Assembly (NCBI RefSeq): GCF_030646165.1 | Contig: NZ_JAUTDO010000010.1 | Location: forward strand, 1-64,000 | DNA from: Conexibacter sp. CPCC 206217 | GTDB taxonomy: Bacteria > Actinomycetota > Thermoleophilia > Solirubrobacterales > Solirubrobacteraceae | DNA length: 64,000 nt | Direction: 5' to 3' | Shown: one piece after another, positions 1-64,000 of the stretch | Numbering within the stretch: the stretch's first letter is position 1 | How the letters are laid out: every line of letters starts with the position of its first letter | Notes under the pieces: generated by a model | Seen by the model: the letters and a program-made list of their open reading frames with translations, nothing else | Database searches by the model: none | Told to the model about the DNA's origin: nothing | Translations under genes and position numbers: made by a program

Positions 1-100
1 ACAAAAACACTGACACGACCGCGACAACGACAACGTCAAATTCCGACTAAAAGTGACCCGGCGGTGGAGGGGCTGCGCGAGGTTCTGCATGGGTCAGATG

Positions 101-190
101 CTAGTGGCGTGTCTCCAACCCCAGCGCCGCGCGCGCGTTGTCGACGGCGATGCGCCGGCGCAGGTCGTCGTCGGCCGCCGGCACTGGCGG
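101..190 (-). pseudogene. C-terminal remnant of an amidohydrolase
   Basis: Read on the minus strand, this stretch encodes DDDLRRRIAVDNARAALGL followed by ETRH and a stop at 101-103. A charged helix ending in an 'I..DNAR..LGL' tail is characteristic of the C-terminus of amidohydrolase-2 (TIM-barrel metal-dependent hydrolase) proteins. Nothing homologous continues upstream: the similarity ends near base 190, exactly where an opposing dehydrogenase fragment begins. I infer a deletion or rearrangement junction there. The family call rests on a short tail, so it is tentative. Confidence 0.45.
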
Positions 191-191
191 C

Positions 192-578
192 GAAGCCGAC
201 CCTTACGTCTCCGACAGGGACGCGGTCGACGCCGCCGTCGCCGCGGTCGTCACACGCCACCGCCGCGTCGACAAGGGCGCGCTGATCGCGTTCGCGAAGT
301 CGCTCGCGGCCGAGGTCTCCGACGACCGCGTGCGCGTCAACACGGTCTTCCCCGGCGTGATCGTCACGCCCCAGCTCCAAGCCGCCAACCCGACCGGCGG
401 CGAGCGCGAGCACTGGCAGAAGACGACGGGCATCGGGACCCCCGAGGACGTCGTCGGCCCGCTGCTGTTCCTGCTCTTCGACGCCGCCACGATGACCGGC
501 TCGACGCTCGCGCGCGATCGAGCGTTCGGCTCAGAGGAGGAGTCGCCCTCCGGCGCGCGCATGGCGGACAGTGGCTGA
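192..578 (+). pseudogene. Short-chain dehydrogenase remnant with internal deletion
   Basis: The reading frame carries recognisable SDR blocks: YVSDRDAVDAAVAAVV (the stretch before the NNAG motif), then directly KGALIAFAKSLAAEV (the helix after the catalytic YxxxK), then RVRVNTVFPGVIVTPQ and the C-terminal TMTGSTLARD segment. The section between VD and KG, which should contain NNAG, the catalytic Ser and the Tyr, is missing, as is the N-terminal Rossmann glycine motif. About half of a normal 250-residue SDR is left and it cannot be catalytic. An in-frame TTG exists at 138, but residues before about 192 read antisense through the amidohydrolase remnant, so I do not take it as a real start. Confidence 0.7.
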
Positions 579-839
579 AGGGCACGTCGATCGACGACAC
601 GATGCCGCTCGGACCGTGGATCACGACGGCCGACCAGGTGCCCGATCCGCACGGCCTGCAGATCACCTGTGAGTTGAACGGTGAGATGCTTCAGAATGCG
701 GCGACTGACCGGAACGCCCAGCGGGATCGGCAACGCCCGGGATCGGCAGGTCGTTCTGAACGACGGGGATGTGGTGGTGACGAAGGTGATCGGCCTCGGA
801 GAGCTTCGCAACAACGTGGTGGCGGTGGCATTGACATGA
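555..839 (+). pseudogene. Fumarylacetoacetate hydrolase-family remnant (deleted and frameshifted)
   Basis: Two blocks of an FAH-family hydrolase/hydratase are readable in different frames. Bases about 555-699 give GGQWLKGTSIDD, MPLGPWITTADQVPDP and ELNGEMLQNA, matching the family's central 'KG(K/T)S...GPW(I/V)(V/T)TADE(V/I)PDP' block. Bases 705-839 give LTGTPSGIGNAR and DGDVVVTKVIGLGELRN, the normal C-terminal block. The linking stretch of roughly 50-70 residues and the whole N-terminal half are gone, and the frame changes between the blocks. The stop TGA (837-839) overlaps the ATG of the following GntR gene, a relic of translational coupling that suggests regulator and enzyme once formed an operon. 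Confidence 0.7.
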
Positions 840-1672
840 GCAAGCGCGCGCGACGAGTGACGACGAGGGGCAGCAACGGAGCCGCCGGCGGCAACGGGTC
901 GGCGGCCGCGACCAACGGGGCCGGCGCAGCCAGCCTGGTGAGTGCGACCGCTCCCGTCGTCTCCCGACCCGCGCGCCAGACTGCCGGAGACCAGGCCGAG
1001 GAGGCCGTCTTCGAGGCGATCATGGACGGGAAGATCCCGCCCGGCTCGCCGCTGCGGCTGCAGGAGCTGGCCGAGCAACTCGGCATGTCGATCATGCCGG
1101 TGCGCGAGGCGCTGCGCCGGCTGGAGGGCCTCGGGCTCGTCGAGATCGTCGCGCACAAGGGCGCGTGGGTGCGCCCGCTGACGCTCGAGGACCTGCACGA
1201 CACGTACTTCACGCGCGTCAACCTCGAATGTCTCGCGATGCGCACCGCGGCCGGCAGGATGACCGAGCAGGACAGCGCCGCCGCGCGCGCCGCGCTGGAC
1301 GAGCACGTCGCCGCGCGCGAGCGCGGCGACCAGGTCGGCGCGCGCAACGCGCACGAGCGCTTCCACTTCACGATGTACCGCGCCTGCGGCTCGGAGTGGC
1401 TGGTGCGCTCGATCGGCCCGGCGTGGCGCAACAGCGAGCGCTACCGCGTCGAGTCGATGCGCAACCCCGAGCACGTCGCGCGCCGCGGGCAGGAGCACCT
1501 GCAGATGCTGGAGGCGCTGGAGCAGGGCGACGCCGAGCGCGCCGTCGAGCTGCTGGCGTCCCATCTGCTGTCGTCGGTCGAGCTGGTCGCGGCCGGCCTC
1601 GAGGGCGACCCCGCCGCCACGCGCGTGCGGCTGCCGTCGCTCGACGCGCTGCTGCCGCGCGGCAGCGCGTAG
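836..1672 (+). CDS. GntR-family (FCD domain) transcriptional regulator
   Basis: The predicted protein of 278 residues has a low-complexity Gly/Ala/Asn N-terminus of about 45 residues, a winged helix-turn-helix (VFEAIMDGKIPPGSPLRLQE, then LGMSIMPVREALRRLEGLGL) and an all-helical FCD ligand-binding domain to the end (EHVAARERGD, HERFHFTMYRACGSEWL). FadR/FCD regulators bind organic acids and usually repress adjacent catabolic genes. The ATG at 836 is chosen because it overlaps the upstream stop as ATGA; the frame is open further upstream but reads through gene remnants. The regulator is intact although every neighbour within 800 bases on both sides is broken. It may now control the binding-protein operon that starts at 2016. 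Confidence 0.88.
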   Translation: MSKRARRVTTRGSNGAAGGNGSAAATNGAGAASLVSATAPVVSRPARQTAGDQAEEAVFEAIMDGKIPPGSPLRLQELAEQLGMSIMPVREALRRLEGLGLVEIVAHKGAWVRPLTLEDLHDTYFTRVNLECLAMRTAAGRMTEQDSAAARAALDEHVAARERGDQVGARNAHERFHFTMYRACGSEWLVRSIGPAWRNSERYRVESMRNPEHVARRGQEHLQMLEALEQGDAERAVELLASHLLSSVELVAAGLEGDPAATRVRLPSLDALLPRGSA

Positions 1673-1699
1673 CGACGGCGCTCGCGCGCAGCCGCTCGT

Positions 1700-1951
1700 C
1701 GCCTGCGCGGGGTCAGCAAGTCCTTTCCCGGAGTCCGTGCGCTCGACGCCGTCGACCGCACGATCGCGGCCGGCGAGGTGCACGCGCTGACCGGCGAGAA
1801 CGGCTCAGGCAAGTCGACGCTGGCGAAGATCGTCGCCTGCGTCGCGCAGCCCGACGGCGGCACGATCGAGATCGACGGCGCGCCGGCTTGCCCGCCGCTT
1901 GGACATCCGGCCAAGCGAGTCCGACCAGACGGCGATTGCGGACCTCTCTGA
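1700..1951 (+). pseudogene. N-terminal remnant of a sugar-type ABC ATPase
   Basis: The frame reads [20 protein letters not shown], then [19 protein letters not shown] with an intact Walker A, then [11 protein letters not shown], and then loses similarity and stops at 1949-1951. This is the first 70-80 residues of a RbsA/MglA-type ATPase of about 500 residues. No good start codon or ribosome-binding site precedes it. It resembles, but is not identical to, the intact ATPase at 3212, and may be what is left of a second transporter cassette whose other genes were lost. Confidence 0.7.
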
Positions 1952-1952
1952 A

Positions 1953-1997
1953 GTTGTCTAGGTTTCGCAACCGAAGTTGTCCTATTGGTAAGACAAC
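1953..1997. promoter_or_regulatory. Candidate operator: direct and inverted GTTGTC repeats
   Basis: GTTGTC occurs at 1953-1958 and 1976-1981, and its inverted copy GACAAC at 1992-1997 (10-base spacer). The cluster ends 18 bases before the start of the binding-protein gene, in a visibly more AT-rich strip than its surroundings. GntR-family regulators often bind inverted TTGT/ACAA half-sites, and GntR genes lie both upstream (836) and at the operon end (11045). The assignment to either one is inference. Confidence 0.4.
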
Positions 1998-2015
1998 CAG
2001 TCAGGGAGTACCGGG

Positions 2016-3206
2016 ATGCGTGCGACGACGGTGAGGCGATCTGGATTCGGACTGGCGCTGCTGTGCGCAGCGACGCTGGCGGCGGGCTGCGGCAGCAGCG
2101 ACGACACGGCGAGCACGAGCACGGCGGCAGCCGGCGGCTCCTCCGGCGCGACGGAGACGACCGCCGCCTCCAGCGGCGTCGCGGACGCGCAGAAGGAGCT
2201 CGACGCCTACCGCGGCGTGCCGACATTCGAGGCCCCGGGTGAGCCGTTCGACGCCAGAAGACTGGTCGCCGGCAAGACGCTGATGAGCATCCCGGCGTCG
2301 AGCAGCATCCCGTTCGTGCAGACGCTCCAGGACGGCGTCAGAGAGCTCAGCGGCGAGGTCGGGATGAGATTCCTCGACTGGCCCAACCAGGGCAAGCCGG
2401 TCGAGTGGGTCCAGGGCATGAACGCCGGCGTCGACCGCAGAGTGAACGCGATCAACCTGATGGCCGGCATCAACCCGGGCAGCATCGGGCCGCAGGTGAG
2501 CGCGGCGAAGGCAGCCAGAATCCCGGTCATCGCGTCCCACCTCTACGACGTCGGCGACACTCCCGCCGAGGGAGTCGACACCGTCTCGATCCCCTACGAG
2601 CAGGCCGGCCGGCTGCTGGCCGACTGGGTCGTCGCGAGAACCGGCGGCAAGGGCGACACGCTCGTCGTGAAGATCGACGAGGTTGTCTCGACCGCGCCGA
2701 TGATGAGAGGGATCCAGGACGTCTTCGACAGAGCCTGCGGCGACGACTGCCCGGTCTCGACGATCAACGTCGCGATCGCCGACGTGGCGACGAAGATCCA
2801 GCCGCAGGTCCAGTCCGAGCTCGTCAAGAACCCGAACATCAGATACGTGATCGCGCTGTACGACTCGGCCGAGGCGCCGTTCGTGGTCGCCGCGATCAAG
2901 GCCGCCGGCGCGGCCAGCCGCGTCAGAGTCGTCACCTTCAACGGCACGCCGAGCGTGCTCAGAATGGTGAAGAGCGGCGACGTCGAGATGGATGTCGCGG
3001 AGAACCTCGAATGGGTCTCCTACGCGATAACCGACCAGGCGATGCGCCTGATCGGCGGGCTGGAGCCGGTCAGCGACCCGAAGCTGCCGCTGCGCATCTT
3101 CGACGCCGACAACATCGACGAGGCCGGCACCAACCCGGCGACCGCCGAGGGCTTCGGCGACGAGTACAGAGCGGGCTACCGCAAGCTCTGGGGCCTGGGC
3201 GGCTGA
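2016..3206 (+). CDS. ABC transporter substrate-binding lipoprotein (sugar/ribose type)
   Basis: A 396-residue exported binding protein. The N-terminus has a basic start, a hydrophobic segment and a lipobox LAAGC with the modified Cys at residue 25, followed by a Ser/Thr/Ala-rich linker. The mature part has the Peripla_BP_4 fold pattern (LMSIPASSSIPFVQTLQDGV, INLMAGINPGSIGPQVSAAK, IRYVIALYDSAEAPFVVAAI). ATG 2016 follows an AGGGAG ribosome-binding site. It leads the ATPase/permease/hydantoinase operon and should capture the imported substrate outside the membrane. The ligand cannot be read from sequence, but the downstream enzymes suggest a hydantoin or ureide. I count 13 AGA codons among its 23 arginines, far above expectation for this GC content. 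Confidence 0.9.
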   Translation: MRATTVRRSGFGLALLCAATLAAGCGSSDDTASTSTAAAGGSSGATETTAASSGVADAQKELDAYRGVPTFEAPGEPFDARRLVAGKTLMSIPASSSIPFVQTLQDGVRELSGEVGMRFLDWPNQGKPVEWVQGMNAGVDRRVNAINLMAGINPGSIGPQVSAAKAARIPVIASHLYDVGDTPAEGVDTVSIPYEQAGRLLADWVVARTGGKGDTLVVKIDEVVSTAPMMRGIQDVFDRACGDDCPVSTINVAIADVATKIQPQVQSELVKNPNIRYVIALYDSAEAPFVVAAIKAAGAASRVRVVTFNGTPSVLRMVKSGDVEMDVAENLEWVSYAITDQAMRLIGGLEPVSDPKLPLRIFDADNIDEAGTNPATAEGFGDEYRAGYRKLWGLGG

Positions 3207-3211
3207 TCGCG

Positions 3212-4837
3212 ATGACGACGCTGCTCGAGATCCACGGCCTCAGCAAGAGCTTCGGCGGCGCCCGCGCGCTCGACGCCGTCGAGCTGGAGCTGCGCGCGGG
3301 CGAGGTCCACGGCCTGCTCGGCCAGAACGGCTCGGGCAAGTCGACGCTGCTGAAGGTGCTGTCGGGCTTTCACCAGCCCGACGAGGGCCGACTCGCGATG
3401 CGCGGCGAGCCGGTCGCGCTGCCGCTCGCGCCGGGCGCCTATCGCGCCCTCGGGATGGCGTTCGTGCACCAGGACCTCGGCCTCGTGCCGGAGCTGTCGG
3501 TGTGCGAGAACCTGATCGTCGCGCGGCTCGGGGCGGGCGTGCAGAAGACCGTGCGCTGGCGCGTCGAGCACGCCCGCGCGGCCGAGGCGCTGGAGCGCCA
3601 CGGCCTCGGCGAGATCGACACGCGCGCGAAGGTCGCCAGCCTCAGCCAGATGCAGCGCGCGCTGCTGGCGATCGTGCGCGCCGTGGAGGAGCTGCGCGAC
3701 GGCCCGCACGAGCACCAGCTGCTGGTGCTCGACGAGCCGACGGCGTTCCTTCCGCGCGCCGGCATCGAGCAGCTGTTCGCGCTCGTGCGCGGGCTGGTCG
3801 AGCATGGCGCCAGCGTCCTCTTCGTGACGCACGACCTCGACGAGGTCGTCGAGCTGTGCGACCGCGTGACGGTGCTGCGCGACGGCAGGCTGGCCGGCAC
3901 GACCGAGGTCAGCGCGACGGACGCCGACGCGCTCGTCGAGCTGATCGTCGGACGGCGGCTGGCGGCGCTGGCGCAGCGCCCGCCCGCGGACGACGCCGCG
4001 GCGGCTGCCGCGGCCGCCGCGGTGCCTGCGCGCCTGCGTGCGCGCGGCGTGCGCGGCCGCTACGTCGACGGGATCGACCTCGAGGTCCGCCCCGGCGAGA
4101 TCCTCGGCGTCACCGGCCTGCTCGGCTCCGGCTTCGAGGAGCTGCCGCACCTGCTGTTCGGCTCGCGCCCGGCGACGGGCACGCTGACGCTGACGCGGCA
4201 TGACGGTGCAAGCGGCCGGGACCGCTCAGGCGACCCCGCGCCCGACCAGGAGATCGCGCTCGAGCGCCTCACGCCGGGCCGCGCCGTCGGCCTCGGCCTC
4301 GCCTTCGTGCCTTCAGACCGTCCGCTCGACGGCGCCGTCGGCGCGCTCAGCATCGCCGACAACCTGACGATGACGACGCTGCCCGAACATCGCCGCGGCC
4401 CGCTGCTGTCGCGCCGCTCGATGCGCGAGAAGGCACGCGAGCTGGGCGAGAGATTCGCCGTCGTGCCAAACGATCCGAGCGCCGCGCTGAGCGCCCTCTC
4501 GGGGGGCAACCAGCAGAAGGTCGTGCTCGCGAAGTGGCTGCAGCGCGACCCGCGGGTGCTGCTGCTGGACCAGCCGACGCAGGGCGTCGACGTGCAGGCG
4601 CGCCGGCAGCTGTTCGACGCGATCAGCGGCGCCGCCCGCCGCGGCAGCGCCGTGCTCTGCGCGAGCGCCGACTACGAGGAGCTGGCCGCGCTCTGCGACC
4701 GGCTGCTGATCGTCGCGCGCGGCCGCGTCGTGCGCGAGCTGCGGCGCTCGGAGCTGAGCAAGGAGCGGATCGCCGAGCACGTCCTCACGAGCACGACGAT
4801 GCCCGCCGCCGACCTCGCGGAGACCCACCACTCATGA
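3212..4837 (+). CDS. ABC transporter ATP-binding protein, tandem ATPase domains (RbsA type)
   Basis: A 541-residue double ATPase that energises the transporter. Domain 1 has Walker A GQNGSGKST (residues 37-45), a degenerate signature LSQMQRALLAI and Walker B LLVLDEPTAF. Domain 2 starts at about residue 275, has a non-canonical Walker A region (GLLGSGFEE, usual for this family), a good signature LSGGNQQKVVLAKWL and Walker B VLLLDQPTQGVD, where Gln replaces the usual catalytic Glu. The ATG lies 5 bases after the upstream stop, and the TGA overlaps the next ATG (ATGA). An Ala-rich linker joins the domains. The first domain probably performs productive ATP hydrolysis. Confidence 0.92.
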   Translation: MTTLLEIHGLSKSFGGARALDAVELELRAGEVHGLLGQNGSGKSTLLKVLSGFHQPDEGRLAMRGEPVALPLAPGAYRALGMAFVHQDLGLVPELSVCENLIVARLGAGVQKTVRWRVEHARAAEALERHGLGEIDTRAKVASLSQMQRALLAIVRAVEELRDGPHEHQLLVLDEPTAFLPRAGIEQLFALVRGLVEHGASVLFVTHDLDEVVELCDRVTVLRDGRLAGTTEVSATDADALVELIVGRRLAALAQRPPADDAAAAAAAAAVPARLRARGVRGRYVDGIDLEVRPGEILGVTGLLGSGFEELPHLLFGSRPATGTLTLTRHDGASGRDRSGDPAPDQEIALERLTPGRAVGLGLAFVPSDRPLDGAVGALSIADNLTMTTLPEHRRGPLLSRRSMREKARELGERFAVVPNDPSAALSALSGGNQQKVVLAKWLQRDPRVLLLDQPTQGVDVQARRQLFDAISGAARRGSAVLCASADYEELAALCDRLLIVARGRVVRELRRSELSKERIAEHVLTSTTMPAADLAETHHS

Positions 4838-5838
4838 GCGCCACCACGACCTCCTCCAAGCCGTCTCGCCACGCGCTGCGCCCAAGCGTCCTGGTCGAGC
4901 GCTCCGGTCTCGTGATCGCCTGGATCGTCGCGATCGCGGTGTTCGGGATCCTCAAGCCCGACACGTTCCTGACGAGCGCGAACTTCTCGACGATCTTCGG
5001 CTCCCAGGCCGTCCTCGTCGTGCTCGCGCTGGCGCTCGTCGTGCCGTTGACGGCCGGCGACTACGACCTCTCGATCGCCGGCGTGCTGGCGCTCTCCAGC
5101 ATGCTCGTCGCCTACCTCAACGCCGAGCACGGCGTGCCGCTCGCGTTCGCGATCCTGGCGGCGCTCGGGGCCGGCGCGCTCGTCGGGGCGATCAACGGCG
5201 CGCTCGCGGCCGTCTTCGAGATCGATCCGTTCATCGTCACGCTCGGAACGGGCACGATCCTCGAAGGACTCGTGCTCTGGCTCTCGGACTCGCAGACGAT
5301 CAGCGGCATCTCGACGACGCTCAGCGACGCCGTCATCACGACGAGATTCCTCGGCGTCGCGCTCGGCTTCTGGTACGGGATCGCGCTCTGCGTCGTGCTG
5401 TGGATCGTGTTCGAGTACACGCCGCTGGGGCGACGGCTGCTGTTCGTCGGCCGCGGCCGGCGCGTCGCGGCGCTGTCGGGCTTCAACCTGCGGCGGCTGC
5501 GCTGGGGCGCGCTGATCGCCAGCGGCACGATCGCCGCCTTCGCGGGCGTCCTCTACGCCGGCGTGACCGGCGGCGCGGACCCGTCCAGCGGCGCGACGTT
5601 CCTGTTGCCCGCGTACGCGGCTGCCTTCCTCGGCGCGACCGCGATCGTCCCCGGTCGCTTCAACCCCTGGGGAACGGTGATCGCCGTCTACTTCCTCGTG
5701 ACCGGCATCACCGGCCTGACGATCCTCGGCGCCGCCGCGTGGGTGCAGGACGTCTTCTACGGCACCGCGCTGGTGCTCGCCGTCGCGTTGTCGACGTGGT
5801 CGCGCCGCCGCAGCGGCGCCGCGGCGGCGGACGGATGA
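4834..5838 (+). CDS. ABC transporter permease (branched/sugar type)
   Basis: A 334-residue integral membrane protein of the RbsC/BPD_transp_2 class with about eight to ten hydrophobic segments, beginning IAWIVAIAVFGIL and LVVLALALVVPLTAGDYDLS. The LTAGDYDLSIAGV block and the ATPase-contact loop around FEYTPLGRRLLFVGR are typical for sugar-type permeases. Its start overlaps the ATPase stop (ATGA at 4834-4837). Only one permease gene is present, so a homodimeric channel is expected, as in ribose transporters. A 49-base gap with a strong AAGGAG site then leads to hydantoinase A. Confidence 0.92.
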   Translation: MSATTTSSKPSRHALRPSVLVERSGLVIAWIVAIAVFGILKPDTFLTSANFSTIFGSQAVLVVLALALVVPLTAGDYDLSIAGVLALSSMLVAYLNAEHGVPLAFAILAALGAGALVGAINGALAAVFEIDPFIVTLGTGTILEGLVLWLSDSQTISGISTTLSDAVITTRFLGVALGFWYGIALCVVLWIVFEYTPLGRRLLFVGRGRRVAALSGFNLRRLRWGALIASGTIAAFAGVLYAGVTGGADPSSGATFLLPAYAAAFLGATAIVPGRFNPWGTVIAVYFLVTGITGLTILGAAAWVQDVFYGTALVLAVALSTWSRRRSGAAAADG

Positions 5839-5887
5839 GCGGCGCGGCGATGACCTTCACGAACACCAAGACCAAGGAGTCCGACAC

Positions 5888-8053
5888 GTGCTGCTGGTAG
5901 GCATCGACATCGGCGGCACCTTCACCGACCTCGCGCTCTACGACTCCGATGCGGGTCGCGTGGCGGTGCACAAGGTCCGCTCCACCCCCGACGACCCCGG
6001 CCGCGCGCTCGTGACCGGGATCGTCGAGCTGTGCGCCGCCGCCGGCGTCGCGCCCGGCGACCTCGACGGCGTGCTGCACGGCACGACCGTCGCGACCAAC
6101 GCGGTGCTTGAGCACCGCGGCGCGCGCACCGGAATGGTCACGACGGAGGGCGTGCGCGACGTCGTGCACATCGGCCGCCATCAGCGCCCAGAGCCGTACT
6201 CGGTGATGCTCGACATCCCGTGGCAGGCGACGCCGTTCGTGCGCCGCGCCCACCGCCTCACCGTCCCGGAGCGGATCGCGTCGAGCGGCGAGGTGATCGT
6301 GGCGCTCGACGAGGAGCGCGTGCGCAGCGTCGCCCGCGCGCTCGGCGAGGCCGGCGTCGAGGCGGTCGCGATCTGCTTCCTCTTCTCCTACGTCGACGCC
6401 GCGCACGAACAGCGCGCGGCGGAGATCGTGCGCGAGGAGCTGCCCGCGGCATTCGTCACGACCTCGGCCGACGTCTCGCCGCAGTTCCGCGAGTTCGAGC
6501 GCTTCACGACGGCGGCGATGAACGCCTTCGTCGGGCCCGGCACGGGCAGATACCTGGAGCGCCTGACCGCCGGTCTGGAGCGCGAGGGCGTCGGCGCCGA
6601 CCTGCTCGTGATGCGCTCCAACGGTGGCGTCGCGAGCGTCGCCGAGGCCGCCGCGCGGCCCGTCACGCTGATGCTCTCCGGCCCCGCCGCCGGCGTGCTC
6701 GGCGCGCGCTGGGCGGCCGGTCTGGCCGGGCGCGAGCGGCTGATCACGTTCGACATGGGCGGCACCAGCGCCGACATCGGGATCGTGACCGAGGACGGCG
6801 TCGCGGAGGCGTCCGCGCGCGACACCGAGATCGCCGGCTTCCCGCTCCTGGTGCCGATGTTCGACATCCAGACGATCGGCGCCGGCGGCGGCTCGATCGC
6901 ACGCCTGGACGAGGCCGGCGGCTTCCGGGTCGGTCCGCGCAGCGCGGGCGCCGTGCCCGGCCCGGCCTGCTACGGCTTCGGCGGCACCGAGGCGACGATC
7001 TCCGACGCGCACCTCGTGCTCGGACGGCTGGACCCGGAGCGCTTCCTCGGCGGCGACATGGCGCTCGACACGGCCGCCGCGGAGGCGGTCGTCGACCGGC
7101 TCGCCGGCCAGCTCGGCCTCGACCGGCTCGCGGCGGCCGAGGGGATCCTGCGGCTGGCGAACGCCAGCATGGCGCAGACGATCCGCTCGATCACCGTCGA
7201 GCGGGGCCACGACCCGCGCGACTTCAGCCTCGTCGCGTTCGGCGGCGCCGGCCCGCTGCACGCGGCCGAGCTGGCCGACGCGATCGGCATCCGCGAGGTC
7301 GTCGTGCCGCCGCATCCCGGCATCACCTCGGCCGCCGGCCTGCTCACCTCCGATCTGCGCTACGACCACATGCGCACCGTCTTCATGACCGAGGGCGCGA
7401 TCGACGGCGACGCGATCAACCGGCAGTTCGAGGAGCTGGCCGGCGAGCTGCTCGCACGGCTGCTGCGCGACGGAGCCGACGCGGCCGACGTGACGATCGA
7501 GCGGGCGCTCGACTGCCGCTACGCGGGCCAGGGCTACGAGCTGCGGATCCCCGCCGGCAAGGGCTTCACGCCGCAGGTGCTGGAGGCGTTCCACGCCGCC
7601 CACAGAGCGGAGTACGGCCACCACTTCGCTGATCCGATCGAGCTCGTCAACCTGCGCGTGACGGTCTCGGGACCGCGCCCGAAGCTGGAGCGCGTCGAGA
7701 TCGGCAGCGGGACGCTGGAGCAGGCGCAGATCGGCGAGCAGACGGGCGTCTGGCGCGTCGGCGACGAGCTGGTGGCGCGCCCGACGCGCCAGCTGCTGCG
7801 CGAGCGGCTGCCGCTGGAGGAGCCGATCGCCGGTCCCGCGATCGTCTTCCAGCGCGACACGACCGTCGTCGTGCCGCCCGGCTGGAGCGCGACCGCCACG
7901 CCCGGCGGCGCGCTGCTGCTGAACGCGACGGGCGTGCAGCACGGAGCCGCCGCCGACGATGACGTGACCGCCGACGGCGCGACCGCCACCGACCAGACCG
8001 CCGACCGCGCGACCGCCACCGACCAGACCGAGACGAGAGGAGCGCTCGCATGA
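5888..8053 (+). CDS. hyuA: Hydantoinase/oxoprolinase A subunit (HyuA)
   Basis: A 721-residue cytoplasmic ATP-dependent ring-opening amidohydrolase subunit. The actin-like ATPase motifs are visible: VGIDIGGTFTDLALYD at the N-terminus (Hydant_A_N) and ITFDMGGTSADIGIV near residue 290, then GAGGGSIARLDEAGGFRVGP. GTG at 5888 is chosen because AAGGAG (5874-5879) lies 8 bases before it and the protein starts right at the IDIGGT strand. The family acts on hydantoins, 5-oxoproline or N-methylhydantoin with subunit B; substrate is not predictable. The last 30 residues are an Asp/Thr/Ala-rich tail encoded by a 30-base tandem duplication. The stop overlaps hyuB as ATGA. Confidence 0.9.
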   Translation: MLLVGIDIGGTFTDLALYDSDAGRVAVHKVRSTPDDPGRALVTGIVELCAAAGVAPGDLDGVLHGTTVATNAVLEHRGARTGMVTTEGVRDVVHIGRHQRPEPYSVMLDIPWQATPFVRRAHRLTVPERIASSGEVIVALDEERVRSVARALGEAGVEAVAICFLFSYVDAAHEQRAAEIVREELPAAFVTTSADVSPQFREFERFTTAAMNAFVGPGTGRYLERLTAGLEREGVGADLLVMRSNGGVASVAEAAARPVTLMLSGPAAGVLGARWAAGLAGRERLITFDMGGTSADIGIVTEDGVAEASARDTEIAGFPLLVPMFDIQTIGAGGGSIARLDEAGGFRVGPRSAGAVPGPACYGFGGTEATISDAHLVLGRLDPERFLGGDMALDTAAAEAVVDRLAGQLGLDRLAAAEGILRLANASMAQTIRSITVERGHDPRDFSLVAFGGAGPLHAAELADAIGIREVVVPPHPGITSAAGLLTSDLRYDHMRTVFMTEGAIDGDAINRQFEELAGELLARLLRDGADAADVTIERALDCRYAGQGYELRIPAGKGFTPQVLEAFHAAHRAEYGHHFADPIELVNLRVTVSGPRPKLERVEIGSGTLEQAQIGEQTGVWRVGDELVARPTRQLLRERLPLEEPIAGPAIVFQRDTTVVVPPGWSATATPGGALLLNATGVQHGAAADDDVTADGATATDQTADRATATDQTETRGALA
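7971..8030 (+). repeat. Tandem 30-base duplication in the hyuA tail
   Basis: Bases 7971-8000 and 8001-8030 are identical except for one base and encode ADGATATDQT and ADRATATDQT. The repeat lies beyond the conserved HyuA fold in a low-complexity C-terminal extension, so copy-number change there would be tolerated. Confidence 0.85.
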
Positions 8054-9741
8054 GCACGCTCGACCGACCGCGCGTCGACCCCGTCACCGCCGCGGTGATC
8101 GGCGGCGCGCTGACCTCGACCGCCGTCGAGATGGGCTACCGCCTCGCGCGCGCCTCCTACTCGTCGATCATCCGCGAGTCGGAGGACTTCGGCTGCGCGC
8201 TGCTGGACCACGAGCGCCGCCAGCTGTGCGAGTCGACCCAGTCGACGCCGCTGCAGTCCGGCCCGATCCCCGGCTACGTGAGAGGGATCGATCGCCGCTT
8301 CGCGGAGCTCGGCGACAGCTGGAGACCCGGCGACGTCGTGATCCACAACCACCCCTACTACGGCGCATCCCACCAGCCCGACGTCGGCTTCGTCGTGCCG
8401 GTCTTCCTCGGCGAGCAGCTGATCGGCTTCTCGGTCACGACCGCGCACCACCTCGACCTCGGCGCGCTGACGCCCGGCAGCTGCGGGATCGTCGACGCCT
8501 CCGACGCGTTCGCCGAAGGGCTGCTGCTGAACGCCGTCAAGGTCGAGGAGGAGGGACGCCGCAACGAGAGCGCGTGGCGGATCGTCGCCGACAACACGCG
8601 CCTGCCCCAGCTCGTCGTCGGGGACATGGAGGCGCAGGTCGCCGCCGCCAAGCTCGGCGCGACGCGGATGCTGGAGCTGGTGCAGCGCTATGGCCTGGAG
8701 ACGGTCCAGGCCGCCTCCGAGCAGCTGATGGACCACTCCGAGGCGAGCCTGCGTCAGCAGATCGAGCGGATCCCCGACGGCCGCTACGCGGCGGAGGGGC
8801 GGATGGACGGCTTCCTCGACCACCCCGACCCGGCCTATCGCGACCTGCTCGTGAAGGTCGCGATCACGGTCTCCGGCTCGGACCTGCACGTCGATCTGAC
8901 CGGCACCGCCGACCAGGTCGACCTGCCGATCAACATGCCGTTCAAGGGCACCGTCGACATCGCGATCTGCCTGACGCTGCGGGCGATCCTGCTCGACAGC
9001 GTGCGGCACGACGCGGTCGCCAGCAACCAGGGGCTGTTCCGCCCGATCACGATCGAGGCGCCGCTCGGCTCGCTTGCCAACCCGCGCTTCCCGGCGCCGA
9101 CGATCGCGCGCTTCTGCCCCGGCAACGTGATCGCCGACACGGTCATGCGCGCGCTCGCGCCGGTGCTGCCCGACCAGGTCGCGGCCGGGGTCGGCAACCT
9201 CAAGGTCGTCGCGTACTCCGGCGCGAGCGAACAGGGCTCGTGGGTCTACATGGACATCGTCGAGGGCTCCTACGGCGGCCGCAGCGGCAAGGACGGCCTC
9301 GACGCCGTCGACACGCTCTACGCGAACACGCGCAACAACCCGATCGAGGACATCGAGTCGCACTACCCGCTGCGCGTGCGGCGCTACGAGCTGGTCGACG
9401 AGGGCGCGGGCGCCGGTCGCTGGCGCGGCGGCCTCGGCTCCGTGCGAGAGATCGAGTTCCTCGCCGACGGCGGCTTCTCGCTGGAGGGCGACGGCAACCT
9501 CGTGCCACCGCCGGGCCTGTTCGGCGGTCACGAGGGCAGAGCGGGCTCGGTCACGCTCAACCCCGGCACCGCGCGCGAGCAGGCGCTGCCGTCCAAGACG
9601 CCGTACCGCAAGGCCCGGGCCGGCGACGTGCTGCGGCTGGTGGCGCCCTGCGGCGGCGGCTACGGCGACCCGGCGCAGCGCGACCCGGCGGCTGCCGCGC
9701 GCGACAGCGAGGACGGGATCGCGACGGTGGCGTCGCGATGA
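8050..9741 (+). CDS. hyuB: Hydantoinase/oxoprolinase B subunit (HyuB)
   Basis: A 563-residue partner of HyuA. Recognisable family segments are DPVTAAVIGGALTSTAVEMG near the N-terminus, ESEDFGCALLDHERRQLCES, PGDVVIHNHPYYGASHQPDV and, at the C-terminal end, GAGAGRWRGGLGSVREIEFL. Together with subunit A it opens cyclic amide rings in an ATP-dependent reaction. It starts at an ATGA overlap with hyuA and ends at an ATGA overlap with the amidase, so the three enzymes are made from one message with coupled translation. Confidence 0.92.
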   Translation: MSTLDRPRVDPVTAAVIGGALTSTAVEMGYRLARASYSSIIRESEDFGCALLDHERRQLCESTQSTPLQSGPIPGYVRGIDRRFAELGDSWRPGDVVIHNHPYYGASHQPDVGFVVPVFLGEQLIGFSVTTAHHLDLGALTPGSCGIVDASDAFAEGLLLNAVKVEEEGRRNESAWRIVADNTRLPQLVVGDMEAQVAAAKLGATRMLELVQRYGLETVQAASEQLMDHSEASLRQQIERIPDGRYAAEGRMDGFLDHPDPAYRDLLVKVAITVSGSDLHVDLTGTADQVDLPINMPFKGTVDIAICLTLRAILLDSVRHDAVASNQGLFRPITIEAPLGSLANPRFPAPTIARFCPGNVIADTVMRALAPVLPDQVAAGVGNLKVVAYSGASEQGSWVYMDIVEGSYGGRSGKDGLDAVDTLYANTRNNPIEDIESHYPLRVRRYELVDEGAGAGRWRGGLGSVREIEFLADGGFSLEGDGNLVPPPGLFGGHEGRAGSVTLNPGTAREQALPSKTPYRKARAGDVLRLVAPCGGGYGDPAQRDPAAAARDSEDGIATVASR

Positions 9742-10982
9742 GCGGCGTGTCGATCAGCCCGCAGACGCTCGCCCGCACGCTCGGGCAGGACCTCGAGGAG
9801 GTCGCGCAGATCGGCGCGACCGGCCGCGGTGGGATCTCGCGCTTCGCCTGGACCGACGAGCTGGCGCAGGCATACGCCTGGGTCGCCGGCGAGCTGGAGG
9901 CGCTCGGGCTCGTCGCCGGGGTCGACCAGGCCGGCAACCTGATCGCCAGATGGGAGGTCGACGGCGGCGACGAGGGCGCCGTGATGGCCGCCTCGCATCT
10001 CGACACCGTCCCCAACGGCGGTCGCTTCGACGGCGTGCTCGGCGTGCTCGGCGCACTGGAGGCGGTGCGGATCCTGCGGCGCAGGGGCTTCGAGCCGGCG
10101 CGGCCGATCTGGATCGGCTCGTTCATGGACGAGGAGGGCACGCGCTTCGGCGCTGCGCTGTTCGGCAGCCGCGCCTTCGCCGGCCACGACGTCAGCGCAA
10201 GCCTCGCGGCGACCGACGCCGAGGGCGTCACCGTCAGCGAGGCGATCGCGGCGCGGGGGATGGACCCCGCGCGCGTCGGCGAGGCGTTCGTCGCGCCGTC
10301 GCTGTCGGCCTACCTGGAGCTGCACGTCGAGCAGGGGCCGGTGCTCGACAGCGCCGGCGAGCGGCTTGGCATCGTCGAGTCGATCACCGGCGTGCTCGGC
10401 TTCCACGTGATCGTCAGAGGCGAGGCCAACCACGCCGGCGCGACCCCGACCGACGCGCGCAGAGACGCGCTCGTCGGCGCCTCGAAGATGGTGCTGGCGC
10501 TGCGCGAGCGGGCGCGCGAGCACAGCGAGCTGCGCGCGACCGTCGGGCGCATCTCGACCTCGCCGGGCGCGATCACGGTCGTCCCGGGCGAGTGCCGCTT
10601 CACCGTCGATCTGCGTCCGTCGCAGCCGGAGGTCGTCGCGCCGACGATCGCCTGGCTGCGCGCGATGGTCGCCGAGGTCGCGGCCTCCGAGGGGCTGGAG
10701 GCGGAGGTCGTCAGCGACTACGAGCTGGCGCCGACGATGATGGATCCGCGCGTCGTCGCGGCGCTCGCCGCGGCCGCCGCCGACGAGGGCGTCGAGCCGG
10801 TGCGGATGTGGAGCGGCGCCGGACACGACGCGATGGTGATCGCGCCGCATGCGCCGACCGGGATGGTGTTCGTGCCGAGCGTCGGCGGGATCAGCCACTC
10901 GCCGCACGAATGGACCGAGACGGCCGACTGCGAGCTGGGCGCGCGCGTGCTCGCGGGCGCGATCGAGCGGCTCGCGGGGTGA
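9738..10982 (+). CDS. M20-family N-carbamoyl-L-amino-acid hydrolase / allantoate amidohydrolase
   Basis: A 414-residue metal-dependent amidase. Metal and active-site blocks are in order: ASHLDTVPNGGRFDG (His87, Asp98), GSFMDEEGTRFG (Glu132/133), LELHVEQGPVL, GEANHAGATPTDARRD and WSGAGHDAMV, with ISHSPHEWT near the end. Proteins of this family remove a carbamoyl or ureido group as CO2 and ammonia. After HyuAB opens a hydantoin ring, the resulting N-carbamoyl amino acid is the expected substrate, which completes conversion to an amino acid. Allantoate or beta-ureidopropionate are alternatives that sequence alone does not exclude. Confidence 0.88.
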   Translation: MSGVSISPQTLARTLGQDLEEVAQIGATGRGGISRFAWTDELAQAYAWVAGELEALGLVAGVDQAGNLIARWEVDGGDEGAVMAASHLDTVPNGGRFDGVLGVLGALEAVRILRRRGFEPARPIWIGSFMDEEGTRFGAALFGSRAFAGHDVSASLAATDAEGVTVSEAIAARGMDPARVGEAFVAPSLSAYLELHVEQGPVLDSAGERLGIVESITGVLGFHVIVRGEANHAGATPTDARRDALVGASKMVLALRERAREHSELRATVGRISTSPGAITVVPGECRFTVDLRPSQPEVVAPTIAWLRAMVAEVAASEGLEAEVVSDYELAPTMMDPRVVAALAAAAADEGVEPVRMWSGAGHDAMVIAPHAPTGMVFVPSVGGISHSPHEWTETADCELGARVLAGAIERLAG

Positions 10983-11032
10983 GCGGCGCGCGGGGACTGC
11001 GGCGGTGTGCGCACGCGCCAGCGGCGGCGACG

Positions 11033-11038
11033 TAAGGT
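11033..11038 (+). promoter_or_regulatory. Leaderless -10 box (TAAGGT) of the GntR/UTRA gene
   Basis: TAAGGT lies 6 bases before ATG 11045 with no ribosome-binding site between them. Transcription would begin at or next to the ATG, giving the regulator its own promoter inside the operon tail. Confidence 0.5.
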
Positions 11039-11044
11039 GGTGCG

Positions 11045-11788
11045 ATGAGCTCCGTCGACAAGCAGTCCCCGCTGCCGGCGTACTTCCAGGTGGCGCAGGA
11101 TCTGCGCCGCCGGATCGCGCAGGGCGAGTGGGGAACCGGCGACAGGATCGCGCCGGAGCTCTCGCTCGCCGGGCACTACGGCGTCAGCCGCGTCACGGTC
11201 CGGCAGGCGCTGGCGGAGCTGGCGAAGGACGACCTCGTCGAGCGCAAGCGCGGCAGCGGCACGTACGTGCGTCCGCAGCAGCGGCCGATCGTCTACGACC
11301 TCAACCTGACGCTCGGCGCCTACGCCGCGAGGATCAGGGAGCTGGGCTTCTCCAACCGCGCCGAGATCATCGAGTCGGGCCTGCTCACGCCGCCGCCCGA
11401 GCACGTGCGCGCGCCGTTGGAGCTGGCGCCGGACGGCCAGGTCGCCTACCTGCTGCGGCGGATCTTCATCAACGACCAGCCGGCGGCGATGTACCGCTCG
11501 TGGTTCGACGCCGCCGTGGTGCCGGGGATCGAGCGCTGCCCGGGCGTCGAGGGCTCGTTGTCGGACACGCTCGAGCGCGAGTACGGCTTCGTGCCGGTGC
11601 GTAGCGAGCTGTACCTGGAGGTCGTGCGCTCCACGCGCGAGGAGGCGCTGCTCGTCGACGCCGTCAGCGACGTGCCGCTGCTGGTCGTCACCAGCACGAG
11701 CTACCTCGCCGACGGCCGCCCGCTCGAGCACGGCCAGACGGCATGGCTCGGCGACCGCGTGCGGTTCCACGTGACGTCGGAGGCGTAG
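11045..11788 (+). CDS. GntR-family (HutC/UTRA) transcriptional regulator
   Basis: A 247-residue regulator with an N-terminal winged helix (LPAYFQVAQDLRRRIAQGEW, GVSRVTVRQALAELAKDDLV, RKRGSGTYV) and a C-terminal UTRA effector domain (VAYLLRRIFINDQPAAMYRS, PLLVVTSTSYLADGRPLEHG). HutC-type regulators sense small catabolites and control neighbouring uptake and degradation genes. It directly follows the amidase (62 bases) and is the best candidate regulator of the 2016-10982 operon. It belongs to a different GntR subfamily from the FCD regulator at 836. Confidence 0.9.
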   Translation: MSSVDKQSPLPAYFQVAQDLRRRIAQGEWGTGDRIAPELSLAGHYGVSRVTVRQALAELAKDDLVERKRGSGTYVRPQQRPIVYDLNLTLGAYAARIRELGFSNRAEIIESGLLTPPPEHVRAPLELAPDGQVAYLLRRIFINDQPAAMYRSWFDAAVVPGIERCPGVEGSLSDTLEREYGFVPVRSELYLEVVRSTREEALLVDAVSDVPLLVVTSTSYLADGRPLEHGQTAWLGDRVRFHVTSEA

Positions 11789-11937
11789 TTCCAGCGCCGG
11801 CCCCTCGATCGCCTCGCGGAGACGGCGGTCTCGATTCTCGCGGAGATCGTCACGACCCGCGCGGGGCGCCCCGCCGCGCCGTTGCGTGACACGAGCGGCT
11901 CGATCCAACCACACGACACCACCTGAGCTGTCGCCCG

Positions 11938-12486
11938 TCAGGCGCTGTCGATCGTCGTGAGGAAGTCGGCGAACGCCTGCTGCGTGCGCATGGTGTCGCC
12001 GGTCGCATCGAGATCCATCAGGAGGCCGCGGATCACGGCGAGCACGACGGTGGCCAGCTCCGGCCGGCCGAGGCTGCGCATGCCGTCCTCCAGCGGTGCG
12101 AGCCAGTCGGTCGTCGCGGTGCGCCGGAAGCCGGGCCAGAGCGGTCCGCCCGCGCTGTCGTGCAGCCGGCTGAAGATGCGCAGGTAGGGCGCGCCCTGCG
12201 GCCCGGAGATCTCCGCCCATGCACGGGCCAGGGTCACCGGGTAGGGCTCGTCGGGTCGCAGGCACAACAGCTCGGTGAAGGCCTCGACCTGACGCTGCCG
12301 GGCCTGTCTGAGGACCTCGCGCAGCAGTCCGTCGCGGGTCTCGAAGTGGTAGATCAGCATCCGGCTCGAGCTGCCCGTGGCGGCCGCGAACGGCCCGAGA
12401 CGATCGGGGAGCCCGTGCTCGAGCGCGTAATCGGTGCACGCGTCGAGAAGCTGCTGCCTGATCTGCGGTTGACGCTGCCGGCCCAT
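11938..12486 (-). CDS. TetR-family transcriptional regulator
   Basis: A 182-residue protein with the TetR helix-turn-helix at the N-terminus (QIRQQLLDACTDYALEHGLP, ATGSSSRMLIYHFETRDGLL) and a variable helical ligand domain. It is divergent from the alpha/beta hydrolase gene, with 76 bases between the starts and an imperfect palindrome in that space. That is the standard layout for a local repressor of the adjacent enzyme and itself. The ligand is unknown. The 149 bases downstream of the GntR gene (11789-11937) hold no gene that I can see. Confidence 0.85.
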   Translation of the reverse strand: MGRQRQPQIRQQLLDACTDYALEHGLPDRLGPFAAATGSSSRMLIYHFETRDGLLREVLRQARQRQVEAFTELLCLRPDEPYPVTLARAWAEISGPQGAPYLRIFSRLHDSAGGPLWPGFRRTATTDWLAPLEDGMRSLGRPELATVVLAVIRGLLMDLDATGDTMRTQQAFADFLTTIDSA

Positions 12487-12500
12487 CCGGTCATCTTTTC

Positions 12501-12518
12501 ACGTAACGAACGGTACGT
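12501..12518. promoter_or_regulatory. Candidate TetR operator (imperfect 18-base palindrome)
   Basis: ACGTAACGAACGGTACGT equals its own reverse complement at 14 of 18 positions. It lies in the middle of the divergent TetR/hydrolase intergenic space and overlaps where both promoters must be. Confidence 0.5.
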
Positions 12519-12562
12519 CTATCGTTGCTCCAGAGCAGATCGACACACGACGGGAGGGCAAG

Positions 12563-13258
12563 ATGCGGGTCGTTTTCGTGCATGGGGCATGCGTCAGCGA
12601 CGGAGCGTGGTGGTGGCACCGAACCGCTGAGCTGCTGGCCGAGCGGGGCATCGCCAGCGACGCGCCCGCCCTGCCGAGCTGCGGCGAGACGGGACTGCCG
12701 ACGAACGCGCAAGGACCCGGGCTGGCCGAGGACGTCGCGTCGATTCGGCACGTTCTGGGCGCGAGCGACGAGCCGACGGTCGTGGTCGCGCACAGCTACG
12801 GCGGCATCGTCACCGCGGAGGCCGCGGCGGGCGTCGCAGCCGTGCGCCATCTGCTGCTCGTGTCCAGCTACCTGCCCGAGGTCGGGCAGAGCCTCTCCTC
12901 GTTCGGCGGTGACGAGCCCGCCCCGTTCCTCGACGTCGATCCCGCGGGCGGCACGTTCACCGTGCGGCCGGAAGCCCTGGCCGAGACGTTCCTGCAGGAC
13001 TGCGACGCGGAGATCCAGCGACAGGCGATCGACAAGACGGCGCGGCAGAGCCTGGCGGTGCTGGGGCAGCCGGTGCGGTCAGCGGCCTGGCAGCACGTGC
13101 CCTCGACGTACCTCGTCTGCGCACAGGACCACGGCACCCCGGCCGATCTGCAACGCGAGTTCGCCGGTCGAGCCGGCAGCGTCGTGGAGCTCGACGCCGG
13201 TCACCACCCGTTCCTCTCCCAGCCCGCGGCCGTCCGCGAACTGATCCTCGGGCTGTGA
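12563..13258 (+). CDS. Alpha/beta hydrolase (esterase-like)
   Basis: A 231-residue cytoplasmic hydrolase. The first strand and oxyanion loop read VVFVHGACVSDGAWWW, the nucleophile elbow is AHSYGG with Ser78, the acid is probably the Asp in LVCAQDHG, and the His lies in DAGHHPFLSQPAAV. The pattern matches the salicylate-esterase/MenH-like group of small alpha/beta hydrolases; the substrate is unknown. ATG 12563 follows a GGGAGGG ribosome-binding site. Likely controlled by the divergent TetR repressor. Confidence 0.85.
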   Translation: MRVVFVHGACVSDGAWWWHRTAELLAERGIASDAPALPSCGETGLPTNAQGPGLAEDVASIRHVLGASDEPTVVVAHSYGGIVTAEAAAGVAAVRHLLLVSSYLPEVGQSLSSFGGDEPAPFLDVDPAGGTFTVRPEALAETFLQDCDAEIQRQAIDKTARQSLAVLGQPVRSAAWQHVPSTYLVCAQDHGTPADLQREFAGRAGSVVELDAGHHPFLSQPAAVRELILGL

Positions 13259-13295
13259 GGGCGACGGTGGCCGCCGCCGCGCTGGGCGCGCGGCG

Positions 13296-14345
13296 TCAAG
13301 CGGCGATCGAGCGCCGCAGCGCGACGAAGCCGATCGCTCCGCCGGCCAGCGGGAGCCAGAAGAGGATCACGCGGTAGATCAGCACGGCCGCTGCGGTGGC
13401 GGCGGCGGGGGCGCCGAAGACGATCAGCATCCCGATCAGGCCGCCGTCGATCCCGCCCATCCCGCCGGGGATCGGCAGCAGCCCGCCGAGCTGGCCGACG
13501 AGATAGCCGAGCAGGATCACCCAGATGCTGACGTCGGCGCCGAAGGCGTGGAACGCGGCCCACAGGACGGCGTTGTCGAACAGCCAGTAGCCGAGTGCGC
13601 CGGCGAGCACGAGCGGGTTGCGGGCCCGCAGGATCCCGATCGCCTCGGCTGTGCCGGTCACGAGGGTGCGGCGAGCGATCGTGAGGGCGGCGCGTACGCG
13701 GATCGCGCCCGAGCGGGTGACGGCGCGCTGCGCGCCGGGCGGAACCGCGCGTGCCGCCTCGCCACCCGCGCCGATCCGCGGCAGCAGCAGGACGACCGCG
13801 ATCGCAACGCCCGCCAGTGCGGCGGGGAAGGCCGTCAGCCACAGCGAGACGGGCGGCCCGACGAGGCCGAGCGCCATCGCCGTGCCGATCAGCGCGACCG
13901 CGACGAAGTTCACCGAGCCCTTGATCAGGAAGAACGCGACCGAGCGGCGTGCGACGCGCTCGGGCTCCATGCCGTCGTGGACGAGCGCCCAGCTTGCGAG
14001 CGCGAGGCCGGCGGCGCCGCTGGCGGGGACGATCGAGCCCATTCCGAGCGCCGACCAGCCGATCCGGCTCGCCGCGCCCCAGGAGCGCTCGGCGCAGAAG
14101 ATCGGCTTGAACATCAGCACGTAGGCGACGCACGACAGCAGTTGCAGCGCGACCGCGGCGGCGACCCAGCCGAGGCTCGCGTCGCCGAGCAGGCGCCGCA
14201 CGTCGCCGAGCCCCGGCGTCAGCGCCGCGACGAGCACCAGCGCGCCGATCAGTGCCGCGACCTGCGCCGCGCCGCCGAGCAGTCGGCGCGTCTGGAACGC
14301 GCGCGGCGGCGCGTGGTCGGTCGCGTGCTGCTGAAGCGTGCTCAT
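13296..14345 (-). CDS. YbhN/LPG-synthase transmembrane-region family membrane protein
   Basis: A 349-residue integral membrane protein with about eight hydrophobic segments. The family hallmark near the C-terminus is present (LLGYLVGQLGGLLPIPGGMG, GGLIGMLIVFGAP, AVLIYRVILFWLPLAGGAIG). This is the membrane half of lysylphosphatidylglycerol synthases (PF03706), also found alone in proteins thought to flip or remodel lipids; the aminoacyl-transfer domain is absent. It lies downstream of an acyl-reductase-like SDR on the same strand, 153 bases away, in a lipid-related neighbourhood. The role in lipid handling is inference. Confidence 0.8.
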   Translation of the reverse strand: MSTLQQHATDHAPPRAFQTRRLLGGAAQVAALIGALVLVAALTPGLGDVRRLLGDASLGWVAAAVALQLLSCVAYVLMFKPIFCAERSWGAASRIGWSALGMGSIVPASGAAGLALASWALVHDGMEPERVARRSVAFFLIKGSVNFVAVALIGTAMALGLVGPPVSLWLTAFPAALAGVAIAVVLLLPRIGAGGEAARAVPPGAQRAVTRSGAIRVRAALTIARRTLVTGTAEAIGILRARNPLVLAGALGYWLFDNAVLWAAFHAFGADVSIWVILLGYLVGQLGGLLPIPGGMGGIDGGLIGMLIVFGAPAAATAAAVLIYRVILFWLPLAGGAIGFVALRRSIAA

Positions 14346-14498
14346 GCGGTGCTCTCTGAGCTGGGCATGTCGGTAAGACCGTGCGGCCGCGCGAAACTCA
14401 CCGGTCGCCCGTCGTCGATCGGCAGGTCACCCGACCCGCTCGATTCAGCCGCTACGCCCGCGGCGCCGGTCCTCGCGCGCGGCGCCGAGGCGCCCGGC

Positions 14499-15566
14499 TC
14501 AGGCCGCCGCGGACGCAGCCCCCACCGGGCTCGACCGCAGCACGCGCGTGCGGCCCCATCTGGCGGCCGCCGCGTGGTCGAGCAGGAGCGGGACGAGCCG
14601 CTCGATCGGGACGGGGCGGACGCCGAGCTGGCCGGCGCGGGCGAACTCGAAGCGCGCCCAGACGTCGACGTACGGGGCGTAGACGCCGATCTGGTCGGCC
14701 GCGGTCGGCACGCACTCCATCATCGGGCGCCCGGCGTGCTCCAGCGACAGCCGCGCGAACTGCTCCATCGTCGGCGCCAGCTCGCCGCTGACGACCTGCA
14801 CCACGCCCGTCTGCGCGGGATCGTCGAGCAGACCCGCGACGACCTCCACGACGTGGTCGACCGGCACGAGGTCGAGGATCGCACCGGCCGGCGCGGGGAC
14901 GACGTCGAGCACGCCGCTGACGAGCGCCCGCAGCGGCGGGTAGACGACGTTGAAGGAGCTGGTCCAGCCCGTCCGCGTGTCGCCGACGACGATGCTGGGG
15001 CGCACGATCGCGGCGCCGTCGAGGCGTTCCACGACGCGCTCGGCGCGGTGCTTGGTCTTCTCGTAGGTGTTGCGGAACGCGGGCGTCGGCGCCGGGCCGG
15101 TCTCCCGCGCGAGCCCGTCCGCGCGGCCGTGCACGTACGCCGTCGAGACGTGCACGAGGCGGCCGGCGGCGCCGCGCTCGCGGGCCCGCTCGGCGAGCGC
15201 GACGATCCGCTCGGTGCCGGCGACGTTGATCGCGTGCGCGTCGTCGAGCGACAGGTCGAAGCGGATCGAGGCGGCGCAGTGGACGACCGCGGCGGCGCGC
15301 TCGGCGAGCGCGTCGTAGGCGTCCGGCGCCAGCCCGAGCCCGTCGCGCTCGACGTCGGCCGCCAGCACCTGCACGCCGGCGACGACGGTCGCGTCGCCCC
15401 AGGTCGCCTCGGCCAGCTGCTCCAGACGCCGGCGCGCGTCCGCGTCGTCTCTCGCGCGCACGAGCGCCGCGACGCGGTCGCCGCGTGCGAGCAGGCGCTC
15501 CAGCACGAGCGAGCCGACGAAGCCGGTGGCGCCGGTCAGCACCGTCACGTCATCTTCACGAGCCAT
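14499..15566 (-). CDS. Extended SDR, fatty-acyl reductase-like (NAD_binding_4)
   Basis: A 355-residue protein with the nucleotide-binding TGATGFVG at residues 11-18, HCAASIRFD, NVAGTERIV, VSTAYVHG and a catalytic YEKTK, then RPSIVVGDTRTGWTSSFNVV. The order and wording of these blocks match the male-sterility/thioester-reductase domain of fatty acyl-CoA reductases and carboxylic acid reductases. The ATG at 15566 gives a protein that begins right before the first strand; a GTG seven codons upstream is possible. GATACT, a fair -10 sequence, ends 6 bases before this ATG. It is divergent from the alkyl-DHAP synthase gene and related to the SDR at 56162. Confidence 0.85.
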   Translation of the reverse strand: MAREDDVTVLTGATGFVGSLVLERLLARGDRVAALVRARDDADARRRLEQLAEATWGDATVVAGVQVLAADVERDGLGLAPDAYDALAERAAAVVHCAASIRFDLSLDDAHAINVAGTERIVALAERARERGAAGRLVHVSTAYVHGRADGLARETGPAPTPAFRNTYEKTKHRAERVVERLDGAAIVRPSIVVGDTRTGWTSSFNVVYPPLRALVSGVLDVVPAPAGAILDLVPVDHVVEVVAGLLDDPAQTGVVQVVSGELAPTMEQFARLSLEHAGRPMMECVPTAADQIGVYAPYVDVWARFEFARAGQLGVRPVPIERLVPLLLDHAAAARWGRTRVLRSSPVGAASAAA

Positions 15567-15694
15567 GCGCTCAGTATCGCTGCGCACGGTCGGTCAGCGC
15601 CGCGCGGTCGCATCCCCTAAGGTCGTCCGCCACACGACGCCGGGGTCGACGCGCGGGCGCACGCGCCCGCGCGCCAGCGATACGGAGGACGGAC

Positions 15695-17353
15695 ATGGCA
15701 GCGATGAAGTGGTGGGGCTGGGGCGTGGAGGGCGTGGAGTTCACGCACGAGGACAAGCCCGCGCTCGGACCGTTCATCAAGGAGGTGCTGGGGCTGGACG
15801 TCTCGCGTCCGACGACCGCGCCGCTGCGCTTCGACCAGCTGCAGATCGCCGACCCGACCCTGCCCGACGCCCTGCGCGCCGCGCTCGAGGAGGCCGTCGG
15901 CGCCGAGCACGTCAGCGTCGATCCGCTCGACCGCGTCGTGCACGCGCGCGGCAAGTCGGTCCGCGACCTGATCCGCCAGCGCCGCGGCGACCTGCCGCGC
16001 GTGCCGGACGTCGTCGTGCGCCCCGGCGGCGAGGACGCCGTCACCGCCGTGCTGCAGGCGGCGCTGAAGGTCGACGCCGTCGTGATCCCGTTCGGCGGCG
16101 GCAGCTCGATCTCCGGCTCGCTGGAAGCGCCCGCCGACGAGCAGCGCCCGATCGTCTCCGTCGACCTCGGCCGGCTCGACAAGCTGCTGTCGATCGACGA
16201 GCACGCCCGCCTGGCGACGGTCCAGGCCGGCGTCTTCGGCCCGCACCTGGAGCAGCAGCTCAACGCGCGCGGCTACACGTTCGGCCACTTCCCCGACTCG
16301 TTCACGCACTCGACGCTCGGCGGCTGGATCGCGACGCGCTCCTCCGGCATGCAGTCCGACCGCTACGGCGACATCGCCGACCTGACGCGCGGCCTGCGCG
16401 TCGTGACGCCCAACGGCACGCTCGTCGCGCAGCCGGTCCCGTCGCAGTCGACCGGGCCGAGCGTGCGCGAGATGGTGCTCGGCAGCGAGGGGCGGCTGGG
16501 GATCATCACCGAGGCGACCGTGCACGTGCGGCGGCTGCCGCAGGAGCGCAAGATCCTCGGCTACCTGTTCCCCACGTTCGCCGCGGGCCTCGCGGCGATG
16601 CGCGACGTCGCCGCGAGCGAGTGCTCGGTCTCGGTCACGCGCGTCTCCGACGCGCCCGAGACGATGTTCTCGTTCGCCACGCGCAAGCGCTCGACGCTGC
16701 TGGACAGAGTGCAGTCGAAGGCGCTCCAGACGTTCCTGCAGCGGCGCCTGGGCTTCGAGCTGAGACAGATGTGCCTGTCGTTCATCGGCTACGAGGGGTC
16801 CGCGGGCCACGTCGCGCAGCAGCGCAAGGCGGTCGGCAAGATCGTCAAGCGCCACGGCGGGCTGTGCATCGGCTCCAGCCCCGGCGCGCTGTACGACCAG
16901 AAGAAGTTCGACACGCCCTACATCCGCGACTTCCTGCTGGACCGCGGCGTCCCCGCCGACGTCTCCGAGACGGCGATGCCGTGGAGCAGACTGCAGACCG
17001 TCTATGACGCGGTCAGCGCCGCCGGCCACGGCGCGTTCGCGCAGCTCGGCGTGAGGGGCTACCTGATGTGCCACCTGTCGCACAGCTACCACGGTGGCGC
17101 CTGCCTCTACTTCACGTTCGCGTTCGAGCCGTCGCCGGGCGCCGACATGCTGGTCGAGTACGACGTGGTCAAGTCGGCGATCCAGCAGGCGTTCGTCGAC
17201 AACGGCGCCACGCTGTCGCACCACCACGCCGTCGGCACCGAGCACGCGCGATGGCTGGAGCAGGACATCTCGGCGCCGGGCGTCGCGATGCTGGAGGCGC
17301 TGTTCTCCGGGACCGACCCTGGTCGGAACTTGAACCCCGGAAAGATCGTCTGA
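15695..17353 (+). CDS. Alkyldihydroxyacetonephosphate synthase-like flavoprotein
   Basis: A 552-residue FAD enzyme. It begins MAAMKWWGWG, the usual opening of actinobacterial and animal AGPS proteins. It has the FAD-binding PFGGGSS (132-138), HSTLGGWIATRSSGMQSDRY (205-224), an ACLYFTFAF segment and, near residues 509-511, the His-His-His block (LSHHHAVGTEHARWL) diagnostic of AGPS. The enzyme exchanges the acyl chain of acyl-DHAP for a fatty alcohol and so makes the ether bond of ether lipids. GGAGGA at 15684-15689 supports ATG 15695. The acyltransferase and SDR downstream fit the same pathway. Other FAD-binding oxidases such as lactate dehydrogenases lack the triple-His block. Confidence 0.88.
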   Translation: MAAMKWWGWGVEGVEFTHEDKPALGPFIKEVLGLDVSRPTTAPLRFDQLQIADPTLPDALRAALEEAVGAEHVSVDPLDRVVHARGKSVRDLIRQRRGDLPRVPDVVVRPGGEDAVTAVLQAALKVDAVVIPFGGGSSISGSLEAPADEQRPIVSVDLGRLDKLLSIDEHARLATVQAGVFGPHLEQQLNARGYTFGHFPDSFTHSTLGGWIATRSSGMQSDRYGDIADLTRGLRVVTPNGTLVAQPVPSQSTGPSVREMVLGSEGRLGIITEATVHVRRLPQERKILGYLFPTFAAGLAAMRDVAASECSVSVTRVSDAPETMFSFATRKRSTLLDRVQSKALQTFLQRRLGFELRQMCLSFIGYEGSAGHVAQQRKAVGKIVKRHGGLCIGSSPGALYDQKKFDTPYIRDFLLDRGVPADVSETAMPWSRLQTVYDAVSAAGHGAFAQLGVRGYLMCHLSHSYHGGACLYFTFAFEPSPGADMLVEYDVVKSAIQQAFVDNGATLSHHHAVGTEHARWLEQDISAPGVAMLEALFSGTDPGRNLNPGKIV

Positions 17354-17400
17354 CGCGCGTGCGGGAAACCTTCACGCAGGAGCGGAGTAAGCAACCCCTG

Positions 17401-18291
17401 ATGGCGAACGACGACCGTGCACGAGACCAGGCCTGGGCGCGCAAGCTCCCGGCGCGGGTCGCGCGCGAGGCGATCGTCTGCGGCGTCTTCGACACGATCA
17501 TCCGCTCCTACGCGCGCAAGCGGATCGACGGGCGCGAGCACCTCGACCGGCTCGACGGCCCGGCGATCTTCGTCGCCAACCACTGCAGCCACGTCGACAC
17601 GCCGCTGCTGCTGCGCTCGCTGCCGCGCGCGGTGCGGCGGCGCACCGCCGTCGCCGCCGCGGCCGACTACTTCTACACGAGCAGGCTGCTCGCGGGCGCG
17701 GTCTCGCTGGCCTTCTGCACCGTGCCGCTGGAGCGGCGCGGGGGCGGCAGAGGCGGCTCGACCGCGAGCCTGCAGCCGCTGATCGACGACGGCTGGAGCC
17801 TCGTCGTGTTCGCCGAGGGGACGCGCTCGCGCGACGGCCGCGTCGCGCCGCTGAGAACCGGCGCCGCGATGCTCGCCGCCGCGCACGGCCTGCCGCTCGT
17901 CCCGATCCACATCGCCGGCACGCACGCCGCGATGCCGACCGGGCGCGGCTGGATGGTCAGGCCGGCCGGCGGCCGTCGCTTCGCGAGGCACGAGTTGCGC
18001 GTCTGCTTCGGCGCCCCGATCGAGGTGGGCCCGCGCGACGACCGCTTCGAGGTGATGGAGCGCGTGCGCCAGTTCATGGAGGCGTGCGGAGCGGTGACGA
18101 GCCCGGACCCGAAGCTCGCGGCGCGGCGGGCGGCGGCTGCGGCCGGGTCGGCTGGCGTGGACGAGGCGGCGGCGCCCGTGGCTCCGGCGGCGCCGGGTCC
18201 GACGGCGACGGGTGCGCCGGCGGTGCGAGCCGCGTCGACCGGCGGCGCCGCTGCGCCCGCGCGTGTCGCGGAGAGCCGGTCGCTGCGATGA
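17401..18291 (+). CDS. PlsC-like 1-acylglycerol-phosphate/DHAP acyltransferase
   Basis: A 296-residue acyltransferase with the four family blocks: NHCSHVDTPLL with the HX4D pair His61/Asp66, the CTVPLERRG block, VVFAEGTRSRDG (Glu139), and LPLVPIHIAGTHAAMPTG. It transfers an acyl chain to a glycerol-phosphate or dihydroxyacetone-phosphate hydroxyl at the membrane. The last 55 residues are Ala/Pro/Gly-rich and probably disordered. It starts 47 bases after the AGPS stop and ends in an ATGA overlap with the SDR gene. In an ether-lipid reading it could supply acyl-DHAP to AGPS or fill the sn-2 position; sequence does not decide. Confidence 0.85.
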   Translation: MANDDRARDQAWARKLPARVAREAIVCGVFDTIIRSYARKRIDGREHLDRLDGPAIFVANHCSHVDTPLLLRSLPRAVRRRTAVAAAADYFYTSRLLAGAVSLAFCTVPLERRGGGRGGSTASLQPLIDDGWSLVVFAEGTRSRDGRVAPLRTGAAMLAAAHGLPLVPIHIAGTHAAMPTGRGWMVRPAGGRRFARHELRVCFGAPIEVGPRDDRFEVMERVRQFMEACGAVTSPDPKLAARRAAAAAGSAGVDEAAAPVAPAAPGPTATGAPAVRAASTGGAAAPARVAESRSLR

Positions 18292-19298
18292 GCAGGGTCT
18301 TCCTGACGGGCGGCGGCGGCTTCATCGGCGGCGCGCTGGCGACGGCGCTGCGCGAGCGCGGTGACGAGGTCGTCGGGCTCGCGCGCACCGACGCGGCGGC
18401 GCAGGCGCTGAGCGCGCGCGGCGCGCAGGTCGTGCGCGGCGACGTGCTCGACGCCGACGCGCTCGCCCGCGCGCTCGCCGGCTGCGACCTCGCCTACCAC
18501 GTCGCGGGCGTCAACTCGCACTGTCCGAAGGATCCGGCGCGGCTGATGCGCGTGAACGTCGAGGGGACCGAGCAGGTCGTGCGCGCGGCGGCGCTCGCGG
18601 GCGTCAGGCGGGTCGTCTTCACCTCCTCGGCGGCGTCGATCGGCGAGGCCGAGGGCACCGTCGGGACGGAGCAGTCCCCGCATCGCGGCTCCTACCTGTC
18701 GCTCTACGACCAGTCCAAGCACGACGCCGAGCGCGTCGCGTTCGCGGCCGGTGTCGAGACCGGCGTGGAGGTCGTCGCGCTGAACCCCTCGTCGGTCCAG
18801 GGCCCGCCACGCAAGGGCGGCAACGGCGCGATCATCATCGCGTTCCTGAACGGCAGGCTGCGCGCGTTCGTGGACACGTACGTCAGCGTCGTCGACGTGC
18901 AGGACGTCGTCGCCGCGCACCTGCTGGCGGCCGAGCGCGGCACGCCCGGTCAGCGCTACATCCTCAACGGCGCGACGATCCCCTCAGCCGACGCGCTGGC
19001 GATCGTCTCCGACCTGACGGGCCTGAGACAGCGCGTCCCGATGGTCCCGCCCGCGCTCGCCCGCGGCGCCGCGACGCTGGTCGAGCGCGTCCTGAGGCTG
19101 CGTGGCAAGACCTCCCCGATCTGCCGCGCCCGCGTCGACACGATCCTCCACGGCCATCGCTACGACGGCTCCCGCGCCACCCGCGAACTGGGCCTCGCCT
19201 ACACCCCGGTCGCCGACACCTTCCGCCGCACGATCGAGTGGGCCGTGGCGGAGGGGCTCGTCACGCGGGAGCTGCCAGCACGACGCAGGCGCGGCTGA
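18288..19298 (+). CDS. NAD(P)-dependent extended SDR (epimerase/ketoreductase-like)
   Basis: A 336-residue protein with TGGGGFIGG at residues 7-15, DVLDADALARALAGCD, YHVAG, a Ser-rich FTSSAAS and the catalytic pair Tyr140/Lys144 (YDQSK). The fold is the dihydroflavonol-reductase/3-beta-HSD type. The coupled ATGA start with the acyltransferase and the AGPS further upstream suggest it reduces a lipid intermediate such as alkyl/acyl-DHAP, a job done by an SDR in animals. That assignment is inference from context; sugar epimerase or sterol-like substrates remain possible. Confidence 0.8.
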   Translation: MSRVFLTGGGGFIGGALATALRERGDEVVGLARTDAAAQALSARGAQVVRGDVLDADALARALAGCDLAYHVAGVNSHCPKDPARLMRVNVEGTEQVVRAAALAGVRRVVFTSSAASIGEAEGTVGTEQSPHRGSYLSLYDQSKHDAERVAFAAGVETGVEVVALNPSSVQGPPRKGGNGAIIIAFLNGRLRAFVDTYVSVVDVQDVVAAHLLAAERGTPGQRYILNGATIPSADALAIVSDLTGLRQRVPMVPPALARGAATLVERVLRLRGKTSPICRARVDTILHGHRYDGSRATRELGLAYTPVADTFRRTIEWAVAEGLVTRELPARRRRG

Positions 19299-19329
19299 CC
19301 GTCGTACCGCCGACGGCGGCGAGGTGAGC

Positions 19330-19346
19330 GGCGCGCGCCGCGCGCC
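19330..19346. terminator. Weak GC hairpin after the lipid operon
   Basis: GGCGCGC, a three-base loop (GCC) and GCGCGCC form a compact stem 32 bases after the SDR stop. There is no T-run, so this is only a possible termination or pausing element. Confidence 0.25.
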
Positions 19347-19369
19347 GCGTCCTTGCCGAATCGCAGCCG

Positions 19370-21810
<2,441 letters not shown>

Positions 21811-21814
<4 letters not shown>

Positions 21815-22869
21815 CCCTCCTGCATGTACGGCGCGAGCGTCGGCAGGTCCGCCGGGCCGAGGCGGTCGGAGGCGGTCAGGACCTGGTGCCAGAGCGGGTA
21901 GGCCAGCGGCGGGCGGCTGACCTGCTCCAGGCGCGCGAGCTCGTCGTCGGCGAGTCTCAGCTCGGCGGCGGCGAGGTTGTCGGCGAGCTGCTCGTCGGTG
22001 CGCGCGCCGATCACGACGGTCGAGATCCCAGGGCGGCTCAGCAGCCACGCCAGCGCGACCTGCGCGTGCGAGACGCCGTGGCCCGCGGCGATCTCGCCGA
22101 GCACGTCGATCGTGTCGTGGAGCTTCTCCGCGTCGTAGACCGGCGGCTCGCTCCACTCCGTCAGCTGCCGCGAGCCGGCCGGGGCCTCGCGGTCGCGGCC
22201 GTACTTGCCTGACAGCAGGCCGCCGGCGAGCGGGCTCCAGACGAGGATCCCGAGGCCCTGGTCGAGGCAGGCGGGGATGATCTCCTGCTCGATCGCGCGC
22301 TCCTGCAGCGAGTAGTAGACCTGTGTGCTGACGAATCTCGGCAGCCGGCGCGCATCGGCGATCCCGAGCGCTCTCGTCATCTGCCAGGCGGCGTAGTTGG
22401 AGCAGCCGACGTAGCGGACCTTGCCGGAGCTGACGAGCAGGTCGAGCGCCTCGAGCGTCTCCTCGATCGGCGTCAGGCCGTCCCACTCGTGCACCTGGTA
22501 GAGGTCGACGTAGTCGGTTCTGAGGCGCCGCAGGCTCGCCTCGCAGCCGGCGATCACGTGGTGGCGCGAGAGCCCGCCGTCGTTGGCGCCCGGCCCCATC
22601 GAGTAGCGCACCTTCGTCGCCAGCAGCGCGGCGTCGCGACGACCGCTGAGCGCCTCGCCGACGATCTCCTCGGAGATCCCGCCCGAGTAGACGTCGGCGG
22701 TGTCGATCAACGTCACGCCGGCGTCGAGCGCCATGTCGATCTGCCGCTTCGCGGTCTGCAGGTCGGTTCTGCCGACATCGGCGAACTTGCCGGTGCCGCC
22801 GAACGTCATCGTCCCGAGGGTGAGCGCGGAGACCTTCAGGCCGCTCGCGCCGAGCTTTCGCTGTTCCAT
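21811..22869 (-). CDS. Aldo/keto reductase
   Basis: A 352-residue NADPH-dependent oxidoreductase. The catalytic tetrad is visible as Asp and Tyr in DTADVYSGG, Lys in LATKVRYSMG and His in YQVHEWDG; the NADPH site is near IPACLDQGLGILVWSPLAGG and VVIGARTDEQL. The length matches the AKR11/YajO-like group. It faces the P-type ATPase tail-to-tail. A perfect 12-base palindrome lies 10 bases upstream of its ATG. Many of its arginines use AGA (seen as TCT on this strand). Confidence 0.9.
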
Positions 22870-22879
22870 CCCGCGATGG

Positions 22880-22891
22880 TTGCACGTGCAA
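22880..22891. promoter_or_regulatory. Perfect 12-base palindrome upstream of the aldo/keto reductase
   Basis: TTGCACGTGCAA reads identically on both strands and lies 10-22 bases before the reductase start and just downstream of a TetR gene stop. It is placed where a repressor would block transcription start. The TetR gene next door has a different, better-matched site in front of its MMPL partner, so the regulator here is unknown. Confidence 0.4.
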
Positions 22892-22919
22892 GCAGCGCGG
22901 CGGGATCTGCCTCTGCGCG

Positions 22920-23561
22920 TCAGGCGTTCGTGCTCGTCGCCGCGGCCCGCCGCGCCCGCAGCGCCTCCAACCCGGCCTCGATGAACGCGAGCACGTCGTC
23001 GAGGCCATCCATCGACTTGGCCGTGTGGTCGGCGCTGGAGTCGTCGTCGGTCTGGCTCAGCGCGCCGACCGTCGCGGTCAGCGCGGCGCCGACGAAGCGA
23101 GGGCGCAGCGCGCCGGGGTCGTCGCCCAGTTCCGCGGCGACCTGGATCGCGACGATCCGCTCGGCGCGTGAGAGCAGCTGGCGCTCGCGCGCCTGCAGTT
23201 CGTCGCTGCCCTCGATCAGCCTGCGCCGCGCGGCCTTGCGCGCGATGTGCTGCTCGTCGTGGGCATCGGCCTCGACGTCAGCGCGACAGGAGATCCACTC
23301 GCGCAGCGCGGCGACGAAGTCCTGATCGGGGTCACGCGCCTCCATCGCCGCCTCGAAGTCGTCGATGAACTCGGCCAGGTCGGCGAGCACGACCGCTTCC
23401 TTGCTGGGGAAGTAGCTGAAGAACGTGCGGCGGCCGATCTCCGCCGCCTCGGCGATCTCGGAGATCGTCGTCTCCGTGTAGCCGTGCTCGGCGAACAGCC
23501 GCAGCGCCTCGCGTTCGATCGCCTCGCGCGTGCGCTCCTTCTTGCGCTCCCGGATTCCCAT
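22920..23561 (-). CDS. TetR-family regulator of the MMPL exporter
   Basis: A 213-residue regulator beginning MGIRERKKERTREAIEREAL, with the helix-turn-helix at TTISEIAEAAEIGRRTFFSY. The start at 23561 is preferred over upstream alternatives because TetR proteins start at this point and a TATCAT box ends 7 bases before it. It is divergent from the MMPL gene at 23647 with three half-sites of a GCACTCAGT-type operator between them, so it most likely represses both. Confidence 0.88.
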   Translation of the reverse strand: MGIRERKKERTREAIEREALRLFAEHGYTETTISEIAEAAEIGRRTFFSYFPSKEAVVLADLAEFIDDFEAAMEARDPDQDFVAALREWISCRADVEADAHDEQHIARKAARRRLIEGSDELQARERQLLSRAERIVAIQVAAELGDDPGALRPRFVGAALTATVGALSQTDDDSSADHTAKSMDGLDDVLAFIEAGLEALRARRAAATSTNA

Positions 23562-23568
23562 CCGACGG

Positions 23569-23574
23569 ATGATA
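23569..23574 (-). promoter_or_regulatory. Leaderless -10 box (TATCAT) of the TetR gene
   Basis: On the minus strand TATCAT precedes the ATG at 23561 by 7 bases with no ribosome-binding site. It lies just outside the operator cluster at 23589-23631. Confidence 0.5.
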
Positions 23575-23588
23575 ACGATCTCATTTGC

Positions 23589-23631
23589 ACCGAGTGTTAT
23601 TACGCACTCAGTATATTTCTGCACTGAGTGC
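23589..23631. promoter_or_regulatory. TetR operator: inverted GCACTCAGT/ACTGAGTGC repeat with extra half-site
   Basis: GCACTCAGT (23604-23612) and ACTGAGTGC (23623-23631) form a perfect 9-base inverted repeat with a 10-base AT-rich spacer. ACCGAGTG (23589-23596) pairs imperfectly with CACTCAGT to make a second overlapping site. The array ends three bases before the MMPL gene's TAGTCT box, an ideal place for repression. Confidence 0.7.
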
Positions 23632-23633
23632 GC

Positions 23634-23639
23634 TAGTCT
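23634..23639 (+). promoter_or_regulatory. Leaderless -10 box (TAGTCT) of the MMPL gene
   Basis: TAGTCT lies 7 bases before ATG 23647, without a ribosome-binding site, immediately after the TetR operator. Confidence 0.5.
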
Positions 23640-23646
23640 GCCACGC

Positions 23647-25791
23647 ATGCGCTCATTCGCCCTCTGGTGTCACGACCGGCACCGCATCGTCATCGCCGCC
23701 TGGGTCGCGCTGATCGTGGCCGCGGGCGCGCTCGCCGCCGCTTCGGGCGGCGCCTTCGTCAACAACTTCTCGCTCCCCGGCACCGAGTCGCAGAAGGCGC
23801 TCGACCTGCTGCAGACGCGCTTCCCGCAAGCGTCGGGCGACAGCGACCAGATCGTCTTCAAGAGCGACGGCGCCAGCTTGAGCGATCCAGCCCAGCGCGC
23901 GCAGATCGCCAAGGTGATCGCCAGCGTCAGAAGCCTGCCGAGCGTCGCCTCGGTCCAGAGCCCGCTCCAAGCGCCGGGCCAGATCAGCAGAGACGGCAGC
24001 ATCGGCTTCGCGACGCTGCTGTTCGACAAGCCCGCCAACGACCTCGACAGAGAGCGGACCAGACACGTCGTCGAGGTCGCCCGCTCTGGCTCCACGGCGA
24101 CGCTGCAGGTCAACCTCGGCGGCCAGGCGGTGCAGGCCGCCGAGCAGTCGGCCGAGTCGCCCGGCGAGGCGATCGGCCTCGTCGTCGCGATCGTCGTGCT
24201 GCTGGTCGTGCTCGGCTCGTTCGCCGCGATGACGATCCCGCTCGTCGTCGCGATCAGCGCGATCGTCGCCTCCAGCGCGCTGATCGTCGGGCTCGCCTCA
24301 GTCGTCGACGTCGCCAACTTCGCGCCGACGCTGGCGATCATGATCGGGCTCGGCGTCGGGATCGACTACGCGCTGCTGATCATCAACCGCTTCCGTGCCG
24401 AGCGCAGCGACGGCGCCGACGTGCGCAGCGCCACCGGCGTCGCGCTCGACACCGCGGGGCGCTCGGTCCTGTTCGCCGGCACGACCGTCGTGATCGCGCT
24501 GCTCGGGATGCTCGTGCTCGGCGTCGGGATCCTCAACGCGCCGGCCGTCGCCGCCGCGCTGACGGTCGCGCTGACGATGCTCAGCGCGCTGACGCTGCTG
24601 CCCGCGCTGCTGCGTGCCTACGGCCACCGCGTGAAGCCCGCCGCGGCTGCGGCGCCGGGCGCGCGCGGCGGCGTCTGGGCGCGGCTGAGCGGCATGATCC
24701 GCCGCCGTCCGTGGGCCGTCGGCGCCGCCGCGCTGGTGCTGCTGCTGGTCGTCGCCTCGCCCGCGACGAGCCTGCGGCTGGGGACCTCGGACGCCGGCAC
24801 CGCGCCGTCGGACACGACCCAGCGTCACGCGTACGACGATCTCGCCAGCGGCTTCGGCCCCGGCTTCAACGGCCCGCTCCTGGTCGCCGCCACGCTCCCG
24901 CGCGAGGGTGGGCAGGCGGCGGCGAGACAGCTGCGGGCGACGCTCGCGCAGCAGTCCGGCGTCGCGAACGTGACGACCCCGGTGCTGAACGGCACGGGCG
25001 ACACCGCGGTGCTGTCGGTCTACCCGAGCAGCGCCCCGCAGGACGAGGCGACGAAGGACCTGCTGACGCGGCTGCGCGACGACGTGGTGCCGCGCGTCGA
25101 ACAGCAGCACAGCGGCCTCGACGCCAGCATCGGCGGCGCGACCGCCACCTCGGTCGACGTCGCGAGCGTGCTCAGCAGCAAACTGCCGCTGTTCATCGGG
25201 ATCGTCGTCGGGTTGTCGCTGATCCTGCTGGCGATCGTCTTCCGCTCGCTCGTGATCCCGCTGAAGGCGGCGGTCATGAACCTGCTCAGCATCGGCGCCT
25301 CGCTCGGCGTCGTGACGTTCGTCTTCCAGCAGGGGCACCTGCTGTCGCTGCTGGGCTCGACCGCCGGGCCGATCGACCCGTTCGTGCCGGTCTTCCTGTT
25401 CGCGATCGTGTTCGGGCTGTCGATGGACTACGAGGTCTTCCTCGTCTCGCGCATGCACGAGGAGTGGGAGCACACGCACGACGCCTCCCACTCCGTCGAC
25501 CGCGGCCTGACCGCCACCGGCAAGGTCGTGATGGCGGCCGCGATCATCATGATCAGCGTCTTCGCCGGCTTCATGCTCGGCGACAACCGCATCATCCAGC
25601 TGCTCGGCCTCGGGCTTGCCGCGGCGATCCTGTTCGACGCGTTCGTGATCCGGCTCGTGCTGGTGCCGGCGGTGATGTACCTGCTCGGCAGAGCGGCGTG
25701 GTGGATGCCGTCGTGGCTGGGCCGGCGGCTGCCGCGGCTGTCGGTCGAGGGGCCGTCGGCGCCGGCGCCCGTCAGCGCGCCGACGCGCTGA
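23647..25791 (+). CDS. MMPL/RND-family transporter
   Basis: A 714-residue exporter. One N-terminal helix (IVIAAWVALIVAAGALAAAS), an extracytoplasmic domain, a block of about five helices including the family motif TLAIMIGLGVGIDYALLIIN, then the same architecture repeated with DPFVPVFLFAIVFGLSMDYE in the second half. MMPL proteins use the proton gradient to export lipids or hydrophobic compounds. The start is fixed by the leaderless TAGTCT box and by the helix position. The divergent TetR gene is its probable repressor. It resembles the RND gene at 32496 in size and layout. Confidence 0.92.
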   Translation: MRSFALWCHDRHRIVIAAWVALIVAAGALAAASGGAFVNNFSLPGTESQKALDLLQTRFPQASGDSDQIVFKSDGASLSDPAQRAQIAKVIASVRSLPSVASVQSPLQAPGQISRDGSIGFATLLFDKPANDLDRERTRHVVEVARSGSTATLQVNLGGQAVQAAEQSAESPGEAIGLVVAIVVLLVVLGSFAAMTIPLVVAISAIVASSALIVGLASVVDVANFAPTLAIMIGLGVGIDYALLIINRFRAERSDGADVRSATGVALDTAGRSVLFAGTTVVIALLGMLVLGVGILNAPAVAAALTVALTMLSALTLLPALLRAYGHRVKPAAAAAPGARGGVWARLSGMIRRRPWAVGAAALVLLLVVASPATSLRLGTSDAGTAPSDTTQRHAYDDLASGFGPGFNGPLLVAATLPREGGQAAARQLRATLAQQSGVANVTTPVLNGTGDTAVLSVYPSSAPQDEATKDLLTRLRDDVVPRVEQQHSGLDASIGGATATSVDVASVLSSKLPLFIGIVVGLSLILLAIVFRSLVIPLKAAVMNLLSIGASLGVVTFVFQQGHLLSLLGSTAGPIDPFVPVFLFAIVFGLSMDYEVFLVSRMHEEWEHTHDASHSVDRGLTATGKVVMAAAIIMISVFAGFMLGDNRIIQLLGLGLAAAILFDAFVIRLVLVPAVMYLLGRAAWWMPSWLGRRLPRLSVEGPSAPAPVSAPTR

Positions 25792-25867
25792 CGCCCTGGT
25801 CCGTCGCGGCCGGCTGCAGCGCTCTCGCCGTGCCGGCCGCGCCGAGCGTGAAGGCGCCGGCGGCCTC

Positions 25868-26341
25868 TCAAAGGCCGTCGGCGACGGCCGCTCGCAGCGC
25901 CTCGACGAGCGCGTCGAGCGACTCGACGACGCGGCCGCCCGAGGCCTCGATCGTCGCCTCGACCTGCAGGTTCACCGCCATCTGCTCCTCGCCCGTGCGG
26001 CGCAGGTCGCTGCGCAGGCCGAAGCAGCGGGCGCCGGTCGCGGCGGCGTAGCCGATCTCGGTCGCGGTGCCGGAGTCGACCTCCTGCCCGTCGAGCCAGG
26101 CCGCCAGCAACGGCGCGCTGCGGATCAGCTCGAGGTTTCTGCGCCCGGTCGCCAGCCACAGCAGCCGCAGCGTTCCCTGCTCGCGAGCGCGCTCGACCTC
26201 GCTCGGCGCGACCTGCGCCCATGGATCGACCGGCTCGACGACCCGCGCCAGCGCCGGCAGGTAGTGCTCGCGGTAGTAGACCGCCCCGGCCTCGTTGAAG
26301 CCGAGCGGGCTGGCGACGTAGCAGCGCGGACGATCGGCCAC
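25868..26341 (-). CDS. Nucleoside 2-deoxyribosyltransferase-like protein
   Basis: A 157-residue protein starting at a GTG right before PRCYVASPLGF, the first strand of the family. DSGTATEIGYAAATGARCFG carries the conserved catalytic Glu region, and an N-Q pair appears in MAVNLQVEATIEASGG near the C-terminus. The family transfers deoxyribose between bases or hydrolyses nucleotides in salvage. It lies downstream of the siderophore-interacting protein on the same strand, 86 bases away. The start codon has no clear ribosome-binding site. Confidence 0.75.
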   Translation of the reverse strand: MADRPRCYVASPLGFNEAGAVYYREHYLPALARVVEPVDPWAQVAPSEVERAREQGTLRLLWLATGRRNLELIRSAPLLAAWLDGQEVDSGTATEIGYAAATGARCFGLRSDLRRTGEEQMAVNLQVEATIEASGGRVVESLDALVEALRAAVADGL

Positions 26342-26427
26342 GCCGCGCAGCCTACGCGCGCGGCCGGCGTCCGCTCGGGCGCGCGCGCCGGCGCGGCTGC
26401 TCAGCCTGCGCGCAGCGGTCGTTCCGC

Positions 26428-27285
26428 TCAGCCCGCAGTCACCTCGTCCGCCTCCACCTGCCGCTTCCAGTCGGCCTTCTCCGCGCGCCAGTCCTCGTCG
26501 CTGCGCGTCAGCTTCCAGTAGCCGGAGGCCGACAGCGCGTCGCGCGGGATGCCGCGCTCGACGACGAGCTGCTTGCGCACCAGCCGCACCGACTCCGCCT
26601 CGCCGTGCACGAACGCGTGCACGCGGCCGGACGGCAGCTCCAGCTCGCGCAGCGCGTTCGCCAGCAGCGCCGCGTCGTGGGTCGGATCGTGCAGCCAATG
26701 GAGGTGCAGCTCGCCGTCGCTCTCCAGCGGCTGCTCCTCCTCGGGGCCGTCGACCTGCAGCAGCACGTGCACGGGGACGCCGGCCGGGATCCGCGCCAGC
26801 GACGCGGAGATCGCCGGGATCACGCTCGCGTCGCCGACGAACAGGTGCCAGTCGGCCTGCGGATCGGGCGCGTAGGCGCCGCCGGGGCCGAGCAGCTGCA
26901 GCGCGTCGCCGACCTGGGCGGCGGCGGCCCACGGGCCGGCGAGGCCCTCGTCGCCGTGGACGACGAAGTCGAGCGTCAGGCGCGTGTTCTCGGCGTCCCA
27001 CGCGCGCACGGTGTACGTGCGCGTGCGCGGCCACTGCTCGCGCGGGAGCGTCGCCTTCAGCTGCTCCTGGTCGAACGGCGCGCTGTACGGCGCGCCCGCG
27101 GGCGGCAGCAGCAGCTTCACGTAGTGGTCGGTGAAGGCGCCGACCGGAAAGCCCGCGAGCTGCTCGCCGCCGACGACGATGCGGATCATGTTCGGTGTCA
27201 GCTGCTCGACCGACTCGACGCGCGTCAGCAGCGCTCTGCGGGCCGGCCTGGCCGGGATCTGGGGCGTGGCGGGACTGTCGGCCAT
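26428..27285 (-). CDS. Siderophore-interacting flavoprotein (ferric-siderophore reductase)
   Basis: A 285-residue cytoplasmic reductase. The FAD-binding half has RTYTVRAWDAENTRLTLDFV with the R-x-Y-T/S flavin motif and HGDEGLAGPWAAAAQVGD; the C-terminal half has LFVGDASVIPAISASLAR and the family-typical ending ALSASGYWKLTRSDEDWR. Such proteins release iron by reducing ferric siderophores with NAD(P)H. ATG 27285 gives the usual start; there is an AGAGG site upstream. A TTAGGG-TG-CCCTTA inverted repeat 42 bases upstream resembles an iron-regulator box and fits the function. Confidence 0.9.
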   Translation of the reverse strand: MADSPATPQIPARPARRALLTRVESVEQLTPNMIRIVVGGEQLAGFPVGAFTDHYVKLLLPPAGAPYSAPFDQEQLKATLPREQWPRTRTYTVRAWDAENTRLTLDFVVHGDEGLAGPWAAAAQVGDALQLLGPGGAYAPDPQADWHLFVGDASVIPAISASLARIPAGVPVHVLLQVDGPEEEQPLESDGELHLHWLHDPTHDAALLANALRELELPSGRVHAFVHGEAESVRLVRKQLVVERGIPRDALSASGYWKLTRSDEDWRAEKADWKRQVEADEVTAG

Positions 27286-27326
27286 CGGTTCCTCTTGGTC
27301 GTCGCTGCGGGGCAAGGCGGGACTTC

Positions 27327-27340
27327 TTAGGGTGCCCTTA
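27327..27340. promoter_or_regulatory. Candidate iron box (TTAGGG-TG-CCCTTA) upstream of the reductase gene
   Basis: Six-base near-inverted arms with a two-base spacer, resembling DtxR/IdeR sites (TTAGG...CCT.A). The same arms and spacing recur at 32482-32495 upstream of the desaturase. Regulation by a DtxR-like protein is inference from similarity and from the function of the gene it precedes. Confidence 0.5.
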
Positions 27341-27395
27341 CGTGATACCACGCGCCAGCCCTTCGGCCGAGATGTGATTTTCTTGACCGACCAGC

Positions 27396-27423
27396 TTGCA
27401 CTCTTCGCCCCGCCTGCTACTGT
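27396..27423 (+). promoter_or_regulatory. Sigma-70-type promoter of cspA
   Basis: TTGCAC (27396-27401), a 16-base spacer and TACTGT (27418-27423) make a good housekeeping promoter. Transcription from it gives a long 5' leader of about 110 bases before the cspA ATG, as is common for cold-shock genes whose leaders control translation. The stretch 27424-27541 holds no other gene that I see. Confidence 0.5.
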
Positions 27424-27541
27424 CACGCCATTCGAGCTGGGTCACACGGACCCGGCAAAGCAGTGTCAGCGCTCGTAGTCGTTGCATCCAAGCACCTCCG
27501 CGTTCGCAGCACACGAAACCCCCCGTGGAGGACACGGAACA

Positions 27542-27745
27542 ATGGCAACAGGAACCGTGAAGTGGTTCAGCGACGACAAGGGCTTCGGCTTCATCACGCC
27601 GGACGACCAGTCGAAGGATCTCTTCGTGCATCACACCGGCATCATCAGCGACGGCTACCGTTCGCTGCCTGAGGGCGCCAAGGTCTCGTACGACTCGGAG
27701 CCCGGTCCCAAGGGTCCCAAGGCGGTCAACGTCCAGCAGATCTGA
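27542..27745 (+). CDS. cspA: Cold-shock protein (CSD, RNA/DNA chaperone)
   Basis: A 67-residue single cold-shock domain: [20 protein letters not shown] contains the aromatic RNP1 motif KGFGFI, and DLFVHHTGI is RNP2. It binds single-stranded RNA and prevents secondary structures. A GGAGGA site precedes ATG 27542. A long leader from the promoter at 27396 and a perfect terminator at 27775 frame it as a separate, probably highly expressed unit. Confidence 0.95.
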
Positions 27746-27774
27746 GGCTTCGGCCGCGGACAAGTCTTGCCATC

Positions 27775-27798
27775 GAGGCCCGCTTTCGAGCGGGCCTC
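27775..27798 (+). terminator. Strong hairpin terminator of cspA
   Basis: GAGGCCCGCT, loop TTCG, AGCGGGCCTC: a perfect ten-base-pair stem with a TTCG tetraloop, 29 bases after the cspA stop, followed by GGTCGTTCTCGG. The T-run is weak, as is usual in GC-rich actinobacteria. Confidence 0.8.
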
Positions 27799-27834
27799 GG
27801 TCGTTCTCGGCCGAACTTACGGCATCATGGACGC

Positions 27835-28476
27835 ATGACAACGCCTCCGTCCACGCGCAGCGTCAAGTTCTCCGACGACGAACGGGGCGGCTGGTCGTCC
27901 GATCGTCCGCGCCGCGAGGGCGCGCCGAACCGACCGGCGGACGTCTCTGTGCGCTGCCAGGTGCTCGGCCCGACCGACCGCATGCGTTACACGCCCGGCA
28001 GCCTCGTGATGATCGTCTCGCCGGACCACGCCGAGCGCGATCGCTTCGCGAGACGGACGCTGCTGGAGGACCAGGCGGCGGTGCTGTCGCTCGACAAGGT
28101 CCGCACGCTGCTGCGCGGCCGCGTGCCGGAGGGCCAGGAGGAGGAGCGCGCCTCGCAGCTGATCGACGCCGCGGCGGCGAAGCGCTTCGCCGCTGGCGAG
28201 TCGGTCGTGATCGCGGCCGACAGCCTCACCTTCGAGGAGCGCGACCACTGGGTGCGGCTCGCGCACGCCAACCGCCGCCCGCGTCACCTCGTCCTGATCG
28301 AGGTCGGCCGCGATCGCGTCGCCGACGAGGACAGGCCGGCCCTGAACGACCTGCGCCGCAAGCTCGACGCCGGCGAGCTCGGCGACGAGGGCTTCCACAC
28401 CGCGCTGCGCCTCAGCGGCCCGACGATCGGCGAGCTGAAGCGCATCGTCTTCCGCCCGCCGCCGCGGGACGAGTAG
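27835..28476 (+). CDS. Degenerate P-loop (AAA/Zeta/PNKP-like) kinase-family protein lacking Walker A
   Basis: A 213-residue protein. From residue 57 it follows the pattern of small P-loop kinases (LVMIVSP...ARRTLLEDQAAVLSLDKVRT, then AAAAKRFAAGESVVIAADSL, FEERDHWVRLAHANRRPRHL). The position where the family has GPPGSGKST reads SPDHAERDR (residues 62-70), with no Gly-Lys-Ser/Thr, so nucleotide binding of the usual kind is unlikely. The DNA-proximal Asp (SLDKVR) and the 'A..S/NL...R' block are kept. The first 45 residues are charged and probably disordered. It lies downstream of cspA and its terminator. Function unknown; a pseudo-enzyme is my reading. Confidence 0.7.
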   Translation: MTTPPSTRSVKFSDDERGGWSSDRPRREGAPNRPADVSVRCQVLGPTDRMRYTPGSLVMIVSPDHAERDRFARRTLLEDQAAVLSLDKVRTLLRGRVPEGQEEERASQLIDAAAAKRFAAGESVVIAADSLTFEERDHWVRLAHANRRPRHLVLIEVGRDRVADEDRPALNDLRRKLDAGELGDEGFHTALRLSGPTIGELKRIVFRPPPRDE

Positions 28477-28535
28477 GGCTCACGCCGGCAGCATCGGGCG
28501 CGCGGCCGCGCTCGGCGCGCCGGCCGAGCCGGCGC

Positions 28536-29342
28536 TCAGGCAGCCGCCGCCACCCGCAGCGCCGCGGCATGCGCGGCGAGGGCGCTGCGACCGCGCGAGG
28601 TGAGGCTCAGCTGTTGGACGCGGCGCGGCCAGCCCTCGGACGCGGTCGTCGCGAATCCCGCGCTCTCCAGGCGCAGGATCCGCGCGCTCAGCGCGGCGTC
28701 CTCCCAATGCGTCGCGTCGCGCACGAAGCTGCGGTTGACGTTGCGCGCGGGCGCCAGCAGCGCGGCGAGCGCGAGCTGGTCGGGCGCGGCGAAGAGCGGC
28801 TCCAGCGCCGGCTCCGGATCGGGCCCGAAGGCGTCGGCGAAGCTGACGTCGGGCAGCACGCGGCGGACCTCGTCGTGGCGCTCGCGCCGGTCGAGCACGA
28901 TCCGGCCGAGCGGCAGCACCGTCAGCGCGACGACCGCGCCGGTGACCGTGTTGGGATACGCGATCCCGCGCTGCTGCAGCTGTCTGAGCAGCCGCTTCGG
29001 GAGCAGCGCGCTCGCGATCAGCGTGATCGATGCCGCGACGGTCAGGCCGCGGCGGGCGGCGGGCGCGGTCGGCGACGGCGCGTCCAGTTCCACGCGCGGC
29101 GCCTCGCGGTTGCTGCGCAGCAATCTGACGACCGTCTCGCTGACGGCAGCGGCGGTGCGGATCGTGCGGGAGCGAGGCCCGTCGTCGAGGTCTCTCGACG
29201 CGTGGAACGCGAACACCGACGCCATGTCGAGCAGCAGCGGCCACAGCGGCGGCCGCTTCTCGTACTCCGCCACGACCATGCGGTGGTAGCGCGAGAGGGC
29301 AGCGAGCATGCGAGCGGCGTCGGCGGGCGGCAACGGCGTCAT
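28536..29342 (-). CDS. Hypothetical protein with two hydrophobic segments and winged-helix-like C-terminus
   Basis: A 268-residue protein I do not recognise. A helical N-terminal part (AALSRYHRMVVAEYEKRPPL) is followed by two hydrophobic stretches (LTVAASITLIASALLP and TVTGAVVALTVLPLG). The C-terminal 70 residues read like a MarR-type winged helix (WEDAALSARILRLESAGF, RVQQLSLTSRGRSALAAH). Coding is supported by codon use and length. It could be a membrane-linked regulator; this is speculative. Confidence 0.55.
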   Translation of the reverse strand: MTPLPPADAARMLAALSRYHRMVVAEYEKRPPLWPLLLDMASVFAFHASRDLDDGPRSRTIRTAAAVSETVVRLLRSNREAPRVELDAPSPTAPAARRGLTVAASITLIASALLPKRLLRQLQQRGIAYPNTVTGAVVALTVLPLGRIVLDRRERHDEVRRVLPDVSFADAFGPDPEPALEPLFAAPDQLALAALLAPARNVNRSFVRDATHWEDAALSARILRLESAGFATTASEGWPRRVQQLSLTSRGRSALAAHAAALRVAAAA

Positions 29343-29406
29343 GCGCGCCAGTATGACCGCGCCGAAGCGTTCGCGCGACGCGGCGTCCGCGGACGTACGA
29401 GCGATG

Positions 29407-30276
29407 TCATCCCACCTCGTGGCGCCCGCGCAAGCGCGCGGCGATGGCGAGTGTCGGCGCGTCGAGCGGGATCTCGCTGACGGGGCCGCGGGCGGACAGC
29501 TCGTCGCGCAGGGCGCGCGCGACGTCGTCGACGGTCACGCCCGGCGTGAGGTCCTCGACGGCGCCGACGGTCGCGGGGTCGAGCGGGAGCGCGAGCTGGG
29601 CGTGGACCGCTTCGAGCACCGCGCGGGCGCGCGCGCCGCCGGTCACCAGCAGCAGCCCCTCGGTCCAGGTCGCGTCGCGCTTGACCCGCTGCGACAGCCC
29701 CGACAGCTTGATCCCGCCGGCGTGCAGGCTCCAGTCGCCGGGGCAGTACTCGTCCGGCAGCTGCCCGCGCTGCGCGACGACGCCGACGCGCGCGAGCGCG
29801 CCCAGCACCAGCGCCGCGAGCCACTCGAAGCGCTCGCCGGTGGTCGACAGCGGGTCCGCGGGCTGCGCGATCCCGAACGAGATCGCGCCATCGTGGATCG
29901 CCGCCGCGCGCCCGCCGCCGACGCGCAGCGTGGGGGCGAAGCCGTGCTCGCGCGCGGTCGCGACCGCAGCGGGAAAGCCCGGCAGGATCCGGTCGAGGCG
30001 GCCGAACGAGAACGTCGGCGCCGGGCGCCCGATGCGGAACAGCGGCACCGCGCTCAGCCCCGCTGTCTCCAGCAGCGCCGACCCGAGCGCCACGTCGAGC
30101 ACCGGATCGCGCGCGAGCGAGGCGGTCAGGAGGCGGGTCGGCTGCGCTGGCGCGCCGGCCGCGGGCGATGCCGCGCCGACGTCGGCGCGTGCCGCACCGG
30201 CCGCGCGCGAAGCTCCGCGTCCGCTCTCGGCCACGCGCGCCAGCGGCTCGGCCGCGATCTCGTCAGGCGCTGCCAC
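29407..30276 (-). CDS. Lipoate-protein ligase A/octanoyltransferase-family protein
   Basis: A 289-residue BPL_LplA_LipB-fold protein. Family blocks are LRVGGGRAAAIHDGAISFGI (the RRxxGGGxVxHD region, here with Ala-Ala substitutions), DEYCPGDWSLHAGG and IKLSGLSQRVKRDATW with the conserved Lys. Such enzymes attach lipoyl or octanoyl groups to carrier lysines. The first 45 residues are Ala-rich and may be non-native; a later start is possible. Its ATG lies 14 bases inside the end of the DAHP synthase gene, so the two are translated as an overlapping pair. Confidence 0.75.
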   Translation of the reverse strand: MAAPDEIAAEPLARVAESGRGASRAAGAARADVGAASPAAGAPAQPTRLLTASLARDPVLDVALGSALLETAGLSAVPLFRIGRPAPTFSFGRLDRILPGFPAAVATAREHGFAPTLRVGGGRAAAIHDGAISFGIAQPADPLSTTGERFEWLAALVLGALARVGVVAQRGQLPDEYCPGDWSLHAGGIKLSGLSQRVKRDATWTEGLLLVTGGARARAVLEAVHAQLALPLDPATVGAVEDLTPGVTVDDVARALRDELSARGPVSEIPLDAPTLAIAARLRGRHEVG

Positions 30277-31342
30277 GCCGGGCTCGCACCGCGGCGGCGA
30301 GCCCGTCGAGGACGTCGACCGTCGTGTCCCAGTCGATGCACTTGTCCGTGATCGACTGTCCGTACGTGAGGCCCTCGCGGCCGTTGAGCACCTTCTGGCT
30401 GCCGGCGACGAGGAACGACTCGAGCATCACGCCCACGATCGCGGCGTTGCCGCCCGCGACCTGCTCGCCGATCGCCGCGGCGACGAGCGGCTGGCGCTCG
30501 TGGTCCTTGTTGCTGTTGTCGTGCGAGGCGTCGACGATGACCCGCTCGCGCAGGCCCGCCGCGTTCATCCGCGCGAGCGCGTCGCCGACGCCGTCGGCCT
30601 CGTAGTTCGTGATGCCGCGGCCGCCGCGCAGGATGATGTGGCCGTCCGGGTTGCCGCGCGTCGTGAAGACGGCGGGCGTGCCCGACTCGGCGACGCCGGC
30701 GAAGGTGTGCGGCGCAGCCGCCGCGCGGACGGCGTCGACCGCGATCCCGATGTCGCCGGTCGTGCCGTTCTTGAAGCCGACCGGCATCGACAGCCCGGAG
30801 GCGAGCTGGCGGTGCGTCTGGCTCTCGGTCGTGCGCGCGCCGATCGCGCCCCACGAGACGGTGTCGGCGATGTACTGCGGGATGATCGGGTCGAGGAACT
30901 CGCAGCCGACCGGCAGGCCGAGCTCCAGCACCTCGAGCAGCAGTCTGCGCGCCAGACGCAGGCCGGTGTTGACGTCGTTGGAGCCGTCCAGGTGGGGATC
31001 GTTGATGAGCCCCTTCCAGCCGGTCGTCGTGCGCGGCTTCTCGAAGTAGACGCGCATCGCGATCAGCAGGTCGGACCTGTGCTGCGCCGCGGCGGCCGCG
31101 AGCAGTCTCGCGTACTCCAGCCCCGCGTCGGCGTCGTGGACGCTGCACGGTCCGACGACGACGAGCAGGCGGTCGTCGTCGCCGTTGAGGACGCGCGTGG
31201 TGTCGTTGCGCCCGGCGAGCACGACCTCGGCCTGGCGGTCGTTCAGCGGCAGCTGATGCAGCATCAGCGCCGGCGTCACGAGCGGGATGATCTGCGCGAT
31301 GCGCTGGTCGCGCAGCTCTTCGAGGTGTCGGGTCAGGCTCAC
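30263..31342 (-). CDS. aroF: 3-deoxy-7-phosphoheptulonate (DAHP) synthase, class I
   Basis: A 359-residue enzyme that joins phosphoenolpyruvate and erythrose-4-phosphate in the first step of aromatic amino acid synthesis. Diagnostic blocks are VVVGPCSVHDADAGLEYARL, MRVYFEKPRTTTGWKGLIND, SWGAIGARTTESQTHRQLAS, MPVGFKNGTTGD and VIVDASHDNSNKDHERQP, all typical of the AroF/G/H class. Overlapping the lipoate-ligase-like gene downstream suggests co-expression. Which of the AroF/G/H feedback types it belongs to cannot be read with certainty, so the symbol is generic. Confidence 0.93.
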   Translation of the reverse strand: MSLTRHLEELRDQRIAQIIPLVTPALMLHQLPLNDRQAEVVLAGRNDTTRVLNGDDDRLLVVVGPCSVHDADAGLEYARLLAAAAAQHRSDLLIAMRVYFEKPRTTTGWKGLINDPHLDGSNDVNTGLRLARRLLLEVLELGLPVGCEFLDPIIPQYIADTVSWGAIGARTTESQTHRQLASGLSMPVGFKNGTTGDIGIAVDAVRAAAAPHTFAGVAESGTPAVFTTRGNPDGHIILRGGRGITNYEADGVGDALARMNAAGLRERVIVDASHDNSNKDHERQPLVAAAIGEQVAGGNAAIVGVMLESFLVAGSQKVLNGREGLTYGQSITDKCIDWDTTVDVLDGLAAAVRARRGSA

Positions 31343-31438
31343 GTGAGCGAGGATACCGGGAGTGCCGCCGGCGGCCGGGGGAGAACCTGCGGAGGCGGCT
31401 GGTGGCGGCTCGGCGCCGCGCCGGCGCCCGGCCGCCGC

Positions 31439-32404
31439 TCAGGCGCTGACGGCCCGCTTCGCCGCCAGCTTCGCCGGATCGACGCGCACGACGTCCCACG
31501 CCAGCCCGAGCTTCTCCAGCAGCGTGATGACGCTGGCGGAGATGTCGAACTGGCCGCGCTCGACGCCGTGGCGCGCGGACGTGGGGAAGGCGTGGTGGGC
31601 GTTGTGCCACGCCTCGCCAAGCGTGAACGGCGCCAACCAGGCGACGTTGCGCGACTCGTCGCCGGTCTCGAACGGGCGCCGGCCGAAGAAGTGGCAGAGC
31701 GAGTTGATCGAGTACGTCGCGTGGTGCAGCAGCAGCGTCCGTACCAGGCCGCCCCACAGCATCCCCGTCACGCCGGCCTGCCACGAGAAGCCGCCGAGCA
31801 GGAAGCCGAGCGCGCCGGCGATCAGGAACCCGCCGATCGCCCAGAATATGAACGTGCGGTCGACCCACGCGACGACCGGATCTCTCATCAGGTCCGGCGC
31901 GTAGCGCGTCTTGTTGCCGCGATGCGTGTGCACGAACAGCCAGCCGACGTGCGCGTGCGCGAGGCCGCTGAGCGCGCCCTTGAGGCCGTGACCGTGCTCG
32001 ACGTGCGGGCTGTGCGGATCGCCGAACTGGTCGGAGAAGGCGTGGTGCTTGCGGTGGTCGGCGACCCACGAGATGACCGGCCCCTCGATCGCCATCGAGC
32101 CGAGTGCGGCGAACACCCCGCGCAGCGCCGGCGTCGTCTTGAACGCGCGGTGCGTGAAGAGGCGGTGGAAGCCGACCGTGATCCCGAGCCCCGTGAAGAG
32201 GTACATGATCGCGAGCACGACGAGGTCGTTCCAGCCGAGCGCGACGGCCCACAGCTGCCAGCCGACGAGGCCCAGCGCGAGCACCGGCACGATCGTCACC
32301 AGCCCGGTGACGAAGCGGTCGAGCCGTTCGTTCTCGACGGGCTGGACATCGGCTGCGGTGGGGCCGGCCGGCGGGGCCGTCCCAGTTCGATCGGCACGAT
32401 CCAT
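31439..32404 (-). CDS. Acyl-CoA/fatty acid delta-9 desaturase-like membrane enzyme
   Basis: A 321-residue di-iron desaturase. Three His boxes: HRLFTH (80-85), HRKHH (117-121) and HNAHH near residue 265, with four hydrophobic segments between them (VTIVPVLALGLVGWQLW, VLAIMYLFTGLGITVGF and two more). It introduces a double bond into membrane acyl chains using oxygen. GAGGAGG precedes ATG 32404. A TACGAT box lies about 42 bases upstream (32446-32451) and a putative iron box further upstream at 32482-32495. Confidence 0.9.
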   Translation of the reverse strand: MDRADRTGTAPPAGPTAADVQPVENERLDRFVTGLVTIVPVLALGLVGWQLWAVALGWNDLVVLAIMYLFTGLGITVGFHRLFTHRAFKTTPALRGVFAALGSMAIEGPVISWVADHRKHHAFSDQFGDPHSPHVEHGHGLKGALSGLAHAHVGWLFVHTHRGNKTRYAPDLMRDPVVAWVDRTFIFWAIGGFLIAGALGFLLGGFSWQAGVTGMLWGGLVRTLLLHHATYSINSLCHFFGRRPFETGDESRNVAWLAPFTLGEAWHNAHHAFPTSARHGVERGQFDISASVITLLEKLGLAWDVVRVDPAKLAAKRAVSA

Positions 32405-32481
32405 GACGGTCCTCCTCGCGGTGATAGATGGGCGCCTGTGCCCCCATCGTACCGCCGCGAGGCGCGGCTCACGCCGCTTTC

Positions 32482-32495
32482 TTAGGGACCCCTTA
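32482..32495. promoter_or_regulatory. Candidate iron box (TTAGGG-AC-CCCTTA) upstream of the desaturase
   Basis: Same six-base arms and two-base spacer as at 27327-27340. It sits 78 bases before the desaturase ATG, about 31 bases upstream of a TACGAT box, and directly after the stop of the upstream RND gene. Confidence 0.45.
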
Positions 32496-34685
32496 CTACG
32501 CGACCGGCTCCTTCTTCTCCAGCGAGTGCTCGATCGCCTCCTGGCGCTCGGCGTCGGTCTGCGTGTCGACCTCGTGGCCGTCGAGCGAGATGTTCGGGAT
32601 CACCTTGTCCATCCAGGCCGGCATCCACCACGCTCTGTCACCGAGCAGCAGCACGACGGCGGGCGCGATCACGAGCCGCACGATCAGCACGTCTATGAGG
32701 ATCGCGAGGCCGAGGCCGACGCCGAACATCTTCGCGACGACGTCGGGCTGCGAGACGAACGCGAGGAAGACGGACGCCATGATCAGGCCGGCGAACAGGA
32801 TCACCTTGCCGATCCGCGAGACGCCGTGGATGACGGACTCACGCGGGCGGTCGCCCTCGTGGTAGGCCTCGCGCACGCGGGAGAGCAGGAAGACGTTGTA
32901 GTCCATGCTCAACCCGAACAGGATCGCGAACAGCATCACCGGCACGAACGAGACGATCGGCACGTCGGAGTCGGCGCCGATCAGGCTCGCGCCCCAGCCT
33001 CTCTGGAAGACGAGCGTGATGATGCCGTAAGCCGCGCCGATCGACAGCAGGTTGAAGACCGCCGAGGCGAGCGGCACCCAGATCGAGCGGAAGGCCGCGA
33101 TCAGCAGCAGCACCGACAGGCCGATCACGACCGCGATGAACAGCGGCAGGCGCGCGGAGACCTTCGCCGAGAAGTCCTTGAAGCCGGCCGTCTGGCCGCC
33201 GACGTAGACCTTCAGCGGGGTGCCGGCGATCGCCGCGGGGATGACGCTGTCGCGCAGGTGGTCGACCAGTTCGTCGGTCGCCTCGTCCTGCGGCGAGGTC
33301 GACGGGATCACGGAGATCGTCGCCATCTCGCCGTCTCTGGACGGGGCGGCGGGCGACACGAAGACGATGCCTCTCGTGTCTCTGACGGCGCTTTCGAGTC
33401 TCGTCAGGTCGGCTCTGACGTCCTGGCCGGTGGGCGTGTCGACGGCGAGCAGGAACGGGCCGTTGGTGCCCGGGCCGAACGCGGCGCTGAGCTGGTCGTA
33501 GGCGATCCGCTGCGTCTTCGACGTCGGCTGGTTGCCGTCGTCGGGCTGGCCGAGGCGCATGCCGGTGACCGGCAGCGCGAGCAGGATCAGGATCAGGCCG
33601 CCGACCGCGATCGAGACCCACGGGCGCGCCGTGATCGTCGTCGCCCAGCGCTCGAACGCTCTCGACGGCAGCACGTGCTCCGGCTTCTTCGGCTTCAGCC
33701 ATCTCTTCAGCGCGCCGATCATGATCGGCAGGATCGTCAGCGACGAGACCACGACGGCGGCGACGCCGATCGCGGAGCCGATGCCGAGCTTGCCGATCAG
33801 CGGGATGCCGATCACGAGCAGGCCGGCGATCGCGACCATCACGATCAGGCCGGCTGCGACGACGGAGGCGCCGGACGTGGCGGCCGCCTTCGCGGAGGCG
33901 TCGGCTGGCGAGTCCCCGGCCGCGACTTGTTCTCGGTAACGGCCGATGATCAACAGCGAGTAGTCGATGCCGGCGCCGAGGCCGAGCATCACCGCGATCG
34001 TCGTCGCGAACTCGGGCAGGCCGAGCGGCTTGGCGAGGATCGCGAGCAGTATCTGGCCGAACGCCACGCCGAGCAGCGCGCCGATCAGCGTCGCCGCCAT
34101 CGCCGCACCAGAGCGGAACAGGATCGTCAGCAGGATGATCGCGATCGCGACGCCGACCAGTTCGCCGACGGGCGCGTCCTGCTCGGACGCGAGGTCGACG
34201 ATCTGCCCGCGCATCTCGACGTCGACGCCGGCTCTCTCCGGCGCGGTTCTCGCAGCGGTTTCGAGCTTCTCGCCATCTTCCTTCTCGAGGTCGTTGACCT
34301 CGACGTCGTAGCGCACGTCGGTGAGGGCGACGCGGCCGTCTCTGGAGACCTGGGCGAACGGATCGCCGACCTGCACGACGCCCGGCAGTCTTCTGATGTC
34401 GCCGAGCGCGGTCTCGATCGCGGCTCTGTTGCCCGGCTCGGACAGCGTGCCGCTCGGGACGCTGAAGACGACCTGCGCGTCAGCACCGGCAAGCGCGGGC
34501 GCGTGCGCACGGAAGAGGTCGATCGCCTGCTGCGACTCGGTCCCGGGGATCTCGAAGTCGTCGGCGGCTCTGCCACCCTGGCCGGCGAGGGCCCCGAGCA
34601 CGACGATCACGGCGATCGCGACGGCAAGGCTGCGCTTCCAGTGGGTTGTCAGTACACGCGCTATGCGTGCGAGGAGGGACGACAT
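32496..34685 (-). CDS. MMPL/RND-family transporter
   Basis: A 729-residue exporter with an N-terminal helix (SLAVAIAVIVVLGALAGQG), two periplasmic domains and two helix blocks; FATTIAVMLGLGAGIDYSLL and FVPVMLFAILFGLSMDYNVF are the repeated MMPL motifs. ATG 34685 is chosen because the N-terminal helix follows directly and CAGGAG lies upstream. The divergent TetR gene and the TTGCA-N5-TGCAA site overlapping a possible TTGACT -35 element suggest repression. Arginine is very often AGA here (TCT on the plus strand), for example clustered at 34200-34450. Confidence 0.92.
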   Translation of the reverse strand: MSSLLARIARVLTTHWKRSLAVAIAVIVVLGALAGQGGRAADDFEIPGTESQQAIDLFRAHAPALAGADAQVVFSVPSGTLSEPGNRAAIETALGDIRRLPGVVQVGDPFAQVSRDGRVALTDVRYDVEVNDLEKEDGEKLETAARTAPERAGVDVEMRGQIVDLASEQDAPVGELVGVAIAIILLTILFRSGAAMAATLIGALLGVAFGQILLAILAKPLGLPEFATTIAVMLGLGAGIDYSLLIIGRYREQVAAGDSPADASAKAAATSGASVVAAGLIVMVAIAGLLVIGIPLIGKLGIGSAIGVAAVVVSSLTILPIMIGALKRWLKPKKPEHVLPSRAFERWATTITARPWVSIAVGGLILILLALPVTGMRLGQPDDGNQPTSKTQRIAYDQLSAAFGPGTNGPFLLAVDTPTGQDVRADLTRLESAVRDTRGIVFVSPAAPSRDGEMATISVIPSTSPQDEATDELVDHLRDSVIPAAIAGTPLKVYVGGQTAGFKDFSAKVSARLPLFIAVVIGLSVLLLIAAFRSIWVPLASAVFNLLSIGAAYGIITLVFQRGWGASLIGADSDVPIVSFVPVMLFAILFGLSMDYNVFLLSRVREAYHEGDRPRESVIHGVSRIGKVILFAGLIMASVFLAFVSQPDVVAKMFGVGLGLAILIDVLIVRLVIAPAVVLLLGDRAWWMPAWMDKVIPNISLDGHEVDTQTDAERQEAIEHSLEKKEPVA

Positions 34686-34757
34686 CCGGACTCCTGAGAG
34701 GTTTCGGGGGCGAAGGGCGCAGGAGCGCCGGTGCAAGGTATCACAGAGCATGTAGAA

Positions 34758-34772
34758 TTGCAGTCAATGCAA
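34758..34772. promoter_or_regulatory. Candidate TetR operator (TTGCA-GTCAA-TGCAA)
   Basis: Perfect five-base inverted repeat in an AT-rich island between the divergent RND and TetR genes. Its centre overlaps, on the minus strand, TTGACT, a plausible -35 box for the RND gene with TGATAC about 18 bases further. Confidence 0.55.
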
Positions 34773-34814
34773 CTTTTCATCGCTCGAAGAAGTGCAAACG
34801 TTGCTGATCGCGGT

Positions 34815-34820
34815 TAGGCT
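34815..34820 (+). promoter_or_regulatory. Leaderless -10 box (TAGGCT) of the TetR gene
   Basis: TAGGCT lies 6 bases before ATG 34827 with no ribosome-binding site. Confidence 0.5.
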
Positions 34821-34826
34821 CATGGC

Positions 34827-35576
34827 ATGAGCGAGCGGGAGAGCGATCGCGACGGCGCGTTGGCGCCCGTCGAAGCGCTGCCGGTGGCGGGCTGCGCCGC
34901 CGGGCGCCCGGGCCTGCGCGAGCGCAAGAAGCTGCGCACGTACGAGACGATCGCCCAGGTCGCGCTCGACCTGTTCGAGCGCCAGGGCTTCCGCGCGACG
35001 ACGATCGCCCAGATCGCCGACGCCGCCGACGTCTCCCCGCGCACCGTCTCCGCCTACTTCCCGGCGAAGGAGGACCTGCTCTTCCCGCACTCGGCCGAGA
35101 TGTTCGAGGCGCTGGGGGAGCGGCTCAGCGACCGCCCCGCAGGGCAGCTGGCGACCGACGCCCTGCGCGCCTGGATCGCCGAGCTGTTCGACGATCACGC
35201 GACCAAGACGGAGCACGACCGCGAGCGCGTGCGGCGCCGCGTGATCGAGGCCGACGACGCGCTGCTCGCGTACGAGCGCCAGCAGCTCGGCAAGGGCGAG
35301 CGGCTGTTCGCCGAGGCGATCGCGCGCGACCTCGGCACCGGGCCCGACGACGTCGCGGCGCAGCTGGCCGCCGCCGCCGCGGTCGGCGCGCTCGCCGCGA
35401 TCGGGCGCGTGCACGACGAGCAGGAGCGCGAGTTCAGCGATCCGGTCGCGCATCGCGAGGCGGCGCTGGCGCTGGTCGACCAGGCGATCGTCTTCCTCAG
35501 CGGCGGCGTGCGCGAGCTGCGCGCCCAGCGCGGCGATCCGCCGCTGCGGCCGGCGCATGCCGCGGCCGAGGGCTAG
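34827..35576 (+). CDS. TetR-family regulator divergent from the RND exporter
   Basis: A 249-residue regulator. After a 30-residue flexible start, the DNA-binding domain reads RERKKLRTYETIAQVALDLF and ATTIAQIADAADVSPRTVSA, followed by YFPAKEDLLFPH. The C-terminal domain is the TetR_C type seen beside exporters. A leaderless start at 34827 is supported by TAGGCT at 34815. It most likely represses the exporter at 32496 through the site at 34758. Confidence 0.88.
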   Translation: MSERESDRDGALAPVEALPVAGCAAGRPGLRERKKLRTYETIAQVALDLFERQGFRATTIAQIADAADVSPRTVSAYFPAKEDLLFPHSAEMFEALGERLSDRPAGQLATDALRAWIAELFDDHATKTEHDRERVRRRVIEADDALLAYERQQLGKGERLFAEAIARDLGTGPDDVAAQLAAAAAVGALAAIGRVHDEQEREFSDPVAHREAALALVDQAIVFLSGGVRELRAQRGDPPLRPAHAAAEG

Positions 35577-35644
35577 AGCCGAGCCCGCCGCGCGCGTGAC
35601 GACGCGGCGCCCCGAGATCAAGGTCCTGATGACGGTCGCTCGCG

Positions 35645-35650
35645 TACCCT
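35645..35650 (+). promoter_or_regulatory. Leaderless -10 box (TACCCT) before a small ORF
   Basis: TACCCT lies 7 bases before the ATG at 35658, the same geometry as the other leaderless genes in the window. Confidence 0.35.
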
Positions 35651-35657
35651 TCGGTAG

Positions 35658-35750
35658 ATGAGCGCGACAGACCCGATCCCGCTCGACGACGCGCGCGTGC
35701 GGATGCTGATGGACGTCGCGCTCGCGCCCGTGGCGCACGAGGCCGGCTGA
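35658..35750 (+). CDS. Possible 30-residue leader protein
   Basis: A short frame reading MSATDPIPLDDARVRMLMDV and ten more residues. It stops one base before the ATG of the thiamine-binding-like gene and starts 7 bases after a TACCCT box. The position suggests the real start of the transcription unit, with translation of the next gene coupled to it. No known function; it might also be a chance frame. Confidence 0.35.
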   Translation: MSATDPIPLDDARVRMLMDVALAPVAHEAG

Positions 35751-35751
35751 G

Positions 35752-36081
35752 ATGGCGACCGCCGACCTCACGATCCTCGCGCTCGGCCGCGCCGGCGCCA
35801 GCGCGAGCGAATACGTCGCCGAGGTGCAGCGGCGACTCGCCGCGCAGGACCGCGTCGTCTACCAGATGCACGCGATGGGCACGTCGCTGCAGGGCTCGAC
35901 GGCGGACATCCTCGCGGTCGTCGGCGAGTTGCACGCGATCCCGTTCGAGCTGGGCATCCCGCGCGTCTACACCGTCCTGAAGCTCGACGAGCGGCGCGAC
36001 AAGCCCGAGCAGACGCTCGACGACAAGATCCGCTCGGTCGAGCAGCGCCTCGCCGCGGACTTCGACGGGCCGAGCGACTGA
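35752..36081 (+). CDS. MTH1187/YkoF-type thiamine-binding family protein (UPF0045)
   Basis: A 109-residue ferredoxin-like fold protein: ADLTILALGRAGASASEYVA, then VVYQMHAMGTSLQGSTADIL with the conserved 'M.T.(I/L)(E/Q)G' block. Family members bind thiamine or hydroxymethylpyrimidine and form homotetramers. There is no thiamine gene nearby to confirm the role. Confidence 0.85.
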   Translation: MATADLTILALGRAGASASEYVAEVQRRLAAQDRVVYQMHAMGTSLQGSTADILAVVGELHAIPFELGIPRVYTVLKLDERRDKPEQTLDDKIRSVEQRLAADFDGPSD

Positions 36082-36161
36082 CGCATCGTCGGGGCGCGCG
36101 CCGCAGCGCCGCGCACGCGCGCCCAGCGATCCAGCCCGCCCGCGGCGTCTCGCGACTGCGG

Positions 36162-36167
36162 TAGCCT
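36162..36167 (+). promoter_or_regulatory. -10 box (TAGCCT) of the M23 peptidase gene
   Basis: TAGCCT ends 9 bases before GTG 36177; the transcript would be leaderless or nearly so. Confidence 0.4.
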
Positions 36168-36176
36168 GGCGCGCCG

Positions 36177-36890
36177 GTGCCGGGCCCTCACAGCCACCGC
36201 TCTCGCGGCCGTCGTTTCGCGGCCGTCCTCGCACTCTCCGGCGTGATCGGCGCGGTGGTGCTCGTGCTGCTCGCGACGACCCGCGATCAGCGGCCGCAGC
36301 TCGCTCGCGCCGCGCACACGACGATCGCCGACAGCGGCGCGACGGGCCCGCGCGCCGCCGCGTCCTCCGCCGCCGCGGCCCGCGTCGCCTCAACCACCTC
36401 CCGCCGCACCATCCGCGCCGAGACCAATCGCCGCGCCGCCCTGCGGCTGGCGCGCGAGCAGCGGGCGCGCACCGACGAGCACGTCTTTCCGATCCGCGGC
36501 AGACACGACCGCGGGCGCTACGAGACGAACGACTTCGGCGGCGGGCGCGGGCACCAGGGGCAGGACATGTTCGCCGGCTGCGGGACGCCGCTCGTGGCCG
36601 CGCTCGGCGGCGTCGTCAAGAGAGCCGGGACCGAGGGCGCCGGCGGCAACTACGTCGTGATCGCGGGCAAGGACCGCCACGACTACGTCTACATGCACCT
36701 CGCCGAGCCGCCGCCGGTCAGAAGGGGCCAGAGGGTCGACAGCGGCCAGCGGATCGGCCACGTCGGCGACTCCGGCAACGCCGACGGCTGCCACCTGCAC
36801 TTCGAGGTCTGGACCGCGCCCGGCTGGTACACCGGCGGCGAGCCGATCGACACGGCGAAGCTGCTGGCGGCGTGGGACGCGGCGACGTAG
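36177..36890 (+). CDS. M23-family peptidase (LytM-like), exported
   Basis: A 237-residue cell-wall hydrolase or hydrolase-like protein. An N-terminal signal anchor (AAVLALSGVIGAVVLVLLAT) is followed by an Ala/Ser/Arg-rich linker and a LytM domain from about residue 105. Zinc ligands are seen in GHQGQDMFAG (HxxxD) and CHLHFEVW (HxH), with GNYVVIAGKDRHDYVYMHLA between them. It should cleave peptide cross-bridges of peptidoglycan, or activate an amidase. The GTG start is supported by the TAGCCT box. Confidence 0.87.
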   Translation: MPGPHSHRSRGRRFAAVLALSGVIGAVVLVLLATTRDQRPQLARAAHTTIADSGATGPRAAASSAAAARVASTTSRRTIRAETNRRAALRLAREQRARTDEHVFPIRGRHDRGRYETNDFGGGRGHQGQDMFAGCGTPLVAALGGVVKRAGTEGAGGNYVVIAGKDRHDYVYMHLAEPPPVRRGQRVDSGQRIGHVGDSGNADGCHLHFEVWTAPGWYTGGEPIDTAKLLAAWDAAT

Positions 36891-36966
36891 CGCGGAGCCG
36901 CGGCCGCATGGGACGCAGGGGCTCAGCGCTCGGCGTCGCGGCCGCAGAAGGCGCGTTGCGTCGGGC

Positions 36967-38694
36967 TCACGCCCGCGGCGTCGGACCCGGGTCGTGCTCG
37001 ATCCGCGCGTCCTCCTCGGACTCCGCCTCCGAGGGCTGCGCCAGATCCAGCGGCCCGCGGCCGTCGAGGTCCAGGCGCGCGTCCTCGAGGTCGAGGTCGT
37101 GCTGGATCCGGCGCAGGACCTCGTCGTTGATGACGCCGTCGTTGCGCAGCCGGATGATCTCGGCGCGCTCCGCTTCGAGCACCTCGCGGCGCAGTAGCTG
37201 GTAGGCCTGGGAGCGGGCCTCGTCGGCGCCGTCGTCGTCGTCGTCGAAGCGCGAGCCGAAGCGGCGGATGCGGAACTCGTAGGAGTTGCGCAGGCGCTGG
37301 GCGCTGACGTCGCGGACCCAGTCCTCGCCCTGCAGCTCGTCGATCCGCCCGATCGCTCTTCTGGCCGCCTTGATGCGCGCCTTCGCCTCGAGTCTGTCGA
37401 GCCTGCCGTCGTCCTCGACGCCGAGCAGCCTGATCAGCGGCGCCAGCGACAGCCCCTCGACCAGCAGCGTCGCGAGGATCGTGACGTAGACGAGGAAGAT
37501 GATCAGGTCGCGACCGGGGAAGGGCGCGCCGCCGTCGACCGTCAAGGGGATCGCGAGCGCCGCGGCGAGCGAGACGGCGCCGCGCATGCCGGTCCAGCCG
37601 ACGAGCGCGACGGCGCCCGGCTTGTAGTCGGGCCCGTCCCACGGCGAGTGCTTCAGCCACAGTCTTGGCACGTATGTCGCAACGGCGACCCACGCGAAGC
37701 GGGTCACGACGACAACAGTGAAGACGAGCGCGCTCCACCAGACGAGGTCGGCGACCGCGTACTTGTCGGCGATCCGCTCGACGATCTGCGGCAGCTGCAG
37801 GCCGACGAGCACGAACAGCGCCGCGTTCAGCACGAACGTGAGGATCTCCCAGACCGAGAACGACTGGATCCGCACCGCGGGCGTGATCAGCTCCGGCGCG
37901 CGCCATCCCAGCCAGATCCCGATCGTGACGGCCGCCAGCACGGCGCTGACGCCGAGCGCCTCCGCCGGCAGGTAGGCGAAGTACGGCGTCATCAGCGAGA
38001 TCGTGATCTCCGTCGGCGGGTCGTCGACGACCCTGCGCACGCGCGCCACGATCATCCCGACGACGATCCCGATCGCGATCCCCGCGGCCGCGCCGACGAC
38101 GAAGTCGAGCCCGGAGTCGAGCAGCGAGAAGGTCCCGGTCAGCGTCGCCGCGACGGCCGCTTTGTAGATGATCAGGCCGGAGGAGTCGTTCAGCAGCGAC
38201 TCGCCCTCGACGATCGTGACGAAGCGCCGCGGCGCGCCGGCGCGGGAGGCGATCGCGGTCGCGGCGACGGGGTCGGTCGGCGACAGCACGGCACCGAGCG
38301 TGAACGCCGCGGCCCAGCTGAGGTCGTTGATGAACGCGTGCGCGACGAGGCCCACCGTGAGCGTGGTGGCGATCACGAGCCCGACCGCCAGCAGCCCGAT
38401 CGGCGCGAGGTTCGCGCGCAGGTCGCGCAGCGAGGAGAAGAACGCGGCGGAGTACAGCAGCGGCGGCAGCAGCACGACCAGCACGAGGTCCGGATCGAGG
38501 TCGACGTCCGGCAGTCCCGGCACGAACGCGAGCGCGCCGCCGCCGACGACGAGCAGGATCGGGTACGGGATCCGCGCGTGATACGCGACCACGAGCAGGC
38601 AGGTGACACCCGCGAGCACGCCCAGCAGGACGAGGTCCAGCGAGCTGCCTGCGGAGGAGGCGAACGTCAAGGTCTGGGAGGCGACCGCATGCAT
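36967..38694 (-). CDS. CPA1-family Na+(K+)/H+ antiporter
   Basis: A 575-residue antiporter with about twelve hydrophobic segments. Signature blocks are VLSPTDPVAATAI with the transport Asp, TIVEGESLLNDSSGLIIYK and GWTGMRGAVSLAAALAIPL. A cytoplasmic tail of about 150 charged residues follows (LEAKARIKAARRAIGRIDEL, then an Asp-rich DDDDDGADEA stretch) and is probably regulatory. It exchanges cytoplasmic sodium or potassium for protons. Confidence 0.92.
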   Translation of the reverse strand: MHAVASQTLTFASSAGSSLDLVLLGVLAGVTCLLVVAYHARIPYPILLVVGGGALAFVPGLPDVDLDPDLVLVVLLPPLLYSAAFFSSLRDLRANLAPIGLLAVGLVIATTLTVGLVAHAFINDLSWAAAFTLGAVLSPTDPVAATAIASRAGAPRRFVTIVEGESLLNDSSGLIIYKAAVAATLTGTFSLLDSGLDFVVGAAAGIAIGIVVGMIVARVRRVVDDPPTEITISLMTPYFAYLPAEALGVSAVLAAVTIGIWLGWRAPELITPAVRIQSFSVWEILTFVLNAALFVLVGLQLPQIVERIADKYAVADLVWWSALVFTVVVVTRFAWVAVATYVPRLWLKHSPWDGPDYKPGAVALVGWTGMRGAVSLAAALAIPLTVDGGAPFPGRDLIIFLVYVTILATLLVEGLSLAPLIRLLGVEDDGRLDRLEAKARIKAARRAIGRIDELQGEDWVRDVSAQRLRNSYEFRIRRFGSRFDDDDDGADEARSQAYQLLRREVLEAERAEIIRLRNDGVINDEVLRRIQHDLDLEDARLDLDGRGPLDLAQPSEAESEEDARIEHDPGPTPRA

Positions 38695-38718
38695 CGCCCC
38701 CCAGTGTGCCCGAGCGGG

Positions 38719-39366
38719 CTATGCCGCGACGGGCATCCCGAGCATCGTGCGGAAGGCGACGGTGTCGTTGAGGTGCGGGAACGGCTCGTCGGGGATCGCC
38801 ACGCCGAGGAAGTCGCACAGCGGCGCCCAGCCCTGTCTGACGTCGAAGACGAGCAGGCGGTCGGCCGGTACCTTGCGCTTGACGTCCTCGATGTGTCTGT
38901 GGAAGACCTCGAACGCGTAGGCCTTGTCGAGGAAGCGGCCGTTGAACGCGCCGTCCCAGATGATCCCGTTGATGATCTCCAGCACGGCGCCGGCGGGAGC
39001 GCTCTCGGTGTTGCCGGCCAGCTCGCCGCGTCCCGCCATCTCCTTCGCCTCGAAGATCGTCGAGAGGCAGCTGCGATACCACGCCTCCGGGTCGCGGACG
39101 CTCAGCAGCACGAGCGCGTCCGGGAACGTCTCGGCGTGCTCCTCCCAGTAGGCGCAGGCGGGCCAGTCGATCGTCGAGCCCCAGCCGTCGAGCGCCTCGC
39201 GCCAGTCGACCCGCTCGCCCGCCACGGCGGCCTTCCACGGCGCCGCCAGCGACGGCTCGCGCAGCACGTCGATCATGTGCAGGCACGGGCCGGCGCCGAG
39301 CTGCTCCAGCGCCGCCTTCTGGGACATCGTCCCGGTCCGGCCGAAGCCGCCTCCGATCACCTTCAT
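38719..39366 (-). CDS. P-loop sulfotransferase-family protein
   Basis: A 215-residue protein starting MKVIGGGFGRTGTMSQKAAL. The GRTGT loop is the phosphate-binding site for PAPS in the Sulfotransfer_4 family (often mis-annotated as epimerase). LVLLSVRDPEAWYRSC is the 3'-phosphate-binding strand with Arg and Ser. It starts 14 bases after the stop of the type III polyketide synthase gene, so the two are surely co-transcribed. An acceptor made by the synthase is a natural guess. Confidence 0.85.
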   Translation of the reverse strand: MKVIGGGFGRTGTMSQKAALEQLGAGPCLHMIDVLREPSLAAPWKAAVAGERVDWREALDGWGSTIDWPACAYWEEHAETFPDALVLLSVRDPEAWYRSCLSTIFEAKEMAGRGELAGNTESAPAGAVLEIINGIIWDGAFNGRFLDKAYAFEVFHRHIEDVKRKVPADRLLVFDVRQGWAPLCDFLGVAIPDEPFPHLNDTVAFRTMLGMPVAA

Positions 39367-39380
39367 CGTCTCTCCTCTCG

Positions 39381-40478
39381 TCACCATCTCAGCAGCGCAA
39401 GCCCGACCGTCACCCCGGGGCCGATCGTCACCATCAGCCCGTGCTGCCCCGGTCGGGGCGCGCGCCGTGCTGTCAATTCATCGAGCACGAAGAAGGCCGA
39501 CGGCGTGCCGACGTTGCCGTACTCCGCGAGCACCGCGGCGCTCGCCTCGGTGTCGTGCTCGGTCAGCCCGACGCCCGCCTGGATCCCCTCGAGGATTCCG
39601 CGCCCGCCGGGATGGACCGGCCAGTGGTCGATCGCGGATCGGGTCAGCCCGTGACGTGCGAGGAAGGCGTCGATCAACTGCGCGAGCTGCGTGCGCGCGT
39701 AGATCGGGAGCGCCTTGCTCATCTGCACCTGGCTGTCACCGGCGGTCATGACGGACTTGACGTCGGCGAGCGAGCCGGGGATCTGGTGCACGGCGGTGGC
39801 CGCGATCGTGGGGAGGGTCGCGGGCTCAGGTCCGGCGCCTTCGTAGGTCAGCAGCGCCGCCGCGGCGCCGTCGCCGAACAGCGACGAGCCGACCGTCTTG
39901 ACCTTCTCGTCCACGGCCGGGTCGACGGGGGTGAGGATCCCGGACATGTATTCCGCCGCGACGACGAGCGCCCGCTGTCCGGGGCGGTCGCGCAGCGCCT
40001 GGCCGGCGAGCCGCAGCAGCGGCACCGCGCTCGCGCAGCCGACGCCGATCACGTGGTACTTGTCGACGTCGGCGGGGAGGCCGAGTCGGTCGACGAGCCG
40101 GTGCGCGAGCGTCGGCGTGCCGAACGACCCGAGGCTCGCGCTGACGACGACGCCGATCTCGGCTGGGTCGAAGTCGAGCTGCGCGATCGCCTCCTCGGCG
40201 AGTCCCAGCGACCGCCGCTCGCTCAGCGCGGAGCGTGCCTGCAGCGTCTGGCGCAGCAGCTCGGGCGTCAGGTCGAGGTGGCGCCGCTGGACGCCGCAGC
40301 GCGTGAAGATCGCCTGCGCGAACGGGTCGTCGGCGAGCCCGAGCAGCTCCAGCATCTGCCGCTGGTCGAGCGTCTGCGCGGGCGCGGCCGTGGCGAGGCC
40401 GGCGAGCTTGGGGAGCGCCGCGCGGGTGTCGTCGAAGCGGCGTGGAGCGTGCGTGGGGGAGAGCGTCTGTTCGAGCAT
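39381..40478 (-). CDS. Type III polyketide synthase (chalcone synthase-like)
   Basis: A 365-residue thiolase-fold synthase with the complete triad: Cys148 in YHVIGVGCASAVPLLRLA, His289 in WPVHPGGRGILEGI and Asn322 in EYGNVGTPSAFFVL. FGDGAAAALLTYEG and the C-terminal GPGVTVGLALLRW are also typical. It extends an acyl-CoA starter with malonyl units to pyrones or resorcinols. The ATG at 40478 begins MLEQTLSPTHAP; upstream in-frame starts look worse. A 23-base palindrome lies 88 bases upstream, and a NarL-type response regulator is divergent. Confidence 0.9.
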   Translation of the reverse strand: MLEQTLSPTHAPRRFDDTRAALPKLAGLATAAPAQTLDQRQMLELLGLADDPFAQAIFTRCGVQRRHLDLTPELLRQTLQARSALSERRSLGLAEEAIAQLDFDPAEIGVVVSASLGSFGTPTLAHRLVDRLGLPADVDKYHVIGVGCASAVPLLRLAGQALRDRPGQRALVVAAEYMSGILTPVDPAVDEKVKTVGSSLFGDGAAAALLTYEGAGPEPATLPTIAATAVHQIPGSLADVKSVMTAGDSQVQMSKALPIYARTQLAQLIDAFLARHGLTRSAIDHWPVHPGGRGILEGIQAGVGLTEHDTEASAAVLAEYGNVGTPSAFFVLDELTARRAPRPGQHGLMVTIGPGVTVGLALLRW

Positions 40479-40565
40479 GTTCGGCCCCGAACACTGGTCG
40501 CCGCGCGGCCCCGCCACAAGGCGCACGAGACCGCACAGTTGAGCGGGCGCGGGCTACGCAAGCGG

Positions 40566-40588
40566 CGTTCCGTAGTGACTACGGAACG
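40566..40588. promoter_or_regulatory. 23-base perfect palindrome between polyketide synthase and response regulator
   Basis: CGTTCCGTAG, a three-base spacer TGA, and CTACGGAACG: ten-base perfect arms, in the 214-base space between two divergent genes. This looks like a dimeric operator for both. Confidence 0.65.
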
Positions 40589-40612
40589 GGGGCGGATCGG
40601 GCTCGCTCTGGG

Positions 40613-40720
40613 ATGATCGACGAACGAACCGATGCCGTGACGAAGCCCGAGCCAGGGAGTTCCCACCCAGGCGTCGGGCTCAGCGAACCTCTGTGGAACT
40701 CCCAAGGCAAACGCGTTTGA
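40613..40720 (+). CDS. Possible 35-residue leader ORF before the response regulator
   Basis: The frame starts MIDERTDAVTKPEPGSSHPG and ends with its TGA overlapping an in-frame TTG of the response regulator (TTGA at 40717-40720). This could be a coupled leader, or chance if the regulator starts at GTG 40693. Low confidence. Confidence 0.2.
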   Translation: MIDERTDAVTKPEPGSSHPGVGLSEPLWNSQGKRV

Positions 40721-41355
40721 CCGTCGTGCTCGCCGACGACCACGAGATCGTCCGCAGCGGCCTGCGCCTGCTGCTGGAGTCCGACGACGCGATCGCGGTC
40801 GTGGCGGAGGCGGGCGAGGTGGGCGCGACGGTGGAGGCGGTCGAGCGGCTGCGCCCCGACGTGCTCGTGCTGGACCTGCACATGCCCGGCGAGCCGAGCC
40901 TCGCCGCGATCCCGCGGCTGCGCGCGAGCTGCCCGGAGACCGCGGTCGTGGTGCTGACGGCCCAGCGCGACCCCTCCTACGCGGGCGAGGCGCTGCGACT
41001 GGGCGCGACCGGCTACGTCCCGAAGGAGGCGGCCGGCCGCCATCTGCTCGAAGCGATCCGCACGGTCGCGGGCGGCGGCACCTACCTGGAGCCGCAGCTG
41101 GGCGCGCGGCTGGCCGCCACGACGGCCGCGGCGGCCGGCGCGGCGCCGGAGCTGTCCACGCGCGAGCTGGAGGTCCTGCGCCTGATCGCTCGCGGACTCA
41201 CGAACAGAGAGATCGCCGAGCGGTTGTACCTGTCGGTCCGCACCGTCGAATCGCACCGCGCGCGGATCCAGCGCAAGCTCGGCCGCGCGCGCCGGTCCGA
41301 CCTCGTCGACTACGCCTTGGAGCGCGGGCTGATCGAGGCGTCGGAGCTGGGATGA
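40693..41355 (+). CDS. NarL/LuxR-type response regulator
   Basis: About 220 residues: receiver domain (VVLADDHEIVRSGLRLLLES with the acidic pair, phosphorylated Asp in LVLDLHMPG, Thr in VVLTAQRD, Lys in YVPKEAA) and a LuxR helix-turn-helix (STRELEVLRLIARGLTNREI, LYLSVRTVESHRARIQRKL). The start is GTG 40693 or TTG 40717. The convergent PAS histidine kinase ends 40 bases away and is its probable partner; the divergent polyketide synthase operon is a probable target. Confidence 0.9.
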   Translation: MELPRQTRLTVVLADDHEIVRSGLRLLLESDDAIAVVAEAGEVGATVEAVERLRPDVLVLDLHMPGEPSLAAIPRLRASCPETAVVVLTAQRDPSYAGEALRLGATGYVPKEAAGRHLLEAIRTVAGGGTYLEPQLGARLAATTAAAAGAAPELSTRELEVLRLIARGLTNREIAERLYLSVRTVESHRARIQRKLGRARRSDLVDYALERGLIEASELG

Positions 41356-41399
41356 GCGGTCGTCCGCTGGTCTGTGGGACCAGTGACCGACCGCTCATC
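41351..41399. terminator. Bidirectional hairpin between response regulator and kinase genes
   Basis: GATGAGCGGTCG (41351-41362) pairs with CGACCGCTCATC (41388-41399), and inside it CTGGTC (41367-41372) pairs with GACCAG (41378-41383). Both stop codons lie within the outer arms. The structure can terminate both convergent transcripts. Confidence 0.7.
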
Positions 41400-42777
41400 C
41401 GCCGAGCGGCAGCGCCGCGACGACCTCGGTGCCGTCGCCGGCGGCGGTCGTGATCGTCAGGTCGCCTTCGAGCAGGTCGACGCGCTCGCGGATCGAGCGC
41501 AGGCCGTAGCCGCCGGCGTCGCTGGTCGCGTCGAAGCCGGAGCCGTCGTCGCGGACGCGGACGTGCAGGACGCCCGCCGCCGGCGGATCCTCCGAATCCG
41601 ACGACGGCGACCCCGCCGGTGGCGGCTCGACCTGCGTGATCTCGACCCCGATCCGCGTCGCGCCCGCGTGGCGGGCGGCGTTGGAGAGGCACTCCTGGAC
41701 GATCCGATAGGCCGTCGTCTCGACCTCCGAGGCGAGGCGCCGCGGCGCGCCGTCGTCGCCGTGCAGCGCGACGGTCGTGTCGACCTCGATCCCGTACGCG
41801 GTCTGCATCCGGTCGGCGAGGTCGCGCACCGACGCCTCCAGCCCCAGCTCGTCGAGCGCCGCCGGGCGCAGGTCGTTGATCAACCCGCGCAGGTTGTCCA
41901 TCGTCCCCTCGATCTGCTCCTGCGCGAGCGCGATGCGTGCCCGCATCAACTCCGGCGTCGGCGCCCGCTCGCCCGAGGAGAGCAGCACGTGCAGCGCGGC
42001 GAGGCCCTGCAGCGTCTCGTCGTGCAGCTCCCGCGCCCAGCGCGCCCGCTCGGCCTCGGCGGCCTGCATGCGTGCGCGCGCGGCGCGCTCGCTCGCCTTC
42101 TGGATCACGCCGAGCCCCTGCAGCGGAGCCCCGTCCTCGTCGCGGATCAGCGAGACGGTGACGTGCACCCACAGCGTCTCCCCGTTGCGCCGCACGTAGC
42201 GCTTGTCGATCCCGAAGCCGGGGATCTCGCCCGCGAACATGCGCGCGACGAGCCGCTCGCCGGAGTCGACGTCGTCGGGGTGGGTGATGTCGCTGAAGGT
42301 CCGCTCGCGCAACTCGGCGGCGTCGTAGCCGGTCAGCCGCGCGTAAGCGTCGTTGACCTCGGCCAGGCGCCGGTCCTCCCCGATCAACGCCATCGCGACC
42401 GGTCCGTCCTCGAACAGCCGCCGGAACCGCTCGCCGGCCTCGCGCAGCCCGGTCGCTCTGGCGCGCCGCAGCGTCACGTCGCGCAGCGCGACGGCGAGGG
42501 CGGGGCCGTCGACGCCCTCGATCCCGTCGATCACGCGCACCGAGATCTCGACCGGGAACTCGCGCCCGTCCGTGCGCTTGAGCGTCAGTCTCGCGTCGGG
42601 GTCGAGCACGCCCTGCGGGATCAGCGCGTCGAAGCGCGCGCCGACCAGGTCGCTCGCGCCGCCGCCCGCCAGCTCCGCGGCACGCTCGTCGGCGACGGCG
42701 ACGAGCCCGTGCCGATCGAGCACGATCGTCGGATCGGGCGCGAGCTGCAGCAGGGCGGCGAGCTGGTCGGCGGTCAC
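41395..42777 (-). CDS. PAS-domain histidine kinase (HisKA_3, NarX/DesK type)
   Basis: A 460-residue kinase, soluble as far as I can see. The order is PAS 1 (residues 1-110; LLQLAPDPTIVLDRHGLVAV), PAS 2 (110-235; RRLFEDGPVAMALIGEDRRL), dimerisation/phosphoacceptor helix with WARELHDETLQGLAALHVLL, and an ATPase domain (AYRIVQECLSNAARHAGATR N-box, GGYGLRSIRERVDLLEG). It should sense a cytoplasmic cue or redox state and phosphorylate the adjacent response regulator. GTG start follows a TAGACT box by 9 bases. Confidence 0.9.
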   Translation of the reverse strand: MTADQLAALLQLAPDPTIVLDRHGLVAVADERAAELAGGGASDLVGARFDALIPQGVLDPDARLTLKRTDGREFPVEISVRVIDGIEGVDGPALAVALRDVTLRRARATGLREAGERFRRLFEDGPVAMALIGEDRRLAEVNDAYARLTGYDAAELRERTFSDITHPDDVDSGERLVARMFAGEIPGFGIDKRYVRRNGETLWVHVTVSLIRDEDGAPLQGLGVIQKASERAARARMQAAEAERARWARELHDETLQGLAALHVLLSSGERAPTPELMRARIALAQEQIEGTMDNLRGLINDLRPAALDELGLEASVRDLADRMQTAYGIEVDTTVALHGDDGAPRRLASEVETTAYRIVQECLSNAARHAGATRIGVEITQVEPPPAGSPSSDSEDPPAAGVLHVRVRDDGSGFDATSDAGGYGLRSIRERVDLLEGDLTITTAAGDGTEVVAALPLGG

Positions 42778-42786
42778 GTCGCGGGC

Positions 42787-42792
42787 AGTCTA
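42787..42792 (-). promoter_or_regulatory. -10 box (TAGACT) of the histidine kinase gene
   Basis: On the minus strand TAGACT ends 9 bases before the GTG at 42777. It is divergent from the TAGGCT box at 42827. Confidence 0.4.
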
Positions 42793-42826
42793 CGAACCGT
42801 TCACGGGAATCGCGCGCGCAGCGTCC

Positions 42827-42832
42827 TAGGCT
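42827..42832 (+). promoter_or_regulatory. Leaderless -10 box (TAGGCT) of the second aldo/keto reductase
   Basis: TAGGCT lies 7 bases before ATG 42840, identical in sequence to the box at 34815. Confidence 0.5.
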
Positions 42833-42839
42833 GAGAGAC

Positions 42840-43871
42840 ATGACCGAATACCGCAGCCTTGGAAGAACCGGCGTCGCAGTGAGCCCCCTGACGCTGGGCA
42901 CGATGATGTTCGGAGCCTGGGGAAACAGAGACCACGACGATTCGGTGCGGATCATCCACCGCGCGCTCGACGCCGGCATCAACGTGATCGACACGGCCGA
43001 CGTCTACTCGCAGGGGGAGAGCGAGGAGATCGTCGCCAAGGCACTCGCCGGCGGCCGCCGTGACGGGGTCGTGCTGGCGACGAAGTTCCACGGCGTGATG
43101 GGCGACGGGACCGATCCCAACCGCAAGGGCAACAGCCGCCTGTGGGTCAACCGAGCGGTCGAGGATTCGCTGCGGCGGCTCAGAACCGACTGGATCGACC
43201 TCTACCAGGTGCACCGCTGGGACCTCGGCACCGATGTCGAGGAGACCGTCGGCGCGCTCGACGACCTCGTCCGCGCCGGCAAGATCCGCTACGCCGGCAC
43301 GTCGACCTGGCCGGTCCAGCGCGTCGTTGAGGCGCAGTGGCTCGCCAGAGCGGCCGGTCGCACGCGCTTCGTCAGCGAGCAGCCGCCGTACTCGCTGCTG
43401 GTGCGCAGAATCGAGGGTGACCTGCTGCCGGCGGCGCTCGACTACGGGATCGGGATCTTGCCGTGGAGCCCGCTCGCCGGCGGCTGGCTCAGCGGCGGCT
43501 ACCGGCTCGGCAGAGACCTGCCGAACTCCAGCCGCAGAGACCGCATCCCGTCGCGCTTCGACATGAGCATCCCCGCGAATCAGCGCAAGCTCGAAGCCGC
43601 CGACGCGCTCGCGAGACTGGCCGAGGAGGCCGGCCTCTCGCTGATCCGGCTCGCGCTCGCATTCGTGATCCGCCACCCCGGAGTCACCTCCGCGATCATC
43701 GGCCCGCGCACGATGGAGCAGCTCGAATCCCAGCTCGGCGCCGACGAGGTCGTCCTCGCCGACGACGTGCTCGACCGCATCGACGAGATCGTCCCGCCCG
43801 GCCAGACCGTCAGCCCCGGCGACGACGGCTGGGCCAACCCGGGGCTCGAGGCGGGCGCGCGGCGGCGGTAG
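42840..43871 (+). CDS. Aldo/keto reductase
   Basis: A 343-residue NADPH oxidoreductase. The catalytic Asp/Tyr are in NVIDTADVYSQGES, the Lys in VLATKFHGVMG and the His in LYQVHRWDLG; GIGILPWSPLAGGWLSGGY and AIIGPRTMEQLESQ complete the cofactor site. It resembles the reductase at 21811 but is clearly diverged. AGA arginine codons are frequent, for example in the RRDR segment near 43530. It stands alone, transcribed from its own leaderless promoter. Confidence 0.92.
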   Translation: MTEYRSLGRTGVAVSPLTLGTMMFGAWGNRDHDDSVRIIHRALDAGINVIDTADVYSQGESEEIVAKALAGGRRDGVVLATKFHGVMGDGTDPNRKGNSRLWVNRAVEDSLRRLRTDWIDLYQVHRWDLGTDVEETVGALDDLVRAGKIRYAGTSTWPVQRVVEAQWLARAAGRTRFVSEQPPYSLLVRRIEGDLLPAALDYGIGILPWSPLAGGWLSGGYRLGRDLPNSSRRDRIPSRFDMSIPANQRKLEAADALARLAEEAGLSLIRLALAFVIRHPGVTSAIIGPRTMEQLESQLGADEVVLADDVLDRIDEIVPPGQTVSPGDDGWANPGLEAGARRR

Positions 43872-43936
43872 CGGCGCAGAGCCTGCGCGGCGTCGCGAAA
43901 GCTGAGACGCGCCGCGAGAATCCCACGTGTAACAAG

Positions 43937-43966
43937 CGTTGTGCCACATCTATCTGTGGCACAACG
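43937..43966. promoter_or_regulatory. Perfect 12-base inverted repeat upstream of the antitoxin
   Basis: CGTTGTGCCACA, spacer TCTATC, TGTGGCACAACG. The repeat ends 17 bases before the antitoxin ATG at 43984. Its length, perfection and position match autoregulatory operators of ribbon-helix-helix antitoxins. Confidence 0.65.
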
Positions 43967-43983
43967 TGTGCTGCGCTCCTTGC

Positions 43984-44232
43984 ATGGCTTCTCGTGTCGT
44001 GCGCGCCCGCCTCGATGGTCCCTCGGAGCAGAGCTTGGAGCTGCTGATGCGAGAGGGCATGAACGAGTCGGAGGCCGTGCGCGCGGCGCTGCTGGAGTCC
44101 GCCCGCCGCCGCCGGCAGCGCTCCTCGCTGCGCGAGGAGGTCACGCGACTGGCCGCAGACGAGAGAGACCGCGCCGCGCGCGAGCGCGTGATGGCGGACA
44201 TGGACGCCGTCGGCCTCGACTGGCCGGGGTGA
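43984..44232 (+). CDS. Ribbon-helix-helix antitoxin-like protein
   Basis: An 82-residue protein: SRVVRARLDGPSEQSLELLM is a plausible beta-strand plus first helix of a CopG/MetJ-type fold, REGMNESEAVRAALLESARR the second helix, and the C-terminal half is a highly charged helix suited to wrapping a toxin (REEVTRLAADERDRAARERV). The ATG at 43984 is preferred to upstream starts that would fall inside the palindrome. The stop overlaps a GTG of the following MazF-like frame, the common antitoxin-toxin arrangement. Confidence 0.75.
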   Translation: MASRVVRARLDGPSEQSLELLMREGMNESEAVRAALLESARRRRQRSSLREEVTRLAADERDRAARERVMADMDAVGLDWPG

Positions 44233-44549
44233 CGTGGTCCGCGGCGACGTCTACCGCGTGCGGATCCCCGCGTCCGGCGGTCGCGAAGCGCGGCGCGCGG
44301 TATGCGGGGATCGTGCGGGCAGATGAGCTGCTCGCACTCTCGACCGCGATCGTCGCACCGACCTCGCGCAGCGCCGCGCCGGCGACGTTCCGGCCCGAGA
44401 TCGAACTCGACGGCGAGCGGACACGAGTGATAGTCGAACAGCTGCGGGCGCTCGACGTGCAGCGACTCGACACGCTTGCCGGGCAGCTCCGCGCCGCGGA
44501 GCAGCGCGCCGTGGACGAAGCGCTCGAACTGGTGCTCGCACTGCGCTAG
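44229..44549 (+). pseudogene. MazF/PemK-like toxin gene with apparent frameshift
   Basis: From about base 44294 on, the frame ending at 44549 gives RGARYAGIVRADELLALSTA and IVAPTSRSAAPATFRPEIEL, the central and C-terminal parts of MazF-type endoribonucleases. The expected N-terminus is found in another frame: bases 44234-44296 read VVRGDVYRVRIPASGGREAR, matching the RGD(V/I)(Y/W) first strand of MazF. In the frame of the C-terminus this region reads an unrelated MTWSAATSTACGSPRP. One base gained or lost in the GC repeat near 44290 explains both. Either the toxin is inactivated, or the base call there is wrong. Confidence 0.65.
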
Positions 44550-44585
44550 CGACTGCGGTACGCGCTGCTGGCACCGCTGTCGGTC

Positions 44586-44819
44586 GTGGTGTATGCCGGG
44601 ACGGCGTACTTCGCGGCTGCCGAGGCGGGTGCTCGGCTGGCCGGGCCGGTCGCCGGTGCGACCGTCGCGGCGGTCGACGCGAGCCTCGGTTGGCGGCTGT
44701 CGCGCCGGCTCGGCGTCGAGGAGCCTGCGGCCGTCGCCGAGCACGGCGAGAGCGCCGTCGCGGTGAACGTGATCGCGCTCGGCGCGGTGCTCGGCGGGCT
44801 TGCCGGCTTGATCGCGTGA
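44586..44819 (+). CDS. Small membrane protein, hypothetical
   Basis: A frame of 77 residues starting MVYAGTAYFAAAEAGARLAG with a second hydrophobic segment at the end (VAVNVIALGAVLGGLAGLIA). The start codon is a guess among several GTG/CTG options because hydrophobic residues continue upstream to the toxin stop at 44549. No recognised family. It may be real given its composition and the otherwise empty slot. Confidence 0.4.
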   Translation: MVYAGTAYFAAAEAGARLAGPVAGATVAAVDASLGWRLSRRLGVEEPAAVAEHGESAVAVNVIALGAVLGGLAGLIA

Positions 44820-44827
44820 CCAGCGAC

Positions 44828-46006
44828 TCAGCCGAGGTTCGCCCAGCTCCCCGTCAGCACCGGCTTGACGCCCTGGATCCGGGCGCGTTGGAAGCGGGCC
44901 TGTTCGACGCCTGCCTTCGACAGGTTCAGGTGCAGGATGCCGGTGCGGACGGTCTCGTCGCGGAAGGAGGTGAAGACGAAGTTGCCGAGGCTGTAGGCGA
45001 CCAGTCGACGGCCGTCGTCGAGTGTGCGGATCGGCTGCAGGACGTGGGGGTGGCCGCCGATCACCGCGGTCGCGCCGGACTGCAGCGCGGCCGCCGCGAG
45101 GGTGGACTCCTGGGCGTTCTCGACCGGGTCCAGCTCGATGCCCCAGTGGAAGGTCGCGATCACGACGTCGGCGACTCTGCGGGCGGCGGCGACCGAGGCG
45201 CGCACGTTCGGGATCGAGGCGAACGTGTTGCCGGGGGTCGTCCCCGTCGCCCAGAACTCGGGCGGGAGGATGTTCGAGAAGCCGACGAAGGCGATCTTCA
45301 GGCCGAGCCGCTCGACCACTCTCGGCTGCATCGCCTGCGCGAGGTTCGCGCCAGCGCCGACCGGCTCCATCCCGAACCGTCTGACCCAGCCGAGCGTGTC
45401 CAGCAGCGCCGTCGTGCCGTAGTCGCCGACGTGGTTGTTGGCGAGGTTGACGACGTCGAAGCCGGCGTAGTCGCGCATCGTCTTCAGCGCCGCCGGGCTG
45501 CCGCGGAAGCGGAACTGCTTCTCGACCGGCGCGCCGCGCGTGGAGATCGCGCATTCGAGGTTGCCGAACGCGATGTCGGCCGATCTCAGCGCCAGCGCGA
45601 CGCTCGTCCAGGGGTACTGCGTTCCGTACGACGCCATCGCGCTCGCGGTCGCGTCGCCGAGGTTGACGTCGCCGACCGCGGCGAGCGTCACGTCGCGCGT
45701 TCTGACGACGACCTCTCTCGACCTGCGGCCGTCTCTCGCCGTCACCCGCAGCCGGTAGCCCCTGCGCGGCGTCTGCGGCTCGACGAGGCGGTCGAACACG
45801 CCTCTCGCGTCGGCGCGGATCGCCGTCAGCGGTCGCCAGCTGCCGTCGAGCTTCACCTCCACCTGCACGCGGCCGCGCGCTGCGGCGCCGCGGCCGCTCA
45901 GCTCGAAGCCGACGCCGGTCGCGACCAGCGGCGGCGCTCTCAGCACGAGCGCGGGCAGCGGGGCCGGATCGACGGCCGGCGGGGGCGGTGGGGGAGTGAC
46001 GGCCAT
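44828..46006 (-). CDS. CapA-family (poly-gamma-glutamate synthesis type) metallophosphatase
   Basis: A 392-residue protein. A Pro-rich start and a beta-rich Ig-like segment (LPALVLRAPPLVATGVGFEL to about residue 105) precede the CapA domain with LAAVGDVNLGDA, IAFGNLECAI, VVNLANNHVGDYG, TFHWGIEL and VIGGHPHVLQPI. The metal-binding Asp, Asn and His residues are present. CapA-type proteins act in capsule or cell-envelope synthesis outside the membrane, but no signal peptide is visible from this ATG, so the true start or the export route is uncertain. Confidence 0.85.
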   Translation of the reverse strand: MAVTPPPPPPAVDPAPLPALVLRAPPLVATGVGFELSGRGAAARGRVQVEVKLDGSWRPLTAIRADARGVFDRLVEPQTPRRGYRLRVTARDGRRSREVVVRTRDVTLAAVGDVNLGDATASAMASYGTQYPWTSVALALRSADIAFGNLECAISTRGAPVEKQFRFRGSPAALKTMRDYAGFDVVNLANNHVGDYGTTALLDTLGWVRRFGMEPVGAGANLAQAMQPRVVERLGLKIAFVGFSNILPPEFWATGTTPGNTFASIPNVRASVAAARRVADVVIATFHWGIELDPVENAQESTLAAAALQSGATAVIGGHPHVLQPIRTLDDGRRLVAYSLGNFVFTSFRDETVRTGILHLNLSKAGVEQARFQRARIQGVKPVLTGSWANLG

Positions 46007-46059
46007 CCGCGAAGCCTCTCACGCCCGGCGGCGCGGAGCGCGCCAGAGCGGGCAGGGGC

Positions 46060-46089
46060 GGGCGCGGCTGGCGCGGGCGCGGCTGGCGC
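46060..46089. repeat. Tandem duplication of 15 bases in an intergenic space
   Basis: GGGCGCGGCTGGCGC occurs twice head to tail between the CapA and DeoR genes. The surrounding 100 bases hold no gene that I see. Confidence 0.8.
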
Positions 46090-46108
46090 CGACGCGCCCG
46101 CGCCGCGC

Positions 46109-46993
46109 TCAGCTGCCGACCGGCGTCTCCGCGTCGATGCTCGTCACCGTCACGCCCGTCGCCCTGAGCGCTTCCAGCTCCGGTCCGGCGAGACCTTCAG
46201 TCAGCACCGTCGTCAGCTCGCGCACGTGGGCGATCGCGTTCTGGCCGCGGACGCTCAGCTTCGAGCCGTCGACCAGCAGCACGGTCTCCTGCGATTGAGC
46301 GATCATCGTGCGCTTCAGCTCCGCCTCGAGCTCGTCGGCGTCGGTCATCACGCCGCCCGGCGTGAGGCCCTTGACCGACATGAACATGCGGTCGGCGAAG
46401 TGGCCGCGGATCGTGTCGACCGCGTAGGGACCGACGAACGAGCCCGTCAGCCGGCGCAGCGTGCCGCCGACGGCGACGAGGTGGATCGGCGGGCTCTCGA
46501 CGCCCGCGATCAGGTCCATGATCGGCAGGCTGTTGGTGATGATCGTGACCGCCAGGCCGGCGTCGACGATCCTCTGCGCGAGGAAGTACGCGGTCGAGGA
46601 CGAGTCGAGCACGATCGTCTCCTCCGCCTCCACCATCGCGACGGCGAAGTCCGCCAGCCTTCCCTTCGCGTCGGCGGCGAGGTTGACGCGCTTGGCGAAC
46701 GAATCCTCCTTCGCCGACATCGACGGCAGCACCGCGCCGCCGTGCGTGCGGCGCGCGACCCCTTGCTTCTCCAGCGCCATCAGGTCGCGTCGCGCCGTCA
46801 TCGGCGACACGCCGAAACGCGACTCGACCTCCGTGACGCTCACCGCCCCCGCGCCGCGCAGCAGCTCCGCGATCGCAAAGCGACGCGCTTCGGCGAGCAG
46901 CGGACGACCGGATGAGCCTTCAGCAGCGATGATGCACCTTCCTCCGAGTCGGCGAACACGTTCGAACGGATCCGACCGCCCCCACGCTATCAA
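46109..46993 (-). CDS. DeoR-family transcriptional regulator
   Basis: About 275-294 residues. N-terminal DeoR helix-turn-helix (RFAIAELLRGAGAVSVTEVE, RFGVSPMTARRDLMALEKQG, ARRTHGGAVLP) and a C-terminal sugar-phosphate isomerase-like sensor domain (DSSSTAYFLAQRIVDAG, IITNSLPIMDLIAG, VGGTLRRLTGSFVGP, LLVDGSKLSVRG). Such regulators sense phosphorylated sugars. The start is unclear: TTG 46993 is the longest, while a GGAGGA sequence near 46944 points to initiation close to residue 20. It lies downstream of glucose-6-phosphate dehydrogenase on the same strand. Confidence 0.87.
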   Translation of the reverse strand: MIAWGRSDPFERVRRLGGRCIIAAEGSSGRPLLAEARRFAIAELLRGAGAVSVTEVESRFGVSPMTARRDLMALEKQGVARRTHGGAVLPSMSAKEDSFAKRVNLAADAKGRLADFAVAMVEAEETIVLDSSSTAYFLAQRIVDAGLAVTIITNSLPIMDLIAGVESPPIHLVAVGGTLRRLTGSFVGPYAVDTIRGHFADRMFMSVKGLTPGGVMTDADELEAELKRTMIAQSQETVLLVDGSKLSVRGQNAIAHVRELTTVLTEGLAGPELEALRATGVTVTSIDAETPVGS

Positions 46994-47154
46994 GCATGGT
47001 GGACCCGGTGCGACGGCCGACGCCGCAGAACGTCAGGTGCGGCGGCCGATCGGCGCGCTTCAGCGCTGCCGCGAGCGGTTGGCGGAGCTTGTTCGATTCA
47101 TCGCGAAGGCGTGTCCGCTCGCGCAAATCACGAGTGGACCATGGTCGTTCGGCG

Positions 47155-48588
47155 TCAGCCGACCGACCCGCGCCACTTGCGCTCGAACGGCAGCCGCCAG
47201 CGGTGCGGCGCGATCAGTCTGTTCTGCGACTCGGGCCCCCACGAGCCGGGCGCGTAGGGCTGCAGCGGCGGCGGGCTCTCCAGCAGCGGCGTCGAGACCT
47301 CCCACAGCCGCTCGATGCCGTCGGCGGTCGTGAAGAGCGTGTGGTCGCCCATCATCGCGTCGTGGATCAGGCGCTCGTACGCCTCCAGCACGTCGTGGCC
47401 GTAGGTCGTCTCGTCGAGCGAGAACTGCATGCTCGCCTTCTCCAGCCGCATACCCGGTCCGGGCCGCTTGCCGTAGAAGGAGAGCGACACGCGCGACGCC
47501 TCGTCGAGGTCGAACGTGAGGTGGTCCGGCCCGAACGAGCCGACGCCGGAGCCGCGCGGGAACATCCCCTGCGGCGGCTCGTGGTAGGCGATCGAGATCA
47601 CGCGGGCGCCCTCGGCCATCCGCTTGCCGGTGCGCAGGAAGAACGGCACGCCGGCCCAGCGCCAGTTGTCGATCTCGGCCCGCAGCGCGACGAACGTCTC
47701 GGTCTCGGAGTCGGCCGCGACGCCCGGCTCGTCGCGGTAGCCGTCGTACTGGCCGCGCACGACGTCGGACGGGATCAGCGGCTTCATCGAGCGGAAGACC
47801 TTGTTCTTCTCCTCCGTGATCGCGCGCGGCTCCAGCGCCGTCGGCGGCTCCATCGCGACGAACGCCATCACCTGGAAGAGGTGCGTGACGACCATGTCGC
47901 GGTAGGCGCCGGTCGCCTCGTAGAACGAGCCGCGCATCCCGATCGAGAGCGTCTCCGGCACCTCGATCAGCACGTGGTCGATGTGCTGCCGGTTCCAGAT
48001 CGGCTCGAACAGGCCGTTGGCGAAGCGCAGCGCGAGGATGTTCTGCGCCGCCTCCTTGCCGAGGAAGTGGTCGATGCGGAAGACCTGCTGCTCTCTGAAG
48101 ACCTCGTGCACGGCGGCGTTCAGCTCGCGTGCGCTCTCCAGGTCGGTGCCGAACGGCTTCTCCATCACGACGCGCGCGTCGCGCGCGAGGCCGGCCTCGC
48201 CGAGCTGCTGCACGACCATCTTCGCGGCCTTTGGCGGCACGCTCAGATAGTGCAGGAGGCCTGCTCCGTCCTCCATCTCGCCGCGCGCCTGGTGGACCGC
48301 CGCGTGCAGGGCGGATGGTCCGCCGCTGCCCGAGACGTAGCGCAGCCGCCCGGCGAACGCTTCCCACGACTGCTCATACACGTGCGTGCGCGAGAACTCG
48401 TCGATCGCGGTGCGCGCGAGTCTGCGGAAGCCGTCGACGTCGAGGTCGTCGAGCGAGGTGCCGACGATGCGGAAGTCGACCGGCATCAGACCGGCTTGGA
48501 ACAGTCGCAGCAGACCAGGCAGGAGCTTGCGTCTGGCAAGGTCTCCGGTCGCGCCGAAGAGGACGATCACGTGGGGCTTCGGATTCAT
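47155..48588 (-). CDS. zwf: Glucose-6-phosphate 1-dehydrogenase
   Basis: A 477-residue enzyme that oxidises glucose-6-phosphate to 6-phosphogluconolactone with NADP, the entry to the pentose phosphate pathway. NADP-binding FGATGDLARRKLLPGLLRLF near the N-terminus, substrate/active-site RIDHFLGKEAAQNILALRFA with the catalytic His, and WAGVPFFLRTGKRM are diagnostic. ATG 48588 starts MNPKPHVIVLFGATGD, the normal beginning. No other pentose-phosphate gene is in the window, so it is a stand-alone isozyme. The 161 bases to the DeoR gene hold nothing recognisable. Confidence 0.95.
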   Translation of the reverse strand: MNPKPHVIVLFGATGDLARRKLLPGLLRLFQAGLMPVDFRIVGTSLDDLDVDGFRRLARTAIDEFSRTHVYEQSWEAFAGRLRYVSGSGGPSALHAAVHQARGEMEDGAGLLHYLSVPPKAAKMVVQQLGEAGLARDARVVMEKPFGTDLESARELNAAVHEVFREQQVFRIDHFLGKEAAQNILALRFANGLFEPIWNRQHIDHVLIEVPETLSIGMRGSFYEATGAYRDMVVTHLFQVMAFVAMEPPTALEPRAITEEKNKVFRSMKPLIPSDVVRGQYDGYRDEPGVAADSETETFVALRAEIDNWRWAGVPFFLRTGKRMAEGARVISIAYHEPPQGMFPRGSGVGSFGPDHLTFDLDEASRVSLSFYGKRPGPGMRLEKASMQFSLDETTYGHDVLEAYERLIHDAMMGDHTLFTTADGIERLWEVSTPLLESPPPLQPYAPGSWGPESQNRLIAPHRWRLPFERKWRGSVG

Positions 48589-48767
48589 GCCGCGTCGAAG
48601 TGTGCACGGTCTGCCGGCTGTCTGGTTTGTCCATGTGGTGAAGCGCTCTGCCGATCGCCTGTGCCCGCATGCCGGAACGTCCAGCACCGCGACGACCTCC
48701 GGGCGATGGCGCGAACGCGGACGCGCCGCAAGCTGCGACCTCGTCACCCCGCGAACCGGAGGTTCCA

Positions 48768-49457
48768 GTGTCCCGCCCGTTCCCGTCCCCGCGTCTGACA
48801 GGCCTCTGCCTGATCGTCGCGTCGGTGCTGCTGCAGATCGGCTATCTCGTCACCCCGTGGGAATCCGAGGCCACGACGCTCGGGTACCACACGGCGCTGC
48901 GCGAGCACGAGACGCAGGCGCAGATCGCCGCCGTCTTCCTGCACTTCGGCTGGGTCGTGTGGGCGCCGGCCGCGTTCGGCGTCGTCGCGCTGCTGAGCCC
49001 GCGCGGCGGCTGGCTGCTGAAGATCGCCGGCATCCTCGCGATCGTCGGCACCGTCTCGCTGCCCGGCATGCTCGTGACCGACTTCTACGACCTCGCGCTC
49101 GCGCAGGAGCTGCCGCCCGGCACGGCGGTCGAGGTGTCCGACAAGGCGTCCGAGTTCCCGCTGTTGGCGGTGTTCCAGATCCCGGCGGTGGTCGGCGCGA
49201 TCCTCGGCACGACGTTGCTGTTCTTCGCGTTGTGGCGCGCCCGCGTGGTGGCCACGTGGGTCCCGTTCGTCGTGCTCGGCGGGAACGTCGTGACGTTTTC
49301 GCTGCCGCTCTCGCTCACCTCCTTCGCGATCGGCGGCGGACTCGTGACGATCGGCGGGATCGTGGCCGGCATCCGGATCCTGGGCGTCGACTCAGGCGAC
49401 GTTCGGGGGACCGGCGACCGACTTCCGGCAGAGGCTCCGGCGCCGGCCGCGGCCTAG
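48768..49457 (+). CDS. Multi-pass membrane protein (DUF4386-like), unknown function
   Basis: A 229-residue protein with about six hydrophobic segments (RLTGLCLIVASVLLQIGYLV, AAVFLHFGWVVWAPAAFGVV, WLLKIAGILAIVGTVSLPGM, AVFQIPAVVGAILGTTLLFF and two more). GTG 48768 is chosen because GGAGG lies 6 bases before it and the first helix follows after about ten residues; an ATG at 48669 would add a disordered Pro-rich leader. No catalytic residues can be read. Confidence 0.65.
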   Translation: MSRPFPSPRLTGLCLIVASVLLQIGYLVTPWESEATTLGYHTALREHETQAQIAAVFLHFGWVVWAPAAFGVVALLSPRGGWLLKIAGILAIVGTVSLPGMLVTDFYDLALAQELPPGTAVEVSDKASEFPLLAVFQIPAVVGAILGTTLLFFALWRARVVATWVPFVVLGGNVVTFSLPLSLTSFAIGGGLVTIGGIVAGIRILGVDSGDVRGTGDRLPAEAPAPAAA

Positions 49458-49460
49458 CTT
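49455..49460 (+). promoter_or_regulatory. Leaderless -10 box (TAGCTT) of the RTX-PASTA gene
   Basis: TAGCTT, which includes the stop codon of the preceding gene, ends 6 bases before ATG 49467. Confidence 0.4.
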
Positions 49461-49466
49461 GCAGCG

Positions 49467-50921
49467 ATGACACGAATCTCAGCTTTTCGCGTCCCCGCAG
49501 GGCTCCTGGTCGTGCTGCTGGCGCTGCTCCTGCTCGCCGGCAGCGCCTCGGCCGGGCAGCTCACGAAAGAGGGCGGCACGTGGGTCTACCGCGCCGCGCC
49601 CGGGGAGAACAACGACTTCCGCGTGGTGCTCGACGACCAGCGGGACGGCTACCTGCGCTTCGGCGACGCCTACGACCTCGCCGGCGCGGTGCCGGCCGGC
49701 TGCTACCAGCTCGACTGGGAGGAAGCCGACCTGAAGACGCTGCGCTGCCAGATCGCGAACGTGCGCGCCGAGCTCGGCGACAACGACGGCTCCGTGATCG
49801 AGTGGGGGATCGTCAGCGAGGACCTGCCGGCCAACCTGCAGATCACGATCGACGGCGGTCCCGGGCCCGACAGACTGACCGGTCCGCTGCGCGGCGCCGC
49901 CGTCACGCTGCTGGGCGGCGACGGCAACGACGAGCTGCACGGCTCGCGCCAGGACGACGTCCTCGACGGCGGCCCCGGCAACGACAGAGTCGACGGCTCC
50001 GGCGGCAACGACGTCGTGCGCGGCGGCGACGGCGACGACAAGCTCAGCGGCGACGACCTCGACGTCGGCAGCGACACGATCGACGGCGGCCCCGGCTACG
50101 ACACGATCAGCAGCGACTGGATCCAGAACGACAGAGCCGCCGGGCCGCTCGCCGTCTCGCTCGACGGCGTCGCCAACGACGGCCACGGCAGCGAGCGCGA
50201 CAACGTCGTCGGGGTCGAGCGGCTGGAGCTGTTCGAGGCGGCGGTCCTGGTCGCCGGCGCCGACGCGGTCTTCTTCAAGCTGCTCAACACCAGCGCGGCG
50301 CCGTCGAAGCTCGTCGGCGGGCCGGCCGGCGACACGCTGATCGCCTACGACTCGGCCGACGAGATCGACGGCAGCGGCGGCGACGACACGATCGAGGGCG
50401 GCTACGGCGACGACCGCATCACGGGCGGCGCCGGTCGCGACGTGATCAACGCGGACGCCGGCACGAACTCGTGCAGCTTCCTCGTCTGCCGCATCGGCTC
50501 CGGCAACGACACCGTCCAGGTGCGCGACGGCGAGCAGGACAGCGTCGTCTGCGGGCCGGGCGCGGACACGGTCGTCGCGGACGCGATCGACACCGTCGCG
50601 GCGGACTGCGAGACGGTCGACCGCGGCGTCATCGCACCGCCGCCGGGCAACAGAGACAGAGGCAGAGACAGAGACAGAGGCGGCGCGAGAAAGGCGCCGG
50701 CCAGAAGCAGCAGGCGCTGCGTCGTGCCGAAGGTCAGAGCGGGCGCGAAGCTCGCCGCCGTCAAGCAGGCGCTCGCGAAGAAGGGCTGCAAGGCCGCGAC
50801 GAGAAGGATCCGCTCCGCAAAGGTCCGCAGAGGCCGCGTCGTGAAGCTGTCGCACAAGGCCGGCAAGCGGCTCGCGTACAGGAAGACGATCACGGTGTTC
50901 GTGTCACGCGGGCGGCGCTGA
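49467..50921 (+). CDS. Exported RTX (calcium-binding) protein with C-terminal PASTA domain
   Basis: A 484-residue secreted protein. Signal peptide (LLVVLLALLLLAGSASAG, cleavage near residue 29), a domain of about 100 residues with two Cys, then glycine/aspartate nonapeptide repeats (LLGGDGNDELHGS, LDGGPGNDRVDGSGGNDVVR, GGDGDDKLSGDD) that form calcium-binding beta-rolls, interrupted and resumed around residue 295-330. An Arg/Asp-rich linker (NRDRGRDRDRGG) leads to a PASTA domain (418-484: CVVPKVRAGAKLAAVKQAL...GKRLAYRKTITVFVSRG). PASTA domains bind peptidoglycan, so the protein is probably held at the wall. The linker arginines are nearly all AGA. Confidence 0.88.
   Translation: MTRISAFRVPAGLLVVLLALLLLAGSASAGQLTKEGGTWVYRAAPGENNDFRVVLDDQRDGYLRFGDAYDLAGAVPAGCYQLDWEEADLKTLRCQIANVRAELGDNDGSVIEWGIVSEDLPANLQITIDGGPGPDRLTGPLRGAAVTLLGGDGNDELHGSRQDDVLDGGPGNDRVDGSGGNDVVRGGDGDDKLSGDDLDVGSDTIDGGPGYDTISSDWIQNDRAAGPLAVSLDGVANDGHGSERDNVVGVERLELFEAAVLVAGADAVFFKLLNTSAAPSKLVGGPAGDTLIAYDSADEIDGSGGDDTIEGGYGDDRITGGAGRDVINADAGTNSCSFLVCRIGSGNDTVQVRDGEQDSVVCGPGADTVVADAIDTVAADCETVDRGVIAPPPGNRDRGRDRDRGGARKAPARSSRRCVVPKVRAGAKLAAVKQALAKKGCKAATRRIRSAKVRRGRVVKLSHKAGKRLAYRKTITVFVSRGRR
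50651..50680 (+). repeat. AGAGAC/AGAGGC hexamer repeat encoding an Arg-Asp/Gly linker
   Basis: Imperfect tandem copies of AGAGAC and AGAGGC, strikingly A-rich for this genome, encode alternating Arg with Asp or Gly. Confidence 0.8.
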
Positions 50922-50928
50922 GCGGGGC

Positions 50929-53409
50929 GTGCGCGAGCGCGGCACCGCCCGCCGCGTCGACCGCTCGATCGCGGCGGCGGTGCTCGCCTTCGGCATCGGC
51001 GACGTGCTGCTGCACGGCGTGCCGGGGAGCGAGACCGCTGCGCTCGCGTTGTGGACCGCGGCCGGGATCGCCGTCGTCTGGCGGCGCGCCCATCCGGTCG
51101 CGTTCTTCGCCTTCGCGCTCGGCGTGCAGGCCTGCTCGATCGGCTTCAAGCTGTCGCCGGGATCCGCGGCGGTCGCACCGCTGTACCTGCCGCTGGCGCT
51201 GTTCGGCCTCGGCGCCTACGTGCGCGACGCGCGGCTGGCGGTGCCGGCTGCGCTCGGCGTGGTCGTGCTGATGCTGATGCGCACGGGGCTGGACCTGCTC
51301 GGCGCGCTGCCCGAGCGGACGCCCGACGTGGTCGTGCGCGAGCTCGCGATCTTCGTGCCGGCGGCCGTCGGCGGCGCGCTGCTGCGCGACCGCACCGAGG
51401 CGCTCGCGCACGCGCGCCGACGCGCCCGCCTCGCCGCCGCGGCCGCGGACGACGGTGGCGCAGTCGAGCTGGCGCTCGGCGCCGAGCGCCGTCGCATCGC
51501 CCGCGAGCTGCACGCGGTCGTGACGGGCTGCGTGCGGGCGGTGCTCGACGAGGTCGCGGCCGTGCGCACGATGCTCCGCCGCGCGGGCGGGCCGAGCGGC
51601 GCGGCGGGAGCGATCGGGGCGGCCTGGGCCGCGGGGGACGTGTGGGCCGCTTGGACGGGCGGGGCGAGCGGCGCGGCGGGAGCGATCTCCCCCGAGCCGG
51701 CCCGCGTCGCGCTGCGCCGCGCGCGCGACGCGAGTCAGCAGGCGATGGCGGAGATGCGGCGGATGCTGATGCTGCTGCGCAGCAGCGAGGCCGTCGCGCG
51801 GCCGGACGCGTCGGAGGTACCGGCCTCGCTGCGCGAGCTGACCGATCGCGGCGCCGGGGCGATCGACGTGCGGCGCGCGCACGCGGGGGCGCCGCCGCAG
51901 GAGGAGCGGCTGCCGGCGGTCGCGATGCGGGTGCTGGTCGCGCTTGCGGAGCTGCCCGGCTGCACGCGCGTGACGGTCGAGCGCGGCGACGGCTTCGTGC
52001 GCGCGAGCGCGCGCATCCGCCTCGGGCTCGGGCGCGGCGCGGTCGAGGCCCTCGCCGAGCGGGCGCGGCTGGCGGGCGGGCGGCTGCGGCGCGGACCGCT
52101 GCGCCGCTCGACGCTGACCGTCGTGCTGCCGACGCACTCCGAGCACGCCGCGCGGTTGCGCGCGCCGAGCGCGTGGCTGCGGCTCGCGCCGCGGCTGAGC
52201 GCCCAGCTGCTGCCGCTGCTGATGCTGGCGCTGGAGCTGACCGAGGCGCTGCTGGCGGCCGGCAAGCCGGCCGAGTTCTACGGCAGCGCGAGCGTGCCGG
52301 TGCGCGTCGTCGGCGCCGTCGCGCTGGCGGCGGCGTTCCTGCCGCGGCGGCGCTGGCCGCTGGCGAGCGTGCTGCTGGTCGTGGCGGTCGCGCTCGTGCG
52401 CTGCTCCGTGCTCGACGACGCGTTCGGCCTCAACGCGCCGCTCTACGTCGCCGCGTTCATCGCCGGCGCGTACGTGCGGCTGCCGTGGGCGGCGGCACTC
52501 GGCGGCCTCGCCTGCATCGCGGGCGGGATCGCGACGGTGATGTTCCAGTTCGGCTGGAACCTCGAGCTGTACCCGACCGGCGTCCTGCTGTTCTTCGCGA
52601 CGATGACCGCGGCGGCCTGGGCGACCGGGATCGGCGGCCGGCGGCGCGTCGCCGAGGCACAGGAACTGCGTGCGCTGAGCGCCGCGGAGGAGCAGCGCCA
52701 GGCGCGCGCGATCGAGCGCGTCGTGGAGGCGGAGCGGTTGCGCGTCGCGCGCGAGCTGCACGACCTCGTCGGCCACGGCCTCACCTCGATCACGCTCCAG
52801 TGCGCGGTGGCGGACCAGTTGCTCGGCGCGCGATCGGCCGTTGCGGGAGACGCGATCGCCGACCCGGGTGCGCGGCCGACTGCGGGTGCCGCGCACGCGC
52901 ACGCACAAGCCGCTGCGGCGACGGCGATCGCGGCGGTCGAGGAGGTCGGCGAAGAGGTCCTGCGCGAGCTGGACCAGCTGCTCGCCGCGCTCGACGGACG
53001 GCGCGAGGCGGCCGCGCCGCAGTTGAGCCGGCTGCCTGAGCTGGCGCGGCGCGCCGAGGCGCACGGCCTCGACGTGCGCCTGAAGCTCGTCGGCGACGTC
53101 GCCGCGGTCCCCGCCGGGCACGCCGGTGCCGCCTACCGGATCGTCCAGGAGGCGCTGACGAACGCGCGCAAGCACGGCGGCGCGGTCGCGGTCGCCGTCC
53201 GCGTCGCGCACGAGCGCGAGCGGCTGACGATCGAGGTGCGCAACGAGATCGCTCTTGGCAGATCGATCCCGACCGCGCCCGCCACCGGCGCCGGCCTCGG
53301 GATCGCCGGCATGCGCGAGCGGGTGCGGCTCTACGACGGCTGGCTCGTCGCGGGGCCCGACGGCGCCGACGCGTGGGCGGTCAGGGCGGAGCTGCCGCTC
53401 ACCGGCTGA
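50929..53409 (+). CDS. Tandem histidine kinase: degenerate kinase module fused to an active-looking one
   Basis: An 826-residue protein with two DesK/NarX-type kinase units in one chain. Module 1 (1-405) has four or five membrane helices, a phosphoacceptor-like RRRIARELHAVVTGCVRAVL (His195) and an ATPase-like region that lacks the N-box Asn (LVALAELPGCTRVTVERGDG). Module 2 (420-826) has about five helices, VARELHDLVGHGLTSITLQC (His611), IVQEALTNARKHGG (N-box) and GAGLGIAGMRERVRLYDG (G-box). Module 2 should be catalytically active and module 1 regulatory. GTG 50929 follows the RTX-PASTA stop by 7 bases. The response regulator at 53455 is convergent. Confidence 0.88.
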   Translation: MRERGTARRVDRSIAAAVLAFGIGDVLLHGVPGSETAALALWTAAGIAVVWRRAHPVAFFAFALGVQACSIGFKLSPGSAAVAPLYLPLALFGLGAYVRDARLAVPAALGVVVLMLMRTGLDLLGALPERTPDVVVRELAIFVPAAVGGALLRDRTEALAHARRRARLAAAAADDGGAVELALGAERRRIARELHAVVTGCVRAVLDEVAAVRTMLRRAGGPSGAAGAIGAAWAAGDVWAAWTGGASGAAGAISPEPARVALRRARDASQQAMAEMRRMLMLLRSSEAVARPDASEVPASLRELTDRGAGAIDVRRAHAGAPPQEERLPAVAMRVLVALAELPGCTRVTVERGDGFVRASARIRLGLGRGAVEALAERARLAGGRLRRGPLRRSTLTVVLPTHSEHAARLRAPSAWLRLAPRLSAQLLPLLMLALELTEALLAAGKPAEFYGSASVPVRVVGAVALAAAFLPRRRWPLASVLLVVAVALVRCSVLDDAFGLNAPLYVAAFIAGAYVRLPWAAALGGLACIAGGIATVMFQFGWNLELYPTGVLLFFATMTAAAWATGIGGRRRVAEAQELRALSAAEEQRQARAIERVVEAERLRVARELHDLVGHGLTSITLQCAVADQLLGARSAVAGDAIADPGARPTAGAAHAHAQAAAATAIAAVEEVGEEVLRELDQLLAALDGRREAAAPQLSRLPELARRAEAHGLDVRLKLVGDVAAVPAGHAGAAYRIVQEALTNARKHGGAVAVAVRVAHERERLTIEVRNEIALGRSIPTAPATGAGLGIAGMRERVRLYDGWLVAGPDGADAWAVRAELPLTG
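51594..51687 (+). repeat. 22-base direct repeat within the kinase gene
   Basis: The same 22 bases, starting GAGCGGCGCGGCGG, occur at 51594-51615 and 51666-51687 and encode SGAAGAI in an Ala/Gly/Trp-rich insertion of module 1. This suggests a recent duplication inside the degenerate kinase half. Confidence 0.75.
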
Positions 53410-53454
53410 GCGGGGGACGTGGGCACCGACGCCCGCATCGACGCGGACGCCGGC

Positions 53455-54126
53455 TCAGCCCGGCAGCTCGTTGCTGCCCAGCTCCACGAGCCCGCTCTCG
53501 TACGCCGCGACCACGATCTGGGTGCGGTTGCGCAGGCCGAGCTTCGACAGGATCGCGGTCACGTGGGTCTTGACGGTGCCCTCGCCGAGGAACAGCTCGC
53601 GCGCGATCTCGGCGTTCGTCATGCCGCGCGCGACGAGGCGCGCGACGTCGACCTCGCGGGGGGTCAGCTCCGCGAGGCGCTCGGTCAGGTCCTCGTCCGG
53701 GGTCGGGCGCTGGACGTAGTGCTCGATCAGCTGGCGCGTGACGGCCGGCGACAGCAGCGCGTCGCCGGCCGCGACCGTGCGCACCGCGCCGACGAGCGAG
53801 TCGGGCGCGGTGTCCTTCAGCAGGAAGCCGGCGGCGCCCGCGCGCAGCGCCTCGTGGACGTACTCGTCGAGGTGGAAGGTCGTCACCACGAGCACGCGCA
53901 CGCCCGGCATCCGTCTCTGCAGCCGGCGCGTCGCCTCGATCCCGTCGGTGCCGGGCATGCGGATGTCCATCACCGCGACGTCGGGTCCGGTTCTGATGAT
54001 CTGCTCGACCGCGTCGGCGCCGTCGCCCGCCTCGCCGACGACGCGGATGCCGGGGTCGGCCTCGAGGATCATCTTCATGCCACCGCGCACGAGCGCCATG
54101 TCATCGGCAACGACGACTCGGATCAT
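53455..54126 (-). CDS. NarL/LuxR-type response regulator
   Basis: A 223-residue regulator: receiver (IRVVVADDMALVRGGMKMIL, phosphorylated Asp in VAVMDIRMPGTDG, Thr in VLVVTTFHLDEY, Lys in FLLKDTAP) and LuxR domain (LTPREVDVARLVARGMTNAE, GEGTVKTHVTAILSKLGLRN). It is convergent with the double histidine kinase, 45 bases apart, and is the probable partner. The kinase follows the RTX-PASTA gene, so envelope functions may be the target. Confidence 0.92.
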   Translation of the reverse strand: MIRVVVADDMALVRGGMKMILEADPGIRVVGEAGDGADAVEQIIRTGPDVAVMDIRMPGTDGIEATRRLQRRMPGVRVLVVTTFHLDEYVHEALRAGAAGFLLKDTAPDSLVGAVRTVAAGDALLSPAVTRQLIEHYVQRPTPDEDLTERLAELTPREVDVARLVARGMTNAEIARELFLGEGTVKTHVTAILSKLGLRNRTQIVVAAYESGLVELGSNELPG

Positions 54127-54183
54127 CGGGCAATCCTGTCGTCTCGCGGGACAACCCGCAATAGACCTTCGATAGAGATCAGG

Positions 54184-54224
54184 GGCGCGCGATCGACGCT
54201 CGCGGAGGGCGCCGATCGCGCGCC
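54184..54224. terminator. Twelve-base-pair hairpin after the FMN reductase gene
   Basis: GGCGCGCGATCG (54184-54195) pairs perfectly with CGATCGCGCGCC (54213-54224) across a 17-base loop. It sits 5 bases past the FMN reductase stop and upstream of the response regulator. There is no T-run, so its effect on termination is uncertain. Confidence 0.45.
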
Positions 54225-54228
54225 GCTC

Positions 54229-54813
54229 CTACGCGGCGGCCTCGGCGGCCGGCTCGCGCAGCGGCCGCAGCGCCGCCTGCACGCGCAGCAGGTCGTCGAG
54301 CATCGCGGTCGCCGACTGCTCCATCGGCGCGTTGCCCTCGAGGCGGCCGTCGTCGTCGATCAGTCTCGCGACGAACGGGATCGAGATCGCGTCGGTGACC
54401 GGGACGAGCCGCAGCGCCACGAGCGGGTGCTTGATCGCCGTCGCGGCGCGCAGGCCGGCGGAGACGCCGCCGTAGCTGATCAGCCCGACGGGCTTGTGCT
54501 GCCACTCGACGTGGAGGTAGTCGAGCGCGTTCTTCAGCGGCGCGGTGAAGGAGTGGTTGTACTCCGGCATCACGATCGCGAAGGCGTCGGCGGCCGCGAC
54601 GCGCTCGCTCCACGCGCGCGTGTGGGCGTGCTCGTACTTCTGCAGCCGCGGGTGGTTCGGCTCGTCCATGAACGGCAGCGCGATCTCGGCGAGGTCGGCG
54701 ACGTCGAGCTCGAAGCCGCCGTGTGCTTCGGCGCGGTCGCGAAACCACTCGGCGACGGGGAGGCCGACGCGGCCGGGGCGAGTCGAGGCGATGATGATCT
54801 GGAGTCGAGGCAT
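54229..54813 (-). CDS. NADPH-dependent FMN reductase (flavodoxin fold)
   Basis: A 194-residue flavoprotein. RLQIIIASTRPGRVGLPVAE is the FMN phosphate-binding loop, IVMPEYNHSFTAPLKNALDY the conserved second flavin motif, and KPVGLISYGGVSAGLRAATA the third. It reduces FMN, quinones or metals with NAD(P)H. A TACGCT box ends 6 bases before the ATG, so it has its own leaderless promoter although the patatin gene lies upstream on the same strand. Confidence 0.92.
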   Translation of the reverse strand: MPRLQIIIASTRPGRVGLPVAEWFRDRAEAHGGFELDVADLAEIALPFMDEPNHPRLQKYEHAHTRAWSERVAAADAFAIVMPEYNHSFTAPLKNALDYLHVEWQHKPVGLISYGGVSAGLRAATAIKHPLVALRLVPVTDAISIPFVARLIDDDGRLEGNAPMEQSATAMLDDLLRVQAALRPLREPAAEAAA

Positions 54814-54819
54814 CCTCTG

Positions 54820-54825
54820 AGCGTA
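54820..54825 (-). promoter_or_regulatory. Leaderless -10 box (TACGCT) of the FMN reductase gene
   Basis: On the minus strand TACGCT precedes the ATG at 54813 by 6 bases. Confidence 0.45.
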
Positions 54826-54878
54826 GTAGCGCTCTCGCGAGCGGCTCGGCCGCGCCGCCGCGCCGCGCGTTGCGGCGC

Positions 54879-56165
54879 TCAGACCCGCCGCAGCGAGCGG
54901 TACTCGTCCAGCGAGGTCGCGTCGCGCTCCTTCGCGACGTCGACCGGCGCGACGTCGAAGTCGTGCGCGCCGTCCGCGCACCAGAAGGCCGGATGTCTGC
55001 GCAGCCAGCGCCGCGCGTCGCGGCGCCCGGCGGCGATCAGCGCGTCGACGTAGACGCGGTCGAAGAAGAGGAACGAGAGCAGGTCTCCGCCCGCGTCGGT
55101 GCGGCCGCGCAGCAGCCGCCCGAGCAGCAGCAGGTCCGGGTGACGGGCCGCCTTCAGGCCGCCGTAACGGGCCTGGAACGTTCGCATCGCGAGCTGGCCC
55201 AGCTCGCGTCTGCGGCGCGGCGTGACCATCGCGTACGCGATCTTGCGGTACGGGCGCCTGCCGCGCGCCTCGCGGTAGGCGCGCGCGGACGGGTTCGTGC
55301 CGGCGCGGTGGTCCTCGACGAAGAACGAGTTGATCGCGACGAGCCGCTGCATGTCGGCCGCGACCTGGTCGACGAGCAGGCCGTCGAGCATGTTCGCGAT
55401 CACGTCGACGAGATGCGGCGGCGGCTCGTCCGGCGCGATCGGCGGCGCGGCGAGCGGCTCGAAGCCGATCACGATCACATGGTCGGCGCCCAGTTCGACG
55501 GCCGGCTTGATCGGCGAGTTGAGCCGTGTCGCGCCGTCGGTGTAGTAGCCCTGGGCGCTCGGCGGGTCGTTGATCTCGACGGCGGGGAAGACGAGCGGGA
55601 TCGCCGCGGAGGCGCGCACGTGCTCGTCGGCGAGGCGCACCGGCACGAACGGCAGCTCGTCGCTTCTGGGCAGCTGGCGCGGCGTCGCCGTCTCGACGAA
55701 GCCGACCGGCCGGCCCGTCGTCAGCTGCGTCGCGACGACGCAGACGGCGTCGAGCAGGCCGCCGTCGACGTTGCGGTGCAGCGCGTCCCAGTCCATATGG
55801 CGGCCGAGGTAGCGCCGCAGCGGGTGCGGATCCAGCAGCGAGCCGCGCCGCACGCCCGGGATCGAGAGCGCGTCGCCGGCCAGCCGCGCGAGGTTGAACG
55901 GCAGCCGCGGCGACAGCAGCGGCGCGATCACGTCGCTGCGCTCCAGCCCGCGCCAGCGCTCGATCGCCAGCTCCACCTGCGCCGCCACCGGCAGGTGCGC
56001 GAGCGACCCCAGCAGCGCCGCGTTGATCGCGCCGACGCTGGTGCCGCACAGCAGCGTCACCTCCTCGCCGCGCCGCTCCAGCTCCGGCAGCAGGATCGAC
56101 AACGCACCGACTTCGTACGCGCCTCGCGCGCCGCCACCCGGCAGCACGAGCGCGATCCGTCTCAT
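54879..56165 (-). CDS. Patatin-like phospholipase
   Basis: A 428-residue serine lipid hydrolase. Oxyanion hole GGGARGAYEVG (10-20), nucleophile Ser43 in LLCGTSVGAINAALLG and catalytic Asp210 in YYTDGATRLNSP form the Ser-Asp dyad. The C-terminal 150 residues are helical and variable. It hydrolyses acyl esters of phospholipids or neutral lipids. The ATG overlaps the stop of the upstream acyl-reductase-like SDR (ATGA at 56162-56165), so the two proteins are made together and may act on the same acyl chains. Confidence 0.9.
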   Translation of the reverse strand: MRRIALVLPGGGARGAYEVGALSILLPELERRGEEVTLLCGTSVGAINAALLGSLAHLPVAAQVELAIERWRGLERSDVIAPLLSPRLPFNLARLAGDALSIPGVRRGSLLDPHPLRRYLGRHMDWDALHRNVDGGLLDAVCVVATQLTTGRPVGFVETATPRQLPRSDELPFVPVRLADEHVRASAAIPLVFPAVEINDPPSAQGYYTDGATRLNSPIKPAVELGADHVIVIGFEPLAAPPIAPDEPPPHLVDVIANMLDGLLVDQVAADMQRLVAINSFFVEDHRAGTNPSARAYREARGRRPYRKIAYAMVTPRRRRELGQLAMRTFQARYGGLKAARHPDLLLLGRLLRGRTDAGGDLLSFLFFDRVYVDALIAAGRRDARRWLRRHPAFWCADGAHDFDVAPVDVAKERDATSLDEYRSLRRV

Positions 56166-57445
56166 GCCTGTGCGCGCACCTGCCCTGCGTGACGGCCGGC
56201 AGCGGCGCTCGCGTGCGCGGCGGCGGGAAGCGCGACCGGCATCGCCAGCCGCGGCTGGCGGCGGCGCGCCTGTGCGGCGGCCTCCACGCGCGTCAGCGGC
56301 CGGCGGCCCCACTGCGCGGTCACGGCGTAGCGGACGAGTCTGTCGAAGTAGCCCGGCAACTGCGTCACCTGTATCCCTCTCTGCACGAGCGCTTCCTGCG
56401 CCCGCGTCGTGTCGTAGCGCGCCCGCAGCGCGAAGTACGGATAGAAGACCTGGCCGCGCTCCAGCCAGCGACGGCGCGCGCCCGTGCTGCGGCGCAGCAG
56501 CGCCTGGTGCACGGTGCGCTGGTAGAGCCACGGCTGCAGCGCGAGCGGCCGCCGGCGCTCGAAGGCGGCGGCGGAGAGGTCGATCAGCTCGCCGACGCTG
56601 CTCGCCTGCGGCCCGGCCGCGAGGCTGTAGGTGAGGCCGGGCTCGGCGTCGATCCCGCCGCCCGCGAGCGCGTGGATCGCGTCGGCGACGTAGTCGACCG
56701 GCACGACGTCGACCGGCGAGGCGCGCCGGGCCGGCATCACCGGCGTCGTCGCGCCGCGCGCGAACGCCTTCAGCGGCGCGTAGATGACGTTGAACGCGGG
56801 CGTCCAGCCGGAGTCGCGCTCGCCGACGACGATGCTGGGGCGGAAGACCTGCAGCGGCAGCACGTCGGCGTGCTCGCGCACGAGCTTCTCGGCCTCCCAC
56901 TTGGTCCGCTCGTAGGTGTTGCGGTGGCCCTGGCCGAGGTCGAGGTCGTCCTCGCCGAAGACGCCGCGGTGGGTGCCGGCGACGTACGCCGTCGAGACGT
57001 GCGAGAAGCGCCGCAGCCCGCCGCGCCGCTGCGCCAGCAGCGCCAGGTCGAGCATGTTGCGCGTGCCCTCGACGTTGATCGCGCGCGCCTCCTCCAGCGG
57101 CAGCGTGAAGTCGACGGAGGCGGCCGAGTGGACGATCTCGGTGACGCGCTCGGCGAGCTGCTCGCGCCGCGCGTCGGTCAGGCCGAGCCCGGGCGATGCG
57201 ACGTCGCCGCGGACCGCGACGAGGCGGTCGTCGTAGCGCTCGGCGTCGGGCAGCACCTCGTGCGCCGCGGCGCGCAGCCGGGCCGCCGCCGAGGCGTCGT
57301 CGTCCGCGCGCACGAGCGCGTAGACGGTGCGCTCGCCGCGTTCCAGGTAGCGCGCCAGCAGCTCCATCCCGAGGAAGCCGGTCGCTCCCGTGAGGAGGAC
57401 GGGTCCGTCGGCGAGGCCGTGGTCGGAAGGCTGCGCAGCGAGCAT
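56162..57445 (-). CDS. Extended SDR, fatty-acyl reductase-like (NAD_binding_4)
   Basis: A 427-residue protein with TGATGFLG (19-26), YALVRADDDASAAARLRAAA, IVHSAASVDFTLPLEEARAI, NVEGTRNMLDLAL, VSTAYVAGTHRG and catalytic NTYERTKWEAEKLV, then FRPSIVVGERDSGWTPAFNV. These match the reductase domain of fatty acyl-CoA reductases. A C-terminal part of about 130 residues (RRPLALQPWLYQRTVHQALL onward) resembles the helical sterile domain. It is a paralogue of the SDR at 14499. It is coupled to the patatin gene; together they could release an acyl chain and reduce it, in either order. Confidence 0.85.
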   Translation of the reverse strand: MLAAQPSDHGLADGPVLLTGATGFLGMELLARYLERGERTVYALVRADDDASAAARLRAAAHEVLPDAERYDDRLVAVRGDVASPGLGLTDARREQLAERVTEIVHSAASVDFTLPLEEARAINVEGTRNMLDLALLAQRRGGLRRFSHVSTAYVAGTHRGVFGEDDLDLGQGHRNTYERTKWEAEKLVREHADVLPLQVFRPSIVVGERDSGWTPAFNVIYAPLKAFARGATTPVMPARRASPVDVVPVDYVADAIHALAGGGIDAEPGLTYSLAAGPQASSVGELIDLSAAAFERRRPLALQPWLYQRTVHQALLRRSTGARRRWLERGQVFYPYFALRARYDTTRAQEALVQRGIQVTQLPGYFDRLVRYAVTAQWGRRPLTRVEAAAQARRRQPRLAMPVALPAAAHASAAAGRHAGQVRAQA

Positions 57446-57546
57446 GTCAAGCAGGTTGCCGGTCTTTCGCCGCACCCGGTATCGCCAGGGGGACGAAACC
57501 TCGCTGGCCGCCTTGGCCGCTGGTCGAAGAAGCTGTGTGACGGCGG

Positions 57547-59154
57547 TTACAGAACCGGCACGTCGGGCTCGTCGAGCGTGCTCGAGACGCGCGGGCCGGG
57601 CAGCGGCGCCTCCGCCACCTCGACGCGGTCGCGGCCGGCGCGCTTGGCCGCGTACAGCGCGCGGTCGGCGACCTGCATCAGCGCCTCCGCGTCGCTCGCG
57701 TGCAGGCCCAGGACCGCGACGCCGAAGGAGGCCGTCAGCGAGTGGTCGTCGAGGTCCAGGTCGACCGCCGCGATCGCGCCGCGCAGCTGCTCGGCGACCG
57801 CCATCGCGCCCTGCAGCGGCGTGTCGGGCAGCAGCACCGCGAACTCCTCGCCGCCGGTGCGCGCCGCGAGGTCGCTCTCGCGCAGCTCGCCGGTCAGCGC
57901 TCGGCCGACGGCGACGAGCGCGCGGTCGCCGGCGTCGTGGCCCCAGGTGTCGTTGAGGACCTTGAAGCGGTCGATGTCGAGCAGCACGAGCGACAGCGGG
58001 CGATGGCTGCGGTTGGCCTGCGCCTGCATCCGCTGCAGCGCGTCCTGCAGCGCCCAGCGGTTGGGCAGCTGCGTCAGCGCGTCGGTCGTCGCGCGCGACT
58101 GCGCGAGCGCGAGCGTGCGCAGGCCGGCGAGGATCGGCGCGGCCTGCAGGATGCTGTCGCTGACGACGCGCCGGTCGCGCGCGGCGCGGCCGTTGGGATC
58201 CTCGACCAGCACCGAGCCGATGATCCCGTCGCCGACCAGCAGCGGCCTGCAGCTGGCCGGGCCGCTGCCGCCGCACACGCCGCACGCGACGAGCGGTTCC
58301 TCGTCGCCCTGGCTGTGGGCGGCGCCGCGGCGGATCGCGAGGCAGTCACGCGGCCTCGCGTCGGCGATCCCGGCCGCCAGCGGCGTGCCGGCGTGCGGCG
58401 GCGTGCCCGCGCGCAGGCGGTCGTCGCCGGGGGTGCGGCGCAGCACGGTCACGACGGCCTCGTCTCCGAGCTGGCGTTCGAGGTGGCGCTTCAGCAGCTC
58501 GTCGGCCTCGCCCTCGTCGCCGGCCGACTGCATCGCGGCGGCGAACTCGGCCTGGGCGCGGTTGTAGCGGCGCTCGCGCAGCGTCCCGCGGCGCAGCACC
58601 ACCAACGCGATCGCGCCGACCAGCATGCTGACCGCGACTATCAGCGCGACGGCGCGGCGCAGCAGCGAGTTGGCGTCGCGCTCGCGCTCGCGCTCCAGCA
58701 GCTCCTGGTAGTGCGACAGCTCGGCGCGGAACGTGTCGATCGGGGCCTCGCGCGTCTTGAGGTCGTCTCTGAATCTGGTGTCGTCGAGCGTGAGTCTGCG
58801 GACGTCCTCGGCGGCGAGGCTCTGCCACGCGCCGGCTGCGCTGCGCAGCCGCAGCAGCGCCGCGCGCGTCTCCTCGCTGCGCGCTCTCCGCAGCTCCTGC
58901 ACCATCAGCGCGTCGAAGCGCTGCTTCGCCTCGCGGTACGGGTCGAGGTCCTCGTCCTCGAACGTGCTGAGGAAGCCGCGCACGCCGATCTCCTGGTCCA
59001 GCATCGCGGTCTCCAGCCGCTGCGACGCGTCGATGCGGTCGAACTGCTCGTCGGTGTCATGCCTGAGCGACCCGAACACGAGCAGCAGCGTGACCAGCCA
59101 GCCGATCAGCAATGCGGCGAACAGGAACGAGGGAAGCAGCCGTCTGAAGGACAT
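57547..59154 (-). CDS. GGDEF diguanylate cyclase with membrane sensor and GAF-like domain
   Basis: A 535-residue signalling enzyme. Helix 1 (LPSFLFAALLIGWLVTLLLV), an extracellular CHASE3-like four-helix part (DQEIGVRGFLSTFEDEDLDP), helix 2 (AVALIVAVSMLVGAIALVVL), a GAF-like domain with Cys in RPRDCLAIRRG, ACGVCGGSGPASC, and a GGDEF domain with active site ARTGGEEFAVLLP. RESD five residues before GGEEF is an inhibitory I-site. It makes cyclic di-GMP from GTP. ATG 59154 starts MSFRRLLPSF just before helix 1. Confidence 0.92.
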   Translation of the reverse strand: MSFRRLLPSFLFAALLIGWLVTLLLVFGSLRHDTDEQFDRIDASQRLETAMLDQEIGVRGFLSTFEDEDLDPYREAKQRFDALMVQELRRARSEETRAALLRLRSAAGAWQSLAAEDVRRLTLDDTRFRDDLKTREAPIDTFRAELSHYQELLERERERDANSLLRRAVALIVAVSMLVGAIALVVLRRGTLRERRYNRAQAEFAAAMQSAGDEGEADELLKRHLERQLGDEAVVTVLRRTPGDDRLRAGTPPHAGTPLAAGIADARPRDCLAIRRGAAHSQGDEEPLVACGVCGGSGPASCRPLLVGDGIIGSVLVEDPNGRAARDRRVVSDSILQAAPILAGLRTLALAQSRATTDALTQLPNRWALQDALQRMQAQANRSHRPLSLVLLDIDRFKVLNDTWGHDAGDRALVAVGRALTGELRESDLAARTGGEEFAVLLPDTPLQGAMAVAEQLRGAIAAVDLDLDDHSLTASFGVAVLGLHASDAEALMQVADRALYAAKRAGRDRVEVAEAPLPGPRVSSTLDEPDVPVL

Positions 59155-59327
59155 TCCCCCACAGCATCGGCGAATCAGCGACACGCTTGAGCAATGTGGC
59201 GTACCGGTCGCTTCGAAACGTCGCCGGTGCCCGCGCTGACTGCGTCACCGCCGCTTCACATCCATGGCCTCGAGCGCGGGTTAGCTTGCGCGCGCCGTTC
59301 CCTCTCGACTCCCGACAAAGGAGCCAC

Positions 59328-61355
59328 ATGTCGTCCCTCCTGCTGCGCGCGTTCGCGGGCGCCGCCGTGCTCGCTGCCATGTCGCCGGCCGCGTCGCTCG
59401 CGGCCTCGCCACGTCCGTCGTTCGACCTCGAAGCCCATCGCGGCGGAATCGGGCTGCGATCCGAGAACACGCTCGCGAGCTTCGGCAACGCGATCAGGCT
59501 CGGCGTCACGACGCTCGAGCTCGACATCCAGATCACCGAGGACGGCGTCGCGGTCGTCTCGCACGACCGCAGGGTGACCGGCGCGAAGTGCGTCGACACC
59601 GCGCCCGCGACGCCGGGCGATCCCGAGTACCCGTACGTCGGCGACTGGGTCAAGGACCTGACGCTGGCGCAGGTCGAGACGCTCGACTGCGGATCCAGAA
59701 GACTCGCCGACTTCCCCACCCAGGAGAACGTCCCGGGCGTGAAGATCCCGACGCTGCGTCAGGTCTTCGACCTCGTCAACCGCTACGGCGCACCGGTCAG
59801 GCTGAACGTCGAGACGAAGTACGAGGCGGGCACGACCGAGACGCAGCCGCTGGAGCTGTTCGTGCAGGCGCTCGCGCGGGAGACGCGCCGCGCCGGGCTG
59901 CTCGGCCGCGTCACGCACCAGAGCTTCGCGTGGGCGGCGCTGAGACGGATGCGCCAGGTCGAGCCGCGGATCCCGATCGTCGCGCTGATGGAGCCGTACA
60001 GACGGCTCGACGGTTCGCTCAGAGCCAACTACAGAACGTGGCTCGACCTCGACCCGGCCGGCTACGGCGGCGACCTCGTGCGCGCGGCCGCGTCGTTCAG
60101 ACCGAACGCGATCTCGCCGGTGCACGCCTATCAGCAGAACGGCAGCGTCAGCGATCCCGACTACACGCCGTTCGTCACGAGAGCGAGCGTCAGCGAGGCG
60201 CATCGGCTCGGGATGGACGTGATCCCGTGGACGGTCGACGACCCCGCGACGATGGGCAAGCTGATCGACGACGGCGCCGACGGCATGATCACCGACTACC
60301 CGGATCGTCTGCGCGCCGTGCTGAGAGCGCGCCGCTACAAGCTGCCGGCCGGCACGCCGTCGCCCTTCGACGTGCAGGCCCATCGCGGTGGGCGCGCCTA
60401 CAACCCGGAGAACACGCTCGCGGCGTTCGGCTGGGCGCTGGACCAGCCGGACGTCTCGACGCTGGAGCTGGACACGGTCGTCACGCGCGACGACCAGCTC
60501 GTCGTCGCGCACGACCTCGTCGTCAACGGCGCGCTCTGCGCCGACACCGCCCCGGTGCGTGCGGGCGACCGCCAGTTCCCCTATGTCGGCAGACCGTTCC
60601 GCGAGCTGACGCTGGCGCAGGTCAGAACGCTCGACTGCGGCAAGGCGGGCGGCGGCTTCCCGACGCAGCAGCCCGCGCCGGGCGAGCGCGTCCCGACGCT
60701 GCGCCAGGTGCTCGCGCTGGTGAACGGGAGCGACCGCGACGACGTGCGCTTGAACGTCGAGACGAAGCTCTCGCCGCTGGTGCCGTTCCAGGGCACGACG
60801 CCGGAGGCGCACGCGAAGCTGGTCGTCAACGAGCTGAAGCGCGCGGGCCTGACCAAGCGCGCGACGCTGCAGTCGTTCGATTGGCGCACGCTGCTGGTCG
60901 CTCGCAGACTCGACCGCAGGCTGCAGACGGTCGCGCTCGTCTGGCAGTACGGCCCGGCCGAGTGCGTGACGCTGGCGGACGAGTGCTCGCTGCAGGCGCT
61001 CTACGGCGATCCGTCGGTCAAGAGCCCGTGGACCGGCGGGCTCGACTGGTGGCGCGACCAGGATCTCGGCAAGCTCGTGCGGCGCGCCGGCGCCTCCGTC
61101 GTCTCCGCCAACTGGCAGGTCCACGACCCGGACCAGGTCGCGGCGCCGAACGACGACTGGTACCTGCGCACCGACCCGTCGTACTTCCACGGGCCGGACG
61201 TCGCGGGGCTGCACAGACAGGGCCTGAAGGCGATCCCGTACACGCTCGACGACCCGGCCACGATCCAGCGCGCGATCGACCTCGGCGTCGACGGCGTGAT
61301 CAGCGACGACCCGCTGACGCTGATCGCGGTCGCGAAGCAGAACGGGCTGCGGTAG
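59328..61355 (+). CDS. Secreted protein with two glycerophosphodiester phosphodiesterase domains
   Basis: A 675-residue exported enzyme. Signal peptide LLLRAFAGAAVLAAMSPAAS (ends near residue 26). Domain 1 (30-335) has EAHRGGIGLRSENTL (His37, Arg38), TLELDIQ (Glu/Asp metal ligands) and VVSHDRRV (His80). Domain 2 (345-670) repeats the plan with QAHRGGRAYNPENTL (His353), TLELDTVVT and VVAHDLVV. Both halves also share a DLTLAQVETLDCG / ELTLAQVRTLDCG block, so this is an internal duplication. It splits glycerophosphodiesters or glycerol-phosphate polymers outside the cell. AAAGGAG ends 4 bases before ATG 59328. AGA codons are common. Confidence 0.93.
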   Translation: MSSLLLRAFAGAAVLAAMSPAASLAASPRPSFDLEAHRGGIGLRSENTLASFGNAIRLGVTTLELDIQITEDGVAVVSHDRRVTGAKCVDTAPATPGDPEYPYVGDWVKDLTLAQVETLDCGSRRLADFPTQENVPGVKIPTLRQVFDLVNRYGAPVRLNVETKYEAGTTETQPLELFVQALARETRRAGLLGRVTHQSFAWAALRRMRQVEPRIPIVALMEPYRRLDGSLRANYRTWLDLDPAGYGGDLVRAAASFRPNAISPVHAYQQNGSVSDPDYTPFVTRASVSEAHRLGMDVIPWTVDDPATMGKLIDDGADGMITDYPDRLRAVLRARRYKLPAGTPSPFDVQAHRGGRAYNPENTLAAFGWALDQPDVSTLELDTVVTRDDQLVVAHDLVVNGALCADTAPVRAGDRQFPYVGRPFRELTLAQVRTLDCGKAGGGFPTQQPAPGERVPTLRQVLALVNGSDRDDVRLNVETKLSPLVPFQGTTPEAHAKLVVNELKRAGLTKRATLQSFDWRTLLVARRLDRRLQTVALVWQYGPAECVTLADECSLQALYGDPSVKSPWTGGLDWWRDQDLGKLVRRAGASVVSANWQVHDPDQVAAPNDDWYLRTDPSYFHGPDVAGLHRQGLKAIPYTLDDPATIQRAIDLGVDGVISDDPLTLIAVAKQNGLR

Positions 61356-61366
61356 CCGCGTTCGCC

Positions 61367-61394
61367 GCGCGGCGCCGCTGACGTGGCGCCGCGC
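61367..61394 (+). terminator. GC hairpin after the phosphodiesterase gene
   Basis: GCGCGGCGCC, eight-base loop, GGCGCCGCGC: perfect ten-base-pair stem 11 bases past the stop codon. No T-run. Confidence 0.5.
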
Positions 61395-61407
61395 GCCGCC
61401 TGCTCCC

Positions 61408-61434
61408 GGCGCCGGATCTCTAGGATCCGGCGCC
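61408..61434. other. Eleven-base-pair hairpin ending one base before the DUF1801 start
   Basis: GGCGCCGGATC and GATCCGGCGCC pair perfectly around a TCTAG loop. The second arm ends one base before ATG 61436, and the stretch contains TAGGAT (61421-61426), a possible -10 box. It may be a DNA operator, or an RNA fold if transcription starts upstream. Confidence 0.5.
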
Positions 61435-61435
61435 G

Positions 61436-61858
61436 ATGCACGGGCCTGCCGAGACCGTCGAGCAGTTCCTCGCGGTGCTGCCGCCGCAGCGGCGCACGGC
61501 GGCGGTCGCCCTGCGGGCGACGATCCTCGCGACGCTGCCGGCCGGCTTCCAGGAGCGGCTGCAGTACGGGATGCTCTCCTACGGCGTGCCGTGGGAGAGC
61601 GGCGTCGGCATGCTCGCGCTCGTCTCGGTCGCGAACCATGGGCCGTACATGGCTTTCTACTTCAACTGCGTCGAGTCCGGCGGGGAGGAGGCGCTCTACG
61701 CGCGCTGGCGCGCGAGCGGGACGCCGTGCGAGACCGGCAGCCGCGCGGTCCGCTTCGGTTCGCTGGACGAGCTGGCGCTCGACGTCGTCGCGGAGTTCGT
61801 CGGCGGCGCCTCGGCGAGCGAGCTCAAAGCGTCCTACACGCGCACGCTGGACCGCTGA
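61436..61858 (+). CDS. DUF1801 (YdhG/YjhX-like) small protein
   Basis: A 140-residue protein: TVEQFLAVLPPQRRTAAVAL, then QERLQYGMLSYGVPW and MAFYFNCVESGGEEAL are the family's conserved strands. DUF1801 proteins share a fold with iron-chaperone/frataxin-like YdhG; their role is not established. The ATG has no ribosome-binding site and is preceded by a perfect hairpin. Confidence 0.8.
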   Translation: MHGPAETVEQFLAVLPPQRRTAAVALRATILATLPAGFQERLQYGMLSYGVPWESGVGMLALVSVANHGPYMAFYFNCVESGGEEALYARWRASGTPCETGSRAVRFGSLDELALDVVAEFVGGASASELKASYTRTLDR

Positions 61859-61872
61859 GCCTGGATCCAGGC

Positions 61873-61878
61873 TAAGGT
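61873..61878 (+). promoter_or_regulatory. Leaderless -10 box (TAAGGT) of the SixA gene
   Basis: TAAGGT lies 6 bases before ATG 61885, the same box and spacing as at 11033. Confidence 0.5.
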
Positions 61879-61884
61879 CGTCGC

Positions 61885-62325
61885 ATGATCTGGCTGCTGC
61901 GCCACGGCGACGCGTACGACCCGGAGCCGGGGCAGTCCGACGCGGAGCGGCCGCTGACGCAGAAGGGCGAGCGGCAGGCGCGCGCTGCCGGGCTGGCGCT
62001 CGCGAAGCTCGGCGTCAGCATCGACACGTGCCTTGCGAGTCCGCGCGTGCGCGCACGCGACACCGCGCTGCTGGCGTGCGAGGCGCTCGGCGTGGCGCCG
62101 CGGATCGAGCCGGCGCTGGCCGGCGGCCGCTTCGACGCGGAGGCGCTTGCGGCCGGCCACGGCGAGCACGTGCTGCTGGTCGGTCACGAGCCGGACTTCT
62201 CGCGCGCCGTGCACGAGCTGACGGGCGCCCAGGCGCAGATGAAGAAGGGAGGGCTCGCCGGCTGCGAGCCCGGCCTCCTGCACGTCCTGCTGCGCCCGGC
62301 GGAGCTGCGCGCGATCGCCGGCTGA
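61885..62325 (+). CDS. sixA: SixA-type phosphohistidine phosphatase
   Basis: A 146-residue histidine phosphatase: MIWLLRHGDAYDPE carries the catalytic RHG with the phosphorylated His, LTQKGERQARAAG and LASPRVRARDTALL the phosphate-contacting Arg, and LLVGHEPDFSR the second His. SixA enzymes remove phosphate from histidine in phosphorelay or PTS proteins. It is expressed from a leaderless promoter, separate from the DUF1801 gene. Confidence 0.88.
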   Translation: MIWLLRHGDAYDPEPGQSDAERPLTQKGERQARAAGLALAKLGVSIDTCLASPRVRARDTALLACEALGVAPRIEPALAGGRFDAEALAAGHGEHVLLVGHEPDFSRAVHELTGAQAQMKKGGLAGCEPGLLHVLLRPAELRAIAG

Positions 62326-62415
62326 GCCGTCCTTGGCCGCCAGTCCAGGGCGCCGCGCGGCATCTTTGTCCTTAGGTCCAGCGGTTATGGGGTAGGGCTT
62401 GGGCATCGTTGGGCA

Positions 62416-63270
62416 ATGCTCCGGACACGCGGGATCCTCGACCTGATGCCTGTCAGTCCCATTGACGGCGCGCGCTCCCGCGGGCGCGAGCGGCCGCTGA
62501 TCGCGGTCACGACCTCGGAGATGCGCGACCCGCCCGAGCACCTGACGAAGGACCAGGCGGATCCGCCGCGGCGCGAGATGGCACTCGGGTTGCGCTACCT
62601 GGAGGCGATCGAGTCGAGCGGCGGCGTGCCGGTCGTCGCGCCGCCGATGGGGCTGGTCGCGGCCGAGGCGCTGCTGGACGCCGTCGACGGGCTCTGCCTC
62701 TCCGGCGGCCCCGACATCCATCCGAGCGCCTACGGCCAGGAGCCGCATCCGGAGCTGGGACCGACCGAGCGCGAGCTGGACGCCTTCGAGCTGGCGCTCG
62801 TGCGCGCGGCCGACGCGCGCAGCCTGCCGGTGCTGGCCGTCTGCCGCGGCGCGCAGCTCGTCAACGTCGCGCGCGGCGGCACGCTGATCCAGCATCTGCC
62901 GGACGTCGTCGGCGACCAGATCGAGCACCGTCAGAGAGAGCGCGCGGAGAACCTCACGCACGCGATGAGGCTCGAGCCGGGCTCGCTGCTGTCGGAGATC
63001 GCCGGCTGGCACGACGGCGCCGTCAACTCGTTCCACCACCAGGCGGTCGACGAGCTGGGGTACGGGCTGACGGCCACCGGCTGGGCGCCGGACGGCACGA
63101 TCGAGGCGTTCGAGGCACCCGACCGGCCGTTCCTGATCGGCGTGCAGTGGCATGCCGAGTGCCTGATCGGCTGGCCCGAGCACGTCCGCCTGTTCCAGGC
63201 GTTCGTCGCCGCCTGCCGCGTCGGCGGCGGGGACCCGCGCGCCCGCGCCACTGAGCCAGTGGGCGGGTGA
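62416..63270 (+). CDS. Class I glutamine amidotransferase, gamma-glutamyl hydrolase (PuuD) type
   Basis: A 284-residue peptidase C26 family enzyme. Nucleophile Cys in LPVLAVCRGAQLVNVARGG, catalytic His and Glu in FLIGVQWHAECLIGWPEH, and GLCLSGGPDIHPSAYGQEPH plus SFHHQAVDELG, typical of gamma-glutamyl-GABA hydrolases. It cleaves gamma-glutamyl bonds. The start may be ATG 62416 or ATG 62446. It ends 7 bases before the amidotransferase gene at 63278 and is surely in the same operon. Confidence 0.87.
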   Translation: MLRTRGILDLMPVSPIDGARSRGRERPLIAVTTSEMRDPPEHLTKDQADPPRREMALGLRYLEAIESSGGVPVVAPPMGLVAAEALLDAVDGLCLSGGPDIHPSAYGQEPHPELGPTERELDAFELALVRAADARSLPVLAVCRGAQLVNVARGGTLIQHLPDVVGDQIEHRQRERAENLTHAMRLEPGSLLSEIAGWHDGAVNSFHHQAVDELGYGLTATGWAPDGTIEAFEAPDRPFLIGVQWHAECLIGWPEHVRLFQAFVAACRVGGGDPRARATEPVGG

Positions 63271-63277
63271 GCGGCCG

Positions 63278-64000
63278 ATGTGCGGCATCGCCGGCGAGAT
63301 CGCGTTCACGCGCGCCGCAGACGTCTGTGCGGTGCAGCGGATGGCGGACACGATGGCGCGCCGCGGACCGGACGGGCACGGCGCCTGGGCCTCCGGCGGC
63401 GTCGCGCTCGCGCACCGGCGGCTGAAGATCATCGACCTGTCCGAGCGCGCCGCGCAGCCGATGGTCGACTCCGACCTCGGCCTGACGATCGTCTTCAACG
63501 GCTGCATCTACAACTACAGAGCGCTGCGCGACGAGCTGGAGGCGGAGGGCTTCCGCTTCTTCTCGACGAGCGACTCGGAGGTGATCGCGAAGGCGTACCG
63601 CTGCTGGGGCGTGCGCTGCGTCGAGCGCTTCGCCGGCATGTTCGCGTTCGCGATCGCCGAGCGCGACAGCGGCAGAGTCGTGCTCGCGCGCGACCGCCTC
63701 GGGATCAAGCCGCTGTACCTGTCCGAGCAGGAGGGCGCGCTGCGCTTCGCCTCGACGCTGCCGGCGCTGCTGGCCGGCGGTGACGTCGACACGCGCCTGG
63801 ACCCGGTCGCGCTGCATCACTACTTCTCCTGGCACGCGGTCGTCCCGGCGCCTCACACCATCTTGCGGGGTGTCAGGAAGCTCCCACCCGCTACGGTCAT
63901 GACGATCGAGCCCGACGGCACCCGCACGCAGACGACCTACTGGGACCCGCCCTACGAGCGCCGGCCCGAGCACGACGGGATGAGCGAGCGCGACTGGAGC
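63278..64000 (+). CDS. AsnB-like amidotransferase, probable N-acetylglutaminylglutamine synthesis (partial)
   Basis: The first 241 residues of a class II glutamine amidotransferase, still open at the window end. Cys2 (MCGIAGEI) is the glutaminase nucleophile; MARRGPDGHGAW, LAHRRLKIIDLSERAAQPMV, VFNGCIYNYRALRDEL and ARDRLGIKPLYL follow the asparagine-synthetase pattern. The segments ALHHYFSWHAVVPAPHTILR and GVRKLPPATV match, from memory, the subgroup that makes the osmolyte N-acetylglutaminylglutamine amide rather than asparagine. The synthetase half and any partner genes lie beyond the window. Confidence 0.85.
   Translation, partial: MCGIAGEIAFTRAADVCAVQRMADTMARRGPDGHGAWASGGVALAHRRLKIIDLSERAAQPMVDSDLGLTIVFNGCIYNYRALRDELEAEGFRFFSTSDSEVIAKAYRCWGVRCVERFAGMFAFAIAERDSGRVVLARDRLGIKPLYLSEQEGALRFASTLPALLAGGDVDTRLDPVALHHYFSWHAVVPAPHTILRGVRKLPPATVMTIEPDGTRTQTTYWDPPYERRPEHDGMSERDWS

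What the first reader, a model, noticed from the sequence alone, without database searches (positions are those of the whole stretch)
14499..19298. Compact bacterial ether-lipid biosynthesis module
Seen: an acyl-reductase-like SDR is divergent from an AGPS-type flavoprotein with the diagnostic triple-His block, followed by a PlsC-type acyltransferase and an extended SDR joined by an ATGA overlap. Known: animals make ether lipids with a fatty acyl-CoA reductase, a DHAP acyltransferase, AGPS and an acyl/alkyl-DHAP reductase. The four families occur here side by side. Inference: the organism makes alkyl ether phospholipids by an aerobic, eukaryote-like route. The YbhN-like membrane protein beyond the SDR could remodel or flip the product.
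Basis: partly seen in the sequence, partly recalled or inferred. Interest (0 to 1): 0.7.

Follow-up and report, generated by a model that had tools for sequence, protein, structure and literature searches.

The report
Bacterial ether-lipid gene cluster (Conexibacter)
A soil actinobacterium carries a compact set of genes that looks like the animal route for making ether lipids; the two core genes stay side by side in many bacterial phyla, while the helper reductases are swapped for unrelated ones, so a "eukaryotic" lipid pathway is probably widespread in bacteria.

Summary
Window 14499-19298 encodes a NAD_binding_4 reductase, divergent from an AGPS flavoprotein, a PlsC acyltransferase and an extended SDR overlapping it by ATGA. 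The genome is a close relative of Conexibacter woesei, which has the same four genes. The AGPS is genuine: in an 88-protein tree it lies with Dictyostelium and guinea-pig AGPS (100/100), apart from the AGPS-like paralogues of its own genome and of mycobacteria. The triple-His motif is not diagnostic, because those paralogues have it too. The real evidence is conserved neighbourhood: 49 of 54 bacterial members of that clade (Actinomycetota, Verrucomicrobiota, Acidobacteriota, Planctomycetota and others) lie near PlsC and/or a fatty acyl-CoA reductase, against 0 of 32 outside it. Gene order varies and helper enzymes are replaced: FAR, HMGR-type FcrA, classical or extended SDR. In 61 relatives the same PlsC occurs in all 16 genomes with this AGPS and 1 of 45 without. 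Weaker points: the window's reductase is outside the true FAR clade and linked only in Conexibacter; the SDR is epimerase-like; the YbhN gene is not part of the cluster. The closest described relative is the Myxococcus MXAN_1676-1674 operon. No lipid data exist; the function is inferred.

The parts
14499..15566 (-). NAD_binding_4 reductase, 355 aa; putative fatty acyl-CoA/thioester reductase supplying fatty alcohol (or aldehyde)
   Evidence: PF07993 E 7e-52; GxxGxxG, STAY and YxxxK motifs; linked to AGPS only in three Conexibacter genomes; outside the FAR clade in the tree
15567..15694 (.). 128-bp divergent intergenic region, presumed promoters of both transcription units
   Evidence: gene coordinates; promoters not tested
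15695..17353 (+). AGPS (alkyldihydroxyacetonephosphate synthase), 552 aa
   Evidence: PDB 2uuu Dictyostelium AGPS E 1.2e-112 (37.6% identity), 4bby guinea-pig AGPS E 1.3e-90; clade with both eukaryotic AGPSs at 100/100; equivalents of gpig H300, R419, R515, Y578, H615-617 present
17401..18291 (+). PlsC-family acyltransferase, 296 aa; proposed DHAP 1-O-acyltransferase
   Evidence: PF01553 E 4.8e-20; HX4D and EGTR motifs; AGPS-linked PlsCs group apart from the other PlsCs of the same genomes; in all 16 relatives with this AGPS, 1 of 45 without
18288..19298 (+). extended SDR, 336 aa; proposed alkyl-DHAP (acyl-DHAP) reductase
   Evidence: PF01370 E 4.6e-32, best NCBIfam HpnA 236.7 bits, under its cut-off of 367.65; ATGA overlap with PlsC; ortholog in 9 of 16 relatives with this AGPS, 1 of 45 without
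13296..14345 (-). YbhN/MprF-type membrane protein (PF03706): neighbour, judged NOT part of the module
   Evidence: PF03706 E 1.3e-18; no YbhN match in any orthologous locus, C. woesei included

Best explanation
This is an ether-lipid precursor module that works through dihydroxyacetone phosphate. PlsC most likely acylates DHAP to 1-acyl-DHAP. The NAD_binding_4 reductase most likely reduces a fatty acyl thioester to the fatty alcohol (or to the aldehyde, with another enzyme finishing). AGPS exchanges the acyl chain for the fatty alcohol and gives 1-O-alkyl-DHAP. The extended SDR reduces the ketone to 1-O-alkyl-glycerol-3-phosphate, which then enters normal phospholipid synthesis. Shown here: gene identities, conserved active-site residues, AGPS clade membership, conserved neighbourhood and co-occurrence. 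Inferred: every catalytic step, the substrates of PlsC and of the two reductases, and the presence of ether lipids. Rough likelihoods: AGPS step 0.85, SDR step 0.6, PlsC acting on DHAP rather than on the later alkyl-G3P 0.55, reductase giving the alcohol 0.5.
For: AGPS nearest solved structures are two eukaryotic AGPSs and the clade is split from paralogues at 100/100. 49 of 54 bacterial rows of that clade have PlsC and/or FAR/FcrA within 4.5 kb, against 0 of 32 outside. Different lineages fill the fatty-alcohol step with unrelated enzymes: FAR with NAD_binding_4+Sterile+HAD in Actinomycetota; a PF00368 protein in Verrucomicrobiota, KSB1, Planctomycetota, Calditrichota and, 5 kb away, in one Solirubrobacterales genome. 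The PF00368 proteins carry the substitutions (Ser684 to Glu, Leu862 to Phe/Trp) that PMC11948995 reports for FcrA, an experimentally shown fatty acyl-CoA reductase. Verrucomicrobiota/KSB1 loci read FcrA-PlsC-AGPS-SDR, two of them with a second PlsC after the SDR, which would cover every step. Same set in Myxococcus MXAN_1676-1674, where disrupting AGPS slightly lowered ether lipids (PMC9131029). Co-occurrence in relatives: PlsC 16/16 v 1/45, p 8e-14; SDR 9/16 v 1/45, p 6e-6, not corrected for kinship.
Against: No ether lipids are reported for Conexibacter in the papers found; the C. woesei description lists phosphatidylinositol and ordinary fatty acids. The window reductase lies outside the FAR clade, lacks the Sterile domain, and most other Solirubrobacterales with this AGPS do not have it alongside. 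The SDR is not the classical SDR type of animal acyl/alkyl-DHAP reductase. One relative (G030) has the PlsC and SDR but no AGPS of this clade.
Confidence: 0.75

Rival explanations
1. Ether-lipid module, but with other task sharing: PlsC is the sn-2 acyltransferase that acylates alkyl-G3P, and acyl-DHAP is made by an unlinked acyltransferase.
For: PlsC family members are usually 1-acyl-G3P acyltransferases; nearest NCBIfam hit is TIGR00530 AGP_acyltrn, under its cut-off, and the only PDB hit is a PlsC (5kym).
Against: G000 has two further PlsC-family genes; AGPS-linked PlsCs form their own group while the second PlsC in L064 and L079 groups with the housekeeping ones (moderate support, 87); PlsC rather than a GNPAT-like protein is what stays with AGPS.
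Confidence: 0.3
2. The reductase is unrelated to the AGPS operon (for example wax-ester, aldehyde or polyketide chemistry) and is only a divergent neighbour; AGPS draws fatty alcohol from another source.
For: Linked only in Conexibacter; family paralogues at 41-48% identity sit elsewhere in many relatives with and without this AGPS; outside the FAR clade; closest solved structures are thioester reductases; G000 has three WS/DGAT genes, so wax esters also need fatty alcohol.
Against: Retained in all three Conexibacter genomes in which the divergent pair could be seen; a fatty acyl-CoA reductase occupies this place in many other AGPS loci.
Confidence: 0.4
3. The flavoprotein is not an AGPS but a D-2-hydroxyacid (lactate/glycolate-type) oxidase.
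For: Shares FAD_binding_4/FAD-oxidase_C with GlcD; TIGR00387 GlcD hit, 118 bits against a cut-off of 568.
Against: AGPS structures match at E 1e-112 and 1e-90, lactate/glycolate enzymes at E 1e-19 or worse; tree places it with eukaryotic AGPS; all AGPS catalytic positions checked are kept.
Confidence: 0.03

Closest known systems
Myxococcus xanthus MXAN_1676-1674 operon (PMC9131029)
   Different: In Myxococcus the reductase and acyltransferase are one fused protein and all genes are in one operon; here they are separate and the reductase is divergent. Myxococcus sequences could not be compared directly.
Myxococcus xanthus elb cluster / ElbD (PMC9131029, PMC11948995)
   Same: FAR-like, acyltransferase and epimerase-type SDR (ElbE) parts in bacterial ether-lipid synthesis
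   Different: ElbD is multidomain with acyl-CoA ligase and ACP domains; the elb cluster contains no AGPS
Animal peroxisomal ether-lipid pathway (FAR1, GNPAT, AGPS, PexRAP)
   Same: AGPS is homologous and in the same clade; same four reactions proposed
   Different: PlsC-type instead of GNPAT; extended instead of classical SDR; reductase without the FAR C-terminal domain; no CarF/PEDS1 (PF10520) match in the genome, though the control searches did not ring either
FcrA-PlsC-AGPS-SDR clusters of Verrucomicrobiota, KSB1, Calditrichota (L057, L059, L062-L064, L079; this work)
   Same: PlsC and AGPS next to each other with a fatty acyl-CoA reductase and an SDR
   Different: HMG-CoA-reductase-family reductase and classical SDR in place of NAD_binding_4 and extended SDR
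AGPS-like FAD proteins of mycobacteria and the two paralogues of this genome
   Same: 35-40% identity, same domains, same triple-His block
   Different: Separate clade, no PlsC or FAR neighbours

Membership tests
AGPS (EC 2.5.1.26) | FAD_binding_4 plus FAD-oxidase_C architecture | tested here: met
   PF01565 E 4.5e-34, PF02913 E 1.3e-31
AGPS (EC 2.5.1.26) | Catalytic positions (gpig H300, R419, R515, Y578, H615-617; choice of sites from general knowledge) | tested here: met
   All present, but also in the paralogues, so necessary rather than diagnostic
AGPS (EC 2.5.1.26) | Groups with characterised AGPSs apart from paralogues | tested here: met
   56-row clade with both eukaryotic AGPSs at 100/100
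AGPS (EC 2.5.1.26) | Exchange of acyl for alkyl on acyl-DHAP | not testable with these tools
   needs an enzyme assay
Fatty acyl-CoA reductase (FAR) | NAD_binding_4 domain with GxxGxxG and YxxxK | tested here: met
   PF07993 E 7e-52; GATGFVG, YEKTK
Fatty acyl-CoA reductase (FAR) | C-terminal Sterile/FAR_C domain | tested here: not met
   No PF03015 match in the window protein; weak matches (32.9-36.9 bits, cut-off 35.4) in the FARs linked to AGPS in other Actinomycetota
Fatty acyl-CoA reductase (FAR) | Groups with characterised FAR | tested here: not met
   7eoz FAR and AGPS-linked FARs form an 18-row group at 99 that excludes it; quick tree, reference is a fragment
GNPAT (DHAP acyltransferase) | GNPAT/PlsB-type sequence | tested here: not met
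   PlsC type: TIGR00530 nearest, PDB 5kym PlsC
GNPAT (DHAP acyltransferase) | Acyl transfer to DHAP | not testable with these tools
   needs an enzyme assay
PexRAP-type acyl/alkyl-DHAP reductase | Classical SDR (adh_short) | tested here: not met
   Extended SDR, Epimerase/3Beta_HSD; adh_short under cut-off. Classical SDRs hold this place in many other AGPS clusters
MXAN_1676-1674-type operon | AGPS, FAR-like, acyltransferase and epimerase-type SDR together | tested here: met
   gene content against the published description
MXAN_1676-1674-type operon | FAR-acyltransferase fusion | tested here: not met
   two separate genes on opposite strands
MXAN_1676-1674-type operon | Orthology of the proteins | not tested
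   no Myxococcus locus was reached

The most novel reading that the evidence does not exclude
An aerobic, DHAP-based ether-lipid pathway built on an AGPS-PlsC core is widespread in bacteria (Actinomycetota, Verrucomicrobiota, Acidobacteriota, Planctomycetota, KSB1, Calditrichota and more). A dedicated PlsC subfamily does the job of GNPAT, and the fatty-alcohol and keto-reduction steps are filled by interchangeable unrelated enzymes, among them HMG-CoA-reductase-like FcrA.
Probability: 0.55. Interest if true: 0.7.

Novelty: new variant of a known kind. Interest (0 to 1): 0.55.

Why it matters
Ether lipids mark archaea, animals and some mostly anaerobic bacteria, and how aerobic bacteria make them is largely open; AGPS homologues are already being used to predict ether-lipid producers in metagenomes (PMC11868695). 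This work shows which AGPS-like proteins deserve that reading (one clade, with PlsC and an acyl reductase beside it) and which do not (mycobacterial-type paralogues with the same triple-His motif). It also gives a concrete role for FcrA outside wax esters and a culturable test organism, C. woesei.

Tried and rejected
Triple-His block as the AGPS test: rejected, paralogues have it. YbhN as part of the module: rejected, not conserved. Assigning the reductase as a canonical FAR: rejected on the tree. Lactate/glycolate oxidase: rejected. A tree with GlcD-type outgroups had end branches over 8 and was replaced by one without them. CarF/PEDS1 search is uninformative because no control rang. Literature searches for ether lipids in Thermoleophilia, or alkyl ethers with Solirubrobacter, found nothing; the library lacks most subscription papers. 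Myxococcus sequences could not be reached, so the match to MXAN_1676-1674 rests on the published description. One alignment call failed on strand errors and was redone. Structure prediction was not run: solved AGPS homologues exist, and folds would not settle the substrates of the reductases.

Full report
OBSERVATION. The four genes are real and at the stated place: NAD_binding_4 reductase 14499-15566 (-), AGPS 15695-17353 (+), PlsC 17401-18291 (+), extended SDR 18288-19298 (+), the last two overlapping as ATGA. The same arrangement at 77-86% identity is in congener G003, whose single contig of 6,359,369 bp has the published length of the Conexibacter woesei genome, and, split over two contigs, in G002.

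AGPS IDENTITY. By sequence the nearest solved structures are Dictyostelium AGPS (E 1.2e-112) and guinea-pig AGPS (E 1.3e-90); lactate and glycolate enzymes follow at E 1e-19 or worse. Dictyostelium AGPS is closer to the window protein (374 bits) than to guinea-pig AGPS (301 bits), and the window protein scores higher with it than with either paralogue in its own genome (295 and 242 bits). A careful tree of 88 proteins splits at 100/100 into a clade with both eukaryotic AGPSs and the window protein, and a clade with the mycobacterial-type proteins and both own paralogues.

NEIGHBOURHOOD. Loci came from 61 relatives and a scan of 84,980 species genomes led by Dictyostelium AGPS. Neighbours were scored with profiles and checked with Pfam. 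In the AGPS clade 49 of 54 bacterial rows have PlsC and/or a fatty acyl-CoA reductase within 4.5 kb; outside it 0 of 32. Several arrangements occur: AGPS-PlsC-extended SDR in Solirubrobacterales; PlsC divergent from AGPS in others; reductase divergent from classical SDR-PlsC-AGPS in Microbacteriaceae, Kocuria and Phytoactinopolyspora; FcrA-PlsC-AGPS-classical SDR in Verrucomicrobiota, KSB1 and Calditrichota. In L064 and L079 a second PlsC follows the SDR, which would cover both acylations of the whole route. The scan was chosen by similarity to AGPS and related rows are not independent, so the p-values are only a guide.

REPLACED PARTS. The fatty-alcohol position is filled by unrelated enzymes. 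In other Actinomycetota it is NAD_binding_4 + Sterile + HAD. In Verrucomicrobiota and others it is a PF00368 (HMG-CoA reductase family) protein. [quoted passage not shown] That paper noted FcrA near a PlsC-like gene in Coxiella and nine genes from an AGPS in 'Ca. Promineifilum'; the FcrA-PlsC-AGPS-SDR cluster described here goes beyond that. Replacement of one enzyme by a non-homologous one of the same activity beside AGPS-PlsC is the best evidence that the cluster supplies fatty alcohol to AGPS.

CO-OCCURRENCE. Among 61 relatives the close PlsC (47% identity or more) is in all 16 genomes with this AGPS and in 1 of 45 without. The extended SDR is in 9 of 16 and 1 of 45. AGPS-linked PlsCs group across phyla apart from the other PlsCs of G000, G003 and G034 (support 87, so moderate), which fits a dedicated DHAP acyltransferase but does not prove it.

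WEAK POINTS. The window reductase is in the right superfamily but outside the clade of the solved FAR 7eoz and the AGPS-linked FARs; paralogues at 41-48% identity are common in the family, with and without AGPS, so its role is the least certain. The extended SDR's best curated model is HpnA 'sugar epimerase', under its cut-off; the published Myxococcus operon has an epimerase-type SDR at the same place. YbhN is a bystander. No ether lipid is on record for Conexibacter in what could be searched.

KNOWN RELATIVES. The closest described system is MXAN_1676-1674 of Myxococcus xanthus: AGPS, a FAR1-acyltransferase fusion and an epimerase-type SDR; AGPS disruption lowered ether lipids slightly (PMC9131029). 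The window is an unfused actinobacterial version. AGPS homologues in Actinobacteria and other phyla were reported from Black Sea metagenomes (PMC11868695).

VERDICT. A genuine ether-lipid precursor module is the best reading (0.75). It is a new variant of a known kind; the wider pattern of a conserved AGPS-PlsC core with interchangeable reductases is the more interesting result.

Noticed in passing
window 56165-58285 (-): A second NAD_binding_4 protein (707 aa) in the same window; matches PRK07201 below its cut-off (192.6 of 549 bits), with homologues at about 80% in C. woesei; another candidate acyl reductase.
   Followed up: partly
L057, L059, L060, L062, L063, L064, L079 (next to AGPS); L065 about 2 kb and L043 about 5 kb from AGPS: HMG-CoA-reductase-family proteins with FcrA-type residues near AGPS, in most cases in the order FcrA-PlsC-AGPS-SDR; suggests that FcrA serves ether-lipid synthesis.
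   Followed up: yes
G030 (L174, L175): A relative with the AGPS-type PlsC and extended SDR but no AGPS of this clade, though its assembly is a single contig; loss of AGPS or another use of the two enzymes.
   Followed up: partly
G000 C24:322602-324158 and C10:36498-37892; L107-L136: AGPS-like paralogues with the triple-His block, including the mycobacterial ones, form a separate clade without ether-lipid neighbours; calling them AGPS may be wrong.
   Followed up: partly
L054, L055: In two Solirubrobacterales the paralogue lies a few kb from a wax ester synthase/DGAT-cluster gene (PF03007 shown for L054) and an NAD synthase-cluster gene.
   Followed up: no
window 5888-11788 (+): Two-gene hydantoinase-like set with an M20-type amidase reading frame and a GntR/UTRA regulator; a catabolic operon unrelated to the finding (the hydantoinase and amidase labels were made by eye from the translations).
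   Followed up: no

What the first reader, a model, noticed from the sequence alone, without database searches (positions are those of the whole stretch)
38719..40478. Type III polyketide synthase and sulfotransferase in one operon
The synthase has its full Cys-His-Asn triad and the sulfotransferase an intact GRTGT loop; the genes are 14 bases apart. A sulfated alkylpyrone or alkylresorcinol is the simplest prediction. A NarL-type two-component system is divergent. I do not recall this as a characterised pairing in this lineage.
Basis: partly seen in the sequence, partly recalled or inferred. Interest (0 to 1): 0.55.

Follow-up and report, generated by a model that had tools for sequence, protein, structure and literature searches.

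The report
Polyketide synthase fused to sulfotransferase
A small soil-bacterium operon makes an unknown polyketide and probably adds a sulfate to it, and in some relatives the two enzymes are one protein, which supports the idea that they work together.

Summary
Window 39381-40478 (-) encodes a type III polyketide synthase (PKS) with an intact Cys148-His289-Asn322 triad. Fourteen bases downstream, 38719-39366 (-) encodes a Pfam PF17784 sulfotransferase (ST) with an intact GRTGT loop.

The pair is conserved. The PKS clade was found only in the window's order: 25 of 146 family genomes plus 2 of a sister family. All 27 have an ST directly beside the PKS: tandem PKS>ST in 7, an ST-PKS fusion in one open frame in 7, a divergent second-type ST in 13. 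The fusions group together on both the PKS and ST trees. None of 77 distant type III PKS loci has such an ST within the flank held (at most 6 kb).

Best explanation: the PKS makes a phenolic or enolic polyketide and the ST sulfonates it with PAPS. A divergent LuxR-type response regulator, adjacent in 6 of 7 tandem loci, probably controls the operon through a palindrome at 40566-40588. The product is unknown.

Type III PKS plus ST pairings are known (adipostatins; Mtb rv1372/rv1373). New here: lineage, PF17784 partner, fusion. Against simplicity: four fused ST domains have lost the presumed catalytic Asp.

The parts
39381..40478 (-). type III polyketide synthase gene, 365 aa (C148, H289, N322)
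38719..39366 (-). PF17784 sulfotransferase gene (ST-A type), 215 aa; GRTGT loop 9-13, D67, R91, S99
40566..40588 (.). perfect 23-base inverted repeat (11-base arms, 1-base spacer) in the divergent intergenic region; proposed response-regulator operator
   Evidence: degenerate counterparts at the same place in L062, L063, L064, L066, L192
40514..40520 (-). CTTGTGG element about 40 bases before the PKS start; its first six bases are identical in 6 of 6 aligned intergenic regions, the last in 5 of 6; possible promoter element
   Evidence: positions from its alignment
40693..41355 (+). NarL/LuxR-type response regulator, divergent from the PKS (start codon uncertain)
41395..42777 (-). PAS / HisKA_3 sensor kinase, converging on the response regulator; likely its partner
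36967..38694 (-). Na+/H+ antiporter gene starting 24 bases after the ST stop; possible third operon gene, kept in 3 of 7 tandem loci (window, L062, L064)

Best explanation
The two genes form a dedicated two-enzyme pathway. The type III PKS extends an acyl-CoA starter with malonyl-CoA and cyclises the chain to a pyrone or phenol (inferred from family and triad; product not shown). The PF17784 sulfotransferase then transfers SO3 from PAPS to a hydroxyl of that product (inferred from conserved PAPS-site motifs, APS kinase in every ST genome of a 101-genome set, conserved adjacency and fusion). A divergent NarL/LuxR-type response regulator, probably with the neighbouring PAS histidine kinase, likely controls the operon through the palindrome at 40566-40588 (inferred). 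In one sub-lineage the ST has become the N-terminal domain of the PKS. In 19 of the 20 loci outside the tandem group a second, divergent ST (ST-B) accompanies or replaces it.
For: PKS fold and triad. ST family and motifs. Conservation: all 27 genomes found with the PKS clade have an ST beside it. Seven are fused without an internal stop; they are one clade on the PKS tree (SH-aLRT 88, below that tool's star level) and on the ST tree (100/99). Specificity: 0 of 77 distant type III PKS loci show such an ST in the flank held (48 of 77 with about 6 kb on both sides, 69 of 77 with at least 1.5 kb). Nine same-order genomes with other type III PKSs over most of the length (G025, G027, G041, G042, G044, G048, G056, G057, G094) show no ST match. 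Surroundings differ between genera while the pair stays together. PAPS: apsK in 23 of 23 ST genomes against 69 of 101 overall, hypergeometric 3.7e-5, not corrected for relatedness; in G047 an APS kinase gene lies beside ST-B, one gene away from the fused gene. The own-genome CysH has the Cys pattern of an APS reductase, so PAPS is probably not needed for sulfate assimilation. Regulation: response regulator divergent and adjacent in 6 of 7 tandem loci across two families; the 15-base core of the palindrome has one place in the 5.94 Mb genome, an exact match.
Against: No product, transcript or activity is known. In 13 of 27 genomes the partner is ST-B, a different subfamily, so one fixed ST is not required. 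In 4 of 7 fused proteins the presumed catalytic Asp is Gly. ST-A-type genes also occur without this PKS (G086, 84% complete, and G073). G002 of the same genus has three STs but no PKS hit (77% complete), and G001 of the same genus has neither. PF17784 includes SgdX2, whose paper title calls it an 'activating' sulfotransferase (family by similarity to this ST), so the sulfate need not remain in the product.
Confidence: 0.62

Rival explanations
1. Activating sulfonation: the ST puts a sulfate on an enol or hydroxyl of the PKS product or an enzyme-bound intermediate only to make a leaving group, so that elimination, cyclisation or release follows. The final product carries no sulfate.
For: The second-best solved relative is SgdX2 (E 1.7e-56), called an 'activating sulfotransferase' in the title of its structure paper (reference list of PMC11677658). 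A fused ST would have direct access to intermediates.
Against: The adp system, a type III PKS beside an ST, keeps the sulfates in the product (PMC12135136, first part and passages). No further enzyme that would complete such a step is shared across the loci; the ST is the only partner common to all.
Confidence: 0.17
2. In part of the family, above all the four g2 fusions, the fused ST domain is not catalytic. It has become a PAP/PAPS-binding or structural domain, and the separate ST-B does the sulfation.
For: The Asp that aligns with the presumed base is Gly in L067, L068, L069 and L071, while all four have an adjacent ST-B with the Asp.
Against: The same domains keep the RTGT loop, R91 and S99. 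Their path lengths (0.51 and 0.60) are close to those of the attached PKS domains (0.74 and 0.46), so they still seem constrained. The window's ST and the three g15 fusions keep the Asp.
Confidence: 0.12
3. The ST acts on another substrate, such as a lipid or a xenobiotic, and is only co-regulated with the PKS.
For: ST-A-type genes without the PKS exist in G086 and G073, beside other genes. The window's genome has two other genes that match the ST profile.
Against: Adjacency in 27 of 27 and fusion in 7.
Confidence: 0.09

Closest known systems
adp cluster of Streptomyces davaonensis (adpPKS-adpST-adpP1-P3; sulfated adipostatins; PMC12135136)
   Same: Type III PKS beside an ST in an operon; PAPS-dependent sulfation of the PKS product was shown there (first part of the full text and passages read).
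   Different: A dedicated PAPS cassette is in that operon; here none flanks the pair in the window, and one relative (G047) has an apsK near the locus. No fusion or two-component regulator was mentioned in the parts I read. The ST family of AdpST was not tested here.
rv1371-rv1372(pks18)-rv1373 operon of Mycobacterium tuberculosis (PMC13141999)
   Same: Type III PKS followed closely (5 bases) by an ST gene, co-transcribed (passages read). Pks18 is among the nearest folds to this PKS (Z 41.9).
   Different: A putative desaturase gene precedes. The ST is described as a glycolipid ST; its family was not tested here. No fusion.
SgdX2 (PDB 8y9p) and 9kf1 sulfotransferases
   Same: Clear homologues by sequence: E 1.7e-56 and 1.6e-58, with the GFGRTGT and ST-x-DWPA motifs shared.
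   Different: SgdX2 belongs to sungeidine biosynthesis (title only). No link to a type III PKS is known to me.
Schistosoma SULT-OR (PDB 4mua and others)
   Same: More distant homologue (E 1.5e-19); aligns over the RTGT loop, the Asp and the Arg...Ser motif.
   Different: Eukaryotic enzyme; its PAP binding and catalytic Asp are recalled, not tested here.
DpgA (3,5-dihydroxyphenylacetyl-CoA synthase)
   Same: Best NCBIfam model for this PKS and aligned over nearly the full length.
   Different: 158 bits against a cut-off of 425; two DpgA-like loci score 635 and 659 and five other type III PKSs 133-197. It falls outside that group on the tree.

Membership tests
type III polyketide synthase | Cys-His-Asn catalytic triad | tested here: met
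   C148, H289, N322; invariant in 13 of 13 rows
type III polyketide synthase | chalcone/stilbene synthase fold and Pfam domains | tested here: met
   Pfam above cut-off; AlphaFold model pLDDT 83.2; the 50 PDB entries listed have Z 40.8-42.5, headed by Pks11, with Pks18 and plant type III PKSs
type III polyketide synthase | malonyl-CoA condensation activity and product | not testable with these tools
   needs enzyme assay
PF17784 sulfotransferase | profile score above the curated cut-off | tested here: met
   198.3 against 22.8 bits
PF17784 sulfotransferase | 5'-phosphosulfate loop and 3'-phosphate Arg...Ser motif | tested here: met
   GRTGT 9-13, R91, S99; R10, T13, R91 and S99 invariant in 26 of 26 rows. 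The roles of these residues are recalled.
PF17784 sulfotransferase | Asp in ST-x-DWPA (presumed base) | tested here: met
   D67 in the window protein; present in 33 of the 37 ST domains, the four g2 fusions being the exceptions
PF17784 sulfotransferase | PAPS binding and sulfotransfer | not testable with these tools
   needs assay
DpgA | score over the NF042429 cut-off | tested here: not met
   158.1 against 425 bits
adp-type sulfation cassette | type III PKS and ST in one operon | tested here: inconclusive
   same strand and 14-base gap, as an operon would be; co-transcription not shown
adp-type sulfation cassette | dedicated PAPS biosynthesis genes in the operon | tested here: not met
   none among the flanking window genes scanned; the three apsK genes of the genome are on contigs C1, C5 and C25, the pair is on C2. 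One relative, G047, has apsK near the locus.
adp-type sulfation cassette | ST homologous to AdpST | not tested
   AdpST sequence was not at hand
activating sulfotransferase (SgdX2-like) | sulfate serves as a leaving group | not testable with these tools
   sequence similarity only

The most novel reading that the evidence does not exclude
The fused proteins are bifunctional synthase-sulfotransferases in which the ST domain acts on the growing or newly released polyketide at the synthase itself, so that sulfonation steers cyclisation or release. Where ST-B is also present, the two STs give a doubly sulfated product or one with two different sites.
Probability: 0.15. Interest if true: 0.75.

Novelty: new variant of a known kind. 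Interest (0 to 1): 0.5.

Why it matters
From general knowledge, the acceptors of most bacterial STs are unknown. A natural ST-PKS fusion ties a sulfotransferase to its synthase, so one purified protein could show the product and the sulfation step together. It also gives an experimental entry into the chemistry of this order: my two searches on it listed five papers, none of which by its title or the start of its abstract describes a type III PKS product from it; I did not open them.

Tried and rejected
DpgA as the identity of the PKS was rejected.

Assigning a starter or product from tunnel residues: Pks18 positions 144, 148 and 205 correspond, by the alignment to its M. marinum homologue, to G117, T121 and M178 (variation; their role in Pks18 and the shared numbering are recalled). 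They vary within the clade (position 117 is G, C, V or Y), so no product was assigned. Pks11 heads the fold list, but plant enzymes are tied within one Z unit, so 'alkylpyrone synthase' was not claimed.

Other conserved partners were sought and none common to all was found (26 loci, home-made gene calling; the four loci were not gene-called). The antiporter is kept in 3 of 7 tandem loci. Genes for F420 synthesis flank the pair in part of g15, probably by location only: the cofD cluster beside ST-B in 6 of 12 g15 loci and the cofC cluster beside the PKS in 5 of 12. Only the L072 copies were identified with Pfam, the others by clustering. Pfam was run on a choice of neighbours, not on all.

The fused model (pTM 0.64) has a low-confidence linker (residues 199-221), and I drew nothing about domain docking from it. 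I ran no fold search with it.

The single-term literature search for SgdX2 by word start returned unrelated papers; the whole-word repeat gave three.

The palindrome: at up to one mismatch the reversed control pattern also has one hit per strand in the genome. Uniqueness of the core alone is therefore weak; the argument rests on the exact 11-base arms and on conservation of place.

Three of these (L082-L084) are clade members already counted; the other 77 are the control set, 29 of them with a flank shorter than about 6 kb on at least one side. The apsK association is not corrected for relatedness. The class and phylum searches were samples (399 and 396 genomes), so the sister family was not searched in full; the family search was given as whole.

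For it I ran, which showed the four late STs to be of the ST-B type by their loop motif, and mended several statements: flank of the controls, place of apsK in G047, extent of the palindrome search, place of the second inverted repeat.

Full report
WHAT IS THERE. The window holds a type III polyketide synthase (PKS) gene at 39381-40478 and a sulfotransferase (ST) gene at 38719-39366, both on the minus strand and 14 bases apart. The PKS has the chalcone/stilbene synthase Pfam domains above cut-off, and the ST matches PF17784 with 198.3 bits against a cut-off of 22.8. Upstream and divergent is a NarL/LuxR-type response regulator. A PAS histidine kinase lies beyond it and converges on it, so the phrase 'two-component system is divergent' is right for the regulator only. 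Downstream, 24 bases after the ST stop, a Na+/H+ antiporter gene begins.

INTACT ENZYMES. Cys148, His289 and Asn322 are invariant in 13 of 13 aligned rows. An AlphaFold model (pLDDT 83.2) matches solved type III PKSs: the 50 entries listed have Z 40.8-42.5, with M. tuberculosis Pks11 first and Pks18 close, tied with many plant enzymes. In the ST, R10, T13, R91 and S99 are invariant in 26 of 26 rows. Asp67 aligns with the Asp of Schistosoma SULT-OR that I recall as its proposed catalytic base.

CONSERVATION. A profile of the PKS clade, at E <= 1e-60, finds 25 of 146 genomes of the window's family, 22 of 399 sampled from the class and 1 of 396 sampled from the phylum, the window's own. The union is 27 genomes in four genera and two families of one order; the second family was only sampled. 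All 27 have a PF17784-type ST directly beside the PKS. In 7 it follows the PKS in tandem: five of the window's genus (G000, G003-G006) and two of a sister family (G067, G373). In 7 it is the N-terminal domain of the PKS itself: G007, G031, G047, G060, G054, G334, G398. In 13 a divergent ST of a second subfamily (ST-B) stands beside the PKS; for the last four of these (G785, G787, G789, G790) the subfamily was judged by its loop motif alone. Six of the seven fused loci also have such an ST-B; G334 does not.

THE FUSION. The ST and PKS matches share one open frame of 561-722 codons without a stop. The linkers that I read in L067 and L068 contain no Met codon. The fused members form one clade on the PKS tree (SH-aLRT 88, 109 rows) and on the ST tree (100/99, 45 rows), where the ST-A set lies apart from ST-B. 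The simplest history is a tandem pair, one fusion event, and gain of ST-B with loss of ST-A in part of one genus.

CONTROLS. In 77 distant named type III PKS loci (about 25-35% identical) none shows a PF17784-like ST in the flank held. Of the 77, 48 have about 6 kb on both sides and 69 at least 1.5 kb. All five ST hits of that scan lie in the three clade loci L082-L084. Nine relatives in the same order with other type III PKSs over most of the length show no ST match in the genome. The genes around the pair differ between genera, so the pair travels together.

PAPS SUPPLY. apsK is found in 69 of 101 relatives and in all 23 that have the ST (hypergeometric 3.7e-5, not corrected for relatedness). 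In G047 an APS kinase gene lies beside ST-B, one gene away from the fused gene, and in G038 one lies beside an ST. The window's genome has three apsK genes, none on the contig of the pair. Its CysH carries the CC...CxxC and ECGLHG pattern of an APS reductase (pattern recalled), so PAPS is probably made for sulfation.

REGULATION. The intergenic region between regulator and PKS holds a perfect inverted repeat with 11-base arms (40566-40588). Its 15-base core has one place in the genome at up to one mismatch, an exact match (the reversed control pattern also gives one hit per strand). Degenerate counterparts lie at the same place in five other tandem loci from both families, with a CTTGTG(G) element about 40 bases before the PKS start. 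The regulator is adjacent in 6 of 7 tandem loci; in L065 the nearest one is about 6 kb away.

RESULTS AGAINST. Four fused ST domains, all of genus g2, have Gly in place of the Asp, though tree path lengths suggest they are still constrained. ST-A-type genes exist without this PKS in G086 and G073. One genome of the window's genus lacks both genes (G001), and another (G002, 77% complete) has STs only. The product is unknown.

WHAT IT MOST LIKELY DOES. The PKS builds a small phenol or pyrone and the ST sulfonates it with PAPS. Shown: genes, motifs, conservation, fusion. Inferred: reaction order, sulfated product, regulation. The main rival is an 'activating' sulfonation as named for SgdX2, a homologue of this ST.

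KNOWN RELATIVES. adpPKS/adpST of Streptomyces davaonensis makes sulfated adipostatins (PMC12135136; first part of the full text and passages). rv1372/rv1373 of M. tuberculosis is a co-transcribed type III PKS and ST pair (PMC13141999, passages). I found no description of an ST-type III PKS fusion or of this pair in this order (listings; open PMC papers only). It is therefore a new variant of a known kind.

LINEAGE. The genus is probably Conexibacter: a relative (G003) is a single contig of 6,359,369 bases, a length I recall for C. woesei; no tool named it. Two of these records are titled as Solirubrobacteraceae or Solirubrobacterales MAGs and one only as a bacterium MAG.

Noticed in passing
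L072, L183, L184, L188, L189, L190: In six g15 loci the PKS/ST-B pair sits among coenzyme F420 biosynthesis genes (cofD cluster beside ST-B in all six, cofC cluster beside the PKS in five; cofE and an fbiC-like gene near). Pfam was run on L072 only.
   Followed up: partly
L067, L068, L069, L071 (fused ST domains): The otherwise conserved Asp of the ST-x-DWP motif is Gly in all four g2 fusions, while the PAPS-loop residues stay; a His follows a few residues later in all four.
   Followed up: partly
window 40478-40493: A second inverted repeat (TGTTCGGGGCCGAACA) touches the start codon of the PKS; the other loci gave no such repeat at that place.
   Followed up: no
L065:11641-12282, L074:2911-3552, L075 near 4913-5500: A fatty-acid-hydroxylase-family gene (L075 by clustering only) lies within about 2.5 kb of an ST-A-type gene in three loci, two of them without the PKS.
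   Followed up: no
L130: A type III PKS contig titled Klebsiella pneumoniae (MAG) groups with proteobacterial and myxococcal MAGs; possibly a mislabelled record.
   Followed up: no
L080:4791-5336 and 5396-6028 (G038:C66): An APS kinase gene lies beside an ST with the LPRTGT loop in a genome without this PKS clade.
   Followed up: no
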